NCBI RefSeq assembly: GCF_039536245.1
Contig: NZ_BAAAYN010000028.1
Location: 1-51,237 of the forward strand
Source: Cryptosporangium minutisporangium
GTDB taxonomy: Bacteria; Actinomycetota; Actinomycetes; Mycobacteriales; Cryptosporangiaceae
Direction of reading: 5' to 3'
Length of the DNA stretch: 51,237 bases
Positions 1 through 51,237 of this stretch are shown here, piece after piece. The notes under the pieces are model-generated. The model was not told the origin of the DNA and did not search any database. It saw nothing but the letters and a program-made list of their open reading frames with translations. The position numbers and the translations under genes were made by a program. The first letter of the stretch is position 1. Each line of letters begins with the position of its first letter.

Positions 1-3000
1 GGCCGGTCCGTGCCCGGCCTCGGGTGCCGCCGTATCCGCGCCCTCCGGGCCGGAGGGTTCCGGCAGCGTGCTGGGCTGAAGCTTTCCGGTCGGGGTCCGC
101 GGCAGCCGGTCGGTGATCACGTAGGCGGACGGGTGCATGTACGGCGGGAGTCGCTGCGCCAGCCAGGTGCGCAGCTGGCGGTCGAGACCGTCGTACCGGC
201 AGGCCGTGGCGAGGTAGGCGACCAGCCGAGGGCTGTCGGCGATGCCGCGCACGAGCACGGCCGCGTCGGCCACGCGGGGATGCTGGAGCAGACAGGCGCT
301 GATCTCGCCGGGCTCGACCCGGAACCCGCGGATCTTCACCTGGTCGTCGAGCCGGCCGAGGATCTCGAAGCCTGCGGTGGTTAGCCGCGCCCGGTCCCCC
401 GTCCGGTACAGGCGCCTGCCCGCGAGCGGCCCGGTGCCGGGGGTGAGGAACCGCGCGCGGGTCAGCTCGGGACGGCGGTGGTAGCTGGCGACGGCGTGGC
501 CGCCGACGAACAGTTCACCGGCGGCCCCGACCGGGAGCAGGTTCCCGGCCGGGTCTAGCACCGTGAGGGTGTAGTTGGTCAGTGGCTGGCCGACGGTGAC
601 CCGCGATAACGGGCCCGATAGGGCTGGCCGGGCCGGGTGGAGCCGCCGCGCGGCGCACCAGACGGTGCTCTCGGTCGGCCCGTACTCGTGATCCAGCGCC
701 ACGGCAGGCAGCCGGGCGGCGTGCTCCTGCACGTCGCCGGCCTGGCATGCCTCCCCGCCGACGGCGACGACCCGCAGCGACGACTGCCAGCCGTCCGGCA
801 CTCGGGTCAGCAGGTGCCGGTGGAACGACGCGGTGAAGTTGACGTGCGTGATCGCCGACCGTTCGATCACGGACAAGACCTGGTCGGGATCCTGGGCCAG
901 GGCGGGCCCGTCCGGTAGGACGACGGTTCCCCGCGACCACAGTGTCCACATGATCATGTGCGGTGCGACGTCGAAGATCATCGGGAGAGTGATCAGCGTC
1001 CTGATCGTGCCGGTGCCGGCCATATCGAGGAAGCGGGAGCGGGCGTGCACCGCTATGCAGGCGTTGCGATGGGTCGCGACGACCGCTTTGGGGGTTCCGG
1101 TGGAGCCGGAGGTGTAGATCAGGTAGGCCGGATCGTCGGGGTGGACCTCCGGTGCGTCCCCGTCGACGGTGTCCGCCGGTGTGTCCGCCGGCAGCGCGTC
1201 GGCGTACAGCACGACGCCCCGGCGCCGGGCCGCGTTCAGTAGCGGCCCGTCCGTAACGGTGCGGGTGGTGATCGTGGCGGCTGGGTCGGCGTCTTCGAGC
1301 ATCGCGACGTTCCGGGCGGCAGGCTGGTCCGGGTCGAGGCACAGGTAGGCCGCGCCGGCCCGCAGCGTCGCCAGGATCGCCGTGACCAGCTCGATCCCGG
1401 CGGGGCAGACGAGCGCGACGGTGCTGCCGGACCGGACTTCGCGGGCGGTGAGGTGCCGCTGCATCCGGTTGGCCTGCTCGCCGAGCTGGCGGTAAGTCCA
1501 TCGGCTCCCGGCGTGCTCGATCGCGACGGCGTCCGGATGCGCGGCGACCGCGGCGTCGAACCCGGCGGTCAACGTGGCGAACGGAACCTCATCCACCGGC
1601 CCGATGCCCGCGGCGAGAATCCGCACGCGCTGCTCCACGCCCAGCAGGTCCATGTCACCCACCGGGCAGTGGGGCTGGTCAGATCTGCATGACAGGACGG
1701 CGAGGATCGCTTCGTAACCGGTAAGCAGCTCGGCGGCAGTGTCCCGGTCGAACAGGTCGGTGTCGTACTCCCACAGGATCGTCATCCCGGCCGGTCCGTC
1801 ACCGGCGGGGCGCGGATCGGGCACGCACACCACGTTGAGATCGGCCTTCGCCGTCGCGTTGTGTTCGATGACCAGACGCGCGTCGACCGGACCCATCCGC
1901 AGCTGAGGGCGGGGCGTGTCGTGGAAGGCGAACATGAGATTGAACAGTGGGTTCTGGCCGGGGGCGCGCGGCCGGTCCAGGGAGGCAAGCAGGTCGAGCA
2001 GCGGCAACTCCTGGTGGTCTTGCGCGCCGAGCAGGACGGCCATGGTCGCGTGCAGCAGGTCGGCGAGGCTCGCGGCCGGGTCGACGCGGAGCCGCAGGGG
2101 TAGTGCGTTGACGAACATGCCCAGCAGCCGGTCGGTTCCCGGCTGGCGCCGGTTGGCGAGCGCGGAGCCGACCACGATGTCCTGGTCGCCGGTGTGCTGC
2201 CAGACCTGCACCGCGAACGCGGTGAGGAACACGGCGAACCGGCTCACCTCGTGCCGGGCGGCCAGTGCGTCGAGCCTGTCCACGACGGCGGAGGGGATAT
2301 GCGCGGTCAGGCGGTCACCGCGGAACGACCGGGTCGCGGGTCGGGCCCGGTCCGGGGCGAAGGTTGCTCCGTCCTGGGGGCAGCCGTCCAGGTGGGCGCG
2401 CCAGTAGCCGATCTGGTCGGCGAAGTCGCCGGTGTGGCGCCAGGCCCGGTACCAGGCCGCGAAGTCCCGGTACTGGACGGGCAGGTCCGGCAGCGCCGGT
2501 TGCTGTCCGGCCACGATCGCTGTGTAGGCGTCGCGCAATTCGGTCAGGAACAGCTGCGCGGACCAGCCGTCGTGCGCGAAGTGGTGTTCGACCTGCAGCA
2601 GCCGCCACCGGTCCGGTGCCAGACGGAACAGGCACCAGCGGACCAGCGGCAGTTTCGCCACGTCGAAGCCCGTCGCGACCGCGGCCCGCATCCGGTCGGC
2701 GAGCTCGGCGTCGCGCGCTGCTTCAGCGAGGCCGGTGAGGTCGACGACCTCGACGCTCGCAGGCCAGGGATCGTGAACGACCTGCACCGCCCCGCCCGTC
2801 CCGTCTGGGCCGCCTGCGCTGTGTGGATCTGGACCGTCTGGGGCTTCGTGGAACGTGGTGCGCAGACTCTCGTGCCGCTCCACGATCCGGGTCAAGGCCG
2901 CCTGCAGCGCGTCGAGGTCGAGCGGACCGTCCAGCAGCAGGGAGAACTGGGTGTTGTATGCGAGGGCGTCCGGAGCGAGGTGGGTCAGCACCCAGATCTG

Positions 3001-4866
3001 TTGCTGCTGCCCGCTGAGCGGGAACCGGCCATCGGTGGCGGAGAGCGTCGTCTCCGGCAGCAGCCGGGTGGATGGTGTGGCGTCCCGGACCAGGTCGGCG
3101 ATCTGCGTGATCGTCCGGGCCGTGAACAGTGCGCTGATCGGCACGTCGACGCCGTGGTCCGCGGCGATCGCGGCGGCGAGCCGGGTCAGCGATAGGGAGT
3201 TCGCGCCGAGCGCCGGCAACGACTGGTTCACCGGTACGTCCTCGACACCGAGGACGCCGGCGGCGAGAACGGCCAGACGCCGCCGTAGCGGGTCGCTGTC
3301 GTCGTCCACTTCGGGTTCTGCGGTGCTGGCCACCGGGTCAGGCAGACTGTTCTCGTCGATCTTCCCGGCCGGTGTCCGGGGGAAGTCGGCCAGCGTGACG
3401 TACGTGCTGGGCACGAGGTAGGCCGGTAGCCGCTCTCGCAGGTATCTGGCATAGGCCTCGGGTTGCAGCGCAGCGGTTCCCGGGGGCGGGACGACGTAGG
3501 CGGCGAGTACCGGCGCGTTCGTGCCGGAGGGTCGCGTGGTGACGTGGGCGTCCAGGACCGCCGGATGGCCCATGAGGACGGTCTCGACATGTCCGGGTTC
3601 CACCCGGTGGCCACCGACCTGGATTTGCCGGTCCGCGCGCCCCAGGAACACGAAGTTCCCGTCGGAGTCGTGCTCGACGAGGTCGCCGGTGCGGTAGACC
3701 CGGTCGCCTTCGATCGTGACGAACCGCTGAGCGGTCAGGTCCGGGCGGCCGAGGTAGCCCGCGGCGAGGTTCGCGCCCGTGATGCCTAGCTCCCCGGACC
3801 CTGCACTGGTGCGGGGGTGCCCGTTCCGGTCGAGGATCAGGTAGCCGGTGTTGCGGACCGGTTGGCCGATGCTCATCGGCGCCTGCCGGCCGGTGGCCGC
3901 GTCGTACATCAGGCCGTAGCTGGAGGCGACGCACGCCTCGGTCGGACCGAACTCGTTGACCAGCGACGTGCCCGGCAGGACGGCGGCGTGCCGCCCGATC
4001 AAGACCGGGCTCCACCGCTCACTTCCGATGCCCACGGCGTGGAGGCTGGTCGGGGGCCGTGCCGCGGCGCGGTCGAGGAAGACGCTGTAGAGCGACGCCG
4101 GGTAGATCAACTGGGTGACCTCGTGCCGGTGGACCAGGTCGAGGGTCGCGGCGACGTCGGCCAGATGCGCCGGGTCGATGATCAGGGTGCCGCCGGTCAG
4201 CAGCGTCCAGAACAGGACGCCGGTGGTCAGGTCGAACGCCGGGGAGTGCAGCAGCAGAACGTGGCCCGCCGGGCCGTACTGGTCGACGCGGGCCGCGGTG
4301 GAGTTCAGCAGTGCCGCGTGCGGCACCACCACGCCTTTCGGGGTACCGGTCGAGCCGGACGTGTAAATCACGTACGCCGGGTCCGCCGGCGCTGCCACGC
4401 CCCCGGGTATCGGTCCGGTTTGCGGGTGGCTGAGCAGGTCGGAATAGGTGCAGACCGGCACACCGGTGACGGCCTGTAGTCGGCTGGCCCGGCCGGTGCT
4501 GGTGACGACCAGCACCGGCCGGGCCTCCCGGAATACCTGGCTCAGGTAGGCGTCGGGCGCCTCGGAGTCGAGCGGCAGGTAGACCGCCCCGGCGGCCACG
4601 ACGCCGAGCACCATGGCGACGAACTCGGGGCCGCGTTCGAGGACGACCGCCACGACCGGCGCCCCGCCCCGGCTCCCGCCAGCGGCAGCGTTCGCGGCGG
4701 CGTGGATGCCGTCGGCGACCGCGTGAGCGTTCGCGGCTAGATCCTCATAGCTCCACACCGCAGAGGGGGTCACGATCGCCGGAGCGGTCGCGTGGTCGCG
4801 GTAGGCGACTTCCATCGCCGTGGCGAGCGTCGGCGCCTCCACGGGAGCGGGCAGTTGGACGGTCAC
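1..4866 (-). CDS. Non-ribosomal peptide synthetase, A-T-C-A(-...), cut by window edge
   Basis: The frame is open from a GTG at 4866-4864 to base 1 (1622 codons) and continues off the window. Domains in order: adenylation A1 (about residues 1-510; A3 motif YTSGSTGTPKG near 170, A4 FDLTTG near 220, A10 TPAGKID near 502), thiolation T1 (GANSLSL, phosphopantetheine serine near 556), condensation C (starts near 615, HHFAHDG near 760), and A2 (1100-1600; YTSGSTGTPKA near 1255, TPTGKLQ near 1595). The lack of an N-terminal C domain suggests an initiation module that loads the first amino acid. The missing T2 must lie beyond base 1. My by-eye specificity residues are D-L-G-I-V-I-E-V-A for A1 and D-V-H-N-V-V-E-V-W for A2. 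Both keep Asp235, so alpha-amino acids are likely, but I recognise neither code. AGGAG lies 7 nt upstream of the GTG, which overlaps the previous stop (GTGA). Confidence 0.95.
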   Translation of the reverse strand, partial: MTVQLPAPVEAPTLATAMEVAYRDHATAPAIVTPSAVWSYEDLAANAHAVADGIHAAANAAAGGSRGGAPVVAVVLERGPEFVAMVLGVVAAGAVYLPLDSEAPDAYLSQVFREARPVLVVTSTGRASRLQAVTGVPVCTYSDLLSHPQTGPIPGGVAAPADPAYVIYTSGSTGTPKGVVVPHAALLNSTAARVDQYGPAGHVLLLHSPAFDLTTGVLFWTLLTGGTLIIDPAHLADVAATLDLVHRHEVTQLIYPASLYSVFLDRAAARPPTSLHAVGIGSERWSPVLIGRHAAVLPGTSLVNEFGPTEACVASSYGLMYDAATGRQAPMSIGQPVRNTGYLILDRNGHPRTSAGSGELGITGANLAAGYLGRPDLTAQRFVTIEGDRVYRTGDLVEHDSDGNFVFLGRADRQIQVGGHRVEPGHVETVLMGHPAVLDAHVTTRPSGTNAPVLAAYVVPPPGTAALQPEAYARYLRERLPAYLVPSTYVTLADFPRTPAGKIDENSLPDPVASTAEPEVDDDSDPLRRRLAVLAAGVLGVEDVPVNQSLPALGANSLSLTRLAAAIAADHGVDVPISALFTARTITQIADLVRDATPSTRLLPETTLSATDGRFPLSGQQQQIWVLTHLAPDALAYNTQFSLLLDGPLDLDALQAALTRIVERHESLRTTFHEAPDGPDPHSAGGPDGTGGAVQVVHDPWPASVEVVDLTGLAEAARDAELADRMRAAVATGFDVAKLPLVRWCLFRLAPDRWRLLQVEHHFAHDGWSAQLFLTELRDAYTAIVAGQQPALPDLPVQYRDFAAWYRAWRHTGDFADQIGYWRAHLDGCPQDGATFAPDRARPATRSFRGDRLTAHIPSAVVDRLDALAARHEVSRFAVFLTAFAVQVWQHTGDQDIVVGSALANRRQPGTDRLLGMFVNALPLRLRVDPAASLADLLHATMAVLLGAQDHQELPLLDLLASLDRPRAPGQNPLFNLMFAFHDTPRPQLRMGPVDARLVIEHNATAKADLNVVCVPDPRPAGDGPAGMTILWEYDTDLFDRDTAAELLTGYEAILAVLSCRSDQPHCPVGDMDLLGVEQRVRILAAGIGPVDEVPFATLTAGFDAAVAAHPDAVAIEHAGSRWTYRQLGEQANRMQRHLTAREVRSGSTVALVCPAGIELVTAILATLRAGAAYLCLDPDQPAARNVAMLEDADPAATITTRTVTDGPLLNAARRRGVVLYADALPADTPADTVDGDAPEVHPDDPAYLIYTSGSTGTPKAVVATHRNACIAVHARSRFLDMAGTGTIRTLITLPMIFDVAPHMIMWTLWSRGTVVLPDGPALAQDPDQVLSVIERSAITHVNFTASFHRHLLTRVPDGWQSSLRVVAVGGEACQAGDVQEHAARLPAVALDHEYGPTESTVWCAARRLHPARPALSGPLSRVTVGQPLTNYTLTVLDPAGNLLPVGAAGELFVGGHAVASYHRRPELTRARFLTPGTGPLAGRRLYRTGDRARLTTAGFEILGRLDDQVKIRGFRVEPGEISACLLQHPRVADAAVLVRGIADSPRLVAYLATACRYDGLDRQLRTWLAQRLPPYMHPSAYVITDRLPRTPTGKLQPSTLPEPSGPEGADTAAPEAGHGPA

Positions 4867-5600
4867 AGCGAGTCTCCTGAGTGCAGGGCTTGCCCGGCGC
4901 GGACGAGCCGGGCGCGCAGCTCGTTGCGTGACGCCGGGCTGAGCCGGGAGCCGACGTGTCGCTGGTAGGCCCGCAGGAAGGCCACCTGCCCGGCCGGTGG
5001 GGTATCGGGCTGGTCGGCGAACAGCAGGTCGTGGGGGGTCATGACCCGCACTGCGAACATCGGCGTCGGGCAGCGCATCACCGGAAATGCCCGGTTGTGC
5101 ACGCCGCCGACAGTGCTGCTGGCGTGGAATTCGCCGAGCATCAGGCCTTGTTCGGCGAACTCAGCCCGTAGGAGGCGGTGACCATCGTCGATGAACTCGG
5201 CCGCCTGTTCGGCGGGAAGGCCGGGGAAGAAGCCGAGTAGCGCGGTGATCGCCCGGTGCGGTCCGGTGGCAAGGTCCTCGAAGACCCGCATCAGCAGCCG
5301 GCCCGCCTCGACCGCGTTGCCGCGGGTGAAGTGGGGAACCGCGATGGCGACCAGCCATACCGCGTCGGCGCGCAGGGCGGGGGCAAGTCGCGGACAGACG
5401 GCCCCCTGCCGACCCAGGTCGGGGTGCGGTTGGGTGATGAACTGCTCGAGCCAGCGCATCCCGTCCCGGTACTGGGGATAGCGACCGAACGCCGTGGCGG
5501 AGTCACCTGCCCGGACCAGCGAGCCGGGGACGGCCGACACCGCTCCAGCAGCGACCGCCGCCTCGGGCACGGCCGTCTCGGAAATCGCCGCCGTTGTCAT
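4863..5600 (-). CDS. DUF6875-like protein of the NRPS operon
   Basis: A soluble 245-aa protein with a low-complexity Ala-rich start (residues 1-30). The conserved-looking core begins near residue 58 with HPDLGRQGAVCP and includes a second block near 170 (VHNRAFPVMRCPTPMFAVR). I associate this pattern with DUF6875, a family seen beside NRPS genes; that assignment is from memory and is moderate. The chemistry is not known to me, and I see no ATP, SAM or metal motif that would define it. The start ATG (5600-5598) overlaps the dioxygenase stop by 4 bases, and its stop overlaps the NRPS GTG by 4. The three genes should therefore be translated together, and this protein probably modifies or handles a substrate or intermediate of the peptide pathway. 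Confidence 0.75.
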   Translation of the reverse strand: MTTAAISETAVPEAAVAAGAVSAVPGSLVRAGDSATAFGRYPQYRDGMRWLEQFITQPHPDLGRQGAVCPRLAPALRADAVWLVAIAVPHFTRGNAVEAGRLLMRVFEDLATGPHRAITALLGFFPGLPAEQAAEFIDDGHRLLRAEFAEQGLMLGEFHASSTVGGVHNRAFPVMRCPTPMFAVRVMTPHDLLFADQPDTPPAGQVAFLRAYQRHVGSRLSPASRNELRARLVRAGQALHSGDSL

Positions 5601-6607
5601 GGCCGACCCGTTCCGGTGGTCTCACCGACCTGTCCGGACGGCTCGGCCAGCGGGTCGCCGGTCACGGCGTAGGAGGTGAAGCCGTCCGGTCCGACGGGGA
5701 CCTCTCCGACTGTCGACACCCGGTGCATCACACGGTCGGCTCCCTCGAGGTCGGCGAGATGGTCGATGTCGGCTGCGGCCAGGTGCGCCGTGGACCGGTT
5801 GTCCCACACCGCCACCGATCCCGGCTCCCAGCTGAACCGGACCGTGTACTGCGGACGGGTCAACTCCTCGAACAGCAACTCCAACAACTTGCGGCTCTCG
5901 ATCGGGTTCATCCCCAGAACGTGGGAGGTGCGGGACGGGTTGACGAACAACGCTCGTTCGCCGGTCTCCGGATGCACGCGGACCACCGGATGCACCGCGA
6001 CCCGCTGATTCCCGATCATGTCGATCGCGCGCTTCTCGACCGGGTCCGCCGGATCCAGCCGGTGCGCGGCCCAGAAATTGTGCTCGGCCCGCAACCCGTC
6101 ACACAGCGTGCGTAGCGGCGCGGACAAGCCCTCGTACGCGGCAGCCAGGTTCGTCCAGTGCGTGTCACCGCCGAAGGGCGGAACCTTCTCCGCGCGCAGG
6201 ATGGCCACCGCCGGGGGGTTCACCACCTGTGAGGCGTCGATATGCCAGCCGCTGATGCTCGAATCCCACCGGCTGCGGAACACCGCCTCGTAGTCGGCAC
6301 CCACCAGCTGCTTGTCCAGCTGCGGAGAGATCGTCAGGATCTGCGGGAACGGCGCGAGTTCCGCGGTGTCCTGGCTCCGCGCCCGTACCGCCAACGGCCC
6401 GAATCGCTGGCCGAACGCGACCTGTGAGGCGTGGTCGAGGTGCTGGTCCCGGAAGAACAGCACCTTGTAGGTCAGCAAGGCTCGGCGCAACTGCTCGACG
6501 GCGGCAGCGTCGAGATCGTCGGCCAGGTCGACGTTGTCGACGTAGGCGCCGATGAAGCCCGCAGCGCGACGGACGGTCAGCTCGGCGGCGGTCTGTGTCG
6601 TGGGCAT
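5597..6607 (-). CDS. TauD/TfdA-family Fe(II)/2-oxoglutarate dioxygenase
   Basis: A 336-aa protein of normal length for the TauD family. It shows the facial triad GWHIDAS (His122, Asp124) and the distal His275 in WDNRSTAH, followed by Arg292/Arg296 (DRVMHR), one of which should bind the 2-oxoglutarate carboxylate. The expected reaction is oxygen- and 2-oxoglutarate-dependent oxidation (hydroxylation, desaturation or cleavage) of a small organic acid or amino acid. Next to an NRPS this most often means beta-hydroxylation of an amino acid, but that is inference; sulfonate use (true TauD) is the main alternative and no sulfonate transporter is nearby. AGAGGTAG precedes the ATG. It is the first gene of the dioxygenase - DUF6875-like - NRPS unit. 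Confidence 0.9.
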   Translation of the reverse strand: MPTTQTAAELTVRRAAGFIGAYVDNVDLADDLDAAAVEQLRRALLTYKVLFFRDQHLDHASQVAFGQRFGPLAVRARSQDTAELAPFPQILTISPQLDKQLVGADYEAVFRSRWDSSISGWHIDASQVVNPPAVAILRAEKVPPFGGDTHWTNLAAAYEGLSAPLRTLCDGLRAEHNFWAAHRLDPADPVEKRAIDMIGNQRVAVHPVVRVHPETGERALFVNPSRTSHVLGMNPIESRKLLELLFEELTRPQYTVRFSWEPGSVAVWDNRSTAHLAAADIDHLADLEGADRVMHRVSTVGEVPVGPDGFTSYAVTGDPLAEPSGQVGETTGTGRP

Positions 6608-6682
6608 CGTCCTACCTCTTTGTCTTCTCGTGCCGTGTCAGAGGCGAGGAGTGGCGGTCGCTGCCTGATCACCGACGAGTCC

Positions 6683-6700
6683 GGCCAGACCGGGCGCCAG
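6683..6700. promoter_or_regulatory. Possible pair of 12-bp-spaced GCCAG elements upstream of the NRPS operon
   Basis: The 111-bp gap 6608-6718 should hold the promoter or leader for the dioxygenase-NRPS operon. On the plus strand it contains GGCCAG at 6683-6688 and CGCCAG at 6695-6700, exactly 12 bp apart. That is the spacing of the GCCAG repeats found before both XRE-TPR regulators, though the flanks match less well, only two copies are present, and the orientation is opposite to the gene. In such GC-rich DNA it may be chance. Confidence 0.25.
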
Positions 6701-6718
6701 AGGACGACCTGCCATCAC

Positions 6719-7048
6719 CTAGACCCACCGGGTATCCGGCGGGGGAGCTTCGAACGGCACGCCGAGCGCGCCGAGCAGGTAGGTGGCGGCGGCCTCGACA
6801 CTGTCGCGGTTGGCATCGGTCAGCCATGGGTTTTGGCCACGTGCGGCGAGCAGGTCGTGCACGTGTGCGGCCAGGTCTGCGGCCATGAGTGGCACCGGCG
6901 GGGCGATGCGAGCGAATACCTCGCGGACGGAGACCGGCCCCTCCTCCGAGGATTCAGGAGGGTCGGGCTCGACCCGCAGCCGGCCGTCCCAGCCGGGGAC
7001 GTCGCCGGGGTCCGCAGTCAGTTCACCGGTCGGGTCGTAGTCGATCAT
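6719..7048 (-). CDS. Small acidic protein of unknown function
   Basis: A 109-aa protein starting MIDYDPTGELTADPGDVPGW. The ATG at 7048-7046 overlaps the preceding stop in ATGA, which favours it over the longer upstream frame, whose first 40 residues are Arg-rich read-through of the neighbour. The first half is acidic and Pro-rich. The second half (residues 40-105) is predicted helical, with Leu/Ala runs. I recognise no family. Coupled translation with the recombinase-like gene suggests they work together. It precedes the dioxygenase by 111 bp on the same strand and could belong to the same transcript. Confidence 0.65.
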   Translation of the reverse strand: MIDYDPTGELTADPGDVPGWDGRLRVEPDPPESSEEGPVSVREVFARIAPPVPLMAADLAAHVHDLLAARGQNPWLTDANRDSVEAAATYLLGALGVPFEAPPPDTRWV

Positions 7049-7440
7049 CGCCGCCGTCCGGCGATGAGTGAGACGGTGCGTGTGCGGGTCGCTGTGGTCG
7101 TTGGCTGCGATCCAACGTCTCCATCGGCCGTGTCTGCGGCGACGTAGAGCCGGCCTCCGGCTTCCCACACGTGGCGGCTCAGGGCTCGGGCAAGCAGGCT
7201 GTTGGGTGCCAGTTGCTCCCAGGAGATGACCAGCACTCCGTCGACGTCGCCGCGCTCGATCGCAGCCAGGCAGGCGCCGAAAGCTCCAGGCGCCGGGCCG
7301 TCGCTGATGCTTGCGCGGTAACAGGACACCAGGTCAATCCCGAGCCTACTCGCGGCGGTACGCAACGCCGCCAGATCGGGCGCGACGTCGGTAGCAGGCG
7401 CGGCATGAACGTAGCCCACGACGCGGGCCAGCGAGTTCAT
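7045..7440 (-). CDS. Serine-recombinase N-domain-like protein lacking catalytic residues
   Basis: A 131-aa protein. The start ATG at 7440 is preceded by GGAAGGGAGG, which makes it better than an upstream in-frame start at 7494. Residues 5-110 follow the resolvase/invertase catalytic-domain pattern: RVVGYVHAAP, then AASRLGIDLVSCYRA, then IERGDVDGVLVISWEQL. The YxRVS motif that carries the nucleophilic serine reads YVHAAP, and the later LDRLSR-like stretch reads WEQLAPN, so it should not cut DNA. There is no C-terminal DNA-binding domain. It may be a domesticated, regulatory or structural derivative; this is inference. It is divergent from the XRE-TPR regulator at 7664. Confidence 0.7.
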   Translation of the reverse strand: MNSLARVVGYVHAAPATDVAPDLAALRTAASRLGIDLVSCYRASISDGPAPGAFGACLAAIERGDVDGVLVISWEQLAPNSLLARALSRHVWEAGGRLYVAADTADGDVGSQPTTTATRTRTVSLIAGRRR

Positions 7441-7534
7441 GGCGCCCTCCCTTCCGTTTGCCGACACCGATGGGGGTGCGTCTCCACCTCGCATCGCGCC
7501 ACTGCACCGACTTCCGGCGCTATTCCCTTCGCAG

Positions 7535-7563
7535 TTGACTGATTGTGCTTACGCAGCCACGAT
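7535..7563 (+). promoter_or_regulatory. Candidate promoter of the first XRE-TPR regulator
   Basis: TTGACT at 7535-7540 and CACGAT at 7558-7563 are separated by 17 bp, giving a good -35 and a weak -10. The ACGAT part recurs upstream of the second regulator at exactly the same distance (28 bp, start to start) from GGAGGAGCCAG, whereas the -35 does not. If real, transcription starts just before the 12-bp repeats. Confidence 0.4.
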
Positions 7564-7590
7564 CTTCACCGCCCTGCCGCGGGTCCGGAG

Positions 7591-7621
7591 GAGCCAGCAG
7601 AGGGGCCAGTTAGGGGGCCAG
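7591..7621 (+). repeat. Three 12-bp tandem repeats (GAGCCAG / GGGCCAG / GGGCCAG) in regulator leader
   Basis: GAGCCAG starts at 7591, and GGGCCAG starts at 7603 and at 7615: an exact 12-bp period. The last copy ends 42 nt before the ATG of the regulator at 7664. The same three-copy block, with the same spacing and the same 42-nt distance to the start, precedes the paralogous regulator (11434-11464 on the other strand). It is most simply an operator, perhaps for autoregulation by these HTH proteins; this is inference. Confidence 0.75.
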
Positions 7622-7663
7622 CGGCGGACCGCCGCACGGCCAAGCGCGCCGAAGGGGGTACGG

Positions 7664-9193
7664 ATGGGAAATCGCAGCCCCGCGCGTGCCGAGTTCGGCA
7701 GCAGGCTAGCCGCGGCACGCTTACGCGCCGGCTACCCGACCCAGCAGGCCTGGGCCGACGCCCTCAACGACCTAGCCGAAACCCCCACCCTGACCCGCGC
7801 CGAAGTCGGTCGCTGGGAACGGGGCGTTCGGATCCCGGATGCGTGGCTTCCGTTGATCGCCGAGAGCCTCCGTGTTCCGCTGCCCGAGCTCAGACGTGCC
7901 GCAGCACGCGCTCGTGCCCGGACGCCTAGCGCCGTCGGAACCGCTACGTCGTCTAAACCATCGTCGGCGTCGCGTGGTGAGGGCGAGCCGGCCGTGGCAG
8001 CGCCTGCCTCCGCGGTTCTACCGGCCGTCCGGGCCGACGAGGGTCTCGACGTAGCCTGGGATGCCGCCGGGCTACGACAATTGCTGGAGGGCTGGTCGCA
8101 TCCAATGCTCGACCGACGCAGCTTTCTCACCATTGCGGGTGCCGCCCTGACCCAGCCGGCATGGCACGCGCTGGACCATCCAGTCCCGTCGCTTGCCGCA
8201 GGGCGGAGCTCGGAGGCCCGGGTCGAGGGCCGCTTGCTGGACCTGATCGAGGACATCGTCGCCCACGCCCAGCGCCTCGACGACCAGCAAGGCGGCGGCG
8301 CCGCCGACTTCGTCGAAGCGCAGTTCACCCACGTCGCACAGCTGCTGCGCCGCGCGAGCTACGACAGTCGGTCCGGGCGCCGGTTGGCGGCCGCTGCCGC
8401 GCAGCTGGCGCAGACGGCTGGGTTCATGGCCTATGACGCCGGGCGGGACGGCGCGGCGCAACGCTGGTACCTGACCGGATTGCGCGCGGCTCACGCCGCC
8501 GGGGACCCAGGGTTGTCGGCGAGCATCCTCGGGTTGATGAGCAATCAGGCCGTCACCCTCGGTCTGCGCGCTGATGCGACCCAGCTCGGGTCGGCCGCTG
8601 CCGAGTCGGCTTCCCATGCACCGCCGATAGTCCAAGCGCTGCTGGCCTCTCGAGGAAGCCTCGCGTACGCCGCGTCCGGCGACCTCACTGGCTACCGACA
8701 CGCCCTCGATCGGATCAGCAGCGCGCTGGGACGCGCCGAGACCGCTGGCGAGCCCGCGCCTCGCTGGGCCGCGTACGTGTCGGCGACCGAACTGGATGCC
8801 ATCACAGGGCGCGGAATGGTGCTGCTCGCCAGCCAGATGCCCACCCGCGCACCCCACCTGCTCGCCGAGGCCGAACAGCTTCTCACCGCGCGAGCCCACA
8901 CTGACCCCGACGAGGTCCCGCAACGATCCGCCCTGCGACACAGCGCCTGGCTCGCGCTCGTCCACGCCCAGACCGGTGACCTCGATCAGGCCGTCGCCGC
9001 CGGCCGGGCGTGCCTTCCGCGGCTGCGCACAGTCAACTCCGTACGCAGCGCACGATTGCTCGGTCGTCTGCGGCGGGAACTGGCACCGCACGCGTCCCGA
9101 TCCACAGCGGTCAGGCGGCTTCTCTCCGACCTCGACGCCCCTCTGTCCCCATCCGCCACGGCCGACTCCGGCAGTACCCGGATTAGCGGCTGA
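7664..9193 (+). CDS. XRE-type helix-turn-helix regulator with TPR-like C-terminus (paralogue 1)
   Basis: A 509-aa protein. I chose the ATG at 7664 because GAAGGGGG precedes it and the HTH begins directly after it; the frame is open further upstream but through leader DNA. Residues 8-75 form an XRE/Cro-like HTH (FGSRLAAARLRAGYPTQQAW then LTRAEVGRWERGVRIPDAWL). A variable linker follows, then DRRSFLTIAGAAL near 148-160, a motif common in this actinobacterial regulator family. The rest is Ala/Leu-rich helical hairpins typical of TPR. Such proteins usually control neighbouring secondary-metabolism or differentiation genes, and this one lies beside the NRPS operon. It is 42-nt downstream of three 12-bp repeats and shares close N-terminal similarity with the regulator at 10087-11391. 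Confidence 0.9.
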   Translation: MGNRSPARAEFGSRLAAARLRAGYPTQQAWADALNDLAETPTLTRAEVGRWERGVRIPDAWLPLIAESLRVPLPELRRAAARARARTPSAVGTATSSKPSSASRGEGEPAVAAPASAVLPAVRADEGLDVAWDAAGLRQLLEGWSHPMLDRRSFLTIAGAALTQPAWHALDHPVPSLAAGRSSEARVEGRLLDLIEDIVAHAQRLDDQQGGGAADFVEAQFTHVAQLLRRASYDSRSGRRLAAAAAQLAQTAGFMAYDAGRDGAAQRWYLTGLRAAHAAGDPGLSASILGLMSNQAVTLGLRADATQLGSAAAESASHAPPIVQALLASRGSLAYAASGDLTGYRHALDRISSALGRAETAGEPAPRWAAYVSATELDAITGRGMVLLASQMPTRAPHLLAEAEQLLTARAHTDPDEVPQRSALRHSAWLALVHAQTGDLDQAVAAGRACLPRLRTVNSVRSARLLGRLRRELAPHASRSTAVRRLLSDLDAPLSPSATADSGSTRISG

Positions 9194-9217
9194 CCCGACT
9201 GTGCTCGGCACTGCCCA

Positions 9218-10087
9218 TCAGGTGATGCTCGCTGGTCGGAGTAGGTCGATTCGCAGTTTGCCGCCGGCCTTTGCGACGCCGGTGACCTGGAAGCCGGTGA
9301 GGAGAGACTCGCGCAAGACCGGCGGATCGAGGGGGCACATCACGACCGCGCGGTCGATGAGACCCGCGGCGAGGAAGGCGGGCAGATGCTGTGGCTCGCC
9401 GAGGAGCAAGACTGTGCGTGCCCCGCCGGTGTAGAGGGTGGTGAGCAGGCAGGCAGGATCATTCATGCCCGCGTTCGTGGGCAGGGTAAGGACGTCGCGG
9501 CCGTGGCGGTTGGCCTCCTGCAGGCGGCCATCGGGATGGATGACTACGTCGACGCCGGCGCTCAGTTCGCGGATCAACGCGCCGTCGGTCACCGCACTGA
9601 TCCCATCTGCGGCGGCCTGGTAGGCCGCGGTCACTGTGGGGCGTCCGGTCGTCTGCGCAGTCAGCCACGGTCCGAGCACTACGGTGACCTCGTCGGCAAG
9701 GACGCCCACTTCAACCTCGACGCCGTGAGCGCGCAGGACGGCGGCGCCGCCCTCGCCGCGGGAAGTCGGATCGAGCACACCGATGACGACCCGGGCGACG
9801 CCAGCGTCCAGGAGCGCCTGTCGACAGGCCGGCGTGCGCCCGACGTGGTTACACGGTTCGAGGGTGACCACCGCGGTGCCGCCACGAGCGCGGTCCCCTG
9901 CGGCGGCGAGGGCCTGGGTTTCGGCGTGCGGTTCGCCTTTCCGAGCGTGCCAGCCCGTGCCGGCGGTCTGCCCGCCTGGGGTGAGGATGACGCAGCCAAC
10001 CGGCGGGTTCGGGCTGGTGCTGCCCAGCCCTGCTGCCGAGAGGACGAGCGCGTGACGCATCGCGTCGATCTCGACTGGTGTTGCCAC
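9218..10087 (-). CDS. RibD-like deaminase with divergent reductase half
   Basis: A 289-aa protein. The N-terminal 145 residues are a cytidine/guanine-type deaminase: the zinc site is in PHAET (His, catalytic Glu) and PCNHVGRTPAC (two Cys), as in RibD, which deaminates the pyrimidine intermediate of riboflavin synthesis. The C-terminal half (150-289) resembles the RibD reductase only loosely (TVTAAYQAAADGIS in place of the usual substrate-binding start) and is shorter than normal. It has probably lost or changed NADPH-dependent activity. The GTG start shares one base with the stop of the regulator upstream (TAG/GTG), so the two are coupled. Placement in a regulatory/NRPS locus, away from other rib genes, suggests a pathway-specific role such as heterocycle tailoring; that is inference. 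Confidence 0.85.
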   Translation of the reverse strand: MATPVEIDAMRHALVLSAAGLGSTSPNPPVGCVILTPGGQTAGTGWHARKGEPHAETQALAAAGDRARGGTAVVTLEPCNHVGRTPACRQALLDAGVARVVIGVLDPTSRGEGGAAVLRAHGVEVEVGVLADEVTVVLGPWLTAQTTGRPTVTAAYQAAADGISAVTDGALIRELSAGVDVVIHPDGRLQEANRHGRDVLTLPTNAGMNDPACLLTTLYTGGARTVLLLGEPQHLPAFLAAGLIDRAVVMCPLDPPVLRESLLTGFQVTGVAKAGGKLRIDLLRPASIT

Positions 10088-11391
10088 TACGCCGCTCCAG
10101 CATCGAGCGTGTCCAGAAGAGCGCGGACTTCGGAGACCGACGCCTGCGGGCGCAGGGTGTCCGCGAGTCGCGTGATCCCGGCGTGGATGCGGCCGGACCC
10201 GGTGGCCTGCGCGATCGGTAGCGCTTCCAGCGCCGCCGCCGCAGCCTGGTCCGGGTGCCCGGCACGGGCGTAGGCGACCGCCAGAGACACCTGACCGGCG
10301 GCCCGATCGCGCCGGTAAACCGGCGGCAGCGCGGGCAGAGCGCGCTCGTACTGGTCAATTGCCGCGTGAGCGCGGCCGGAAGCGAGGTAACAGCGGCCGC
10401 GCTGGAGCTCAATGTAGGCCGGAGTGCAGTACGAGCCGTGTCCGTAGCGGGCATCCCCGGCCACGTCGGTGCTCGCCAGCGCATGGGCCCCATCCAGCAG
10501 ACAAAGGGATTCCGCGGACCCGCCGCGCGCTGCCCGGACCGTGGCCTCGTGAACGAGAACGGCCGCGCGCATCGGTCCCGGCAGCTCTTCGTCGTCGCGC
10601 CTCGCCGCCTGCGCGAGTCCGAGCGCCTCGGCATGGTGACCACTTGCGGCAGCCTGCTGAGATCGGCGGAAGAGCGTCCAGGCGAGCATGACGTCATCAT
10701 GCGCCTGGTATGCCCACTCCATCGCCTGGGTGGTCCACCGGGCCGCGGCCGAGGGATCGTCGCTGTCCTCATACAGCCAAGCCGCGGACTCGGCGTAGCG
10801 AGCGGCGAGTCCGATCACCGCGGGACGCTTCGTCTCGCTGATCTCGGCAGCGAGCTCCTGAAGTATCGCCAGGTGACTGCTTACCCCGATCAGGGCGTGC
10901 CGTGGCCCAAGCAAATTGTCGGCCTTCACCAGCGCGTGCCACTGCTCATCCAGATAGACCAGCAGATCCTCAAGCGGCGCGCCGCTAAGGCCAGAAGACC
11001 GGCCAGGCGACGCACCGTCCTGGATAGGACCGAGAATTCCGATCGCGTCGGCACTCCACGCAGCAGTAGTCGATTCCGCGGAGGCGATCCCACGCCACGG
11101 GGGACCTCCCACGCTAGCGCTCGGACGGGGTCGGGCACGGCGGACGCGGGCCGCGGCGGCGGCCAGGTCCGCTAGCGGAACGTTGAGGCTCTCGGCTATC
11201 AACCCCAGCCAGGCATCCGGTACCCGGACACCCCGTTCCCACCGGCCAACCTCTGCACGCGTCAACGTCGCGGCTCCGGCCAAACCGTTGAGAGCATCCG
11301 CCCACGCCTGCTGGGTCAGATAGCCAGCATTCAAGCGCGCCGCGGCCAGCCAAGCCCCGAACCGGGCCCGCGCCGGGTTCGCCGCCGCCAT
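10087..11391 (-). CDS. XRE-type helix-turn-helix regulator with TPR repeats (paralogue 2)
   Basis: A 434-aa protein from the ATG at 11391 (GGAAGG upstream). The first 80 residues closely match paralogue 1: FGAWLAAARLNAGYLTQQAW and LTRAEVGRWERGVRVPDAWL give the HTH. The C-terminal 300 residues are TPR-like helical pairs (for example HAAIDQYERALPALPP and HPDQAAAAALEALPIAQATG). The C-terminal halves of the two paralogues are much less alike, so they may sense different partners while reading the same DNA repeats. It is in an operon with the RibD-like deaminase and convergent with paralogue 1. The three 12-bp repeats lie 42 nt before its start. Confidence 0.9.
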   Translation of the reverse strand: MAAANPARARFGAWLAAARLNAGYLTQQAWADALNGLAGAATLTRAEVGRWERGVRVPDAWLGLIAESLNVPLADLAAAAARVRRARPRPSASVGGPPWRGIASAESTTAAWSADAIGILGPIQDGASPGRSSGLSGAPLEDLLVYLDEQWHALVKADNLLGPRHALIGVSSHLAILQELAAEISETKRPAVIGLAARYAESAAWLYEDSDDPSAAARWTTQAMEWAYQAHDDVMLAWTLFRRSQQAAASGHHAEALGLAQAARRDDEELPGPMRAAVLVHEATVRAARGGSAESLCLLDGAHALASTDVAGDARYGHGSYCTPAYIELQRGRCYLASGRAHAAIDQYERALPALPPVYRRDRAAGQVSLAVAYARAGHPDQAAAAALEALPIAQATGSGRIHAGITRLADTLRPQASVSEVRALLDTLDAGAA

Positions 11392-11433
11392 ACCTAAGCA
11401 ACCTTCCTGCCGCCGGCCTCTGACAGTGCCCTG

Positions 11434-11464
11434 CTGGCCCCTCAACTGGCCCCGTTTCTGGCTC
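11434..11464 (-). repeat. Three 12-bp tandem repeats upstream of paralogue 2
   Basis: On the minus strand GAGCCAG (11464-11458), GGGCCAG (11452-11446) and GGGCCAG (11440-11434) recur every 12 bp, ending 42 nt before the ATG at 11391. A longer shared block GGAGGAGCCAG leads the array in both copies, and ACGAT lies 28 bp (start to start) upstream in both. Sequence between the repeats and the ATG has diverged while its length has not. Confidence 0.75.
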
Positions 11465-11670
11465 CTCCGCAATCGCAGACGACCCAGGAGCATCGTCGCA
11501 CGGAAATAGGCGATGGACGGTGACGCGTACGCCGGGAAGGGCTGCAGCAACCCGCTGGGGGCTGTCCCCCGCTACCGCGTCGTCCGTCAGCCGCAGGTTT
11601 CCATCGCTCTCGCGCTGCTTGTCACTCCTCCTATCTGTTCGATTTCTCAGTGATTGGGGTCTTCAGCGTC

Positions 11671-13158
11671 ATGTCCGACCGGGACGGTCAGTTACAGGAA
11701 TTCGGATATTCCCAGCAGCTACGCCGGGAGCTGCGGTTGCGGCATCTACTGGCCTATGGGCTGGTGTTCATGGTGCCTATTGCGCCGATGGCAATCTACG
11801 GCTCGGTGTATGCCGCCTCGGGCGGCATGGTCGTCGGCGCGTACATCGTCGGCGTGGTGGCGCTGGGGTTCACCGCCTGGTCCTACGCGCAGATGGTCGA
11901 TGCCTTTCCCCTTTCGGGCAGCGTCTATAACTTCGCCGGCCGCGGGATCAGCGCGCCGGTCGGATTCCTCGCGGGGTGGATGATCCTGCTGGACTACATC
12001 CTCGTCCCCACGCTGCTGTACCTGGTGGCGTCGGTGGCGTTGCACGCGACCGTTTCGGTGGTGCCGGTCTGGGTGTGGCTGATCGGGTTCGTCGCCGCGA
12101 ACACCGTGATCAACACCCGCGGTATCAAGGTCACCGCCCGGTTCACGATCCTGATGCTCGCCGCCGAACTCGCGGTCCTGGCCCTCTACCTCGGGATCGG
12201 GATCTGGGCGGTCGCGACGGGCAAGGGCCAGTTCAGTTTCGATCCGCTGTTCAACACGGACACATTCACCTGGTCCCTGCTGCTCGGCGCCGCCGCGGTC
12301 GCGGTGTTGAGTTTCCTCGGGTTCGACGCAATCTCCACCCTCGCCGAGGAATCCCGCGGCGGATCCCGGGCGGTAGGCCTGGCGATGGCCGCCGCGCTCG
12401 GATTGGCCGGGGTGCTGTTCATCGCCCAGACCTGGGTCGCGGCGATGCTCACTCCCGACGGAGCCGCGCTGGTGGCCGGCGGTGACCCGGAGGGCACCGC
12501 GTTCTACGACACCGCGCGGGCCGCGGCCGGGCCGTGGCTGGCCACAGTCTGTGCGGTCGCGACCGCGATCGCCTGGGGGCTGCCGGACTCGATGGTCGCG
12601 CAGGTCGCGGTGTCCCGGCTCCTGTTCGCGATGGCCCGCGACAAGCAACTCCCGTCGTTCCTGGCGAAGGTCTCGCGGCGGCACAACGTGCCCACCAACG
12701 CGATCCTCCTCGTCGCCGTCCTCTCTCTGGGCCTGGGGCTGGTAATGGCCGCCCGCGCCGACGGGATCACCGTGCTGGCCGGCCTGATCAACTTCGGGGC
12801 GCTCACCGCGTTCCTCACGCTGCACGCCGCGGTGGTCTGGTACTACCTGATCCGCCGCCGCAGCCGCCGCTGGATCGCCCACCTGCTGATGCCGCTGACC
12901 GGCGCCGCGATCCTGATCGCCGTCATCCTCAACGCCAACATCTGGGCGCAGCGCCTCGGCGGCGCCTGGATCACCCTCGGCCTGATCATTCTCGCGATCC
13001 TGTATGCGACCGGGCGCCGCCCGCAGCTGTCCGGGTTCACCCCCACCGGCGGTGGCCACACGACCACGCTCCCCAACCCCGCCGGATCGCGGTCCAACGG
13101 GTCCCCTCACGCCGGACCCCACCAGCCCGGCGCCCACCAGGCGGGAGCACACCGGTGA
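11671..13158 (+). CDS. APC-superfamily amino acid/amine permease
   Basis: A 495-aa integral membrane protein with about 12 hydrophobic segments from residue 25 on. It has the TM1 region HLLAYGLVFMVPIAPMAIYG and the conserved TM6-region block FLGFDAISTLAEES characteristic of APC permeases. The start is placed at ATG 11671 rather than the GTG at 11650, which has no ribosome site; GGGG lies about 14 nt upstream of the ATG. The C-terminal tail is His/Pro/Gly-rich (HAGPHQPGAHQAGAHR), unusual and possibly metal-binding. The stop overlaps the amidase GTG in GTGA. Import of an amide-, amine- or amino-acid-type substrate for the next enzyme is a reasonable inference. Confidence 0.92.
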   Translation: MSDRDGQLQEFGYSQQLRRELRLRHLLAYGLVFMVPIAPMAIYGSVYAASGGMVVGAYIVGVVALGFTAWSYAQMVDAFPLSGSVYNFAGRGISAPVGFLAGWMILLDYILVPTLLYLVASVALHATVSVVPVWVWLIGFVAANTVINTRGIKVTARFTILMLAAELAVLALYLGIGIWAVATGKGQFSFDPLFNTDTFTWSLLLGAAAVAVLSFLGFDAISTLAEESRGGSRAVGLAMAAALGLAGVLFIAQTWVAAMLTPDGAALVAGGDPEGTAFYDTARAAAGPWLATVCAVATAIAWGLPDSMVAQVAVSRLLFAMARDKQLPSFLAKVSRRHNVPTNAILLVAVLSLGLGLVMAARADGITVLAGLINFGALTAFLTLHAAVVWYYLIRRRSRRWIAHLLMPLTGAAILIAVILNANIWAQRLGGAWITLGLIILAILYATGRRPQLSGFTPTGGGHTTTLPNPAGSRSNGSPHAGPHQPGAHQAGAHR

Positions 13159-14294
13159 CCGCCCCACGGTTCAGCGCCGCGACCTCCCCGCCCACCATGC
13201 CGGTTCCCCCACCGGGCGCCTCACCGGACGCGGCACCGTTCGTTCCGCCCAGCACCTGGCCGGGGACATCGCCGAAGGGTGTACTGGCCTACGACCCGGC
13301 CGGTGTCTACGCCTACCGGTTCGGCGCCACGGAGCCAGTTGCGGAGGTGGAGCGGGGGCAGGTGCTGGTGACCACGACTGAGGACTGCTTCGGCGGCGTC
13401 ATTACGACCGTCGAGGATCTGCCGTCGCGAGTGTGCCGGTTCGACCGGCTCAACCCGGTCACCGGCCCGTTCCACGTCCGCGGCGCGGAGCCCGGTGACA
13501 CCCTCGCGGTCCACGTCCTCGACATCACCCCGGCCCGCCCGTTCGGGGTGTCCTCGACGTTTCCGCATTTCGGCGCACTGACCGGCACCGGCGCCACGGC
13601 GATGCTGCATCCGCCGCTGCCCGAACGGGTGTGGCTGTATCCGATCGACCCGCAGACCGGCACGGTGTTCTTCCAAACCACCGGAGCAGCCTTCACTGCC
13701 GCGCTGCCGCTGCGCCCGATGCTCGGCACCATCGGCGTCGCCCCCGCCGGTGGAGAGGTCCGGTCGAGCATCGTCCCCGACCGGCACGGCGGCAACCTGG
13801 ACGTGCCGGCGGTCGGACCGGGCACCACGCTGTATCTCGGGGTGAACGTGCCCGGTGCGCTGCTGGCCTTCGGCGACGGGCACGCCCGGCAGGGCTCCGG
13901 GGAGGTCTCCGGCGTCGCGGTGGAGATCCCCACCCGCACCACCCTGGCCGTCGAGGTGGTCAAAGGCGTACCGACGCCGTGGCCGCGGCTACAAACCGAC
14001 GCCACGCTCACCTCCATCGGCGCGGCCCGGCCGTTGGAAGACGCGTTCCGGATCAGCCACCACGACCTGGTGCGCTGGGTCGCCGAACTGACCGGCCTAG
14101 AGGAACTCGATGCGCTGCAACTGGTCGCCCAGGCCGGCCACGCCGACGTCGGCAACGTCTGCGACCCCAACTACACGATGCTCGCCTCCATCGCCCTGCA
14201 GCATCTGGGCGCTACCACCGTCTACGACGGTGTCCACCAACGGCTGCGCGCCACTCGGCTCCCCGACATCGACCGGAGCGGAGGGCAACGATGA
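13155..14294 (+). CDS. Acetamidase/formamidase (FmdA/AmdA) family hydrolase
   Basis: 379 aa from GTG 13155; an ATG at 13197 is an alternative. Family features include VLAYDPAGVYAYRFGATEPV near the start, TEDCFGG (residues about 75-81), FHVRGAEPGDTLAVHVLDI (about 108-126), GGNLDVP (about 213-219) and YLGVNVPGALLAFGDGHARQGSGEVSG. The GDGHAxxGxGE signature is the most recognisable part of the acetamidase/formamidase fold. The enzyme hydrolyses a short amide to ammonia and the acid; which amide cannot be told from sequence. It is coupled on both sides by 4-base overlaps, to the permease and to a GPP34 protein, suggesting uptake and hydrolysis of one substrate. Confidence 0.9.
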   Translation: MTAPRFSAATSPPTMPVPPPGASPDAAPFVPPSTWPGTSPKGVLAYDPAGVYAYRFGATEPVAEVERGQVLVTTTEDCFGGVITTVEDLPSRVCRFDRLNPVTGPFHVRGAEPGDTLAVHVLDITPARPFGVSSTFPHFGALTGTGATAMLHPPLPERVWLYPIDPQTGTVFFQTTGAAFTAALPLRPMLGTIGVAPAGGEVRSSIVPDRHGGNLDVPAVGPGTTLYLGVNVPGALLAFGDGHARQGSGEVSGVAVEIPTRTTLAVEVVKGVPTPWPRLQTDATLTSIGAARPLEDAFRISHHDLVRWVAELTGLEELDALQLVAQAGHADVGNVCDPNYTMLASIALQHLGATTVYDGVHQRLRATRLPDIDRSGGQR

Positions 14295-15262
14295 CCACCT
14301 ATCGCTCGACGGCCTACGACCAGCCGTCGGCCGCGCCATTGCCGGCTGCCTGGCTCACCCCTCCGCCGCCCGCCAGCGGGCAGGCAGCGCCCGATCAGCG
14401 GATCGTCCCGCCCGGTTACGCGCCGTCGTTCGATCAATTCCCCTCGCTTGAACGTCCCGTGGCCGGCAGCGCGGGCGCTCCGGCGTCGCCCGGATCATCG
14501 GGTCGGCACGCTTCCCGGCCCGCCGGAAGCCGGCCGGTGCCCATCGGCGACGTTTCGACGGTCGAGCCACCCGGTCCGCATGTGCGGTTACCGCTGCACG
14601 CCGAGCTGTACCTGCTGTCGCATGACCCCTTCACCGGCGCGCCGCTGCTGCACCGCGCCACACTCGGCGTCGGCTTGGCCGCCGCGTCCCTGCTCGACCT
14701 GTGGTTCGACGGCCAGATCGCCTTCACCGCCAGCGAGGCCCTCGATGCGACGACGGCTGGGGCAGTCGTCCGTTTGACGCTCGATGAGACCGACCGGCCG
14801 GCGCATCCGGTTCAGGACGCCGCCCTTAAGACCATTATCGCGGCCGGTCTCGGCCAGTCCGATCCGCTGCGGGCATTTCTCCACGGCGCCGCCGAACACC
14901 TTCACACCGCCGTCGTCGACGCGCTGCTCGACGCACGCGTGCTGGAGCGCACCACCGTCCGCCGCTTCGGGCTCTTTCCCACTCACACCATCCTCGCGAC
15001 CCAACCGGCGTGGGGGGTGCGCGCGGCGGCTCGCATCCGCGAGGCCCTCACCGGCCACACCGACGGCGACGACGGCTGCGCCGCGCTCGGTGGTCTGCTG
15101 GCCTGCCTCGACCTGACCGGCATCCTCCACACCGACATCCCCGAGGCCACCCTGCGCGCCTGGCTCCGCCAGTCAGCGGCCGAGCGACATCCCGTCCTCG
15201 CCCAGGTCCTCACCGCCCTCGACGCCGCCCGCGGTGACCTCGCCGTCACCGCCCTGACCTGA
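14291..15262 (+). CDS. GPP34 (GOLPH3-like) family protein 1
   Basis: A 323-aa protein. Residues 1-95 are a Pro/Ala/Ser-rich, probably disordered extension. Residues 96-320 match the GPP34 domain: RLPLHAELYLLSHDPFTGAP, then ATLGVGLAAASLLDLWFDGQI, then VVDALLDARVLERTTVRRFGLFPTH, and a C-terminal LGGLLACLDLTGIL. In eukaryotes GOLPH3 binds PI4P at Golgi membranes; in actinomycetes the family is abundant and mostly uncharacterised, so lipid binding here is only by homology. The ATG overlaps the amidase stop (ATGA). An inverted repeat at 15404 follows. Confidence 0.85.
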   Translation: MTTYRSTAYDQPSAAPLPAAWLTPPPPASGQAAPDQRIVPPGYAPSFDQFPSLERPVAGSAGAPASPGSSGRHASRPAGSRPVPIGDVSTVEPPGPHVRLPLHAELYLLSHDPFTGAPLLHRATLGVGLAAASLLDLWFDGQIAFTASEALDATTAGAVVRLTLDETDRPAHPVQDAALKTIIAAGLGQSDPLRAFLHGAAEHLHTAVVDALLDARVLERTTVRRFGLFPTHTILATQPAWGVRAAARIREALTGHTDGDDGCAALGGLLACLDLTGILHTDIPEATLRAWLRQSAAERHPVLAQVLTALDAARGDLAVTALT

Positions 15263-15403
15263 CCCTGCCCTGCCGTGTCGCCCGGCACCGGTACGGCCGT
15301 GGAGCGCGTGCGCGTGACGGGGATCCCCAAGCGGCGAGGCAGGCCCATCCGGCTCCCCCGCGGCGGTCGACCCCGCCGTCGCGTCGGGCCTGGCCTCGTC
15401 ACC

Positions 15404-15442
15404 GGCTCCGCTCGACGGCACACCCCACCGCCGAGCGGAGCC
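15404..15442. terminator. Inverted repeat, possible transcription terminator
   Basis: GGCTCCGCTCG (15404-15414) and CGAGCGGAGCC (15432-15442) form a perfect 11-bp stem with a 17-nt loop, in the 272-bp gap 15263-15534 between the GPP34 gene and the first methyltransferase. There is no T-run, so it could be a weak terminator, an attenuator or a protein site. Nothing else is visible in the gap. Confidence 0.5.
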
Positions 15443-15534
15443 ACCCCCGGAATTGGGCCCCGGTCATCGAGGAACCGGCGCTCGCCTCGTCCGCAACCCA
15501 TCCCCGCTCCACTCGACCCCAGGACCCACCAGCC

Positions 15535-16434
15535 ATGCCTCACGCCGAAGTGCCCCGCCGATTCCGCGGAACAGCCGATCAGCCGGTGCGTTCGGCCGGT
15601 ATCGACGACTATTTCCTCGGCGGCGCCCACCACGTCGGCCCCGACCGGGCCGCTGCCCGCGAACTCGCGCACGCGATCCCGTCGGCGCAATCCGACGTGT
15701 GGGCCGGACGCGCGTTCGCCCGCCGCGCCGCCGCGTACCTCAGCGGACAAGGCATCCGGCAGTTCCTCGATCTGGGCTCCGGGATACCCACCGCCGGCTG
15801 CCTCCACGACCTCGCTCACAATCTCGACCCGGCCGCGCGTGTGGCCTACGTCGACGCCGACCCCACCGTCGCCGAACTCGCCCGGCAACGGCTGGCCGAC
15901 GTGCCGCACACCGCCGTCCTGGAGGCCGATCTCCGCGACGTCGACACGGTCCTGGCCAGCGCCGAAATCGCCGACCTGCTCGACTTCTCCCACCCCATCG
16001 GCCTCTTCGTCACCGCGGTAATGCAGTTCATCCCCGACTCCGACCACCCGGGCGGGCTGCTCGCCGCGTATACCGACGCCCTCTCCCCGGGCAGTCACCT
16101 CGTGCTCTCCCACCCCACCCGGGTCAGTCTGAACGCGACACAGATCGCCGTGGCCACCGGCGTCTACGACGCCACCGGCACCCCACTGACCCTCCGCGAT
16201 CCCGACGACCTGGCCGCGCTCTTCGACCGCCACCAGCTCCTCCCACCCAGCGACGACGCCCCACCGGCGGTGGTGCCGGTCACCGACTGGCGACCCGACC
16301 CCCTCGAACAGACACTCACCACCCGCAGCGTCTACGGGGCCGTCGGTGTGCTGCCCCGCCACGACGACCGGCCCGCCACCCGGCCCGCCGCACCACCTCC
16401 GGTGACCGGCCGCGCTCCCCGGCGCCACCCATGA
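15535..16434 (+). CDS. DUF574-type (Methyltransf_19) SAM-dependent methyltransferase 1
   Basis: A 299-aa protein. GIDDYFLGGAHHVGPDR is the family's N-terminal signature (normally YDYxLGGKDNF). The SAM-binding motif I is QFLDLGSGIPTAG (about 80-92), followed by ARVAYVDADPTVAELARQRL, with an acidic residue expected to bind the SAM ribose. Actinomycetes carry many copies of this family, usually beside XRE regulators, DUF397-type or DUF6879-type genes; substrates are unknown to me. It has a 4-base overlap with the DUF6879-like gene. A close paralogue lies at 17617. The N-terminal GGKDNF is altered to GGAHHV here, whereas the paralogue keeps the standard form. Confidence 0.9.
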   Translation: MPHAEVPRRFRGTADQPVRSAGIDDYFLGGAHHVGPDRAAARELAHAIPSAQSDVWAGRAFARRAAAYLSGQGIRQFLDLGSGIPTAGCLHDLAHNLDPAARVAYVDADPTVAELARQRLADVPHTAVLEADLRDVDTVLASAEIADLLDFSHPIGLFVTAVMQFIPDSDHPGGLLAAYTDALSPGSHLVLSHPTRVSLNATQIAVATGVYDATGTPLTLRDPDDLAALFDRHQLLPPSDDAPPAVVPVTDWRPDPLEQTLTTRSVYGAVGVLPRHDDRPATRPAAPPPVTGRAPRRHP

Positions 16435-17207
16435 CCATCCACACCAGAGACCCGTCAGGGCCGGCCACCACACTGGACTTCGAAGCCGTCTTCGCAGCCC
16501 ACCGCGACGCCTTCCGGCCACATGGACGCCCGAACTGCCCGGCAGGAAGCGAGCAGGCCGCGCCACTGCGCTACCGCACGACCGGACACGTGCTCTCCGG
16601 CGACCTCGGCTGGGCAGCCCTCGTGCGGCGCGCCCGCGACAACGGCACCACCATCCGCAGGCTCCGACTCGTCTCGACACCCCTCACCCCGCACGAGGCC
16701 AGGGACCTCGACGCGCTCAGGGTCAACGTCGCCGCCGGAAAAGACATCCGGACCCTTCGCCGTGCGCGGCTGCCCTACCAGCACGACCTGTGGATCTTCG
16801 ACCGGACCCTCGCCTACTGGATGCTCTCCGACGACACCGGCGCACTTCAGCGCTGCGAGAGCAGAACTGTCGACGCGGAATGCGCCTACTGGCTCGGCCA
16901 ATATGACGACGCACCGCCGACGATCCCGGCGACCCCGTCGTTCCTCCGGCAGCCCGCGCGCACGCAGACGGCCCGCCCACGCCGCCGCACGACAACCGCG
17001 CGCACCCCCGGCCGGTGGCCGATGACCGTGCTCCAGGTCGCCGATCTCACCGCCGTAGTCGCGATGGTGCTCTCGACTATCGCGCTGCCCTACCGGGCAT
17101 TGAGCACCGCGCCCTGGTCGCGGTGGGCCGTCCTGGCCTGTGCTTGGGCCTGGAGGACACACACCGCGTCCACTTCCCACCACGCCTCTCCACGGGGACT
17201 CCGATGA
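16431..17207 (+). CDS. DUF6879-like protein with extra C-terminal segment
   Basis: A 258-aa protein, ATG overlapping the methyltransferase stop. Residues 15-170 follow the DUF6879 pattern: LDFEAVFAAHRDAFRP, a central basic/hydrophobic stretch with RRLRLVSTPLTPHEARDLDALR, then HDLWIFDRTLAYWMLSD. The family is about 170-190 aa in my memory; this one adds about 80 residues, containing an Arg-rich linker and a hydrophobic segment (VLQVADLTAVVAMVLSTIAL, about 203-222) that could be a membrane anchor. No biochemical role is known to me; members sit beside DUF574 methyltransferases and XRE regulators, as here. Confidence 0.7.
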   Translation: MTIHTRDPSGPATTLDFEAVFAAHRDAFRPHGRPNCPAGSEQAAPLRYRTTGHVLSGDLGWAALVRRARDNGTTIRRLRLVSTPLTPHEARDLDALRVNVAAGKDIRTLRRARLPYQHDLWIFDRTLAYWMLSDDTGALQRCESRTVDAECAYWLGQYDDAPPTIPATPSFLRQPARTQTARPRRRTTTARTPGRWPMTVLQVADLTAVVAMVLSTIALPYRALSTAPWSRWAVLACAWAWRTHTASTSHHASPRGLR

Positions 17208-17620
17208 CAGAACCCCGCGGTGCGCAGGTCGCTGAGACGGTGCGGCTGATCACCGAGCTACTGCGGCAGGCCGCCATGTTCCTTCACCCGTTCGCCAGTG
17301 TTCCTGAGCTCGCCGAACTGGTCCTGCACCATCTGAGCCGCCGCGCCGCTACCGCGCGCGCCGAAGGCCGCCACGGCGACGCGGAGCGAGACGATCGGCT
17401 CGCCGAATGCGTGGCCGCCGCGCAGCAGCTGGCCCACGCGGTCGCCGCCCACACCCGCACCGGCCCGCCGCCTGGAACCCCGGCGCGCTGCTGGCCGTCC
17501 GGCCCACTCACCGGAGACGCCGCATTCGATGCGGTCATCGCCGGATTACACCTTCCCCCTGCCGACCCGCGCCACGGCCTGCCCTACTCCGACCCGACCG
17601 AGGAAAACCCACAGCCGTGA
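17204..17620 (+). CDS. Small helical protein of unknown function
   Basis: 138 aa from ATG 17204, which overlaps the previous stop (ATGA); the frame extends upstream but only through the neighbour. Residues 8-85 are strongly helical and charged (AETVRLITELLRQAAMF, LAELVLHHLSRRAATARAEG, DDRLAECVAAAQQLAHAVAA). The C-terminus is Pro-rich. I recognise no family. Its GTG-coupled neighbour is the second DUF574 methyltransferase. The tight overlaps on both sides imply the protein is made in fixed ratio with its neighbours. Confidence 0.65.
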   Translation: MTEPRGAQVAETVRLITELLRQAAMFLHPFASVPELAELVLHHLSRRAATARAEGRHGDAERDDRLAECVAAAQQLAHAVAAHTRTGPPPGTPARCWPSGPLTGDAAFDAVIAGLHLPPADPRHGLPYSDPTEENPQP

Positions 17621-18444
17621 TCCCCACCCACGAGCCGTTCAGCCGGCCCGTCCCCGGTATCGACACCAGCGTCGCGCACCCGGCCCGCCGATACGACTAC
17701 TGGCTCGGCGGCAAAGACAACTTCGCCGCCGACCGCGCCTCCGGCGACGCCGTGCAAGCCGCGTTCCCCACCATCCGCACCGCCGCCCGCCAGAACCGCG
17801 GCTTCCTACGCCGCGCCGTCACCCACCTGACCACCGAGGCCGGGATCCGCCAGTTCCTCGACATCGGCGCGGGCCTGCCAACCGCGAACAACACCCACGA
17901 CGTCGCCCACGCGATGGCACCGGACGCGCGGATCGTTTACGTCGACAACGACCCCGTCGTACTGGTCCATGCCCGTGCCCTGCTCACCAGCACCCCCACG
18001 AGCCGCACCGCCCCGCTCCAGGCTGACCTGCGCGACCCCGACAGCATCCTGGGCAGCGACGAACTACGCGAGGTCCTCGACCTCGACCGGCCCACCGCGC
18101 TGCTGATGGTCGCGGTCCTCCACTTCGTCCCTGACGACGACGACCCGGCCGGACTCGTCCGCCGCTACCTCGACGCGCTCCCGGCCGGCAGCTACCTCGT
18201 GCTCTCCCACGCCACCGGCGACTACCTGGATCCCATCGCCGCCGCAGCGGCCACCGACGCCACCCGCAGCGCCGGCACCTTCCAACTCCGCACCCAAGAT
18301 CAAGTCGCCGGCTTCTTCGCCGGACTCGAGTTCATCCCACCCGGGCTGGTTTCGGCCAGCACCTGGCGCGCCGACCATGAGCCCGAACCTCCCCCTTCCG
18401 AAGCCGCTACGTCCGTCTGGGCCGGCATGGCCCGGAAACCCTGA
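17617..18444 (+). CDS. DUF574-type SAM-dependent methyltransferase 2
   Basis: 275 aa from GTG 17617 (overlap GTGA with the preceding stop). It carries the canonical N-terminal signature ARRYDYWLGGKDNFAADR, motif I QFLDIGAGLPTANN (about 80-93) and ARIVYVDNDPVVLVHARALL. It is clearly paralogous to the methyltransferase at 15535, but with the intact GGKDNF box. Presumed cytosolic; the substrate is unknown. It is followed after 80 bp by the second GPP34 gene, so the order GPP34-methyltransferase ... methyltransferase-GPP34 is mirrored. Confidence 0.9.
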   Translation: MIPTHEPFSRPVPGIDTSVAHPARRYDYWLGGKDNFAADRASGDAVQAAFPTIRTAARQNRGFLRRAVTHLTTEAGIRQFLDIGAGLPTANNTHDVAHAMAPDARIVYVDNDPVVLVHARALLTSTPTSRTAPLQADLRDPDSILGSDELREVLDLDRPTALLMVAVLHFVPDDDDPAGLVRRYLDALPAGSYLVLSHATGDYLDPIAAAAATDATRSAGTFQLRTQDQVAGFFAGLEFIPPGLVSASTWRADHEPEPPPSEAATSVWAGMARKP

Positions 18445-18524
18445 CCCCCCTCGGGGGCAGACCGGCCTGCCCCCGACGGGCCCCTCCGCGAGGTGGTCGC
18501 GGGCGTGCACCGAAGGAACCAGTG

Positions 18525-19262
18525 ATGACCGACGAGCCCGTGACCGACGAACTCAGCACCGCGCCGGCGGGCGTGGAGACGCCCGGTCAGACCAACGCCG
18601 TCCCGGGGGCGCGGAAAGCCTCAGTTCGGCTGGGCGACGACCTCTTCCTGTGCGTACACGACTTCGAGGGTGACCGCCCTCGCCTTTCGCTTTCCGTGCT
18701 GCAGGCAGTCATGGCCGGCGGCGTGATCTCCGAACTCGTACTCGCGGGGAAATTGACGGTCCGGGGCAGCACGCTGGTCGTGACCGACGCGCGGCCCTCA
18801 GCCGACCCCCTGGTGCACCACGTGCTCGCCGACATCCTGGCGCAAGCGCAGTCCCCGGCCCGCGACCTTGCCGAGTGGCTCACCGCGCTGGGCCGGCCGT
18901 CAGTTGGCTGGATCGCCGACCGACTGCTCACCGCAGGCGTACTCGTACCCACTTCGGCGCGCCGCCGGTCGGCCGACATCGGCCTGGGCTACGCACCCAG
19001 AAACGCCGACATCCCCGGCCAGCCCGCGGCCCGCGTCGCTTGCGCCCTTGCCGCGGGTGCTCCGTTGAGCGACCACGACCGATGCCTCGCCGCCCTGCTG
19101 CACGCATCGGGCCTCACCAGCCTGATCATCCCCGCGGGACACGCGCGGGAAGATCTCCTAGTACTCGACGCGGAGTTGGCGTTTTTACCCGACCCGCTGA
19201 CCGACATTCACCGGGAAATCGCATCAACGATCACCACGCTGACAGGGCCACTGCCCCACTGA
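18525..19262 (+). CDS. GPP34 (GOLPH3-like) family protein 2
   Basis: 245 aa from ATG 18525 (AAGGA 9 nt upstream; a GTG at 18522 is also possible). After a 30-residue acidic lead, the GPP34 domain runs from VRLGDDLFLCVHDFEGD through AVMAGGVISELVLAGKLTV and WIADRLLTAGVLVPTSAR to LAALLHASGLTSLII. It is more compact than GPP34 protein 1 and lacks its long disordered N-terminus. It is last in the mirrored cluster, and no terminator hairpin is obvious behind it. Confidence 0.85.
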   Translation: MTDEPVTDELSTAPAGVETPGQTNAVPGARKASVRLGDDLFLCVHDFEGDRPRLSLSVLQAVMAGGVISELVLAGKLTVRGSTLVVTDARPSADPLVHHVLADILAQAQSPARDLAEWLTALGRPSVGWIADRLLTAGVLVPTSARRRSADIGLGYAPRNADIPGQPAARVACALAAGAPLSDHDRCLAALLHASGLTSLIIPAGHAREDLLVLDAELAFLPDPLTDIHREIASTITTLTGPLPH

Positions 19263-20188
19263 AACAGTCACGGCCCCGAGCGTGCCCCTGGAGAGCCCGT
19301 TACCGTCCGCTGCGCCGACCGTCCAGCATGCCTTCACACCGCGTAACAGATCGTGGTTGCACCGCTGCGCCCGAAATGAACCGTGGGCAGCCCCATTCCA
19401 GATGTGTGGGTAACGGTGCGAAGGGCTTCGGCACTCGCGGAAGTGTTACGAGGCATGCGTATCCCTGGTCGACCGGCAGCGCTCCCTACATTGGGTAGAT
19501 GAATTCGCGAATGCGTCGCGACCACAGTCCGTGAATACAGGGAATCACTGTTGTCGTTTGCTGCAGATCGGGCTAGAAAAGAGATTCTTGAGATCCGATA
19601 TGCCGCGAGGGGACAAGGTGAAAGGCGCGCGAGCCCGCCGCTGGCTAGCTCCCGTTCCACCCCAAGTCAACCACGCTTCAACTGCGACATACGACCCGGT
19701 TCGGCGCAGCGATGGTCCAAACAGGATGCCGGTTCCGCGCAGGTCGCTACCGTCCCTTTCTGTTCTGTCACCCACCGATCGCGGCTCGCGAATGCGCGCT
19801 AGTCCGCGCCGTCCGACCAGAACCGTTCGAGAACGGGATGCGTGTACCTTCCGAAGTCTTCGTCGCCTGACGCGGACTGCGGATAAAGCGGCGACACAGC
19901 CCGCCGCCGGACTCCGCTTCCTGCCGACGGCGCACCAGGCGATAGTTCACGTACATAGTTCAAGGGGCACTGGGTGAACATTCTCGCGCTCGCCCGTTCG
20001 GACATCGACGTCGAACGCCCGGCTCACTCAGAAACCGCTGGCGGCCTTCATCGCGCTCACCCGCCAGCCGGATCCGCCCCGGCCGTGAGAGGCAGCGGCA
20101 ACGTCGGTTCCCGCGATGCGGCCAGACCGCCCTCGCCGCCGAGACCGCGCCGGGCGGCAGACCGTCCGCAGATCTGAAGGACAGCGCC
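19263..20188. other. Gene-poor 0.9-kb interval
   Basis: No reading frame here has a convincing ribosome site, domain or consistent third-position GC bias, and the stretch is visibly more AT-containing than its flanks (for example around 19470-19620). Short frames on both strands look like noise. It separates the methyltransferase/GPP34 cluster from the Tad operon and must contain the Tad promoter near its right end. It may be the remains of a lost gene. Confidence 0.5.
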
Positions 20189-20869
20189 GTGCAGAACCTC
20201 AGCATTCCGCCTACAGCAGCACTGAGTCACGAACGCTCTCTCCTCCAGACCACACTCCGCGGCCACTCGAAGAACGGCTTCTCGCGGCTGGCGGGAGGGC
20301 GAGCTGTCCGGCTCGCCGCTCGCGGGTTGCTGCTCGCCGCCCTGCTAGCAGCGCTCTGTGGGGCCCTGGGATGTGACCGGCAGAGCGGTTCACCGCGGCC
20401 TACGCCATCGCCGCCGGCTCCATCCCTGTCCGCGTCGCCGTCTCTCCCACCGGATGTCGCCGCGCGCAACGACGCGGTCGCCGCCTATACCGGTATGTGG
20501 GCCGCCTTCGCACATGCCGGAGAGACGGCCGACTACAAGTCACCGGAGCTGCCCCGCTACGCGACCGGAGAGGCTCTCACCCGGCTGGTGAACGCCCTCC
20601 GCACCAACCACGGCAAGAAGCGCTACTACCGTGGTCGCCCGATTCTTGCCCCCGAGGTCACGGCCGCCGAGCCGAAGGACACCCCCACCCGCGTCACGAT
20701 TCTGGACTGTGAGGACAGCCGTAACTGGCTGGCGGTGGATGCCGACGGAAAGCCAGATGGCACACCGGATCCATCGTCACAGCGTCAGCAGGTCGAGGCC
20801 ACGGTGGTCAAAACAGGCGCGGTATGGAAGGTGTCGCGGTTCGTTGCCCCAGAGGGCAGCTCATGCTGA
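20189..20869 (+). CDS. Putative lipoprotein leading the Tad operon
   Basis: 226 aa from GTG 20189 with AAGGA 8 nt upstream. The signal region contains LLLAALLAALCGALGC, ending in a lipobox (ALGC) with the modified Cys at about residue 54. A Pro/Ser linker follows, then a domain of about 130 residues (AVAAYTGMWAAFAHAGETADY through VEATVVKTGAVWKVSRF) that looks like an NTF2-like alpha+beta fold, judged by its shape only. A long basic pre-signal of about 35 residues makes a shorter start possible. It overlaps the next gene by 7 bases. Such lipoproteins often open actinobacterial Tad loci; a role in surface assembly is inferred. Confidence 0.75.
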   Translation: MQNLSIPPTAALSHERSLLQTTLRGHSKNGFSRLAGGRAVRLAARGLLLAALLAALCGALGCDRQSGSPRPTPSPPAPSLSASPSLPPDVAARNDAVAAYTGMWAAFAHAGETADYKSPELPRYATGEALTRLVNALRTNHGKKRYYRGRPILAPEVTAAEPKDTPTRVTILDCEDSRNWLAVDADGKPDGTPDPSSQRQQVEATVVKTGAVWKVSRFVAPEGSSC

Positions 20870-21624
20870 ATCGGCCCGCCGCAGCTGTACTCGTGGTCAT
20901 CACGACCGCAGGCGCCATCCTGGCGTCGAGCGCAGCCCCAGGGTGGGCGGATGGCCCCAATCCCACCGGGGATGTGCGGTGTCGCCAGGGCGACGAGAGT
21001 TGCAACGTCAGCGCGCGGAGCCCAGGATCCCGGCGACCTGATACACCGGATGCCCCGCCGGTCACGGGCGCGGAGCAGCCTCGTCGTCCCGGCCCCGGCC
21101 TCGGAGCGCTGGCCGATGGAACACCGCAGGCGGCGACTGCGGAGCAAGCTAGCGTCGTGGCGGTGTCGCGGCTGAATTTGCCTCGTCCTCCGGTGGTGTC
21201 GAATCCTTCGCCGCAGGTGACGCAGTTGGTCGGTCTGCCGGTGTGGCTGTGGGTGCCGCAGCAGTGGTGGGCGGCTCGGTCGGCGAGCGCGTCGGTGCCG
21301 GGGTTGACGGTGACCGCGACGGCGGTGCCGGACCGGATTGTGTGGCAGACCGGTGACGGCAACCAGGTGGTGTGCCGAGGGCCGGGCACGCCGTGGCGGC
21401 CCGGGATGGACGCAGCGAAGCCGTCTCCGACGTGTGGCCACACCTACCGCTCGCCGTCCTCGGCGCAGCCCGGCGGGAAGTTCCGGGTCGTCGCCACGGT
21501 GGTGTGGCGGGTGACCTGGGCCGGCGGCGGCCAGAGCGGCACGGAACCGGCGCTGGGGACCTCGACCACGACGACGCTGCGGGTCGGCGAGTCCCAAGCC
21601 CTACTCACACCGCAACGGCGCTGA
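20863..21624 (+). CDS. Secreted protein of Tad locus, unknown fold
   Basis: 253 aa starting at ATG 20863 (GAGGGCAG upstream), inside the end of the lipoprotein gene. A Sec signal peptide (LNRPAAAVLVVITTAGAILA...APGWA, cleavage near residue 30) is followed by a disordered segment. A conserved-looking domain begins near residue 100 (LNLPRPPVVSNPSPQVTQLV, GLPVWLWV), with two Cys and a GDGNQVVCRGPGTPW stretch. Similar proteins precede tad genes in other actinomycetes, often mis-named ATP/GTP-binding; no nucleotide motif is present here. Probably an extracytoplasmic pilus-assembly factor. Confidence 0.75.
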   Translation: MLNRPAAAVLVVITTAGAILASSAAPGWADGPNPTGDVRCRQGDESCNVSARSPGSRRPDTPDAPPVTGAEQPRRPGPGLGALADGTPQAATAEQASVVAVSRLNLPRPPVVSNPSPQVTQLVGLPVWLWVPQQWWAARSASASVPGLTVTATAVPDRIVWQTGDGNQVVCRGPGTPWRPGMDAAKPSPTCGHTYRSPSSAQPGGKFRVVATVVWRVTWAGGGQSGTEPALGTSTTTTLRVGESQALLTPQRR

Positions 21625-21720
21625 TCACACCCGTGACCGCTCAATTGGTGACAGCCCAGTTCATGACGGCGATGACCGGATGACCCTCCGAACCACGAAC
21701 GTGAGGACGGCAAGCACGAC

Positions 21721-22413
21721 ATGGCATCCACAGCGTTGAGCTCCTCCGCGCCGCACGCTCCCCAGCGCTCACCCGCGGAGTTCTCGGGTCGATCTCGGCG
21801 GCGTCGCCCCGCGTGGCTGATCGGCGGCGCCGTCCTGGTGGTGATGTGTGCGTTGGGGTCGGCGTTCTGGTGGTCGCACACCTCCGGGCGCGTCGCAGCA
21901 CTCGCGGTCGCGACGAACGTACCGGCGGGACAGGTCATCACCGACCGGGATCTGCAGACGGTGCAGGTGGCCGCCGACTCGAGCGTCAGCCTGGTCCGCG
22001 CCTCCGAACGCAACACCGTGGTCGGGCAGACCGCCGCCGTGCCGCTGACCGCGGGCTCCCTACTCAGCGCGGCGATGCTCGGCGCTCCGGCGCCGCCGGC
22101 CACAGGTCAGGCGGTGGTGGCCGTGTCGGTGGATCCCGGCCGGTTCCCGCCGGCGCTAACGGCCGGTTCGACCGTCACCGTCGTCGCCGCTAAGTCCGGC
22201 GACACTGTAGCGGGCTCGGCGACGCCCGGCGCCGCTCCGGCCGCGCCGGAGCGGAGCGGCCAGCGCTGGCCGGGCGTGGTGCTCGCGGTGGATCCGGCCG
22301 TCGATGGGCGCGGCGGAGCGGTGGTGACGCTGCGAATGGCCGCCGCGGACGCCCCCGACGTAGCCGCGGCCGGGCCGGTGGCGCTGGTCCAGCGGCATCC
22401 CGGAGAGAACTGA
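21721..22413 (+). CDS. SAF-domain protein (CpaB/RcpC-like)
   Basis: A 230-aa protein: basic N-terminus, one transmembrane helix (about 31-50, WLIGGAVLVVMCALGSAFWW), then a SAF domain (about 58-120; LAVATNVPAGQVITDRDLQTV, then TAAVPLTAGSLLSAAML) followed by an RcpC-like beta-rich part. CpaB/RcpC proteins are periplasmic or cell-surface parts of Tad machines in Gram-negatives. Here, in a presumed single-membrane cell, it would face the wall. GAGGACGG precedes the ATG. The stop shares its last base with the next ATG. The 96-bp gap upstream (21625-21720) shows nothing. Confidence 0.85.
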   Translation: MASTALSSSAPHAPQRSPAEFSGRSRRRRPAWLIGGAVLVVMCALGSAFWWSHTSGRVAALAVATNVPAGQVITDRDLQTVQVAADSSVSLVRASERNTVVGQTAAVPLTAGSLLSAAMLGAPAPPATGQAVVAVSVDPGRFPPALTAGSTVTVVAAKSGDTVAGSATPGAAPAAPERSGQRWPGVVLAVDPAVDGRGGAVVTLRMAAADAPDVAAAGPVALVQRHPGEN

Positions 22414-23513
22414 TGCCACTGATCGTGTGGGCTTCGGCGTCCGGGGCGCCGGGGGTGACGAGCACCGCGCTGGCAGTGACCGCCGCGTGGCCGGCCCTCG
22501 CCCGCCTGGAACCGGTCACGCCAGACGAAGGAAGCTCAGCGCCCATCCTGGTGGAGGCCGACCCCTACGGCGGGGACCTCGCGGCGCGATTCCGGGCGGG
22601 TGAGGAACCGGGTCTGGCGGGACTCGCGGCAGCCGCGCGGTCTCCGCGCGGCCCGGACGAGATGGCCGCGATGACGCGCTCCTACGCGCGGACACTCGGG
22701 GGCACTCAGCTGGTGACCGCGCCGGTCGGCTCGGGCCAGACCCGAGCCGCGCTGAGTATTCTCGCCGCCCCAGGGGGGCCGCTCGCGGTGGCCGGTCTGG
22801 CCGCGACGCCGCTGCTGATCGACGCCGGGCGGCTGTCACCGGCCTCACCGATCGTGCCGCTGCTGCCCTCGGCGGACCTGATCGTGCTCGTGACCCGGAC
22901 CGGTCTGGCCGAGCTGGCCCACACCCGGGAGCTGGCCGCGAACCTCACCCGTCTCAATCCCTCCCGGCAGGTGCTGCTGCGCGGACCGAACCCCTACCCT
23001 GCCCACGAGGTCGCCGCGCAGCTCGGTATACCGCTGCTGGGCTGCGTGCCCGATGACCGCCGCGCCGCCACGAGCCCGTTTCCGGATCGTTGGCGGCGGC
23101 GCGGGAAGTGGGTTCGCGCGATCACCGCAGTCGCGGCCCAATTGGCCGACGAGATCAGCACCGGGCACCCGCGATCGGCCGCCCTGGGCAGGCCGTCCGA
23201 CCGGTACCGCGCCGGGGCGGCGCCGCGCATCGGCGTCACCGGCGGCACTCCTCCAGCGGCGGGAGACACCCCGCTAAGGGATGATCTCCCGGAGCAGAGT
23301 GGCGTCCCGAGCCGGGGTGGCCTTCCGGCGGGTGCGGCGTGGCCGGCGCCGGCTGCGCCCCGGTGGCCGGTACCGGCGCAGCGCATGCCTACGGGCAGCC
23401 GGGCACCCGCTGCACCCGCCCCCACGCTCCCCGGCGCCTCCGGAGGCCCCGACGTACCCAGCTCACCGGGCAACGAGGCCGCGCCGCCGGCACCGACCAG
23501 GAGGCCGTCGTGA
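22413..23513 (+). CDS. TadZ/CpaE-like MinD-family protein with defective P-loop
   Basis: A 366-aa protein. Residues 1-240 resemble the MinD/ParA-type fold of TadZ/CpaE. The P-loop position reads ASGAPGVTSTALAV, i.e. the usual GKT/GKS lysine is missing, so ATP hydrolysis is doubtful. LVEADPYGGDLAARF (about 45-60) corresponds to the Asp-containing switch, and LIVLVTRTGLAELAHTREL follows later. The last 120 residues are Pro-rich and disordered. TadZ localises Tad pili at the pole or membrane and helps recruit TadA. Its stop overlaps the TadA GTG (GTGA). Confidence 0.8.
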   Translation: MPLIVWASASGAPGVTSTALAVTAAWPALARLEPVTPDEGSSAPILVEADPYGGDLAARFRAGEEPGLAGLAAAARSPRGPDEMAAMTRSYARTLGGTQLVTAPVGSGQTRAALSILAAPGGPLAVAGLAATPLLIDAGRLSPASPIVPLLPSADLIVLVTRTGLAELAHTRELAANLTRLNPSRQVLLRGPNPYPAHEVAAQLGIPLLGCVPDDRRAATSPFPDRWRRRGKWVRAITAVAAQLADEISTGHPRSAALGRPSDRYRAGAAPRIGVTGGTPPAAGDTPLRDDLPEQSGVPSRGGLPAGAAWPAPAAPRWPVPAQRMPTGSRAPAAPAPTLPGASGGPDVPSSPGNEAAPPAPTRRPS

Positions 23514-24937
23514 CCGCCGGACCACCCGCCGACGGGAGCAGGCCTCCATCCTCGTGGGCCCCGGTCAACGGGGCGGCGCCTCCCACCGCGACTTCTCATC
23601 CGGCAGCAGCGCCGCCACCGTCGCTATCGGGAGCCGACGTCGTCATGGCGCTGCGGCAACAGGTCGCCGAACGGCTAACCGCCCGTAGCCGCGCCGCAGA
23701 CCAAAGCGGTGAGCCGCCCTGGACGCCCGAGCGGCGCCGCGGGGAAGCCGAGGTGTTGCTCGCGCAGCTGTTGCAGGAGCAGGCCACCGCGGCGATCAGC
23801 GCCGGCCGGGCCCCCCGGAACCCCGCCGCCGACCAGGCGTTGAGCGTGCGGGTGCTGGACGCGTTATTCGGGATGGGTGGCCTGCAGCCGCTGCTGGCCG
23901 ACCCGCAGATCGAGAACATCAACGTCAACGGCTGCGATGTCGTGCACGTCCGCTACGCCGACGGGACACGCGCCCGGGTCGCGCCCGTGGCCGGGAGCGA
24001 CGCTGAACTCGTCGAGCTCATCCGGGCGATCGCCGCCCGCGCCGGAGTGGAGGAACGCCGTTTCGACCGCGGCGCGCCCACACTCTCGGTTCAGTTACCG
24101 GACGGGTCCCGGTTGTTCGCGGTGATGGCCGTGACCGCCCGTCCTTCCCTCGCGATTCGCCGCCATCGCCACCGCACCGCCACCCTGCGGGATCTCCAGC
24201 GGCTGGGCACCATTGACCCCGGCCTGGACGCTTTCTTGTCCGCGGCGGTGCGGGCGCGGCGCAACATCATCGTGTCCGGCGGCATGGCCGCCGGGAAAAC
24301 CACCGTTCTGCGCGCCCTGGCCAGCGCCATCGACCCGTCCGAACGGCTGGTCACCGTCGAGGATGCCCTCGAGCTGGGTCTGAACACCGACGCCCGGGCG
24401 CATCCGGACGTGGTGGCGATGCAGGCCCGCGACCGCAACATCGAAGGCGAAGGGCAGATCACCGCCGCCGACCTGGTGCGGGCGGCGCTGCGCATGTCCG
24501 CCGACCGGGTCATCGTCGGCGAGGTCCGCGGCTCGGAGGTGATCCCGATGCTCTCGGCGATGTCCCAAGGCAACGACGGGTCCATGGCCACCCTGCACGC
24601 ATCCAGCTCCCAGCAGGTGTTTCTCAAGCTGGCCGCGTACGCGGTGCAGGCCGCCGAGCGGCTGCCGCTGGAGGCCACCGGACTGCTGGTCGCCTCCGCC
24701 GTCCACCTCGTCGTCCACCTGGAAACCACTCCGGGCGGGCAGCGTGTCGTGGCCAGCGTCCGGGAAGTCGTCGGCGCTGAGGGCGCGCAAGTGGTGTCCA
24801 ACGAGCTCTACAAGCCCAGCGGCGACAAACGCGCCCGCCCCCACGTCCCGCCCAGCGAAGAACTCCTCACCGCCCTGACCGCGACCGGCTTCGACCCCAA
24901 GTGGCTGCACAACCCTGACGGGTGGTGGCCCTCATGA
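23510..24937 (+). CDS. tadA: TadA/CpaF secretion ATPase
   Basis: 475 aa from GTG 23510, directly after AGGAGG. The Pro/Ala-rich N-terminus (1-45) leads to the CpaF-type N-domain and a RecA-like core: Walker A GGMAAGKTT at about 257-265, acidic VTVEDALELGL, Walker B-like RVIVGEVRGSEV (about 330-341), and the His box TLHASSS (about 363-369). It powers assembly of the Flp pilus at the cytoplasmic membrane. All catalytic motifs look intact. It is embedded in tadZ-A-B-C order with 4-base overlaps. This is the most certain call in the operon. Confidence 0.97.
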   Translation: MTAGPPADGSRPPSSWAPVNGAAPPTATSHPAAAPPPSLSGADVVMALRQQVAERLTARSRAADQSGEPPWTPERRRGEAEVLLAQLLQEQATAAISAGRAPRNPAADQALSVRVLDALFGMGGLQPLLADPQIENINVNGCDVVHVRYADGTRARVAPVAGSDAELVELIRAIAARAGVEERRFDRGAPTLSVQLPDGSRLFAVMAVTARPSLAIRRHRHRTATLRDLQRLGTIDPGLDAFLSAAVRARRNIIVSGGMAAGKTTVLRALASAIDPSERLVTVEDALELGLNTDARAHPDVVAMQARDRNIEGEGQITAADLVRAALRMSADRVIVGEVRGSEVIPMLSAMSQGNDGSMATLHASSSQQVFLKLAAYAVQAAERLPLEATGLLVASAVHLVVHLETTPGGQRVVASVREVVGAEGAQVVSNELYKPSGDKRARPHVPPSEELLTALTATGFDPKWLHNPDGWWPS

Positions 24938-25875
24938 CTCTGGATGCCTCGACCGCGCTGGCGGGTCTGCTCGGCGCCGGCATCGGTCTGGGACTCGTGC
25001 TGTTCCTCCTCGGACTGATCGGTACCACCACGGAGCCGTCCGCGCGGGCCGCATGGAGACCGAACGCCGGCGGCGGCCGGCGTATGCCGGTGCGCGCCCA
25101 CGGGCGCCGGATCGCCCTGGCCTTCGCCGGTGGGCTGCTCGCGGTGCTGGTCACCCGCTGGCCGGTCGCGGGCCTGCTCGCCGCCGCCGCGGTCTGGTTC
25201 GCGCCCGCGGTCCTGGGACCCGACCGGGCCACCGCCGGGTCGGTCGCCCGCGCCGAGGCCATCGCCACCTGGGCCGAAATGCTGCGAGACACCCTGCAGG
25301 CCGCCGCCGGCCTCGAACAAGCACTCCTGGCCACCGCCCCGGCCGTCCCCGCGCCGATCCGCGCCGAGGTGGCGGCGCTCGCGGCGCGGATCCGCGGCGG
25401 GCAACACCTTCCGGCGGCCCTGCGCGCCGCCGCGGACGATTTCGACGACCCGACCGCCGATCTTGTGCTCGCCGCGCTGCTGCTGGCCGCCGAACATCAG
25501 GCCCGTCAACTCGGTCCGCTGCTCTCGGATCTGGGCGACGCCGCGCGGCAGCAGGCGACCGTGCAGCTACGGCAGGCCGCCGAACGCGCCCGCACCCGCA
25601 CCTCCGTGCGAGTCATCACCGCCACCACCCTCGCGATGGCCGCCGGGCTGGTGCTGCTCAACCGCAGCTACCTCCAGCCGTATGACACCACCGCCGGGCA
25701 GCTCGTCCTCGCCACCGTCGGCGCCCTCTTCGCGGCCGGGTTCTGGTGGCTGACCCGGCTCGCCCGCCCGCAGGCCCCCGCCCGCCACCTCGCGCTCAGC
25801 CCTCCGGGCGCAACCGGCGGGCAGACGCGCGGCCCGGCCGTCCCCGCGACCCCGCCCGGAGGTGAGCGACGGTGA
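24934..25875 (+). CDS. tadB: TadB-like inner-membrane platform protein
   Basis: 313 aa from the ATG overlapping the tadA stop. Hydrophobic segments at about 8-30, 60-90, 230-250 and 258-280 flank a cytoplasmic type II secretion F domain (MLRDTLQAAAGLEQALLATA ... LLLAAEHQARQLGPLLSDLG). With TadC it forms the membrane platform on which the ATPase acts. Length and topology agree with actinobacterial TadB proteins. The C-terminal 35 residues are Pro/Gly-rich. The stop overlaps the tadC GTG. Confidence 0.92.
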   Translation: MTLDASTALAGLLGAGIGLGLVLFLLGLIGTTTEPSARAAWRPNAGGGRRMPVRAHGRRIALAFAGGLLAVLVTRWPVAGLLAAAAVWFAPAVLGPDRATAGSVARAEAIATWAEMLRDTLQAAAGLEQALLATAPAVPAPIRAEVAALAARIRGGQHLPAALRAAADDFDDPTADLVLAALLLAAEHQARQLGPLLSDLGDAARQQATVQLRQAAERARTRTSVRVITATTLAMAAGLVLLNRSYLQPYDTTAGQLVLATVGALFAAGFWWLTRLARPQAPARHLALSPPGATGGQTRGPAVPATPPGGERR

Positions 25876-26780
25876 TCGTGCCCCTGCTGCTCGGCGCCGG
25901 CATCGGTCTGGGCCTGATGGTGATCGCCGCCGGAATCTGGCCACCCAAACCGTCGCTCGCCGACGAACTCGCCGCACTCCACGCGCCACCAACGTCCGCG
26001 CCCCTCGCGTCCTTCGCGGCGCCGGCAGAGACGGCCGGATGGGCGGCCCGGTTGGGACGACCGGCCGTGCCGCTCCTCGAAGCCGCCGGACTACCCCGCA
26101 CGAGTGTCCGCGCCGACCTCGCGGTCCTCGGCCGCCCACCCCAGCTGCACCTGGCCGAACAGGCCGCCACCGCCCTAGCCGGATTGTTCCTTCCTCCGCT
26201 GGTCGCCGCGCTGACCGCGCTGGCCAGCCTGCACTGGGGCTGGACCCTGCCGCTGTGGATCGCTCTCGCCCTGGCCGCCGGCGGGTTCCTCCTGCCCGAC
26301 CTGGCCATCCACACCGAAGCCGGCCGACGCCGCGCCGAGTTCCGCCACGCCCTGTCCTCCTACCTCGACCTGGTCGTCATCTCGCTGGCCGGCGGCGCCG
26401 GCGTGCAGGCCGCCCTGCACTCCAGTGCGCAGATCGGCACCGGCTGGGCCAACCACCGGATCCGCGACGCCCTCCAGGAGGCAGCGCTCACTCCGGGCCT
26501 CACACCCTGGCAAGCCTTGGGCCGTCTCGGCGCCGAACTCGGCATCACCGACCTGACCGAGCTCGCGGCCACCGTCTCCCTCGCCGGCACCGAAGGCGCC
26601 AAGATCCGCACCTCCCTGCGGGCCCGCGCCGCCTCCCTCCGCGGACACCTATTGGCCGACCTGGACGCCGCCGGCGCGTCGGCGACCGAACGCATGAGCA
26701 TCGGCGTCGTCGCCCTCTTCGCCGCGTTCCTCCTCTTCCTCGCCTACCCCGCGATCAGCCACGTCCTCACCGGGCTCTAG
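25872..26780 (+). CDS. tadC: TadC-like inner-membrane platform protein
   Basis: 302 aa from GTG 25872 (GTGA overlap). N-terminal membrane helix at 2-22 (LLLGAGIGLGLMVIAAGIW), paired helices around 95-140, a type II secretion F domain (YLDLVVISLAGGAGVQAALH ... LTDLTELAATVSLAGTEGAK), and a C-terminal helix ending FLLFLAYPAISHVLTGL. It shares its opening LLGAGIGLGL with tadB, indicating common origin. It is the partner of TadB. The small pilin gene follows after 14 bp with its own ribosome site. Confidence 0.92.
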   Translation: MIVPLLLGAGIGLGLMVIAAGIWPPKPSLADELAALHAPPTSAPLASFAAPAETAGWAARLGRPAVPLLEAAGLPRTSVRADLAVLGRPPQLHLAEQAATALAGLFLPPLVAALTALASLHWGWTLPLWIALALAAGGFLLPDLAIHTEAGRRRAEFRHALSSYLDLVVISLAGGAGVQAALHSSAQIGTGWANHRIRDALQEAALTPGLTPWQALGRLGAELGITDLTELAATVSLAGTEGAKIRTSLRARAASLRGHLLADLDAAGASATERMSIGVVALFAAFLLFLAYPAISHVLTGL

Positions 26781-26794
26781 AAAGGACAGCCGCC

Positions 26795-27019
26795 GTGCAC
26801 TCGATGTTCGCCAGGCTCGCCGACCACGTCGGCCGTGGCTCCCGGCGCCTCGCCGCGCCGCTGAGCGACCGACTACGTCGACGGGTACCGCGCGGCGAGG
26901 CCGGCTACAGCACCGAGACCGTTCTGGTCACCGCGCTGCTCGTGGCGCTGGCCATCGCGGTCCTCGGCATCATCGCCGCCAAGGTGCTGGCCAAAGCCAA
27001 CGCCATCAACCTCGGCTGA
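26795..27019 (+). CDS. Flp-type pilin candidate
   Basis: A 74-aa protein; AAAGGA lies 8 nt before the GTG, preferred over the ATG at 26804. A basic 33-residue leader precedes a prepilin-like site, GEAG followed by YSTETVLV, and a single 22-residue hydrophobic helix (VTALLVALAIAVLGIIAAKV). This is the size and layout of an Flp major pilin. Counting from the likely cleavage after AG, the glutamate falls at +4 rather than the usual +5, while the two TadE proteins downstream have +5. It has its own strong ribosome site, fitting the need for many copies. Confidence 0.8.
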   Translation: MHSMFARLADHVGRGSRRLAAPLSDRLRRRVPRGEAGYSTETVLVTALLVALAIAVLGIIAAKVLAKANAINLG

Positions 27020-27036
27020 ACCCGGGGTCCGAACCG

Positions 27037-27510
27037 ATGCCGAGCCCACTGCACACCGCCAGCCTCAGGCCACGCCCGGCGCCACCACGGCGCCTGCTGA
27101 TCCGCGCCCTACGCAGCGGTTCAGGCCGCGGTTCGGATCGGGGTGCGGTCTCCGCCGAGTTGGCGCTCGCCACGCCGCTGCTGCTTCTGCTGCTAATGCT
27201 GGTCGTGCAGGCGGCCCTGGCCTGGCACGCCGTTCACGTCGCCGACGCCACAGTGACCCGCGCCGCGGACGCCGCCCGCCTGTCAGGCGCCACGGACGCC
27301 GACGGCCAGGCCGCCGCTGCCACGCTCACCGAGCAGCTCGGCTCCGGGCTACTCACCGACGTGCAGGTCACGGTCAGCCGCTCCGGCGGGCAGGTCACCG
27401 TCGAACTGACCGCCCACACCCCCACCGTGGTGCCCGGCCTGACCTGGACCGTGCACCGGCACGCCACCGCCCCCATCGAACAACCCACCGAGCCCGGCGG
27501 CGCCCCATGA
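27037..27510 (+). CDS. TadE-like minor pilin 1
   Basis: A 157-aa protein. An Arg-rich leader of about 45 residues ends RG before AVSAELAL, a prepilin-type site with Glu at +5, followed by a hydrophobic helix (ATPLLLLLLMLVVQAALAWH). The C-terminal part is a Thr/Val-rich beta-type domain (VQVTVSRSGGQVTVELTAHT). TadE pseudopilins are processed by the Tad peptidase and help pilus assembly. Its stop overlaps the ATG of the next, related gene. Confidence 0.85.
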   Translation: MPSPLHTASLRPRPAPPRRLLIRALRSGSGRGSDRGAVSAELALATPLLLLLLMLVVQAALAWHAVHVADATVTRAADAARLSGATDADGQAAAATLTEQLGSGLLTDVQVTVSRSGGQVTVELTAHTPTVVPGLTWTVHRHATAPIEQPTEPGGAP

Positions 27511-27974
27511 CCCCGCCCCGGCTCGGCCCAGCACGGCGGCGCGTTGCACGCCCCTTCCGCCGCGGGCCTCGGCGGGAGGCGGGTTCGATCACCGTTGAAC
27601 TGACCCTGCTGACCCCGCTCGTGCTGCTCTTCGTGCTCCTGGTGGTCGCTGCCGGGCGACTCGCCGACGCCCAGGCCCGCATCGACCAGGCCACCTACAC
27701 CGCCGCCCGCGCCGCCTCCCTCAGCCGCGACCCAGCCACTGCGACCAACACCGCCCGGGAAAGCGCGACCGCCGCCCTCGACCAGCCCGCCGCCTGCGCA
27801 GCCCTCGACGTCACCGTCGACACCACCGCCTACACCCCCGGAGGCAGCGTCACCGTGCACACCACCTGCGTGGTGAACCTGGCCGACCTCACCGGACTCG
27901 GGCTCCCCGGCAGCCGAACGCTGAGCAGCAGCTCCACCTCGCCGCTCGACAGATTCCGGGCGGTCACCCCATGA
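27507..27974 (+). CDS. TadE-like minor pilin 2
   Basis: A 155-aa protein with the same build as its neighbour: a basic leader to residue 26, the site EAG before SITVELTL (Glu at +5), a hydrophobic helix, then a short domain with two cysteines (AACAALDVTVD and VHTTCVVNLADL) that could form a disulfide once outside. Both starts and stops overlap the neighbours by 4 bases. Paralogous TadE pairs are usual in actinobacterial Tad loci. Confidence 0.85.
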   Translation: MTPPRLGPARRRVARPFRRGPRREAGSITVELTLLTPLVLLFVLLVVAAGRLADAQARIDQATYTAARAASLSRDPATATNTARESATAALDQPAACAALDVTVDTTAYTPGGSVTVHTTCVVNLADLTGLGLPGSRTLSSSSTSPLDRFRAVTP

Positions 27975-28498
27975 CCGCGCACCGGCACCCCAACGACCTG
28001 CGTACCCGCAGCCAGCGCCGCCCCGGCCGGCTCGGTCACGGCCCGCGTCCCCGCAGTCTGCGTGCCCGCGGCCAACGCGCCGGCCGCGGCCGTCGCTGGG
28101 GTGAGGACGGGCAGGCCACCGCGTTCCTCGCCGTCCTGGTCCTCGCGCTCCTGCTGCTGGCCGGCCTCGTGCTCGACGGGGGCGTGGCGCTGGCGGCGCG
28201 GACCTGCGCGCTGGATGCCGCCCAGTCCGCGGCTCGCGCCGGCGCCCAGCAACTTGACCTGCCGCTCTACCGCGCCACCGGTCAGCTGCGTCTGGACCCC
28301 GCCCAGTCCCTCCGCGCCGCGCAAGACTTCCTCGCCGCAGCTGGGACGCCGGGGGAGGTCACCGCCACCACCGCAGCGGTCACCGTCACCACGCACACCG
28401 ACCGGCCCGCGCAGCTGCTGCAACTCGTCGGGGTGGACACGCTGCGGGCCGCCGGCACCGCGACCGCTACCCCCACCGCCCCCGGGAACCAGCCATGA
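27971..28498 (+). CDS. TadG-like minor pilin
   Basis: A 175-aa protein. An Arg-rich leader (about 50 residues) ends EDG before QATAFLAVLV, a prepilin-like site in which the +5 glutamate is replaced by Phe, as is common for TadG-like proteins. A hydrophobic helix (LVLALLLLAGLVLDGGVAL) and an Ala-rich helical domain (LDAAQSAARAGAQQ) follow. It is the last clear pilin-type gene of the operon. Its stop overlaps a possible small ORF. Confidence 0.8.
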   Translation: MTAHRHPNDLRTRSQRRPGRLGHGPRPRSLRARGQRAGRGRRWGEDGQATAFLAVLVLALLLLAGLVLDGGVALAARTCALDAAQSAARAGAQQLDLPLYRATGQLRLDPAQSLRAAQDFLAAAGTPGEVTATTAAVTVTTHTDRPAQLLQLVGVDTLRAAGTATATPTAPGNQP

Positions 28499-28695
28499 GC
28501 GCGCTCCGGCCCGGATCGTGGGCGCCACCGGCACCCGCACGCGCACCGGCTCTCGGCACCCCCGCCGGTCGCCGACGGCAACCGGTCCTGGCGCACCGGA
28601 GCCTGCTGGGGTCCTTGACACAACTGCCGCAGATAGGCGGCGCGTGCACCGCGGGTCAGGCCGCCGGCCGACCGCAACGGCGAAGGAGACCATGA
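28495..28695 (+). CDS. Doubtful 66-aa ORF between TadG-like gene and LysM-BTAD gene
   Basis: The only support is position: its ATG overlaps the TadG-like stop (ATGA) and its stop overlaps a possible next ATG at 28692 (ATGA again), the same junction used all along this operon. The peptide (MSALRPGSWAPPAPARAPAL ...) is Pro/Arg/Ala-rich, has no hydrophobic helix and resembles nothing I know. It could be a translational bridge rather than a functional protein. Confidence 0.35.
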   Translation: MSALRPGSWAPPAPARAPALGTPAGRRRQPVLAHRSLLGSLTQLPQIGGACTAGQAAGRPQRRRRP

Positions 28696-31655
28696 TGCGC
28701 ATCGTCGCGACCGTTCTCGGGCGCATCCTGCGGGCCCTCGGGGCGCTGCTTGTACTAGCGGGTTCGGTAGGCGGGGTGCCATGGCTGCTGATCGCCGCGG
28801 TCGGCTGGCCACTGCCGCGCCACGTCCCCACGCTCGGTGACGTGGCCGCGTGGCTAACCTCACCGATCGACGACGGCGGCATCTTCAAGGTCATCGCCTG
28901 CGTCGCCTGGGTGCTGTGGATCCTCTGGGTCAGTTCCCTGCTGCTGACGGCCTACGACCTGATCCGCTACGCCGGACAGTCCCGTCCTACACCCACCGGC
29001 ATCCACGCCCTAGCCGCAGCACTACTCACCGCCATCACCCTCAACCTGTCCGGTGCCGCGTCCTTCGCCCAGCCGCCGGTCCCACCGGCCACCGTCGCCG
29101 CCGCCACACCCCTGTTTCCGGGCACGGCCGCCACGCCGGTCCTCGCCCTGGACGACCAACGCAGCACTGAGGCCGGACAGCCGGGCGGCACCGGATCAGA
29201 CGGCGCCTACCCGCCGTGGCACACCGCAACCGACACCACGGAACGCGACAACCGGAACGCAGCGCTCGCCGGAACCGGCAGCACCACCACAGGAATACCG
29301 CGCTGTGTGGTCCAGGAGGACGACACCCTGTGGGATCTCGCCGACACCCACCTCGGCGACTCCGAACGGTGGGAAGAGCTCTACACCCTCAACCGCGGTC
29401 TCGTTCAAGACGACGGCCGCGCCCTGACCGACCCCGACCTCCTCATCCCCGGTTGGGTCCTCGTCCTACCCACCGGGCAACCCGCACCCGCGCCGACCAC
29501 GCCGCCGACCGCGCCCGACAAGCCAGATGGGGCAACCGGACAGCCACCACCAGGTCAGCCGACAGTCCCTGGTCCGTCGGCCACCACGCCACGTCCGACA
29601 CCGACCAAGCCTTCGGCCACGGCACCCAACCCATCGACCAGCGCATCGGCCACTCCCACTCCCGTGCCGCCGACTGCGCAAGACCCGGCAGAGAATCCCG
29701 CCACGACTTCTGGCGCCGAGCACGGCGTCGATCTGCCCGGTGGGTGGATCAGCGCCGGACTCGCGGCCGCGCTCGCCGCCGCCGGATCCCTGGCGTGGCT
29801 ACGCCGCCGCCGCGTCTACCGGCCTGAACCACTTCCCGGGCCGAACCCTCGTGCCGCCGACCTACGGCCGCTGCCGCCGGTGATCGGCACCGTGCGGGAA
29901 GCCGTACACGAACTCGACCCCGGCCTCCTCAAATCCCGCAGCCCCGGACCGACCGTCGCTGAACTCGCCGACGCCGACTCGCCCGACCTACCGCCGCCGG
30001 GGCCCGACGGACCGCAACTGGCCGGGCTCGACGAGCCACTCCACCCACGCGGACTGGGCCTCACCGGCGACGGCGCAGTCGCTGCCGCCCGGGCGCTGCT
30101 CACCGCAACCCTCTCGGCCGGCGGACCCCAGGATCCCGACGCCGCCGGCACCGTCCTGATCCCCGCCGCCACCCTCGCCGAGCTCCTCGGCGCAGCCGCC
30201 CTCGACCTCGGCCCGCTGCCCCGCCTCCGCGTTCGCCCCGGCCTGCCCGACGCACTCACCACCCTCGAAGACCTGATCATCGCCCGCCGGCGAGAACTCG
30301 ACGATCACGACGCCCCCGACTACGACACCCTCCACGCCGCCCACCCCTACCACCCCCCGCTGCCGCTGACGCTGCTCATCGCTGAAGTCCCCGCCCCGGC
30401 CCTGCACGCCCGCGTCACCGCCGCCCTGCAACTCGGCGGCCCCCTTCGTATCGCGGCGGTCTTCCTCGGAGATTGGCCCCCCGGCGACACCCGTCATGTC
30501 CACCCCGACGGCACCACCCGCCGTTCACCGACCGGCGACCGCAGTGGACCGCCGCCCCGGTTGTCAGTCCTCGACGTTCCCGCGGCTGCCGCCGCGCTTG
30601 AGGTCCTCCGCGAAGCCCACACCGGCGTTCCGCCTGCGACCGCCCCCTCCGCTCCCTCAGCCGCCATCGTTCCCGGTCCCGGGTCCGCACCTCGCCGACA
30701 CCCGCCCAAGGTCGAGGACTCCCCGGATCAGACCAGTCCTCTACCACCCGACCGCCCGGCCTCAAGCCGGGGCGGCCCCTACGACGACTCCCCGCCTGCA
30801 CCAGACGCAGACGGCGACCTCTCATCGGAGGCCACAGCCTCCGGTGGGCTCCGGGCACGCATCCAGGTTCTAGGTCACGCCCCGGTGATCCTCCCGATAG
30901 ACGGGCCAGCGGTCACCGGTGCCCGCTCCCAAGCCGTCCAGTTGCTGGCCCTGCTCGCCGCGCACCGCGACGGCATGGACCTGTCCGACATCATGGAGGT
31001 CTTCTACCCCACCGCTACCGTGCGGCGAGCCTCCCAGCGGCTGTCCACCACCGTCGGCAACCTACGAAACCGCATCCGCACCGCCGCCGGCGACCCGAAC
31101 AATAAAGAGAAGCTCGAACCAGTGCTCAACACCGGAAGCCACTACCAACTCAACCCCGACCTACTGTTCATCGACTGGTGGCACTTCCAAGACGCCCTCG
31201 CCCAAGCCGCCACCGCCGACGGCGACCAGCGCCTGGCCGCGCTCCGGCGCGCCGTCGAACTCTGGACCGGACCACTTCTGGACGGCTGCAACTACCGCTG
31301 GGTCGAATCACACCGCGAGTACTCCCGCCGGCAAGGCATCACCGCCCACACCCAGCTCGCCGCCCTGCTCGGCGATACTGATCCCGACCAGGCCGCCAGC
31401 ATCCTCGACGACGCCTGCAGGATCGACCCGCTCAACGAAGACGTCGCCCGGCTCGCGATGCGCGCGCACGCCCGAACGGGCAACACCGCCGTAGTGCGCA
31501 CCCGGCTCGAAACACTCGCCGCCGCCCTCGCCGACATCGACGAAGAACCCGACGAAGCCACCATCGAACTCGCGGGCCAGATCATGCAGCGATCCGCCGC
31601 GCCGCGCCGCTCCAGCCCTCGACCGACGCACACCCTGCACACCGACCGCCGGTGA
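28695..31655 (+). CDS. Membrane-anchored LysM protein with C-terminal SARP/BTAD regulator domain
   Basis: 986 aa from ATG 28695 (AAGGAGA 5 nt upstream; ATG 28692 also fits). Membrane helices are at about 14-38, 64-86 and 103-124, then a LysM-type domain (about 200-258; CVVQEDDTLWDLADTHLGDS ... LIPGWVLVLP), a Pro/Thr-rich linker to 340 and a fourth helix at about 350-371 before RRRR. The C-terminal region (about 723-975) reads as a winged helix (SQAVQLLALLAAHRDGMDLS ... ASQRLSTTVGNLRNRIR) followed by BTAD-type helical repeats (LAALRRAVELWTGPLLDGC ... ILDDACRIDPLNEDVARLAM). With a cytoplasmic N-terminus the four helices put LysM outside and the DNA-binding part inside. That suggests a one-piece sensor-regulator that could link cell wall state to pilus expression; the topology and role are inferred. 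Confidence 0.85.
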   Translation: MRIVATVLGRILRALGALLVLAGSVGGVPWLLIAAVGWPLPRHVPTLGDVAAWLTSPIDDGGIFKVIACVAWVLWILWVSSLLLTAYDLIRYAGQSRPTPTGIHALAAALLTAITLNLSGAASFAQPPVPPATVAAATPLFPGTAATPVLALDDQRSTEAGQPGGTGSDGAYPPWHTATDTTERDNRNAALAGTGSTTTGIPRCVVQEDDTLWDLADTHLGDSERWEELYTLNRGLVQDDGRALTDPDLLIPGWVLVLPTGQPAPAPTTPPTAPDKPDGATGQPPPGQPTVPGPSATTPRPTPTKPSATAPNPSTSASATPTPVPPTAQDPAENPATTSGAEHGVDLPGGWISAGLAAALAAAGSLAWLRRRRVYRPEPLPGPNPRAADLRPLPPVIGTVREAVHELDPGLLKSRSPGPTVAELADADSPDLPPPGPDGPQLAGLDEPLHPRGLGLTGDGAVAAARALLTATLSAGGPQDPDAAGTVLIPAATLAELLGAAALDLGPLPRLRVRPGLPDALTTLEDLIIARRRELDDHDAPDYDTLHAAHPYHPPLPLTLLIAEVPAPALHARVTAALQLGGPLRIAAVFLGDWPPGDTRHVHPDGTTRRSPTGDRSGPPPRLSVLDVPAAAAALEVLREAHTGVPPATAPSAPSAAIVPGPGSAPRRHPPKVEDSPDQTSPLPPDRPASSRGGPYDDSPPAPDADGDLSSEATASGGLRARIQVLGHAPVILPIDGPAVTGARSQAVQLLALLAAHRDGMDLSDIMEVFYPTATVRRASQRLSTTVGNLRNRIRTAAGDPNNKEKLEPVLNTGSHYQLNPDLLFIDWWHFQDALAQAATADGDQRLAALRRAVELWTGPLLDGCNYRWVESHREYSRRQGITAHTQLAALLGDTDPDQAASILDDACRIDPLNEDVARLAMRAHARTGNTAVVRTRLETLAAALADIDEEPDEATIELAGQIMQRSAAPRRSSPRPTHTLHTDRR

Positions 31656-31663
31656 CCTCGGCG

Positions 31664-31915
31664 TCAGGAGCTGTCCATCGGTCTCGGCGCTGGTGCCGGA
31701 CGGTGGTTCGCGCCGACCGGGGCCATCCGGTCGCCTTTCTCATAGCCGAGGTGCTCGGTCATCTCGGCGTCCAGCGCGGCCTGCAGCGCAGTCTTGGCGA
31801 TCTGTGGCAGCGACCCGTCCGGCCCGACCAGAGACAACCCTTCGGCGCGGGCCTCTAGTTGGCGGGTTAGTGGCGACGTCGCCCTGTTGGCTGTGATCCG
31901 GTCGGCCCGGCTGTC
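31664..31915 (-). pseudogene. IS256-family transposase fragment (N-terminal part)
   Basis: On the minus strand one frame reads ...RQLEARAEGLSLVGPDGSLP, QIAKTALQAALDAEMTEHLG, YEKGD, which is the well-known start region of IS256/mutator transposases (EGxxLxGPDGxLxxLTxxxLExALxxEMxxHLGYEKHD). After YEKGD the match stops, the frame runs into unrelated residues and ends at a TGA at 31666-31664. A stop lies just upstream at about 31916. The DDE catalytic part is absent, so this is a remnant. Confidence 0.75.
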
Positions 31916-32016
31916 GCGCCGGCTGTTCTAAGGCGGCACAGGTGGCTCGGTGCTCGCCGTGGTCGTTGGCGGAGCTGGTGGATCCGGCGGCGGTGAGCAC
32001 CCCGGCCGCTTCCCTC

Positions 32017-32247
32017 TCAGCGCGAGCCCAGGCGCCGGCGCAGAAATCGGCCGAAAGGGGTGAACCGCAGTTGGCGCAGAGCCGGGACCGGTTCGACCCT
32101 GCCAGCGGCCCAGAGGGCACAGCCGACGCAGATGAACACCCCGGGTGTGCTGCCCAGCTCCGTGACCTCGCGCAGCGGCAGGTCACGGCCACAGCAGCCG
32201 CACCGACGGCGATCGGATTCGCGGATTGTTTCGGCGGCGGCGGTCAT
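32017..32247 (-). CDS. Small two-CxxC zinc-ribbon-like protein
   Basis: 76 aa from the ATG at 32247, which overlaps the stop of the thioredoxin-like gene (ATGA). CGCCGRDLPLREV and, 26 residues later, CVGCALW form two CxxC pairs, a likely zinc ribbon. The C-terminus is basic (LRQLRFTPFGRFLRRRLGSR). The function is unknown; the coupling suggests joint action with the thioredoxin-like protein, perhaps in metal or redox handling. The 100 bp behind it, and 31656-31663, show no gene. Confidence 0.7.
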   Translation of the reverse strand: MTAAAETIRESDRRRCGCCGRDLPLREVTELGSTPGVFICVGCALWAAGRVEPVPALRQLRFTPFGRFLRRRLGSR

Positions 32248-32573
32248 GAGGGGATCCTTTCCCGCAGCGCGGCGGCGATGTCGGCCTGGTCGGGCGCCCC
32301 GGCCAGGCCGGTCGCGGTCGGGTAGAGCCGGCATGTCAGCCCGTCGGGCATCGGCCCGCTGGGGAACCGATCGTGTCCGTCGATCAGCAGCGTCGGCAAG
32401 CCCCGGAACCCGGCCGCCGCAGCCGCGGCGCCACTGGCCATCGGTACGTAAGCGACCGCGATGTCGGATCGCCCGTGTTCGTCGAGCGCAGCCCGCAGCC
32501 GGCGGCCCGCCGCCCGCCACGAGGGGCAGCCTGCGAAGTGGACGACCGAGACCTGCATCGGCCCATCGTCCAC
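32244..32573 (-). CDS. Thioredoxin-fold protein with single-Cys CPSW motif
   Basis: 109 aa from ATG 32573; MQVSV at 32558 is an alternative start. VSVVHFAGCPSWRAAGRRLR followed later by FRGLPTLLIDGHDRF (cis-Pro region, LPT) indicates a thioredoxin-like fold of the small DUF-type family often seen next to mercury or other heavy-metal genes. The active-site position reads CPSW: only one cysteine, so a dithiol-disulfide cycle within one subunit is unlikely, and metal or thiol binding is possible. Its neighbours are metal-type genes, one of them ruined. Confidence 0.75.
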   Translation of the reverse strand: MDDGPMQVSVVHFAGCPSWRAAGRRLRAALDEHGRSDIAVAYVPMASGAAAAAAGFRGLPTLLIDGHDRFPSGPMPDGLTCRLYPTATGLAGAPDQADIAAALRERIPS

Positions 32574-32639
32574 CCAATCCCGGCGAAGGACACCAGCAGA
32601 TGCCCGACGGAGCTCAGGCTCAGAACGGGCTTCCCTCGC

Positions 32640-33290
32640 AAGTCGTCAGCAGGCGCGCACGACGGTCGGTCCTCATCATCGTCGTCGTTGCCTTCGACGA
32701 GTTCGCCTTTCCAGGCTTCACGGCCTTAATGGATGGCGAATACGGCGATGGCGAAACCGGCGACCGGATCGAGCCAGGCAGCGCCGGTGAGTGCAAACAG
32801 ACCGAGCCCGGCGAGGGTGGAGATGCGCAGCAGCACGCAGATCCGGGTTTCGGCGGCGTCGGCCATGATCAGCGGGCCCCCGCCGAACTGCAGCGCGACC
32901 CCGCCCTTTGGCCGTAGCCAGCAACGGTATGGCCACCACCGAGGCGGTCAAGAGCACCAGGCCGACGATCCACGTGTCGGGTGCTTTCCCACCGACGAGG
33001 CTGCGGATGCCTCGATCACGACGTAGGCGGCGAGCACGTAGAAGGCGACCGCGACGACTACGAGGGTGCGGCGTTCCTTGGCTCCGTCGTGCTTCGCCGT
33101 GGCGCAGCCGGGCGGCCAGACACAGGCCGACGAGGATCGCGGCGGCCGATTCGATACCGGAGTCAAGGCCGAATCCACAATGGAGACGAGGCCAGGCGGT
33201 GATCGCGATCCGCCTTCGACGACGTTGTAAGCGACGGTGATCTGCGCTAGACGCAACCCGCGGCGGGTGAGTCGGTCCGTGTCGGCCGGG
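32640..33290 (-). pseudogene. Broken cation transporter gene (CDF-like)
   Basis: Pieces of one protein appear in order in different minus-strand frames: LTRRGLRLAQITVAYNVVEG, then FGLDSGIESAAAILVGLCLA, then DGAKERRTLVVVAVAFYVLA, then GIRSLVGGKAPDTWIVGLVL, then GGGPLIMADAAETRICVLL and AAWLDPVAGFAIAVFAIH. The last is followed by an in-frame TAA (32728-32726) and GREAWKGELVEG. At least four frameshifts and one nonsense codon are needed, so the gene is dead. The intact family is a six-helix cation transporter with Asp-rich metal sites. Confidence 0.8.
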
Positions 33291-33589
33291 CTGAGCGCGG
33301 CCGCGGGGCGGGTGCTGGGGTCACTGTCGTGTCCGGTCTCGCAGCTGTAGCTGGGGCAGAGCGCGACGGCTTCCCCGGTCACGGCGAGTAGACGCTCGGC
33401 GGCGCGCAGAAGATCCACCAACTCCGGCCGGGCCAAGGCATAGAACATCTGCCGCCTCTCAGGGCGGCCGGTGACCAGGCCACAGTCGCGCAGGCTCGCC
33501 AGGCGCGCCGACACGGTCGACTGGGCCACACCGTGCACGCCGGTCAGATCCGCCACCCGCACTCCCCGTCGGCCAGGCGGTGCAGTCAT
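32948..33589 (-). CDS. ArsR-family metal regulator running into the broken transporter
   Basis: The reading frame is 213 aa, but only the first 100 or so form a regulator: RVADLTGVHGVAQSTVSARL, ASLRDCGLVTGRPERRQMFY, ALARPELVDLL, then VALCPSYSCETGHDS with two Cys that could bind a metal. The usual first helix of ArsR proteins is short or missing, so the start may be wrong or the gene truncated. From SPADTDRLTRRG on, the frame enters the transporter remnant. An intact ancestor probably ended near the CETGHDS stretch and overlapped the transporter start; one frameshift would have fused them. Confidence 0.6.
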   Translation of the reverse strand: MTAPPGRRGVRVADLTGVHGVAQSTVSARLASLRDCGLVTGRPERRQMFYALARPELVDLLRAAERLLAVTGEAVALCPSYSCETGHDSDPSTRPAAALSPADTDRLTRRGLRLAQITVAYNVVEGGSRSPPGLVSIVDSALTPVSNRPPRSSSACVWPPGCATAKHDGAKERRTLVVVAVAFYVLAAYVVIEASAASSVGKHPTRGSSAWCS

Positions 33590-33620
33590 CGCGTTCCCGC
33601 CAGTGACACCTGGGCTACCG

Positions 33621-33640
33621 TACCCCCCTAATGTATAGGT
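33621..33640. promoter_or_regulatory. G/C-tract element upstream of the ArsR gene
   Basis: TACCCCCCTAATGTATAGG lies about 30-50 bp upstream of the ArsR frame. It recalls the C-tract/ATA pattern of CsoR-type operators, like the cleaner palindrome at 33702-33718, but its halves are unequal. It is only suggestive. Confidence 0.3.
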
Positions 33641-33692
33641 TCATAGCGCCTGCTCATCGCCATCGCTGTGGCGCGCGACCATCCCCACTCCC

Positions 33693-33721
33693 TTGACTAA
33701 CATACCACCGGGGGGTATCAA
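33693..33721 (+). promoter_or_regulatory. Promoter of the DHA2 exporter with CsoR-like palindrome
   Basis: TTGACT (33693-33698) and TATCAA (33716-33721), spaced 17 bp, make a good promoter 40 bp before the exporter ATG. Between them lies the palindrome ATACCACCGGGGGGTAT (33702-33718): ATACC / GGTAT arms around a C/G-tract, the type of site bound by CsoR/FrmR copper or metal repressors. A bound repressor would block RNA polymerase directly. The factor itself is not in the window; the assignment is by pattern. Confidence 0.6.
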
Positions 33722-33760
33722 TTTGGCTGTCCGCAGGGATAACGAACGAGGAGTAGGACG

Positions 33761-35203
33761 ATGTCGAAGGATTCTCGACGCGGTTGGGCGCTGGGTCTGA
33801 TCGCGCTGGCCCAGTTCATGGTCATCATGGACACGTCGATCATCGGCGTGGCGCTGCCACGCATGCAGATCGACCTGGGCTTCGATCCGGACGATCTGTC
33901 GTGGGTGTTCAACGCCTACGTCGTCGCGTTCGGTGGACTGCTACTGCTCGGTGGCCGGCTCGCCGACCTGTTCGGGGCGCGCCGGTTGTTCGTGGTCGGT
34001 TGGGGGGTGCTCGCGGTCGGGTCGTTGGCGGCTGGCCTTGCTCCGACTGCACCGATCGAGCTGGCGGCCCGCGCAGTGCAGGGCGCGGGTGCCGCGATGA
34101 TCGCGCCCGCCGCGCTCACGCTGCTGATGATGATCTTCGGCGGCCAGCCCCGAGAACTGACCCGAGCCCTTGCGATCTACGGCGCGGCGGCACCGGCCGG
34201 TGGCACGGCCGGGGTGTTCCTCGGTGGTGTGATCACCGAGTACCTCAGCTGGCCGTGGGTGTTCTACCTGAACGTGCCGATCGCAGTCCTGGCCATGGTC
34301 GCCACCCCCGCGCTCATGCCAGGTGGAGGCGCGCGCCGAGGATCCCTCGACGTGCTCGGCGCCGCGACCGCAACCGCCGGACTAGGCGTCCTGGTTTACG
34401 CGATCGTCCAGGCCCCGCAGACCGGGTGGGACTCGATCCGCACCTGGCTGCTGCTGCTGGTCGGCGCGGCGCTGCTCGTCGGATTCATTGGCCTGCAGGC
34501 CGCCCGCCGCGAGCCGTTGGTCCGGCTGGCCATCTTCCGCGCTCCCGGCCTGGCCGCCGCCAACCTCGCGCAATTCCTGCTAGGCGCGGCGTGGATCCCG
34601 ATGTGGTTCTACCTGAACCTCTACCTGCAGCAGGTCCTGGGCTACAGCGCCTTCCCTAGCGGCGCGGCGCTGCTCCCGATGACGTTGCTGATCATGGCCG
34701 GCATGGTGGTGCTCGCACCGAGGGTCATCGCCCGGTTCGGAACCGTTCCGACGGTCGTCGCCGGCCTGCTCGTGCTGGCCGCGGGTCTGGGCTGGCTGTC
34801 GCTCGTCCGCCCGGATGGCAGCTACGCGGTGGACGTGCTGCCGGCCTCTCTGGTCGCCGCGCTCGGGATGGCGCTGGCGTTCATCCCCTCGCTCGGGACC
34901 GCGATCTCCGCGGCTCGCCCGGAGGAAGGCGGTCTCGCGTCCGGGATCGTCAACACCAGCTACCAGATCGGCTCGGCGCTGGGACTGGCGGCCATGACCG
35001 CGGTAGCCGCCGCTTACGGCGCCGACCGGATCGGACAACCCGACGCGCTCACCGACGGCTACGCCGCGGCGTTCCTCGGCGCCGCCGGGATCGCCGTCGC
35101 CGGCGCGGCCCTGGCCTGGTTCACCCTCGGCCGGGTCAGCCGGACCGGCGATCGGTCATCGGGGCCGGCCGAGCACCGGGAGGCAGAGCCCGCCGGACGA
35201 TAG
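33761..35203 (+). CDS. DHA2-family (14-helix) MFS drug exporter
   Basis: 480 aa from ATG 33761 (GAGGAGTAGG upstream). It begins with LIALAQFMVIMDTSIIGVAL (DHA2 motif D1 region), then motif A GGRLADLFGARR (about 65-76) and the exporter motif C region AAAPAGGTAGVFLGGVITEY. About 14 membrane helices are expected. Members are proton-driven exporters of drugs, dyes or siderophore-like compounds. Its promoter carries a CsoR-like palindrome, hinting at metal control, which is unusual for this family. A strong terminator follows 17 bp after the stop. Confidence 0.93.
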   Translation: MSKDSRRGWALGLIALAQFMVIMDTSIIGVALPRMQIDLGFDPDDLSWVFNAYVVAFGGLLLLGGRLADLFGARRLFVVGWGVLAVGSLAAGLAPTAPIELAARAVQGAGAAMIAPAALTLLMMIFGGQPRELTRALAIYGAAAPAGGTAGVFLGGVITEYLSWPWVFYLNVPIAVLAMVATPALMPGGGARRGSLDVLGAATATAGLGVLVYAIVQAPQTGWDSIRTWLLLLVGAALLVGFIGLQAARREPLVRLAIFRAPGLAAANLAQFLLGAAWIPMWFYLNLYLQQVLGYSAFPSGAALLPMTLLIMAGMVVLAPRVIARFGTVPTVVAGLLVLAAGLGWLSLVRPDGSYAVDVLPASLVAALGMALAFIPSLGTAISAARPEEGGLASGIVNTSYQIGSALGLAAMTAVAAAYGADRIGQPDALTDGYAAAFLGAAGIAVAGAALAWFTLGRVSRTGDRSSGPAEHREAEPAGR

Positions 35204-35219
35204 GCCACACCGAGCAAGG

Positions 35220-35254
35220 GAGGGGCGGCGCCGTGTTGGCGCCGCCCCTCTTTT
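35220..35254 (+). terminator. Intrinsic terminator of the DHA2 exporter
   Basis: GAGGGGCGGCGCC (35220-35232) and GGCGCCGCCCCTC (35238-35250) form a perfect 13-bp stem with loop GTGTT, followed by TTTT (35251-35254). It is the clearest rho-independent terminator in the window. The 262 bp from 35255 to the next gene hold no convincing frame and presumably contain its promoter. Confidence 0.92.
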
Positions 35255-35516
35255 CGCCGACCGATGCTGGCCTGCGCCGAGGTACGGGGTCTTCACACGA
35301 GCGTGTCCACCGGGGCGCCGCAGAACGCGACGCCGTCCCTACAGCAACCGAGATCGACAGGTGGCCGCCCTGGTGATCGCTGGGAAGAAGCACAGGCCTG
35401 CAGCCTCGGCGACAACTCAGCGCTTGCCGCCCGGTCCGATAGCGCGTCACCGGAAACCGCTTAAGCGACCGCTTTATCTGCCGATAGTCCCGCAAGGTTG
35501 AGGTGAGGACGGCGCA

Positions 35517-36521
35517 GTGAGCGATCGGGGTGGGCGTCGGCCGGACGCCAGTTCGACCAGTAGATCATCACGGCCAGTTCGGCTACGGCAGCCGGAGGAT
35601 GTACGCGCCTGGCTGTCGGGTCAGCCGTCCCTGGACGAACTATGCGCCGCCTACCCCGCTGAGTGGGAAGACGTACAGCGAGAGGTCGGCCAGGTTCTGG
35701 CACGAGGCGATGCGGACGAGTTGAAGACATACACCGCTGCAGTCGCCCGTCCGCGCTCGTCAGCGCACCAGAAACGCCGACGGCCGCCCCGTCGGGACGT
35801 GGAACAGGAGCTGCGAGCCGAGATTCGCCAGCGGATGACGGCAGCGGCGATACGCCAGCTTGCCCTGTCCGCAGCGACCGGCATTCGCTCGGGCCGCGTC
35901 CGCTTCGGCTTGGTCAACGGCTACGTGGCGCAGAAGCTGCTCTTCTCCCGCGACCTGGACCGAAGACCAGTATCGATGCGCCTGTTCCGGCTGGTTTGGC
36001 CGCTTCTGTGGCAGCGTCGGCTTCTCATGCCGCTGGTCGGCCGGAAGGGCATCTACTGCTTCTACTCGCGTGAGCTCTTGACGGAGCTGGTCCGCATGGC
36101 CGGCGGCCGCCCCTGCCTAGAAATCGCCGCCGGGGACGGCACGCTCGCGCGCTTCCTCCGCGACCAGGGAGCCGACGTCACCGCTACCGACGACTACAGC
36201 TGGAAACACGCTATCGATTTCCCCGGCGACGTCGAGCGCCTGGACGCCGCCAAAGCGCTGCGGCGGTACCAACCGGCTGTCGTGTTCTGCTCCTGGCCGC
36301 CGGCCGGCAACGGCTTTGAACGGGAGGTGTTCGCTACGGAAAGCGTCGAACTCTATGTCGTCATCAGCAGCAAGCACGAGTACGCGGCTGGTGACTGGGC
36401 CTCGTACCGCCGCCAGCGGTCGTTCGACTTCGCCGAGGACTCAACCCTCAGCCGCCTGGTCCTGCCACCGGAGCTCGACTCCGCCGTGTACGTGTTCCGT
36501 CGCCGCCACCCTTCCGGTTGA
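35517..36521 (+). CDS. SAM-dependent methyltransferase-like protein, substrate unknown
   Basis: 334 aa from GTG 35517 with GAGGACG upstream. The N-terminal half (1-170) is basic and helical, with no family I know (ELRAEIRQRMTAAAIRQLAL ... RFGLVNGYVAQKLLF). The C-terminal half is a class I methyltransferase-type fold: motif I CLEIAAGDGTLARFL (about 200-214), GADVTATDDYSWKH (acidic ribose-binding position) and motif IV-like VVFCSWPPAG (about 256-265). SWPP resembles the (D/N)PPY motif of amino-methyltransferases but lacks the D/N and Y, so the chemistry is open. Terminators or gaps separate it from both neighbours, so it is a single-gene unit. Confidence 0.75.
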   Translation: MSDRGGRRPDASSTSRSSRPVRLRQPEDVRAWLSGQPSLDELCAAYPAEWEDVQREVGQVLARGDADELKTYTAAVARPRSSAHQKRRRPPRRDVEQELRAEIRQRMTAAAIRQLALSAATGIRSGRVRFGLVNGYVAQKLLFSRDLDRRPVSMRLFRLVWPLLWQRRLLMPLVGRKGIYCFYSRELLTELVRMAGGRPCLEIAAGDGTLARFLRDQGADVTATDDYSWKHAIDFPGDVERLDAAKALRRYQPAVVFCSWPPAGNGFEREVFATESVELYVVISSKHEYAAGDWASYRRQRSFDFAEDSTLSRLVLPPELDSAVYVFRRRHPSG

Positions 36522-36612
36522 GGACGCTGTCCGTCGTCGACGGCACTGGCGACGCAACCCAACACCGGTCCCCCGCGTTCGGCTGGCACCGAATCGCCGC
36601 CGCTAGGGCTCG

Positions 36613-37737
36613 CTAATGTGCCGGCACGAGCACGGGGGTTCGCCGGGCAGCGAAGTCTTCCAGCCAGCCGAATAGAACGATGGCTGCGCCGATGAAGGCC
36701 CACGCGAGGGGGAACCAGAGGAACCACGCGTCGCTGCCGACCAGAGCGATGGCGCCGGCCAGCGCGACGCCGTGCCAGAGGAAGATGGTGACGGCGCGGG
36801 CGTTGAAGATGGTGACCGCCCGATCGAGCACCGGGGCTCGGGCGAGCCACCCGACCGGAAGTGAGAAGCGCATCAGCACGAGGACTGCGCCGCAGTAGAA
36901 GAGCCCGATCGCGAGGTCGCTGTTGAGCAACGACCAGGGCGACGCGCCGCTCGCGGCGGCGCCGTCGTTGCCTGGGCCGAGGAGCCAGGCGATGCCAGCG
37001 AGGGCGAAAGCAGCCCCGATGGCGAGTAGAACGGGCAGGCGGGTGCGTTTGAGGACACCCTCAGCGGCGGCGAATCCAACGAGCCAGCACCCCAGGTAGG
37101 TGAGGAAGTCCTTGATCGTTCGCCCCCACCAGTCCGCCACCGTGATGATTTCGGTCTCTACGAGGGCAAGCACCGCGAACGGCAGGCTGAGGAGGACCCA
37201 GGGCGCTCTGCGGAAGAGGGGAAGGAGAACCGGGGACAGGAGGACGTAGAGCAGGTAGGTCTTGATGTACCAGAGAACTCCCCATCCGATGACTCCCCAC
37301 TGGCTTCCTGGGGGGTTGCCGATGGGCAGAAGCCAGAACACCAGCTGCCAGGTAGGAGCTGCGCTCCCGTCTGCGTCCACCCAGTGTGCGGGGTGGCCGT
37401 CGTGCCAGAGCATGACCGGAACCCAGATCGCGGCGAAGATCCAGAGGACCGGGAGCAGGCGTCGGAGTCGGCTGCTGACCGCCTGGCCGGCCGACCGATC
37501 GATCGATCTCACCATCAGGGCTCCGGCCAAGGCGAACATGATTCCCATCGACGGGAACCACTTGAGCCAGATGAGGGGGGAGGCGTGGTAGATGACGACG
37601 CGCACCAGAGCCAGGAAGCGCAGCAGGTCGAAGTAGCGATTGCGGCGCGGTTCCGCCGCGCCGTCGGCAGCGGGCTCTGCCGGTGCGGTCCTTTGGGGCG
37701 GTCGCGTAAGGACCCGCCGCGCGGTCAGCCAACGCAC
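36613..37737 (-). CDS. Acyltransferase-3 family integral membrane protein
   Basis: 374 aa from GTG 37737 (GGGAGGGC upstream). RYFDLLRFLALVRVVIYHAS (about 34-53) is the family's opening helix, with the usual conserved Arg and the catalytic His in VIYH. About ten membrane helices follow, ending LWHGVALAGAIAL and an EDF...RRTP tail. Such enzymes O-acylate cell-surface sugars, lipids or antibiotics. The substrate cannot be inferred; no sugar genes are adjacent. It is convergent with the methyltransferase-like gene across 91 bp. The 258 bp at 37738-37995 show no gene. Confidence 0.88.
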   Translation of the reverse strand: MRWLTARRVLTRPPQRTAPAEPAADGAAEPRRNRYFDLLRFLALVRVVIYHASPLIWLKWFPSMGIMFALAGALMVRSIDRSAGQAVSSRLRRLLPVLWIFAAIWVPVMLWHDGHPAHWVDADGSAAPTWQLVFWLLPIGNPPGSQWGVIGWGVLWYIKTYLLYVLLSPVLLPLFRRAPWVLLSLPFAVLALVETEIITVADWWGRTIKDFLTYLGCWLVGFAAAEGVLKRTRLPVLLAIGAAFALAGIAWLLGPGNDGAAASGASPWSLLNSDLAIGLFYCGAVLVLMRFSLPVGWLARAPVLDRAVTIFNARAVTIFLWHGVALAGAIALVGSDAWFLWFPLAWAFIGAAIVLFGWLEDFAARRTPVLVPAH

Positions 37738-37995
37738 GGTCCCGTGCCCTCCCCGCTGCCCGCGCGCTGCTCGCCAATAGAAATCGACCGGTCTGTCTGC
37801 TGATGGGCGACCGAACCGCGGCGCCCGTCGCGTTGGCCGGCGCGGGCGACCGGATGGTGTTCCATGGAGGCCTTTCAGTCCGGAGGACAGGTGATCACCC
37901 AGTGCTGAGCAAGGGCGTATAGCGCCGCTTCCGCCCGCTGCGGGATTACGGCGCGGAAGCCTTCAGCTGGCCAGGACTCTCCCTCGAGTCCCTGG

Positions 37996-38229
37996 TCATC
38001 CGTGCCGGTCGAGGCGGGCGGCATAGCCGGTGGCGTTGATGGCGTCGAGCACGTCGGCCGGAGCGCAGCGCGCGGTGTCCAGCTCGACCGTCGTGGTCGC
38101 GGCCCGCACGCTGGTGGACGAGGCTTTGACCCCCGGCAGGTCTTCGACGGCCTCATCGACGAGCAAGCCGCAGCTGGCGCAGTGCATGCCGGTGACCTGG
38201 ATCGTGAGGGTCGTGAGGGTGTCAGCCAT
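37996..38229 (-). CDS. Heavy-metal-associated (HMA) domain protein, copper chaperone-like
   Basis: A 77-aa single-domain protein; GGAGGA precedes the ATG at 38229. IQVTGMHCASCGLLVDEAVE carries the MxCxxC metal site, followed by DLPGVKASSTSVRAATTTVE, the standard beta-alpha-beta HMA order. It lies two bases behind the stop of the UreH/SafE-cupredoxin gene, so the pair is one transcript under the BlaI-type operator. Presumed to bind Cu(I) in the cytosol and hand it to or from the membrane partner. Confidence 0.92.
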   Translation of the reverse strand: MADTLTTLTIQVTGMHCASCGLLVDEAVEDLPGVKASSTSVRAATTTVELDTARCAPADVLDAINATGYAARLDRHG

Positions 38230-38231
38230 GG

Positions 38232-39383
38232 TCAGCTCCTCCCGGTGGGGGTGATCGTGAGTTGGCCGCGGTACATACCCATGCCGCAGCTGTAGTGGAG
38301 CGTTCCGGGAGTCAACCGGCCTAGATCGATGCGGGTGTCGCCGGTCCGCGGCAGTATCCAGTCGCGGTTGAGGGCGGGGATGACGAATGAGCGGATGCAT
38401 CCCTCGGCGTTTTCGGCGCGGATGATGAGCACGGTGGGCACGCCGGCGCGGACCGCGATGTTCGCCGGGGCGAAGGAGTCTGTCGTGGCGGTGACGATGA
38501 CTTCCTGCTGGCCGGTGGGGCGAATGGAGACGACCGACGGATCGGCGACCGCCGGCGCTGGCCCTACTCCGAGGGTGCGAGGCAGATTACTGGCTGCGAG
38601 CGGCGAGTCGGCCAGAGTGAGACCCCCGTTGATCGTGTAAAGCCCCAATACGAGGACCAGCACGCCGACCACCGCCGCGAACCGTCCTCGCCAAGCGGTG
38701 GCGGCCTTACGCGCGGCATAACCCAGGAGCACGAACAAAGGGCTGGTACCGAGGACGAACACCGCCATCGTGGCGGCGCCGCCAGCCACGGAGCCCGTGG
38801 TGAGGGCGATCGCCTCGACCGACAGGGTGACTCCGCAAGGAATAAGCACGGTGAAGACGCCGAGCACCGCGGGGGCCAGGGCGGTGTCCGAGCGCGCTCG
38901 GAGCCGCACGTACCGGCTCCAGGACGCCGGTGGCTCGATGCGGATCCGGCGGAACCCCGGCACACCGAGCTGAGCCAAGGCCAGCAGCACGATGAGGACG
39001 CCGGCCAGCAGCTGAGTCCAAGTGCGCACGGTCGGCGACAAGCGGACAGCACTGCCCACCGCCCCCAGCAGGGCGCCGAGCGCTGTATGGGAGAGAAGTT
39101 TTCCGCCCAGGAACGCGGCGACCGGAGCCAAATCCGCTGTGAGGCCACCACTTCGAGACGCGACCCCGAGCGGGATGGTTGCCCCCGTTGCAGGCTCTTC
39201 GCCGCCCACACCTAACCGCGCAGCTGCCGCCGGGGCTCCCGCGGAGACTCTTGGCGTCTGCCCGGCGCGTTGGCGGGTGACCACTCCGGCCAGCAGACCA
39301 CCCTGCACGGCGGCGCAGGACAGTCCGCCCGCGAACAAGCCGGTTACCAGGACCGCGCCCAGACTCACGAGCAGCCTCTTCAC
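38232..39383 (-). CDS. UreH/SafE (DsbD-like) membrane protein fused to a C-terminal cupredoxin domain
   Basis: 383 aa from GTG 39383. Residues 1-255 contain six or so membrane helices of the UreH/SafE/CcdA type: GLFAGGLSCAAVQGGLLAGV near the start, and TVLIPCGVTLSVEAIALTTG later, each with a single Cys, plus AVFVLGTSPLFVLLGYAARK. Residues 285-383 form a cupredoxin-like domain (VIVTATTDSFAPANIAVRAG ... LIIRAENAEGCIRSFVIPAL ... GTLHYSCGMGMYRGQLTI) with Cys and Met ligands (CGMGM). Probable role: copper export or delivery across the membrane, working with the HMA protein. Its weak ribosome site is preceded by a long leader hairpin and a BlaI-type operator. Confidence 0.88.
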   Translation of the reverse strand: MKRLLVSLGAVLVTGLFAGGLSCAAVQGGLLAGVVTRQRAGQTPRVSAGAPAAAARLGVGGEEPATGATIPLGVASRSGGLTADLAPVAAFLGGKLLSHTALGALLGAVGSAVRLSPTVRTWTQLLAGVLIVLLALAQLGVPGFRRIRIEPPASWSRYVRLRARSDTALAPAVLGVFTVLIPCGVTLSVEAIALTTGSVAGGAATMAVFVLGTSPLFVLLGYAARKAATAWRGRFAAVVGVLVLVLGLYTINGGLTLADSPLAASNLPRTLGVGPAPAVADPSVVSIRPTGQQEVIVTATTDSFAPANIAVRAGVPTVLIIRAENAEGCIRSFVIPALNRDWILPRTGDTRIDLGRLTPGTLHYSCGMGMYRGQLTITPTGRS

Positions 39384-39431
39384 CGCTGGCGGTCAGACAT
39401 CGCGTCTCGACCGCCAGCATATCGACACGCG

Positions 39432-39478
39432 GGTGGGTGGCCGATGAGCAACGGGGCAACGGCCACCGGCCACCCACC
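39432..39478. promoter_or_regulatory. Long leader hairpin before the copper gene
   Basis: GGTGGGTGGCCG (39432-39443) and CGGCCACCCACC (39467-39478) form a perfect 12-bp stem with a 23-nt loop. It lies between the operator (39494) and the GTG at 39383, so it should be in the transcript leader. It could attenuate or stabilise the mRNA; no U-run follows. A second protein-binding site is the alternative. Confidence 0.5.
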
Positions 39479-39493
39479 GGGACACCTTAACCT

Positions 39494-39516
39494 AACTACT
39501 ACGTAGCTTAGTAGTT
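39494..39516. promoter_or_regulatory. BlaI/CopY-type operator
   Basis: AACTACTA (39494-39501) and TAGTAGTT (39509-39516) are perfect inverted 8-mers around 7 bp, and the inner CTACGTAG (39499-39506) is itself a palindrome. TACTAC/GTAGTA-rich dyads are typical sites of BlaI/MecI/CopY repressors. A BlaI-family gene lies 1.1 kb upstream (40597-40965). It should control the cupredoxin-HMA pair; I found no second copy before the BlaI gene. Confidence 0.75.
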
Positions 39517-39637
39517 CGCTCCACGCCATCGCTATCCGGTCGACTCCCGTGAGCCTCATCGGCCGCACAGGCCACCCCGTCGGCTCGGCCACGGACGAGC
39601 GACACGGTCTAGCAGGAGCGTCCTGCCCGGCCCGCCT

Positions 39638-40600
39638 TCACGCCGCCCAGACAGGGCAGTACGACGGTGTGGACAGCAGAACACCCGCCACGACGAAAAG
39701 CGCCGGTCCTGCCGCCACTCCGGCGATGCCCGCGGCGACAACCAGCCGCTGAGCGGGAGCGAGCCGGGCCGGCGGCGTGAGAAGACGGTGAAGGCGCTCG
39801 ACCGTCTCCCCTCCCGTCGCGGCCATCGCGCCAGGCGGAACGGAAGCCCGGCCCTCGCTCACCGTAGCGCCGGCCATCGTCACCAGAGCCCTTGCCAGTG
39901 CCAGTGGCTCATGGTGGGCAGCGGCGACCTCGTCCGCTCGGAGCTCGGCCAGTCGGCTCAGCTGGCCGTGGGCGGCAGCGAAGAGCCCTACCCGGGGAAA
40001 CGCGAGCTGCAGCAAGCGCACGCCGGCGAGCAGCAGCGCGTGCCGTCCGACCACGTGCGCCCGCTCATGGGCGAGCACGGCGGCCAGCTGTTCAGCGCTG
40101 AGCAGTTCCAGCGCTCCGCTGGTCACCACCACCTGGTGAGCCGTTCCGCTGGCAACGTAGGCCGCCGGTTCAGCGCACTCGACCACCGTCGCGCCCAGCG
40201 CGGTTGAGGACCGTCCGGCCAGGCGCACCAGCTGGGCGTGCCGCCGCCGCTGGCCGGCGCGAGCGCGCGCCATCCGCAGCCCGCAGCAGACGAGCCGTGC
40301 GGCGATCACGGTGGCGGCTGCTGTCGCGGCGGTCGCTACCGCACGCCCCGTCCAACCGAATTCGCCGTGGGCGGCGCGCATGCACCACTGCCAGGCCATG
40401 CACAGGGCGGTGTCCGCGATTGGTGAACACACTATGAGGGCCGCGGCGGCAACCAGGGACGTCGTCACCGCCAGCAGCACCGCGCACCAGGCGGCGATTC
40501 CCAGCCGCGGCGCCCGCTCGACCCAGCGGGCTCGCGGAAGCGCGCGGGGCGCAGCCCAGGCGACAGCCGCGGCGAACAGGCCCAACGCGAGAGCAATCAC
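39638..40600 (-). CDS. M56/M48-type membrane metallopeptidase (BlaR1-like)
   Basis: 320 aa from the GTG overlapping the BlaI stop (GTGA). Membrane helices are near 3-20, 35-58, 88-108, about 190-210 and 290-315. The zinc motif is HERAH in LAVLAHERAHVVGRHALLL (about 176-194), with a downstream acidic ligand in LAELRADEVAA. M56 peptidases next to BlaI genes cleave the repressor or regulate its loss on a signal; there is no penicillin-binding sensor domain here, so the signal is unlikely to be a beta-lactam through BlaR1. With copper genes downstream, a copper- or envelope-stress cue is plausible. Confidence 0.9.
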   Translation of the reverse strand: MIALALGLFAAAVAWAAPRALPRARWVERAPRLGIAAWCAVLLAVTTSLVAAAALIVCSPIADTALCMAWQWCMRAAHGEFGWTGRAVATAATAAATVIAARLVCCGLRMARARAGQRRRHAQLVRLAGRSSTALGATVVECAEPAAYVASGTAHQVVVTSGALELLSAEQLAAVLAHERAHVVGRHALLLAGVRLLQLAFPRVGLFAAAHGQLSRLAELRADEVAAAHHEPLALARALVTMAGATVSEGRASVPPGAMAATGGETVERLHRLLTPPARLAPAQRLVVAAGIAGVAAGPALFVVAGVLLSTPSYCPVWAA

Positions 40601-40965
40601 CGGGGCTCGCTCCGTTCGTAGGCCTCCAACGCTCGGCGCAGCGCCTGCGCCTCCGTGTCGCTCATCTGCCCGACGAACCGCACGAACGCCTCGGCGGGAT
40701 CGCCGGCGTCATTCAGCGCATCGCGCATCTGCCGGGCGGCGTACTCCTCCCGTGACACGGTCGGCTCGTACCGGAACGCACGCCCGGCGGGCTCCCTGCG
40801 CAGCCATCCCTTCTTGAAAAGGTTATCCACGACCGTGAGCACGGTGGTGTAAGCCGGTTGACGAGTCGGACGGAGGGCTTCGAGAATCCCGCGGACGGTC
40901 GCCGGCTCGTCGCGTGCCCACAGGTAGTCCATGATCACCACCTCGAGCTCACCGAACACGTGCAC
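40597..40965 (-). CDS. BlaI/MecI/CopY-family transcriptional repressor
   Basis: 122 aa from the GTG at 40965, set by GGAGGAG 8 nt upstream and by the usual family length; the longer upstream frame is not needed. FGELEVVIMDYLWARDEPATV, RGILEALRP, AYTTVLTVVDNLFKKGWLRR and the C-terminal dimer helix (SDTEAQALRRALEAYER) cover the whole family profile: winged helix then dimerisation. It is coupled to the M56 peptidase. The likely target is the TACTAC dyad at 39494. I see no obvious copy of that dyad in the 301-bp divergent gap 40966-41266. Confidence 0.93.
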   Translation of the reverse strand: MHVFGELEVVIMDYLWARDEPATVRGILEALRPTRQPAYTTVLTVVDNLFKKGWLRREPAGRAFRYEPTVSREEYAARQMRDALNDAGDPAEAFVRFVGQMSDTEAQALRRALEAYERSEPR

Positions 40966-41266
40966 GCCCGCTCCTCCGCTGTCTCGACGCACCAGCGCCG
41001 TCCAGAATAGTGACCGTCGGCGCCCTTTCCGCTCGACCACGGCCCGGCTGGGCGTCCCGGCCGCGTCGTGACCAGCAGGGCGGCCCTCGCCGGAATGTCC
41101 TTGTGCCTGCACGCCGAGGGCTACGCGCTGCGATGATCGGCCGAGAAGGTAGTTACGGTGCGCAAGCCACGCCGAGAGCCGGTGTCTACCTTCGCACTTT
41201 TTGTCGCCCCCCACTTGGTCCGTCGGCTCGTTACCCTGCGGACGTCATCGAGAGGAGTGGCTACTG

Positions 41267-41683
41267 ATGGGGGAGCCGTTGGCGCGGCAGCTGCGGGTAT
41301 ACGTGCTTGCGGTGGTGTGCCCTGTGCTCCTCGCAGCCCTGCACCTGATGCCGGTCACTTCCGCAGACGGCCCGCCGGATCATCGGTCGGTCAGAGCGGA
41401 GGCTCAGGTCCACGGATCCGGTGTCCTGATCAGCTCAGGCGCGGGGCAGGATCGGACGCCCCTCGTTCCTCCTCGAGTACCCGAGGACTCGGGTACCTGC
41501 TGGTCGGCGCACGAGGACGGTCATCTGTGTGCGACTCCCCCGGCCGCCAGCCATGAAGTCTCTGAGCCCTCGCCCGAACCCGCGGTAGGGCTCGCTCTTC
41601 AGCCGATACACCGGCCCCAGATGCAATCCGGCCGCCCAGCAGCACGGCTGCCGCTGGATTCCTCGTTGCGGCTCCGGCTGTAG
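41267..41683 (+). CDS. Small exported or membrane-anchored protein, unknown
   Basis: 138 aa from ATG 41267 (GAGAGGAGTGG upstream). One hydrophobic segment (VYVLAVVCPVLLAALHLMPV, about 11-30) acts as signal or anchor; the rest is polar, Pro/Ser-rich, with His (HRSVRA, SAHEDGHLC) and two Cys. Layout resembles LpqS-type small proteins, but similarity is not strong enough to say so. It is divergent from the BlaI-M56 pair. After it, 41684-41977 shows no convincing gene. Confidence 0.6.
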   Translation: MGEPLARQLRVYVLAVVCPVLLAALHLMPVTSADGPPDHRSVRAEAQVHGSGVLISSGAGQDRTPLVPPRVPEDSGTCWSAHEDGHLCATPPAASHEVSEPSPEPAVGLALQPIHRPQMQSGRPAARLPLDSSLRLRL

Positions 41684-41977
41684 CAGCCGCCGCCAGGAGC
41701 CGAAGCGACCCTTCATACGGCTAGCCCGGAGCTCTGCGTCCGCCTTCCCTTCCCCGCCACGCCCGGCGCCTCTCTGCGGCTTCTGCCTGGCAGTTCCGGA
41801 CTGCATCGCGCCGACCTGGAAACCGGCGTCGCGGCATTCGGCGTCTCCTTTGCCTCCCCAGCGCCGCCCGCGTCCGTAGGTGACGGCCTGGCTTCTTCCG
41901 GCGGTGCGCTCACCTCCACCAGGTCCGGTCATCGTCAGGGCGCTGCGGGCCTGGTCTGATCCGAAAGTAATGAGCTG

Positions 41978-42133
41978 ATGGTTGCAGCCGTGTTTACGGC
42001 ACTTGTTGGTCTAGTCGCCGGTGGCGTCGTCATTGCGTTCACCGTGATGGATTCGTTGGCCATTCTTCCCATAGGAGGGGGCCTCTACGCGGCAGTGCTC
42101 TGGTACGTGATGGGACAGAGCGAGCGCCGCTGA
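41978..42133 (+). CDS. 51-residue small membrane protein
   Basis: ATG 41978 to TGA 42131-42133. The peptide begins MVAAVFTALVGLVAGGVVIA and ends in LYAAVLWYVMGQSERR: two hydrophobic helices separated by MDSLAILPIGGG. The ribosome site is poor. No family is recognised, but the hydrophobic pattern with a positively charged end is typical of real small membrane proteins. Confidence 0.45.
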   Translation: MVAAVFTALVGLVAGGVVIAFTVMDSLAILPIGGGLYAAVLWYVMGQSERR

Positions 42134-42216
42134 GCGGGTGTTCTCCGTAGCGGCCAGGGCTGTGCGGGACCGGAACATCCCGCCCCGCACAGCCCGTTCC
42201 CCTGCCCTCCTGTTTC

Positions 42217-43512
42217 CTACACCCTCACGGCGGTGCGGCCGGCGTCAGTCATTCGTCCTTCCGTCCGGCGCAGAGCGACCGCGGCGAGCAACCCCAAGCC
42301 GGTCAACGCCAGCCAGGGCAGAGCGGCCAGGCCTGCGTTCCGGGCCGCGTCAAGCACTGCCCCGGTGGCCAGATTTCCCACCGTGATGCCGATTCCGCAG
42401 ATCGTGTTGTACAGCCCGTAGTGCGTCGCGACCCGCCGATCTCGCGCCAGACGGGCGATCGCGTCCATCTCGAACGGGAACGCCAGCATCGTTCCCAGGG
42501 CCAGCACCGCCGCCGCAACCAGCGCGGGGCCGATTCCCAGCAGCGCGCGGCCGGCTCCCGACCGGGGTAGGTCGAACGCGGTGGCCGCCAGGAGCGGCAG
42601 GAACGCGGCGGCCAAGCACACCAGCCCGAGAGCCATAGCTCCCACCGGGGTTCGCCTGCGTCGGCACCAGGCCGTCACCCGCGTCTGGCCGATCAAGGTG
42701 AGCAGTCCGGACACGGCGAAGATCGCGACGACCCCGACCGTGGTCGCGGTTCCCTCCCCGGTGATCCGCCGTAGCTCCAGCGGCAGCGCCAGGTAAATCT
42801 GGAACGACAACACGTAGGAGGCAGTCATGATCAGCGCGAACCGGAGGAACCGGCGGTTGAGCAGGACGGCGCGCCAAGCCCCGCGCGCCGTGGACGGATC
42901 TCCCTGGCTTCCTGCCTCGCGATCCGTCTGCTGACCGGCTGCTGCCTGCGCGGGTAGCGCCCGCAGCTGCAGGACGGTAAGCACCGCGAAGATCGCCGCG
43001 GCGACGAGGCACACCGCCCGGAAGCTCGACCACAGCAGGAGGAAGCCCACGACCGGGCCGAGCAGGATGCCGGCCTGGTAGAAGATGTTGAACAGCGCGA
43101 AGGCTTCGACGCGCCGGGGGCCGCTGCGTGCGGCGAGGTAGGCGCGGACCGCGGGGTTGAACAGCGCCCCCGCGAAGCCGGTGATCGCGGAGGCGATCAG
43201 CAGCGCCGCGAGCGACTCGGCAAATCCGAGGGCTCCGAACCCGATGGTCCGCAAGAGACACCCGGCGACGATCAAGGGCTTGTACCCGAACCGATCCGCC
43301 AACGCACCGCCGACCAGGAACATGCCCTGCTGAGAGAAGTTGCGCATCCCGAGGACTAGGCCGACCGCCCAGGTCGCCAATCCGACCGGCCCGGCCAAGT
43401 GCTGGGCCAGGTAGGGCATCAGCATGTAGAAGCCCAGGTTGATACTGAGCTGATTGACCAGGAGAAGCCGGACGGTCGTGTCGAAGGATCGGAACTGGTC
43501 CCGCACCGCCAT
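42217..43512 (-). CDS. MFS exporter coupled to the CysK2-like enzyme
   Basis: 431 aa with about 12 membrane helices. The first loop holds motif A GGALADRFGYKP (about 68-79), then AGCLLRTIGFGALGF, and a second-half repeat. The ATG shares its A with the stop of the enzyme gene (TGATG), so the pair is coupled. In Mycobacterium tuberculosis the gene order lpqS-cysK2-MFS (Rv0847-Rv0849), known to me from the copper-responsive RicR regulon neighbourhood, is the same as here. The substrate is unknown, perhaps a sulfur compound made by the enzyme. Confidence 0.88.
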   Translation of the reverse strand: MAVRDQFRSFDTTVRLLLVNQLSINLGFYMLMPYLAQHLAGPVGLATWAVGLVLGMRNFSQQGMFLVGGALADRFGYKPLIVAGCLLRTIGFGALGFAESLAALLIASAITGFAGALFNPAVRAYLAARSGPRRVEAFALFNIFYQAGILLGPVVGFLLLWSSFRAVCLVAAAIFAVLTVLQLRALPAQAAAGQQTDREAGSQGDPSTARGAWRAVLLNRRFLRFALIMTASYVLSFQIYLALPLELRRITGEGTATTVGVVAIFAVSGLLTLIGQTRVTAWCRRRRTPVGAMALGLVCLAAAFLPLLAATAFDLPRSGAGRALLGIGPALVAAAVLALGTMLAFPFEMDAIARLARDRRVATHYGLYNTICGIGITVGNLATGAVLDAARNAGLAALPWLALTGLGLLAAVALRRTEGRMTDAGRTAVRV

Positions 43513-44684
43513 CAGCGACCCTGCCGGTGACCGGCGCGCTGGTGGAGCCGAGCGCCAGGCTGGGGATCGATCACCTGGGCGCAGCGCGTCCAGCAGGTCA
43601 CCTCACGCTCGGTGGGGTGGCTGATGGTGTCCGGCCGACTCGGCGGTGCCAGGTCCAGCAGCCCATGGTCGTGGCAGTAGTCATCGTCGTAGATCGATTC
43701 CAGGTAGCGATGGGGACCATCGGGAAAGACCGCCGCGATCCGGCGGCCGACCGGCTGGGTCCGCGCCAGCCAGGACGCGACGAGCGCGACCGCCCCGACG
43801 CTCCACCCGCCGGTGGCGTAATGCGACCGGGCCAGTGTGCGCGCCGTCCAGACCGCTTCAGCAGGCGCGACCCAGTGCACCTCGGAAAAGCAACCGTAGT
43901 CGACGTTGCGCGGGTAGATGCTCGAGCCGAGTCCGCGCATCAGACGCGGCCGAGCGGGCTGGCCGAAGATCGTCGATCCGATCGTGTCGACCCCGATCAC
44001 CTGCAGATCTGGCTGCAGCTGACGTAGGACGCGCGCGATCCCCGCGGAGTGTCCGCCGGTGCCCACGCTGCAGACCAGGACGTCGATGCGGCCCAGCTGA
44101 GTCGCCAGTTCCAACGCGAGCGGCGCATAGGCATGAACGTTGTCCGGGTTGTGGTACTGATCCGGGCACCAGGAGCCCGCATGTTGCGCCTTGAGTTCGC
44201 CCACGCGCTCCCGGCGGGCCTGCTGCCAGCCACCCACCGGATGAGGGGTAGCGACAATGTCGACAGTGGCGCCGTGGCAGGCAAGCAGTCGGCGCATCGA
44301 CGGTTCCAGCCCTGGATCGGTCACCAGGGTCACCGGATGCCCTAGCGCGAGCCCGGCCAGAGCCAGGCCCAAGCCCAGCGTTCCGCTGGTGGACTCGATG
44401 ATCCGTCCCCCGGGCGCCAGGTCCCCGCGGATGCGGGCAGCGCTCACCAGGTGCAGAGCCGCGCGGTCCTTGATGCCGCCCGGATTGGAGCCTTCCAGTT
44501 TCGCCCAGAATCCGCGGCCGCCGGGGACCAGAGGCTCGCCAATCCACAGCACGGGCGTGTTACCCACCAGGCCGGGCAACGACAGACTCGCGCCAGGCGG
44601 AGGACTAGGAACCTCAGGACGGCCCAGCTGCGGACCCAGATCGGATTGCGGCAGATCAAGCAGAGCGTTCAGTGCGGTGTACAT
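43512..44684 (-). CDS. PLP-dependent cysteine synthase family enzyme, CysK2-like
   Basis: 390 aa from ATG 44684 (GAAGGCGACAC before it); the longer frame upstream is non-coding. Fold-type II PLP enzyme: PxxG region [22 protein letters not shown] lysine in [13 protein letters not shown] (about 79), [14 protein letters not shown] binding the substrate carboxylate, and [16 protein letters not shown] as the phosphate-binding GTGG loop. It is longer than ordinary CysK (about 310) and closer to mycobacterial CysK2 (about 372 aa), which makes S-sulfocysteine from O-phosphoserine and thiosulfate. The C-terminal about 70 residues with an acidic patch ([10 protein letters not shown]) are extra. Assignment rests on length and context with the LpqS-like and MFS genes. 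Confidence 0.85.
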
Positions 44685-44848
44685 GTGTCGCCTTCGCGCC
44701 GTCGGAGATCGAGGACTGTGAAGGCGTCCGGGGCTTCGCACGCGCGAGCACGGAAAGAGAGTCGACGTGGCAGCACGCCACGGTGGATGGCCACCGATCG
44801 GCAGGCACACACGCGAAGCCGGACGCCGGGCCACCGGCCCGGTAATCC

Positions 44849-45268
44849 TCAGGTCCGCGACACGCCCAGGGCGACCAACCGTGGAGGGGCGAGTCTCAGT
44901 CCGGTTTCGGCAGCTCTCGCCTCTGGGGCCGCCGCATTACTCCATGAGGGCAGGCGACGCGCAGCGAGCATTCCGCACGCCAGGCCGACAGCATGGTCGT
45001 CGCGCCACAGCGGACGCGGCGCGAATCCCTCGACGGGCGCGCACGCAGCGTGATGAGCGCCGTGTTGCGACGCTGAATCCTCGATCACGGGCCCCAGGGC
45101 GGCCGGACGAGACACCTGTACGGGTCCCAGATGAGGCGCCGACGCGGCGGTCTGCAACCGCACCTTCGCAGCGGAATGCGACCCCGAGCCTGACTCGGTC
45201 GAGCACCACAGAGTCAGCCCAGCAGCCACGACCGCCACAGCGGCGAACCAACGCCAGACCAACCCCAT
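44849..45268 (-). CDS. LpqS-like small exported protein
   Basis: 139 aa from ATG 45268. The N-terminus is a signal segment ([22 protein letters not shown]), followed by a His-containing stretch ([10 protein letters not shown]) and a Pro/Ala/Arg-rich end. Architecture and position before the CysK2-like and MFS genes match LpqS of mycobacteria, a copper-responsive small lipoprotein; sequence similarity by eye is weak. There is no ribosome site: TAGTAT lies 8 nt before the ATG as a -10, and TTGTTA 19 bp further up, so the mRNA may be leaderless. 164 bp separate it from the enzyme gene. Confidence 0.6.
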
Positions 45269-45387
45269 AGCCGTCAATACTACACATGAGGGTCAAAACG
45301 GTAACAACCGTCACCGATCTGAATCTGTGACAGTACCGACGAACCCTCGGCGCCGACCGGAGTCACCGCAAGACTGTGCGCCTCGGC

Positions 45388-45864
45388 TTAGCGGGCGGGA
45401 GCGGCGAGGTTCGGGATGTCGAACCAGGCGAACGGCGCGAAGTCCAGGTTGCGGAGCACCGTGGTGAACACCAGGAAAAACACGAGGTAGGTCACCCACA
45501 GCCATCGCGGCACCGTCAGCGCTGGCAGTCGCCGGCCCAGACCACGCTTCACCGCCCATCGGAGCCAGAAGTACACCAGAACCGGTGCGGCGAGCACAGC
45601 GGGCAGATGGAACCGCGCGGCCTCGACGACGTGTCCGTGGAGCAGGTAGTAGAAGGCGCGGGTGCCGCCGCAGGTCGGCCCGTTCACACCGAACATCGCA
45701 TGCCACGTACACGGGCCTGTCGGGTCCTCGACCTGGTCGGTCGGGTTGTACAGGTTTACCCAGACCGCCGCGGCGAGCAGCGGCAGCAGGGGTAAGAGCG
45801 GGAGCACCCGGCTAGCCCAGGCGGGGCGGAACCATTCGGCAGGAGCGTGCTCAGGGCTTGTCAC
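45388..45864 (-). CDS. DUF2752 membrane protein
   Basis: 158 aa from GTG 45864 (GGGGAGG upstream). It has four membrane helices; the first loop holds the DUF2752 signature NPTDQVEDPTGPCTWHAMFG then GPTCGGTRAFYYLLHGHVVE (Cys-xxx-Cys-Gly-Gly-Thr-Arg with a following His). The family's function is unknown; the Cys/His set may bind metal. It stands alone between the LpqS-like and DUF305 genes. In the 316 bp from 45865 to 46180 only a hairpin (46140) is visible. Confidence 0.88.
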   Translation of the reverse strand: MTSPEHAPAEWFRPAWASRVLPLLPLLPLLAAAVWVNLYNPTDQVEDPTGPCTWHAMFGVNGPTCGGTRAFYYLLHGHVVEAARFHLPAVLAAPVLVYFWLRWAVKRGLGRRLPALTVPRWLWVTYLVFFLVFTTVLRNLDFAPFAWFDIPNLAAPAR

Positions 45865-46139
45865 AGTTGCCTCCCCATAGGTTGGTCAGCGGTGTCCGCG
45901 GCAGAGCCGGGCCCGGCCTCCAGCCAGCTGACGGGCGAAGGTGTCCAGCTGGCTGGGCGATGCTCCGGCCAGCAGCGCGAATCCGGCAAAGGATTCACTG
46001 AAAGGCTCGGGAGCGACCGCGCACTTCGGTGGATGGGCGGAGCGACCGAGGTCAATCGGCGTTGCGCAGGGTGACGCGAGAAAGAGTGCGTGAGATGCGA
46101 TTTCAGCGCATGAGCGGGCGGCGGGCGAGGATGAGTGCT

Positions 46140-46170
46140 GCCGGGAGCGCCGGAGGTCGGCGCTCCCGGC
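46140..46170. terminator. Hairpin behind the DUF305 gene
   Basis: GCCGGGAGCGCC (46140-46151) and GGCGCTCCCGGC (46159-46170) make a perfect 12-bp stem with a 7-nt loop, 10 bp past the stop of the DUF305 gene (minus strand). No T-run follows on that strand, so it is a terminator of the hairpin-only type or an RNA-stability element. Confidence 0.65.
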
Positions 46171-46180
46171 TAACAACGAG

Positions 46181-46819
46181 CTACACGGTCTGCAGCAGGG
46201 TTCGCATCTGGGTGATTTCGGCGCTCTGATCAGCGATGATCTTGCCGGCCAACGTCTTCGCCGCCGTGTTCTGGCCGGCGCTCTGCTCGGTCTTGGCCAT
46301 GGTGATCGCCCCGTTGTGATGCTCGATCATCATGTTCAGGAACATGGTGTCGAATTCCTTGCCGGAAGCCTTCTCCAACGCGGCCATTTGCTCGTCGGTC
46401 ATGCCGCCGGGCATCGGACTGGCCGACGATCCCATGTCCATGTCCCCGCTGCCGTGATCCATCTCCGCGGACTCGGCGGGGATCTTCTCTCCCCAGGCGG
46501 TCAGCCAGTCGGACATCGTGTCGATCTCCGGTTGCTGCGCCTGCTGGATTTTCGAGGCCAAGGCCTTCACTTCGGAGTTGGAGGCACGGCTCGTCGCAAG
46601 CGAAGCCATCTTGATGGCTCCACGGTGGTGGACGATCATCTCTTGCGCGAACGTCACGTCCGCCGCGTTGTGCGCGGTCACCGCCGCGGCAGACGAAGAG
46701 GACGCGGAGGCAGTTGCACTGGAACCGTGGTCCATGCCGTTCGTACCCGAGTCGTTGCCACCACAGGCGGCCAACGCGCCGATGGCCAGGACAAGAGCGG
46801 GAATGGCGAGGCGTTTCAT
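46181..46819 (-). CDS. DUF305 lipoprotein (ferritin-like fold, two HH motifs)
   Basis: A 212-aa protein. The signal ends in the lipobox LAACGG (Cys about 19), then a Ser/Ala linker. Two repeats carry the DUF305 motifs: FAQEMIVHHRGAIKMASLAT (about 58-77) and FLNMMIEHHNGAITMAKTEQ (about 165-184), separated by a Met/His/Asp-rich loop (MDHGSGDMDMGSSASPMPGG) suited to copper or silver. The protein is anchored outside the membrane. DUF305 proteins are frequent next to copper-resistance genes; a metal-binding role is inferred. It lies 85 bp behind the DUF6153-like gene on the same strand. Confidence 0.93.
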   Translation of the reverse strand: MKRLAIPALVLAIGALAACGGNDSGTNGMDHGSSATASASSSSAAAVTAHNAADVTFAQEMIVHHRGAIKMASLATSRASNSEVKALASKIQQAQQPEIDTMSDWLTAWGEKIPAESAEMDHGSGDMDMGSSASPMPGGMTDEQMAALEKASGKEFDTMFLNMMIEHHNGAITMAKTEQSAGQNTAAKTLAGKIIADQSAEITQMRTLLQTV

Positions 46820-46904
46820 AGCAGAGTATTCCTTCAGGTCGAATTGCGGTCAGGACTAGCGCCTCACCGCGGCCGCAGTGAGGTGAGGAACACCGGCCGG
46901 CGTT

Positions 46905-47408
46905 CTACGTCCTGCACACACACAATTCGACAGGCCCCCAGATGCGAGCCGGTGGTGAGCGTACGCTCCGCACCCGGGCTAGCGGACTCAGCGATGCGCC
47001 GTGCGGAATGCGGAATCTCAGCGCGACCCACGCCATCACGAGTCCGACTCCGGCCAGGATGGCCAGACACAGGTGCAGCAGGTGGCAAACCGTCGGTGTG
47101 TTCGCCCACGCGGTCACGCGTTCCCGCCCGGTCGCGGCGGGCTCGTGAGCCGCCTCCGGCAGGAGCATCCCGTGCTCAGCCGCCGCGCCCGCGGCAACAA
47201 GTGGCCCGCCATGTGCAGCCGCGGCGACAGCCTGCGGCGCCTCTGCCGACAGCCTGCTCAACGAGGGCCCTCCGGTGTGGCCATGGCCGCCACAGGTACC
47301 GATCAGGAGCCCGACACCGTGCATAGCGACTACGCCGAGCACAACCAGCAGCCCGACTACCCGGGCGCTCAATGCCGCGCCCGGCGCACTCGCTGACGCC
47401 GCCGTCAC
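46905..47408 (-). CDS. DUF6153-like membrane protein
   Basis: 167 aa from GTG 47408 (GAGGGGT upstream). The first helix VVGLLVVLGVVAMHGVGLLI contains MHG; a His/Gly patch CGGHGHTGG follows, then a second helix CHLLHLCLAILAGVGLVMAW and an Arg/Pro tail ending PVELCVCRT. DUF6153 proteins have this layout and end in a similar LCVLR tail. Pairing with a DUF305 gene is common to my knowledge. Function unknown; metal handling is a guess from His content and context. The gap 47409-47595 shows no gene. Confidence 0.65.
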   Translation of the reverse strand: MTAASASAPGAALSARVVGLLVVLGVVAMHGVGLLIGTCGGHGHTGGPSLSRLSAEAPQAVAAAAHGGPLVAAGAAAEHGMLLPEAAHEPAATGRERVTAWANTPTVCHLLHLCLAILAGVGLVMAWVALRFRIPHGASLSPLARVRSVRSPPARIWGPVELCVCRT

Positions 47409-47595
47409 ACCCCTCAGCTTAGGACCCTTCAGCGAGCGCTCGCCCGCGGACCGACGAGCCCTCCCGTCAACGCCGGACCGGCCTGCACCAACGCCGCTGA
47501 TCCTGCCGCGCCGCGGGAGTTGGCCACCGGCGGATGCAAACGAGCGACCGACTCCGCCGCAGCACCCACCGCAACCGCGGCTTGAAAGGGGCCCG

Positions 47596-48060
47596 TCACT
47601 GGATGACGAACTCCGTGAAGTAGACCGCCATCACCGGCTCGACCTCTTCCTCGGTGTAGGCCTCCACCACCTTCTCGGTCAGTTCCGCCTTCTCCGCTTC
47701 GCGCTGCTTGGAGGTCGCCAGCTCCGCAACCTCCAGGTTGCTGAATTGCGCGATCACGATGTCCAGGGCCTTGCTGCCGTCGACCGCCTCCTCGGCCGCG
47801 GTGGTGGTCTGCAGCGCGATCGCGATCTTCAGATAGTGCCCGTCGGCTAGATTCACCGTGATCGGATCCAAGGGTACGACCGCACTCGGGGTGGGCTCGG
47901 GTTTCGCCGACTCGTCGGAGGACCCGGCGAAGAACGCGAAGTAGGCGCCTATCCCCCCACCGAGCACGAGAACCGCCACCGCCACGAGGATGACAATCAG
48001 CTTCTTGCGGCCCCCCTTCGACCCTTCCGCCGCGTCATCGTCTGACCCCTTACCGGCCAT
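47596..48060 (-). CDS. fliL: FliL, flagellar basal-body-associated protein (solitary gene)
   Basis: 154 aa; AAGGGGGG lies just before the ATG. Basic N-terminus (SKGGRKKLIVILVAVAVLVL), one transmembrane helix (about 20-44) and an extracytoplasmic domain with VPLDPITVNLADGHYLKIAI and ALQTTTAAEE, then ALDIVIAQFSNLEVAELATS. The C-terminus is VYFTEFVIQ, as in FliL proteins that end in a short hydrophobic beta strand. FliL surrounds the stator and helps torque. No other flagellar gene is in view, so it is detached from the usual fli cluster, but it implies a motile or formerly motile actinomycete. Confidence 0.9.
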   Translation of the reverse strand: MAGKGSDDDAAEGSKGGRKKLIVILVAVAVLVLGGGIGAYFAFFAGSSDESAKPEPTPSAVVPLDPITVNLADGHYLKIAIALQTTTAAEEAVDGSKALDIVIAQFSNLEVAELATSKQREAEKAELTEKVVEAYTEEEVEPVMAVYFTEFVIQ

Positions 48061-48381
48061 ACGCCCCCCTTGCTCGCTTTATCCCCTTTACATTAGTACT
48101 ATGCGCCCTAGTTGAAGCAATACGCGGGGTACACGTGGCCGCCGAGGCGATCGGAGGATTCTGTTCCATCTCGGTGGCGCCTCTCTGGCCTTCCGCCCTG
48201 CCGCGCGAGGCCGCGGGTATCCACCCCAGAACCCGTGGAATGGATGCGAGATCGAACCCCCGCACGCATCTACTATCCTGCATAGTTGTTGACTCTCGGC
48301 TATGGGCGATCCCGACGGGCGGAGGTTGAGTAGCGTGCGCGCCGTTCTCCGCGGTCGGGCTACCACGGGCTCGGTCATCCC
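48061..48381. other. Intergenic region upstream of fliL
   Basis: No gene seen. It must contain the fliL promoter. The stretch near 48080-48110 is AT-richer than its surroundings (a TTTACATTAGTACTATG-like run), plausible as promoter DNA for either strand. Short frames here lack ribosome sites. Confidence 0.4.
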
Positions 48382-49299
48382 GTGACGTCACCGGCGCGTG
48401 GCGCCACCTCGAGGGCGCAGGAACACCTCGACGAGTGTGGCGCCGTGCCAGACACAGACGACGTCTGCCGCAGTCGGCGGGTGATCGTCAACCAGTGCTG
48501 GCCGACGCTGGACGTGCCTGAAGCTCCGGATCAACTCACGCGAGCCACGACCGCGACCGACTTCGGACTCTCCGGAACCCCCCACGCGATATCGAGACGT
48601 CGCAGTGCTGCACGAGATCGGGCTGGCTCGGTGGCCGCGTCACACCCAAGCCAACTTCGCCTGGGTCGACTGCCTCCGGCGTTTCTTGCCATCGCTTTCC
48701 GATTACTCATCTTCCTTGGCTGTGCAGTCATCCTCTACTCGATCTGCCTTCGGTCCTTCCCGTTCTCGGTCGGCGCTCTGCTCGCGTGCATCCCGGCCAT
48801 CTTCGTTCTGTCCGGTAGCACTGGATTCCCTGGCCGAGGAGCTGCCCCGCCGGCTCGACGCCGGCCGCGCCAAGGGGTGGGCGCCTCGCGCTTCGCGGCG
48901 TCTGCCCGACGCCCGTCATGGATCGCTCTGCGGATCGTTGTGCTTCTGGTTGCGTCCCTCGGCGCTGTCCATGGCCCGCATCTCGGTGCGGCCGTTGCGA
49001 GCGCCGAGCCCGTCCTGTTGCTCCCGGTTTCTCAGCCATCGGTAGCTCCAGCCATATCACCGGAGTGTGCTTCCTCGGACAGCCCTTCCCCGCGATGCGC
49101 CCCCGAATGTCACGGTGAGGAAGCGGTCGCCTCTACGGCGGCGCGTTCGCAGGCCAGAGCCACAGCGCCGCAAGACGACGCCAGGCACACCGTCGGTCGT
49201 CCGGTCCTCGCAGAATCGCCGACGGCCTCTCTCGGCTCTCCTGGGGCCAGCGGCCAGGGGACGTCCACGCTCGTGAGGCTCTGTATTCAGCGGGTCTAG
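48382..49299 (+). CDS. Doubtful ORF with two hydrophobic regions
   Basis: The frame of 305 aa contains a membrane-like stretch (AFLAIAFRLLIFLGCAVILY ... LLACIPAIFVLSG, about 99-140) and a second (WIALRIVVLLVASLGAVHGP, about 178-197) followed by a secreted-type Ser/Pro/Ala tail ending LVRLCIQRV. The tail is reminiscent of LpqS/DUF6153-type C-termini, so the true gene may be only the last 130-140 codons. The first 90 residues look non-coding. No clear ribosome site was found for any start. Confidence 0.35.
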   Translation: MTSPARGATSRAQEHLDECGAVPDTDDVCRSRRVIVNQCWPTLDVPEAPDQLTRATTATDFGLSGTPHAISRRRSAARDRAGSVAASHPSQLRLGRLPPAFLAIAFRLLIFLGCAVILYSICLRSFPFSVGALLACIPAIFVLSGSTGFPGRGAAPPARRRPRQGVGASRFAASARRPSWIALRIVVLLVASLGAVHGPHLGAAVASAEPVLLLPVSQPSVAPAISPECASSDSPSPRCAPECHGEEAVASTAARSQARATAPQDDARHTVGRPVLAESPTASLGSPGASGQGTSTLVRLCIQRV

Positions 49300-49441
49300 A
49301 CCGTCGCCCGACGTCACCGTGAGTGACGCCCGACGTCCGCCGCCCCGTGTTCGGCGAACCCGCGACGTAGGCCGACCGAGTCGTGCCGCTACCGCGCGAT
49401 GTTGCCACGCGGCTGCTTCCTGCTCGAGAACGGATCTCCTG

Positions 49442-50695
49442 ATGAGCCTCAAAGCCCGCCAAACGACGTTCGTCGTCGCCCTATTAGTCGTCATAGCCGC
49501 CGTCGCCGCATCTGCCATCGCCTTCCTCCGGCCGGCATCCGACACGGCACCGGTAGAAGCCGGTGCCGACCATGCCGTTCCCTTCGCCGTGATCCGCCCG
49601 TCCGCTCCCCAGGAGCAGGTTGACGACGCGGTCGCGAGGTTCTACCGCGATTGGAAGGCGTCGTACCTGCGCAGGAGCTGCGCCCCGGGCACGTTCCAGG
49701 TCTATTCACCCGACGCCCGATACCCCTATGTCGCCGAGGGCCAGGGATATGGGCTGGTCATCACCGCCCTGATGTCGCCATCCGATCCGGAAGCGAAGGC
49801 GACGTTCGATGGGCTTCTCACCTATGTTCTTGCTCACCCGTCCAGTAAGAACCCGGACCTCATGGCAGCAGAGCAGGACTCGGGCTGCAACGACCGCGCG
49901 GGAGGCGACTCCGCGACCGACGGCGACATGGACATCGCCTACGCCCTGCTCCTCGCCGACCGTCAATGGGGTAGCACAGGCCGGTACAACTACCGGGACC
50001 TCGCCCTTCGACGGATCCAGGCGCTCAAGAGCAGCAGCGTCAATCCCTCATCCAAGCTGATGCTGCTCGGCAACTGGAGCACGGCGGCCGACCCGGACCT
50101 CTACGCCACCACCCGGCCATCCGACTGGATGCCGCACTACTTCCGCGCGTTCGAGACCGCCACTGGCGATCCCGCCTGGTCTGCGATCCGCGCCGCTCAC
50201 CAACGCGCCATTGACGGCCTCCAGAGCAACGCCAGCCCCGCCACCGGCCTCCTGCCAGACTTCGCCCGGGCGACCGGCGACGGGATCCACCCCGTTGAAG
50301 GACAAGTGCTGGAAGGTAGCAACGATGGGGACTACTACTTCAACGCATGCCGGACGCCGTGGCGCATCGGCACCGATGCCCTCTTCTCTGGTGACCCGCA
50401 GACCACACGGGCCGCCCGCAAGATAAGCGCCTGGTTCCGAACGACCACCGGAGGCGATCCCGACAAGATTGGATCGGGCTACCGGATGGACGGCACGAAA
50501 GAACAAGCGTTCGAGAACAATGCCTTCTGGGCGCCCCTCGCGGTGAGCGCGATGGCCGACCCGGACGCGCAGGACTGGCTCGACAAACTGTGGGCCAAGC
50601 TAGCGAGCAACCAGGTGAAGGCCGGAAACTACTTCGGTGACACCATCCAACTGCAAGTCATGATCGTCGTCACCGGTCACTACATCGCAGTCTGA
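49442..50695 (+). CDS. Secreted glycoside hydrolase family 8 enzyme
   Basis: 417 aa from ATG 49442; the frame is open upstream but non-coding in character. The signal/anchor is FVVALLVVIAAVAASAIAFL (about 9-28). The GH8 motifs are VAEGQGYGLVITALM (catalytic acid Glu near 98) and ATDGDMDIAYALLLADRQWG (catalytic Asp region near 159), followed by DWMPHYFRAFETATGD and YYFNACRTPWRIGTDAL, all in family order. GH8 enzymes cut beta-1,4-glucans such as cellulose, chitosan or lichenan; the substrate is open. It may act on the cell's own exopolysaccharide or on plant polymers. Confidence 0.93.
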   Translation: MSLKARQTTFVVALLVVIAAVAASAIAFLRPASDTAPVEAGADHAVPFAVIRPSAPQEQVDDAVARFYRDWKASYLRRSCAPGTFQVYSPDARYPYVAEGQGYGLVITALMSPSDPEAKATFDGLLTYVLAHPSSKNPDLMAAEQDSGCNDRAGGDSATDGDMDIAYALLLADRQWGSTGRYNYRDLALRRIQALKSSSVNPSSKLMLLGNWSTAADPDLYATTRPSDWMPHYFRAFETATGDPAWSAIRAAHQRAIDGLQSNASPATGLLPDFARATGDGIHPVEGQVLEGSNDGDYYFNACRTPWRIGTDALFSGDPQTTRAARKISAWFRTTTGGDPDKIGSGYRMDGTKEQAFENNAFWAPLAVSAMADPDAQDWLDKLWAKLASNQVKAGNYFGDTIQLQVMIVVTGHYIAV

Positions 50696-50872
50696 ACTCC
50701 GAAGCGTACCGGCCACGTGGTGCGCGTTAGGCGACCGCCCGGGCCCCGCTGTAAGCACAGCCGTGGATTCACACTGCGGCGACGGGGAGACAGCGGCTGC
50801 TGCGGTGGAGCGAGGGCAGGCCGCCATAGCGGACGCGCGAGTTTCTTGGCCACCGGGTGAGTCGCCTGTACT

Positions 50873-50889
50873 AGAGGACGTCTCGTAAC
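50873..50889. repeat. Possible terminal repeat of the right-hand insertion sequence
   Basis: AGAGGACGTCTCGTAAC lies 38 bp outside the transposase stop, the position expected for the insertion sequence end, and is preceded by CT. The matching inverted copy would be beyond the window, so this cannot be confirmed. Confidence 0.3.
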
Positions 50890-50927
50890 TCGATCGAGTC
50901 GTCGCGGGCCGACTCATGGCGCGGGGT

Positions 50928-51237
50928 TCATCCGGTCAGCGCGAGGTTGTGGAGCAGGGCGATGCCGACCGCGGTGGTGTGGAGGGTGCGGGCGGAGCGG
51001 CGGTAGTCGCGGAGGATCTTGTAGGTCTTCATACGGGCGAAGCAGTGTTCGATGGTGGCTCTGACCTGCCGATGGCGGGTGTTCCACTCGTCCTGCCAGG
51101 CGGGTAACCGTTCCTGTCCGCGGGCGCGGCGGTAGGGCAGGATCACGTCCGGGTTGCCCTGGTAGCCACCGTCGGCCACGACCGGGCGCCCGTCGAGCTG
51201 GTCTTTCATGCCGGAGTCGCGGTAGGCGATGGTGTCG
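50928..51237 (-). CDS. IS5-type DDE transposase, cut by window edge
   Basis: The C-terminal 102 residues are in view; the N-terminus lies beyond 51237. DTIAYRDSGMKDQLDGRPVV leads to VADGGYQG (second catalytic Asp) and RATIEHCFARMKTYKILRDY (catalytic Glu), ending TTAVGIALLHNLALTG. This is the DDE_Tnp_4-type IS5 family arrangement. The visible part shows no frameshift. It marks the right boundary of the window as a mobile-element insertion. Confidence 0.9.
   Translation of the reverse strand, partial: DTIAYRDSGMKDQLDGRPVVADGGYQGNPDVILPYRRARGQERLPAWQDEWNTRHRQVRATIEHCFARMKTYKILRDYRRSARTLHTTAVGIALLHNLALTG

Follow-up and report, generated by a model that had tools for sequence, protein, structure and literature searches.

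Two genes for XRE-type regulators in Cryptosporangium minutisporangium are preceded, at the same distance, by the same triple direct repeat; what might bind these repeats, and to what effect? The genes lie in a stretch of 51,237 nucleotides (contig NZ_BAAAYN010000028.1 of assembly GCF_039536245.1, positions 1 to 51,237; the window), and the coordinates of their features are collected in Table 1.

Two regulators and their leaders

By the cut-off of the NCBIfam model NF053720 (75 bits), XRE1, XRE2 and a third copy on another contig of the genome (C42), XRE3 (196.6 bits), fall within the NsdA family. Against the equivalog model for NsdA proper (NF050130, cut-off 830), XRE1 scores 100.2 bits and XRE3 99.7, and XRE2 has no match; against that for NsdB (cut-off 700), XRE1 scores 57.4 bits, far below. 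XRE1 and XRE3 share 72% identity in the HTH and 69% over their full length, and the recognition-helix sequence is the same in all three regulators. A first, sequence-only reading of this DNA had proposed an operator common to two regulators with different sensor halves; the shared operator is supported, but the C-terminal halves are not unrelated, both belonging to the NsdA family. In a structure model of XRE1 (mean pLDDT 70), five helices at 6-84 and helical repeats at 189-491 are joined by a low-confidence link (pLDDT <50 at 87-188); a structure search with this model found a general TPR resemblance only, with nothing at E <= 0.001.

The leaders of XRE1 and XRE2 each contain GAGCCAG-GGGCCAG-GGGCCAG with a 12-bp period and 0 mismatches, and 42 nt separate the last repeat from the ATG in both, as the sequence-only reading had reported. 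It had also called the repeats identical, which holds for pattern and spacing; the 5-bp spacers differ, and the DNA is not identical. In the window, GRGCCAG-N5-GRGCCAG-N5-GRGCCAG has 2 exact matches, where 100 dinucleotide shuffles average 0.02 at up to three mismatches. In both leaders the start-to-start distance from ACGAT (7559 and 11496) down to GGAGGAGCCAG is exactly 28 bp, a claim of the same reading that extends to the third and fourth leaders described below; the 23 bp separating ACGAT from GGAGGAGCCAG agree at 10 of 23 positions between XRE1 and XRE2.

Table 1. Features of the regulator loci (window coordinates unless C42 is given); promoter and operator roles are putative.
Feature	Position	Strand	Remarks
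Candidate operator array 1	7587..7621	+	exact triple 7591-7621; sites 7590-7597, 7602-7609, 7614-7621; ranked 2nd by f31-trained profile R2, E 1.9e-4
Candidate operator array 2	11434..11468	-	exact triple 11464-11434; three sites, 12-bp period; ranked 1st by R2, E 1.4e-5
-35-like TTGACT of XRE1	7535..7540	+	17 bp upstream of CACGAT; same pair and spacing at XRE3 on C42; putative promoter element
-10-like CACGAT of XRE1	7558..7563	+	contains ACGAT; xACGAT at the 28-bp distance in 4/4 leaders
-10-like GACGAT of XRE2	11492..11497	-	no TTGAC box within 90 nt
XRE1, HTH + NsdA-family TPR regulator	7664..9193	+	NF053720 213.5 bits
XRE2, HTH + diverged NsdA-family TPR half	10087..11391	-	NF053720 149.4 bits; HTH 73% identical to XRE1
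RibD-like deaminase gene	9218..10087	-	TIGR00326 166.6 bits, cut-off 156.35, first 160 model positions; one-base overlap with XRE2 stop codon
Third leader, before XRE3	C42:27417-27482		first period 11 bp; 28-bp distance kept; array to start codon 45 nt
Fourth leader, orphan	C42:29156-29220	-	opposite strand, facing the end of XRE3; 28-bp distance kept

Copies of the leader and selection on the repeats

The exact triple occurs in only two places in the whole 9.23-Mb genome, the XRE1 and XRE2 leaders. Loosened patterns are not special in this GC-rich genome: the triple at up to three mismatches has 23 matches against 143 for a backward control, and the corresponding counts for the exact two-repeat form are 13 and 18. 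The genome-wide pattern search suggested by the sequence-only reading therefore singles out the two leaders in its exact form, whereas in its looser form it is unspecific. The short pattern alone is also not diagnostic, because among 101 genomes (this one included) the exact triple has matches in 13 others, mostly tandem repeats; these were set aside, 12 of the 13 being simple or near-exact tandem repeats by eye and that of G097 less regular. The two-repeat search, together with a search for paralogous HTHs, led to C42 and its two leaders. A sequence profile built from the four home leaders (R1) finds these four only in the genome (E 2.4e-17 to 1.8e-14; next match 0.037), and dispersal of the stoperator type is judged by these whole leaders.

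The XRE1 and XRE3 loci lie within one duplicated region; the window and C42 share the small gene before XRE1, outside the left array (62%), and, further on, five genes of a Tad-like cluster (72-91%) and one neighbour (41%). The XRE1 and XRE3 leaders are alike over the -35-box stretch (11/15) and those of XRE2 and the orphan in the spacer (13/23); judging from these likenesses, the orphan leader probably once belonged to a counterpart of XRE2 that has since been lost. At four-fold degenerate sites in the HTH regions of XRE1-3, 18 of 44, 16 of 46 and 14 of 46 are identical, where base composition alone gives 31%; across all six leader pairs GGAGGAGCCAG agrees at 11/11 positions and ACGAT at 5/5, and the 23 bp between them at 5 to 13 per pair. 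Selection on the repeats is supported, because four-fold sites are near chance, or saturation, while the repeats are intact, and age alone would have meant erasure. The sequence-only reading had argued for selection from the diverged but length-kept DNA between the blocks, and the four-fold sites bear it out.

The same comparison bears on whether the arrays are a non-functional leftover of duplication, or the end repeats of a mobile cassette, inverted around XRE1-RibD-XRE2. Both loci do come from one duplicated region, and the arrays stand head to head around the cassette; however, the array sites are intact beside four-fold sites near saturation, the copied piece extends past the arrays, since C42 also has the gene that lies beyond the left one, and the loci seen in another family have a single array before the gene with no flanking pair. 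Either origin is very improbable.

The array and its HTH in another family

Four other genomes of the home family have no such HTH at E 1e-6. An HTH search in 394 genomes of the class found one other genome (G616) past E 1e-15, and its gene is preceded by GGGGCCGG, GGGGCCAG, GGGGCCAG at 11 and 23 bp, an array that R1 missed. Another family (f31) was chosen because G616 had the motif, so the test there is the contrast between strong and weak HTH relatives. Five HTH queries in 341 f31 genomes gave 107 matches in 81 genomes, and 70 of these loci were read: 40 of the 42 at >=88.6 bits (those left being G959:C81, at a contig start, and G999:C32, which has a stop) and 30 of the 65 at <=85.2 bits. 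Upstream of genes with related HTHs the array takes the form AGGAGCC(T/A)G-12-GGGGCCAG-11-GGGGCCAG. At least two sites in register lie within 200 nt upstream at 33 of the 70 loci, where shuffles, made by permuting 2-base blocks rather than by a true dinucleotide shuffle, expect 0.16 and the reversed motif gives 2. These site pairs divide by HTH score, with 31 of 40 loci at >=88.6 bits against 2 of 30 at <=85.2 (L207 and L224); the loci are interrelated on the HTH tree. Because arrays were picked as two sites with at most one mismatch, conservation within the tabulated f31 sites is partly by construction; ACT, which directly follows the third site in 27 of 27 period-11 arrays, is outside the picking rule. 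Among the f31 loci checked (e.g., L164, L191), roughly 1 to 25 nt separate the array from the start codon, and in part of f31 the last site is fused with the Shine-Dalgarno sequence.

A second profile, R2, was built from 18 f31 arrays only, with no home sequences. Run on the window and C42, it places the four home leaders on top (E 1.4e-5 to 4.5e-3; next 0.21). In the 341 f31 genomes, scanned with stricter filters at which weak matches are lost, R2 has 40 matches at E <= 0.01, and 34 of these lie 21-64 bp upstream of a same-strand HTH match (18 training and 16 new sequences, some of the new ones closely related to the training set). The other six comprise two at contig ends and four away from such an HTH, among which L264 and L265 look like real orphan arrays and L266 and L267 are weak. 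A tRNA-Ala gene lies about 190 bp from the L265 array, and the L267 match is inside a long open frame. Nothing at E 1 was found by R2 in 70 control loci (the order's distant HTHs, NsdA loci and plasmid regulators; 302,495 bases). The sequence-only reading would have been overturned by repeats at random positions without link to promoters; the profile scans did not bear this out, as R1 finds the four leaders only, 34 of the 40 R2 matches lie before an HTH, and the 70 controls have none. Among the nine strong loci without a site pair, eight were run through R2 (L169 was left out), which finds the array in four (L192, L199, L202, L203), weak pieces only in L187 and L189, and nothing in L168 and L197; in the 30 weak loci a single array is strong by R2 (L207, 33.2 bits), and three further matches are weak.

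On an HTH tree of 70 of the 74 candidate rows (70 f31 loci and XRE1-4, less L169, at a contig end, the duplicates L182 and L195, and L207, which is short, with an array and a weak HTH), array presence takes 9 changes against a mean of 23.5 for shuffled labels, with 0 of 500 as low. Arrays occur in 32 of 45 rows on one side of the midpoint root, which serves for drawing (the 45/25 fork being drawn open), and in 1 of 25 on the other. XRE1-3 lie on the former side, and XRE4 (L055:2115; HTH identity 49%) groups with them, yet is without an array. Order-wide, the HTH search gave matches in 66 of 397 genomes, this one included, and 29 other loci (L068-L096, distant HTHs) have no array by R2.

The protein encoded at L272:5616-6545 is 53% identical to the TPR-type regulator L270:7355-8590 over the first 99 residues, with nothing convincing beyond; the C-terminal part, like that of L185 (two of two tested), has a match to AAA_33 and a weak one to zeta toxin, and this HTH-AAA_33 fusion carries the array AAGGAGCCTGACAGGGGGCCAGTAGGGGGCCAGACT. 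Such sequences support the view that the array goes with the HTH and not with the sensor half. As judged from sequence, the pairing of this HTH clade with the array is wider than the home genome, real and under selection, and since the same repeat precedes relatives in another family, it is most likely a switch site for control of the own gene; the linkage is no proof that this HTH binds, because upstream DNA may travel with the gene.

Several of these genes stand beside genes of mobile elements. In a scan of ten proteins from four f31 loci and the window, L270 has a RepSA initiator of the pSAM2 type (E 3.6e-165) and a recombinase, L125 an integrase-like gene barely above the cut-off, and L272 genes for FtsK/SpoIIIE, GntR and DUF2637 proteins; among the part of the window's genes scanned with family models there is no replication or integrase gene. 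Similarity to plasmid and phage DNA reaches E-values of 0.4 and 2 at best among the matches listed. Viral contigs have no exact match to the home-form pattern, which would miss f31-type arrays, and a contig scan with the HTH, using strict peptide patterns, gave one weak Streptomyces match among 60 pattern matches. NsdA-like XRE genes have been reported in Frankia ICEs (PMC3218068).

A candidate operator and its relation to known systems

TTGACT-17-CACGAT stands upstream of XRE1 and XRE3 and ends 23 bp before the array; the XRE2 and orphan leaders have no TTGAC box within 90 nt upstream. A TTGAC box lies within 90 nt upstream of 13 of 31 f31 arrays (reversed control, 0), and in 10 of these 13 the hexamer 17 or 18 bp past it is TTCCAT. 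The sites point along the gene in all three home genes with an array; the 31 listed f31 arrays, whose selection was confined to that strand, have the same orientation. No inverted repeat of at least 7 nt spans the sites in any of the four leaders; those of XRE1 and the orphan have one inverted repeat each, touching only the third site and the DNA beyond. The suggestion of the sequence-only reading that the repeats lie in the probable 5' leader is supported by the position of the array downstream of the -10-like element in the home leaders.

Probably, then, the repeats serve NsdA-type and related XRE regulators as an autoregulatory operator, situated downstream of the promoter, which XRE HTHs would bind and at which they would repress by roadblock. 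Transcription would begin just downstream of CACGAT at XRE1 and XRE3, so that three GRGGCCAG-type sites, 11-12 bp apart and co-oriented with transcription, would span roughly +17 to +52 of the transcript. The sites would be occupied by XRE HTH domains, likely in a head-to-tail row of subunits, and RNA polymerase would be stopped from leaving or passing; the regulator, and with it the product of the RibD-like gene that follows XRE2, may thus be made at a low level until a signal reaches the C-terminal half. With sites in the transcribed leader of both families, a block to promoter escape or elongation fits better than exclusion of polymerase; and XRE1, XRE2 and XRE3 should cross-regulate each other because their recognition-helix sequence and sites are the same. 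XRE-type HTHs usually bind palindromes as dimers, and direct-repeat arrays downstream of a promoter are, to our knowledge, unusual for XRE proteins. Counting against the operator explanation are XRE4, without an array, the TTGAC boxes, which precede no more than two of the four home leaders and 13 of the 31 f31 arrays, and the absence of a palindrome across the sites, as are the arrays at the weak HTH relatives L207 and L224 and the four of 40 R2 matches away from such an HTH.

A position in the probable 5' UTR, and the merging of the last site with the Shine-Dalgarno sequence in part of f31, would also suit a leader that works as RNA, in which a protein or the ribosome would bind the GGGGCCAG or GGAGG repeats of the mRNA and so control translation or termination. 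The four leaders have no conserved fold (z-scores +1.1, -1.1, -0.7 and -0.4, with differing structures), positions 7300-11700 of the window have no Rfam match at E 0.1, the array stands at no fixed distance from the start codon (42, 42 and 45 nt at home, shorter in the f31 loci checked), and the array tracks the clade of a DNA-binding domain, all of which makes control through RNA quite unlikely.

The repeats could instead bind another regulator, a SARP/BTAD activator or a host protein, and be carried along with the gene. The DNA-binding folds of SARP and XRE proteins are unrelated. SARPs recognise direct repeats of heptamers, three of them in the case of PimR (PMC5930380), and the window encodes a BTAD protein (28062-31655) with a 72% identical relative on C42; however, this gene is some 20 kb away, and the sites are linked to the XRE HTH clade across C-terminal domains and families. 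According to PMC10936776, the 3' repeat of a SARP site lies 8 bp upstream of a -10 element, and at that place the four home leaders have no common -10-like sequence by eye (CGCCGC, TGTCAG, CCTCGT, GGCCGC); this comparison is not absolute, because the PimR operator reportedly departs from the overlap with the -35 box that is usual for SARPs. Binding by such a regulator is unlikely. The operators of AfsR and PimR resemble the arrays in their two or three heptameric direct repeats about one helical turn apart, but AfsR-type repeats are described as overlapping the -35 box and activating, whereas the home arrays lie downstream of the likely -10.

Direct-repeat operators are thus known already; this operator, its HTH clade and the sensor swapping were not found described, which is no proof of absence. 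The string GGGGCCAG has no match on such an operator among the literature matches listed, and neither do topic and nsdA searches of titles and abstract starts, with subscription papers largely outside their scope, return a description of it. NsdA and NsdB of Streptomyces are alike in family, as XRE1-3 exceed the NF053720 cut-off, and differ in their HTH and in the equivalog cut-offs, under which XRE1 falls far. The S. rimosus NsdA has been reported, from EMSA, to bind promoter DNA (PMC12243394); no direct-repeat operator was found in the available part of that source, whose main text is without a word beginning 'autoregul'. NsdA-type regulators on Streptomyces plasmids (SLP2 and others) have a candidate operator just before the gene, as here, and a RibD/dihydrofolate-reductase-family gene comes next in 7 of the 8 regions from the XRE2 search, SLP2 and pSCL2 included; in two of the seven (L158, L159) a homologue of the XRE2 TPR half, annotated as hypothetical, replaces the regulator, and the partner is absent from the eighth (L163) and from both regions of the XRE1 search. 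These regulators differ in their HTH and in the form of the candidate operator: of 5 HTH-bearing genes scanned, 4 have a palindrome in place of direct repeats, and it begins 46-50 nt upstream of the annotated start. Head-to-tail oligomers on direct repeats are reported for BldC (PMC5859096), a MerR-like protein, and XRE HTHs may bind in a like manner.

The stoperators of mycobacteriophage L5 are asymmetric sites in a single orientation along transcription, at which an HTH protein binds and, as has been proposed, blocks elongation (PMC9283540); the home and listed f31 sites are likewise asymmetric and in one orientation relative to transcription, and differ in that stoperators are described as 13-mers in more than 20 copies per genome, against arrays with an 11-12-bp period and four leaders in the home genome. 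A wider reading, possible but doubtful, is that the HTH and its triple direct-repeat leader form an evolving unit across actinobacterial mobile elements, in which the C-terminal half (NsdA-type TPR or AAA_33/zeta-like P-loop) is exchanged, head-to-tail HTHs downstream of the promoter would act as a stoperator-like block to elongation, and elements sharing the array, orphans included, might silence each other as inter-element immunity. For this clade of regulators, several of which have mobile-element genes as neighbours, the array is a predicted binding site; sensor halves exchanged behind a fixed HTH-operator pair would be a natural system for regulator rewiring, and array-sharing elements in one cell a system for studying the mutual effects of related elements.

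Array copies and array-bearing fusions

The orphan array on C42, another contig of the same genome, has no visible XRE gene behind it, and a perfect 18-bp palindrome, GGCCAGCACGTGCTGGCC, overlaps its third site. The further copies at L264 and L265, loci of two family f31 genomes, likewise showed no XRE gene behind them; these two arrays are possibly remnants of excised or decayed elements. At the f31 loci L272 and L185, array-bearing genes encode fusions of an HTH with an AAA_33/zeta-like P-loop domain, which replaces the TPRs.

Coordinates of array copies, array-bearing fusions and the duplicated cluster
Feature	Location	Strand	Remark
Orphan array	L055:12145-12190 (C42)	minus	Faces XRE3 3' end
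Further array copy	L264 = G616:C67:11918-11949	minus	
Further array copy	L265 = G981:C137:3670-3702	plus	tRNA-Ala gene nearby
HTH-P-loop fusion	L272:5616-6545		
HTH-P-loop fusion	L185:1492-2400		
Tad-like cluster, duplicated	window 21721-31655; C42:38626-48613		Downstream of both regulator loci

Features of the regulator loci

Adjoining the third XRE1 site on its downstream side is a GCGGCGG-A-CCGCCGC inverted repeat (window 7621-7635); neither the XRE2 nor the XRE3 leader yielded a counterpart. XRE1 and XRE3 share a Tat-signal-like motif, RRSFLTIAG.ALTQPAW (window 8110-8170), located mid-protein, ahead of the TPR part.

The duplicated Tad-like cluster encodes an SAF protein, a T2SSE (CpaF-like) ATPase, TadE and a BTAD protein; a further gene (window 25872-26780) is 91% identical between copies.

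Parallels on Streptomyces plasmids

XRE2 and the RibD-like gene that follows it share a single base, at the XRE2 stop codon (window 9218-11391); because Streptomyces plasmids carry similar regulator-RibD pairs, the two genes are suggested to form a conserved regulator-enzyme operon. At four Streptomyces plasmid loci (L156, L160, L161 and L162), palindromes start 46-50 nt ahead of the NsdA-type regulator start, for example GTGTATCCAG-CCG-CTGGATACAC and ATGTGGCC..GGCCACAT, and their half-sites loosely resemble GNNNCCAG.
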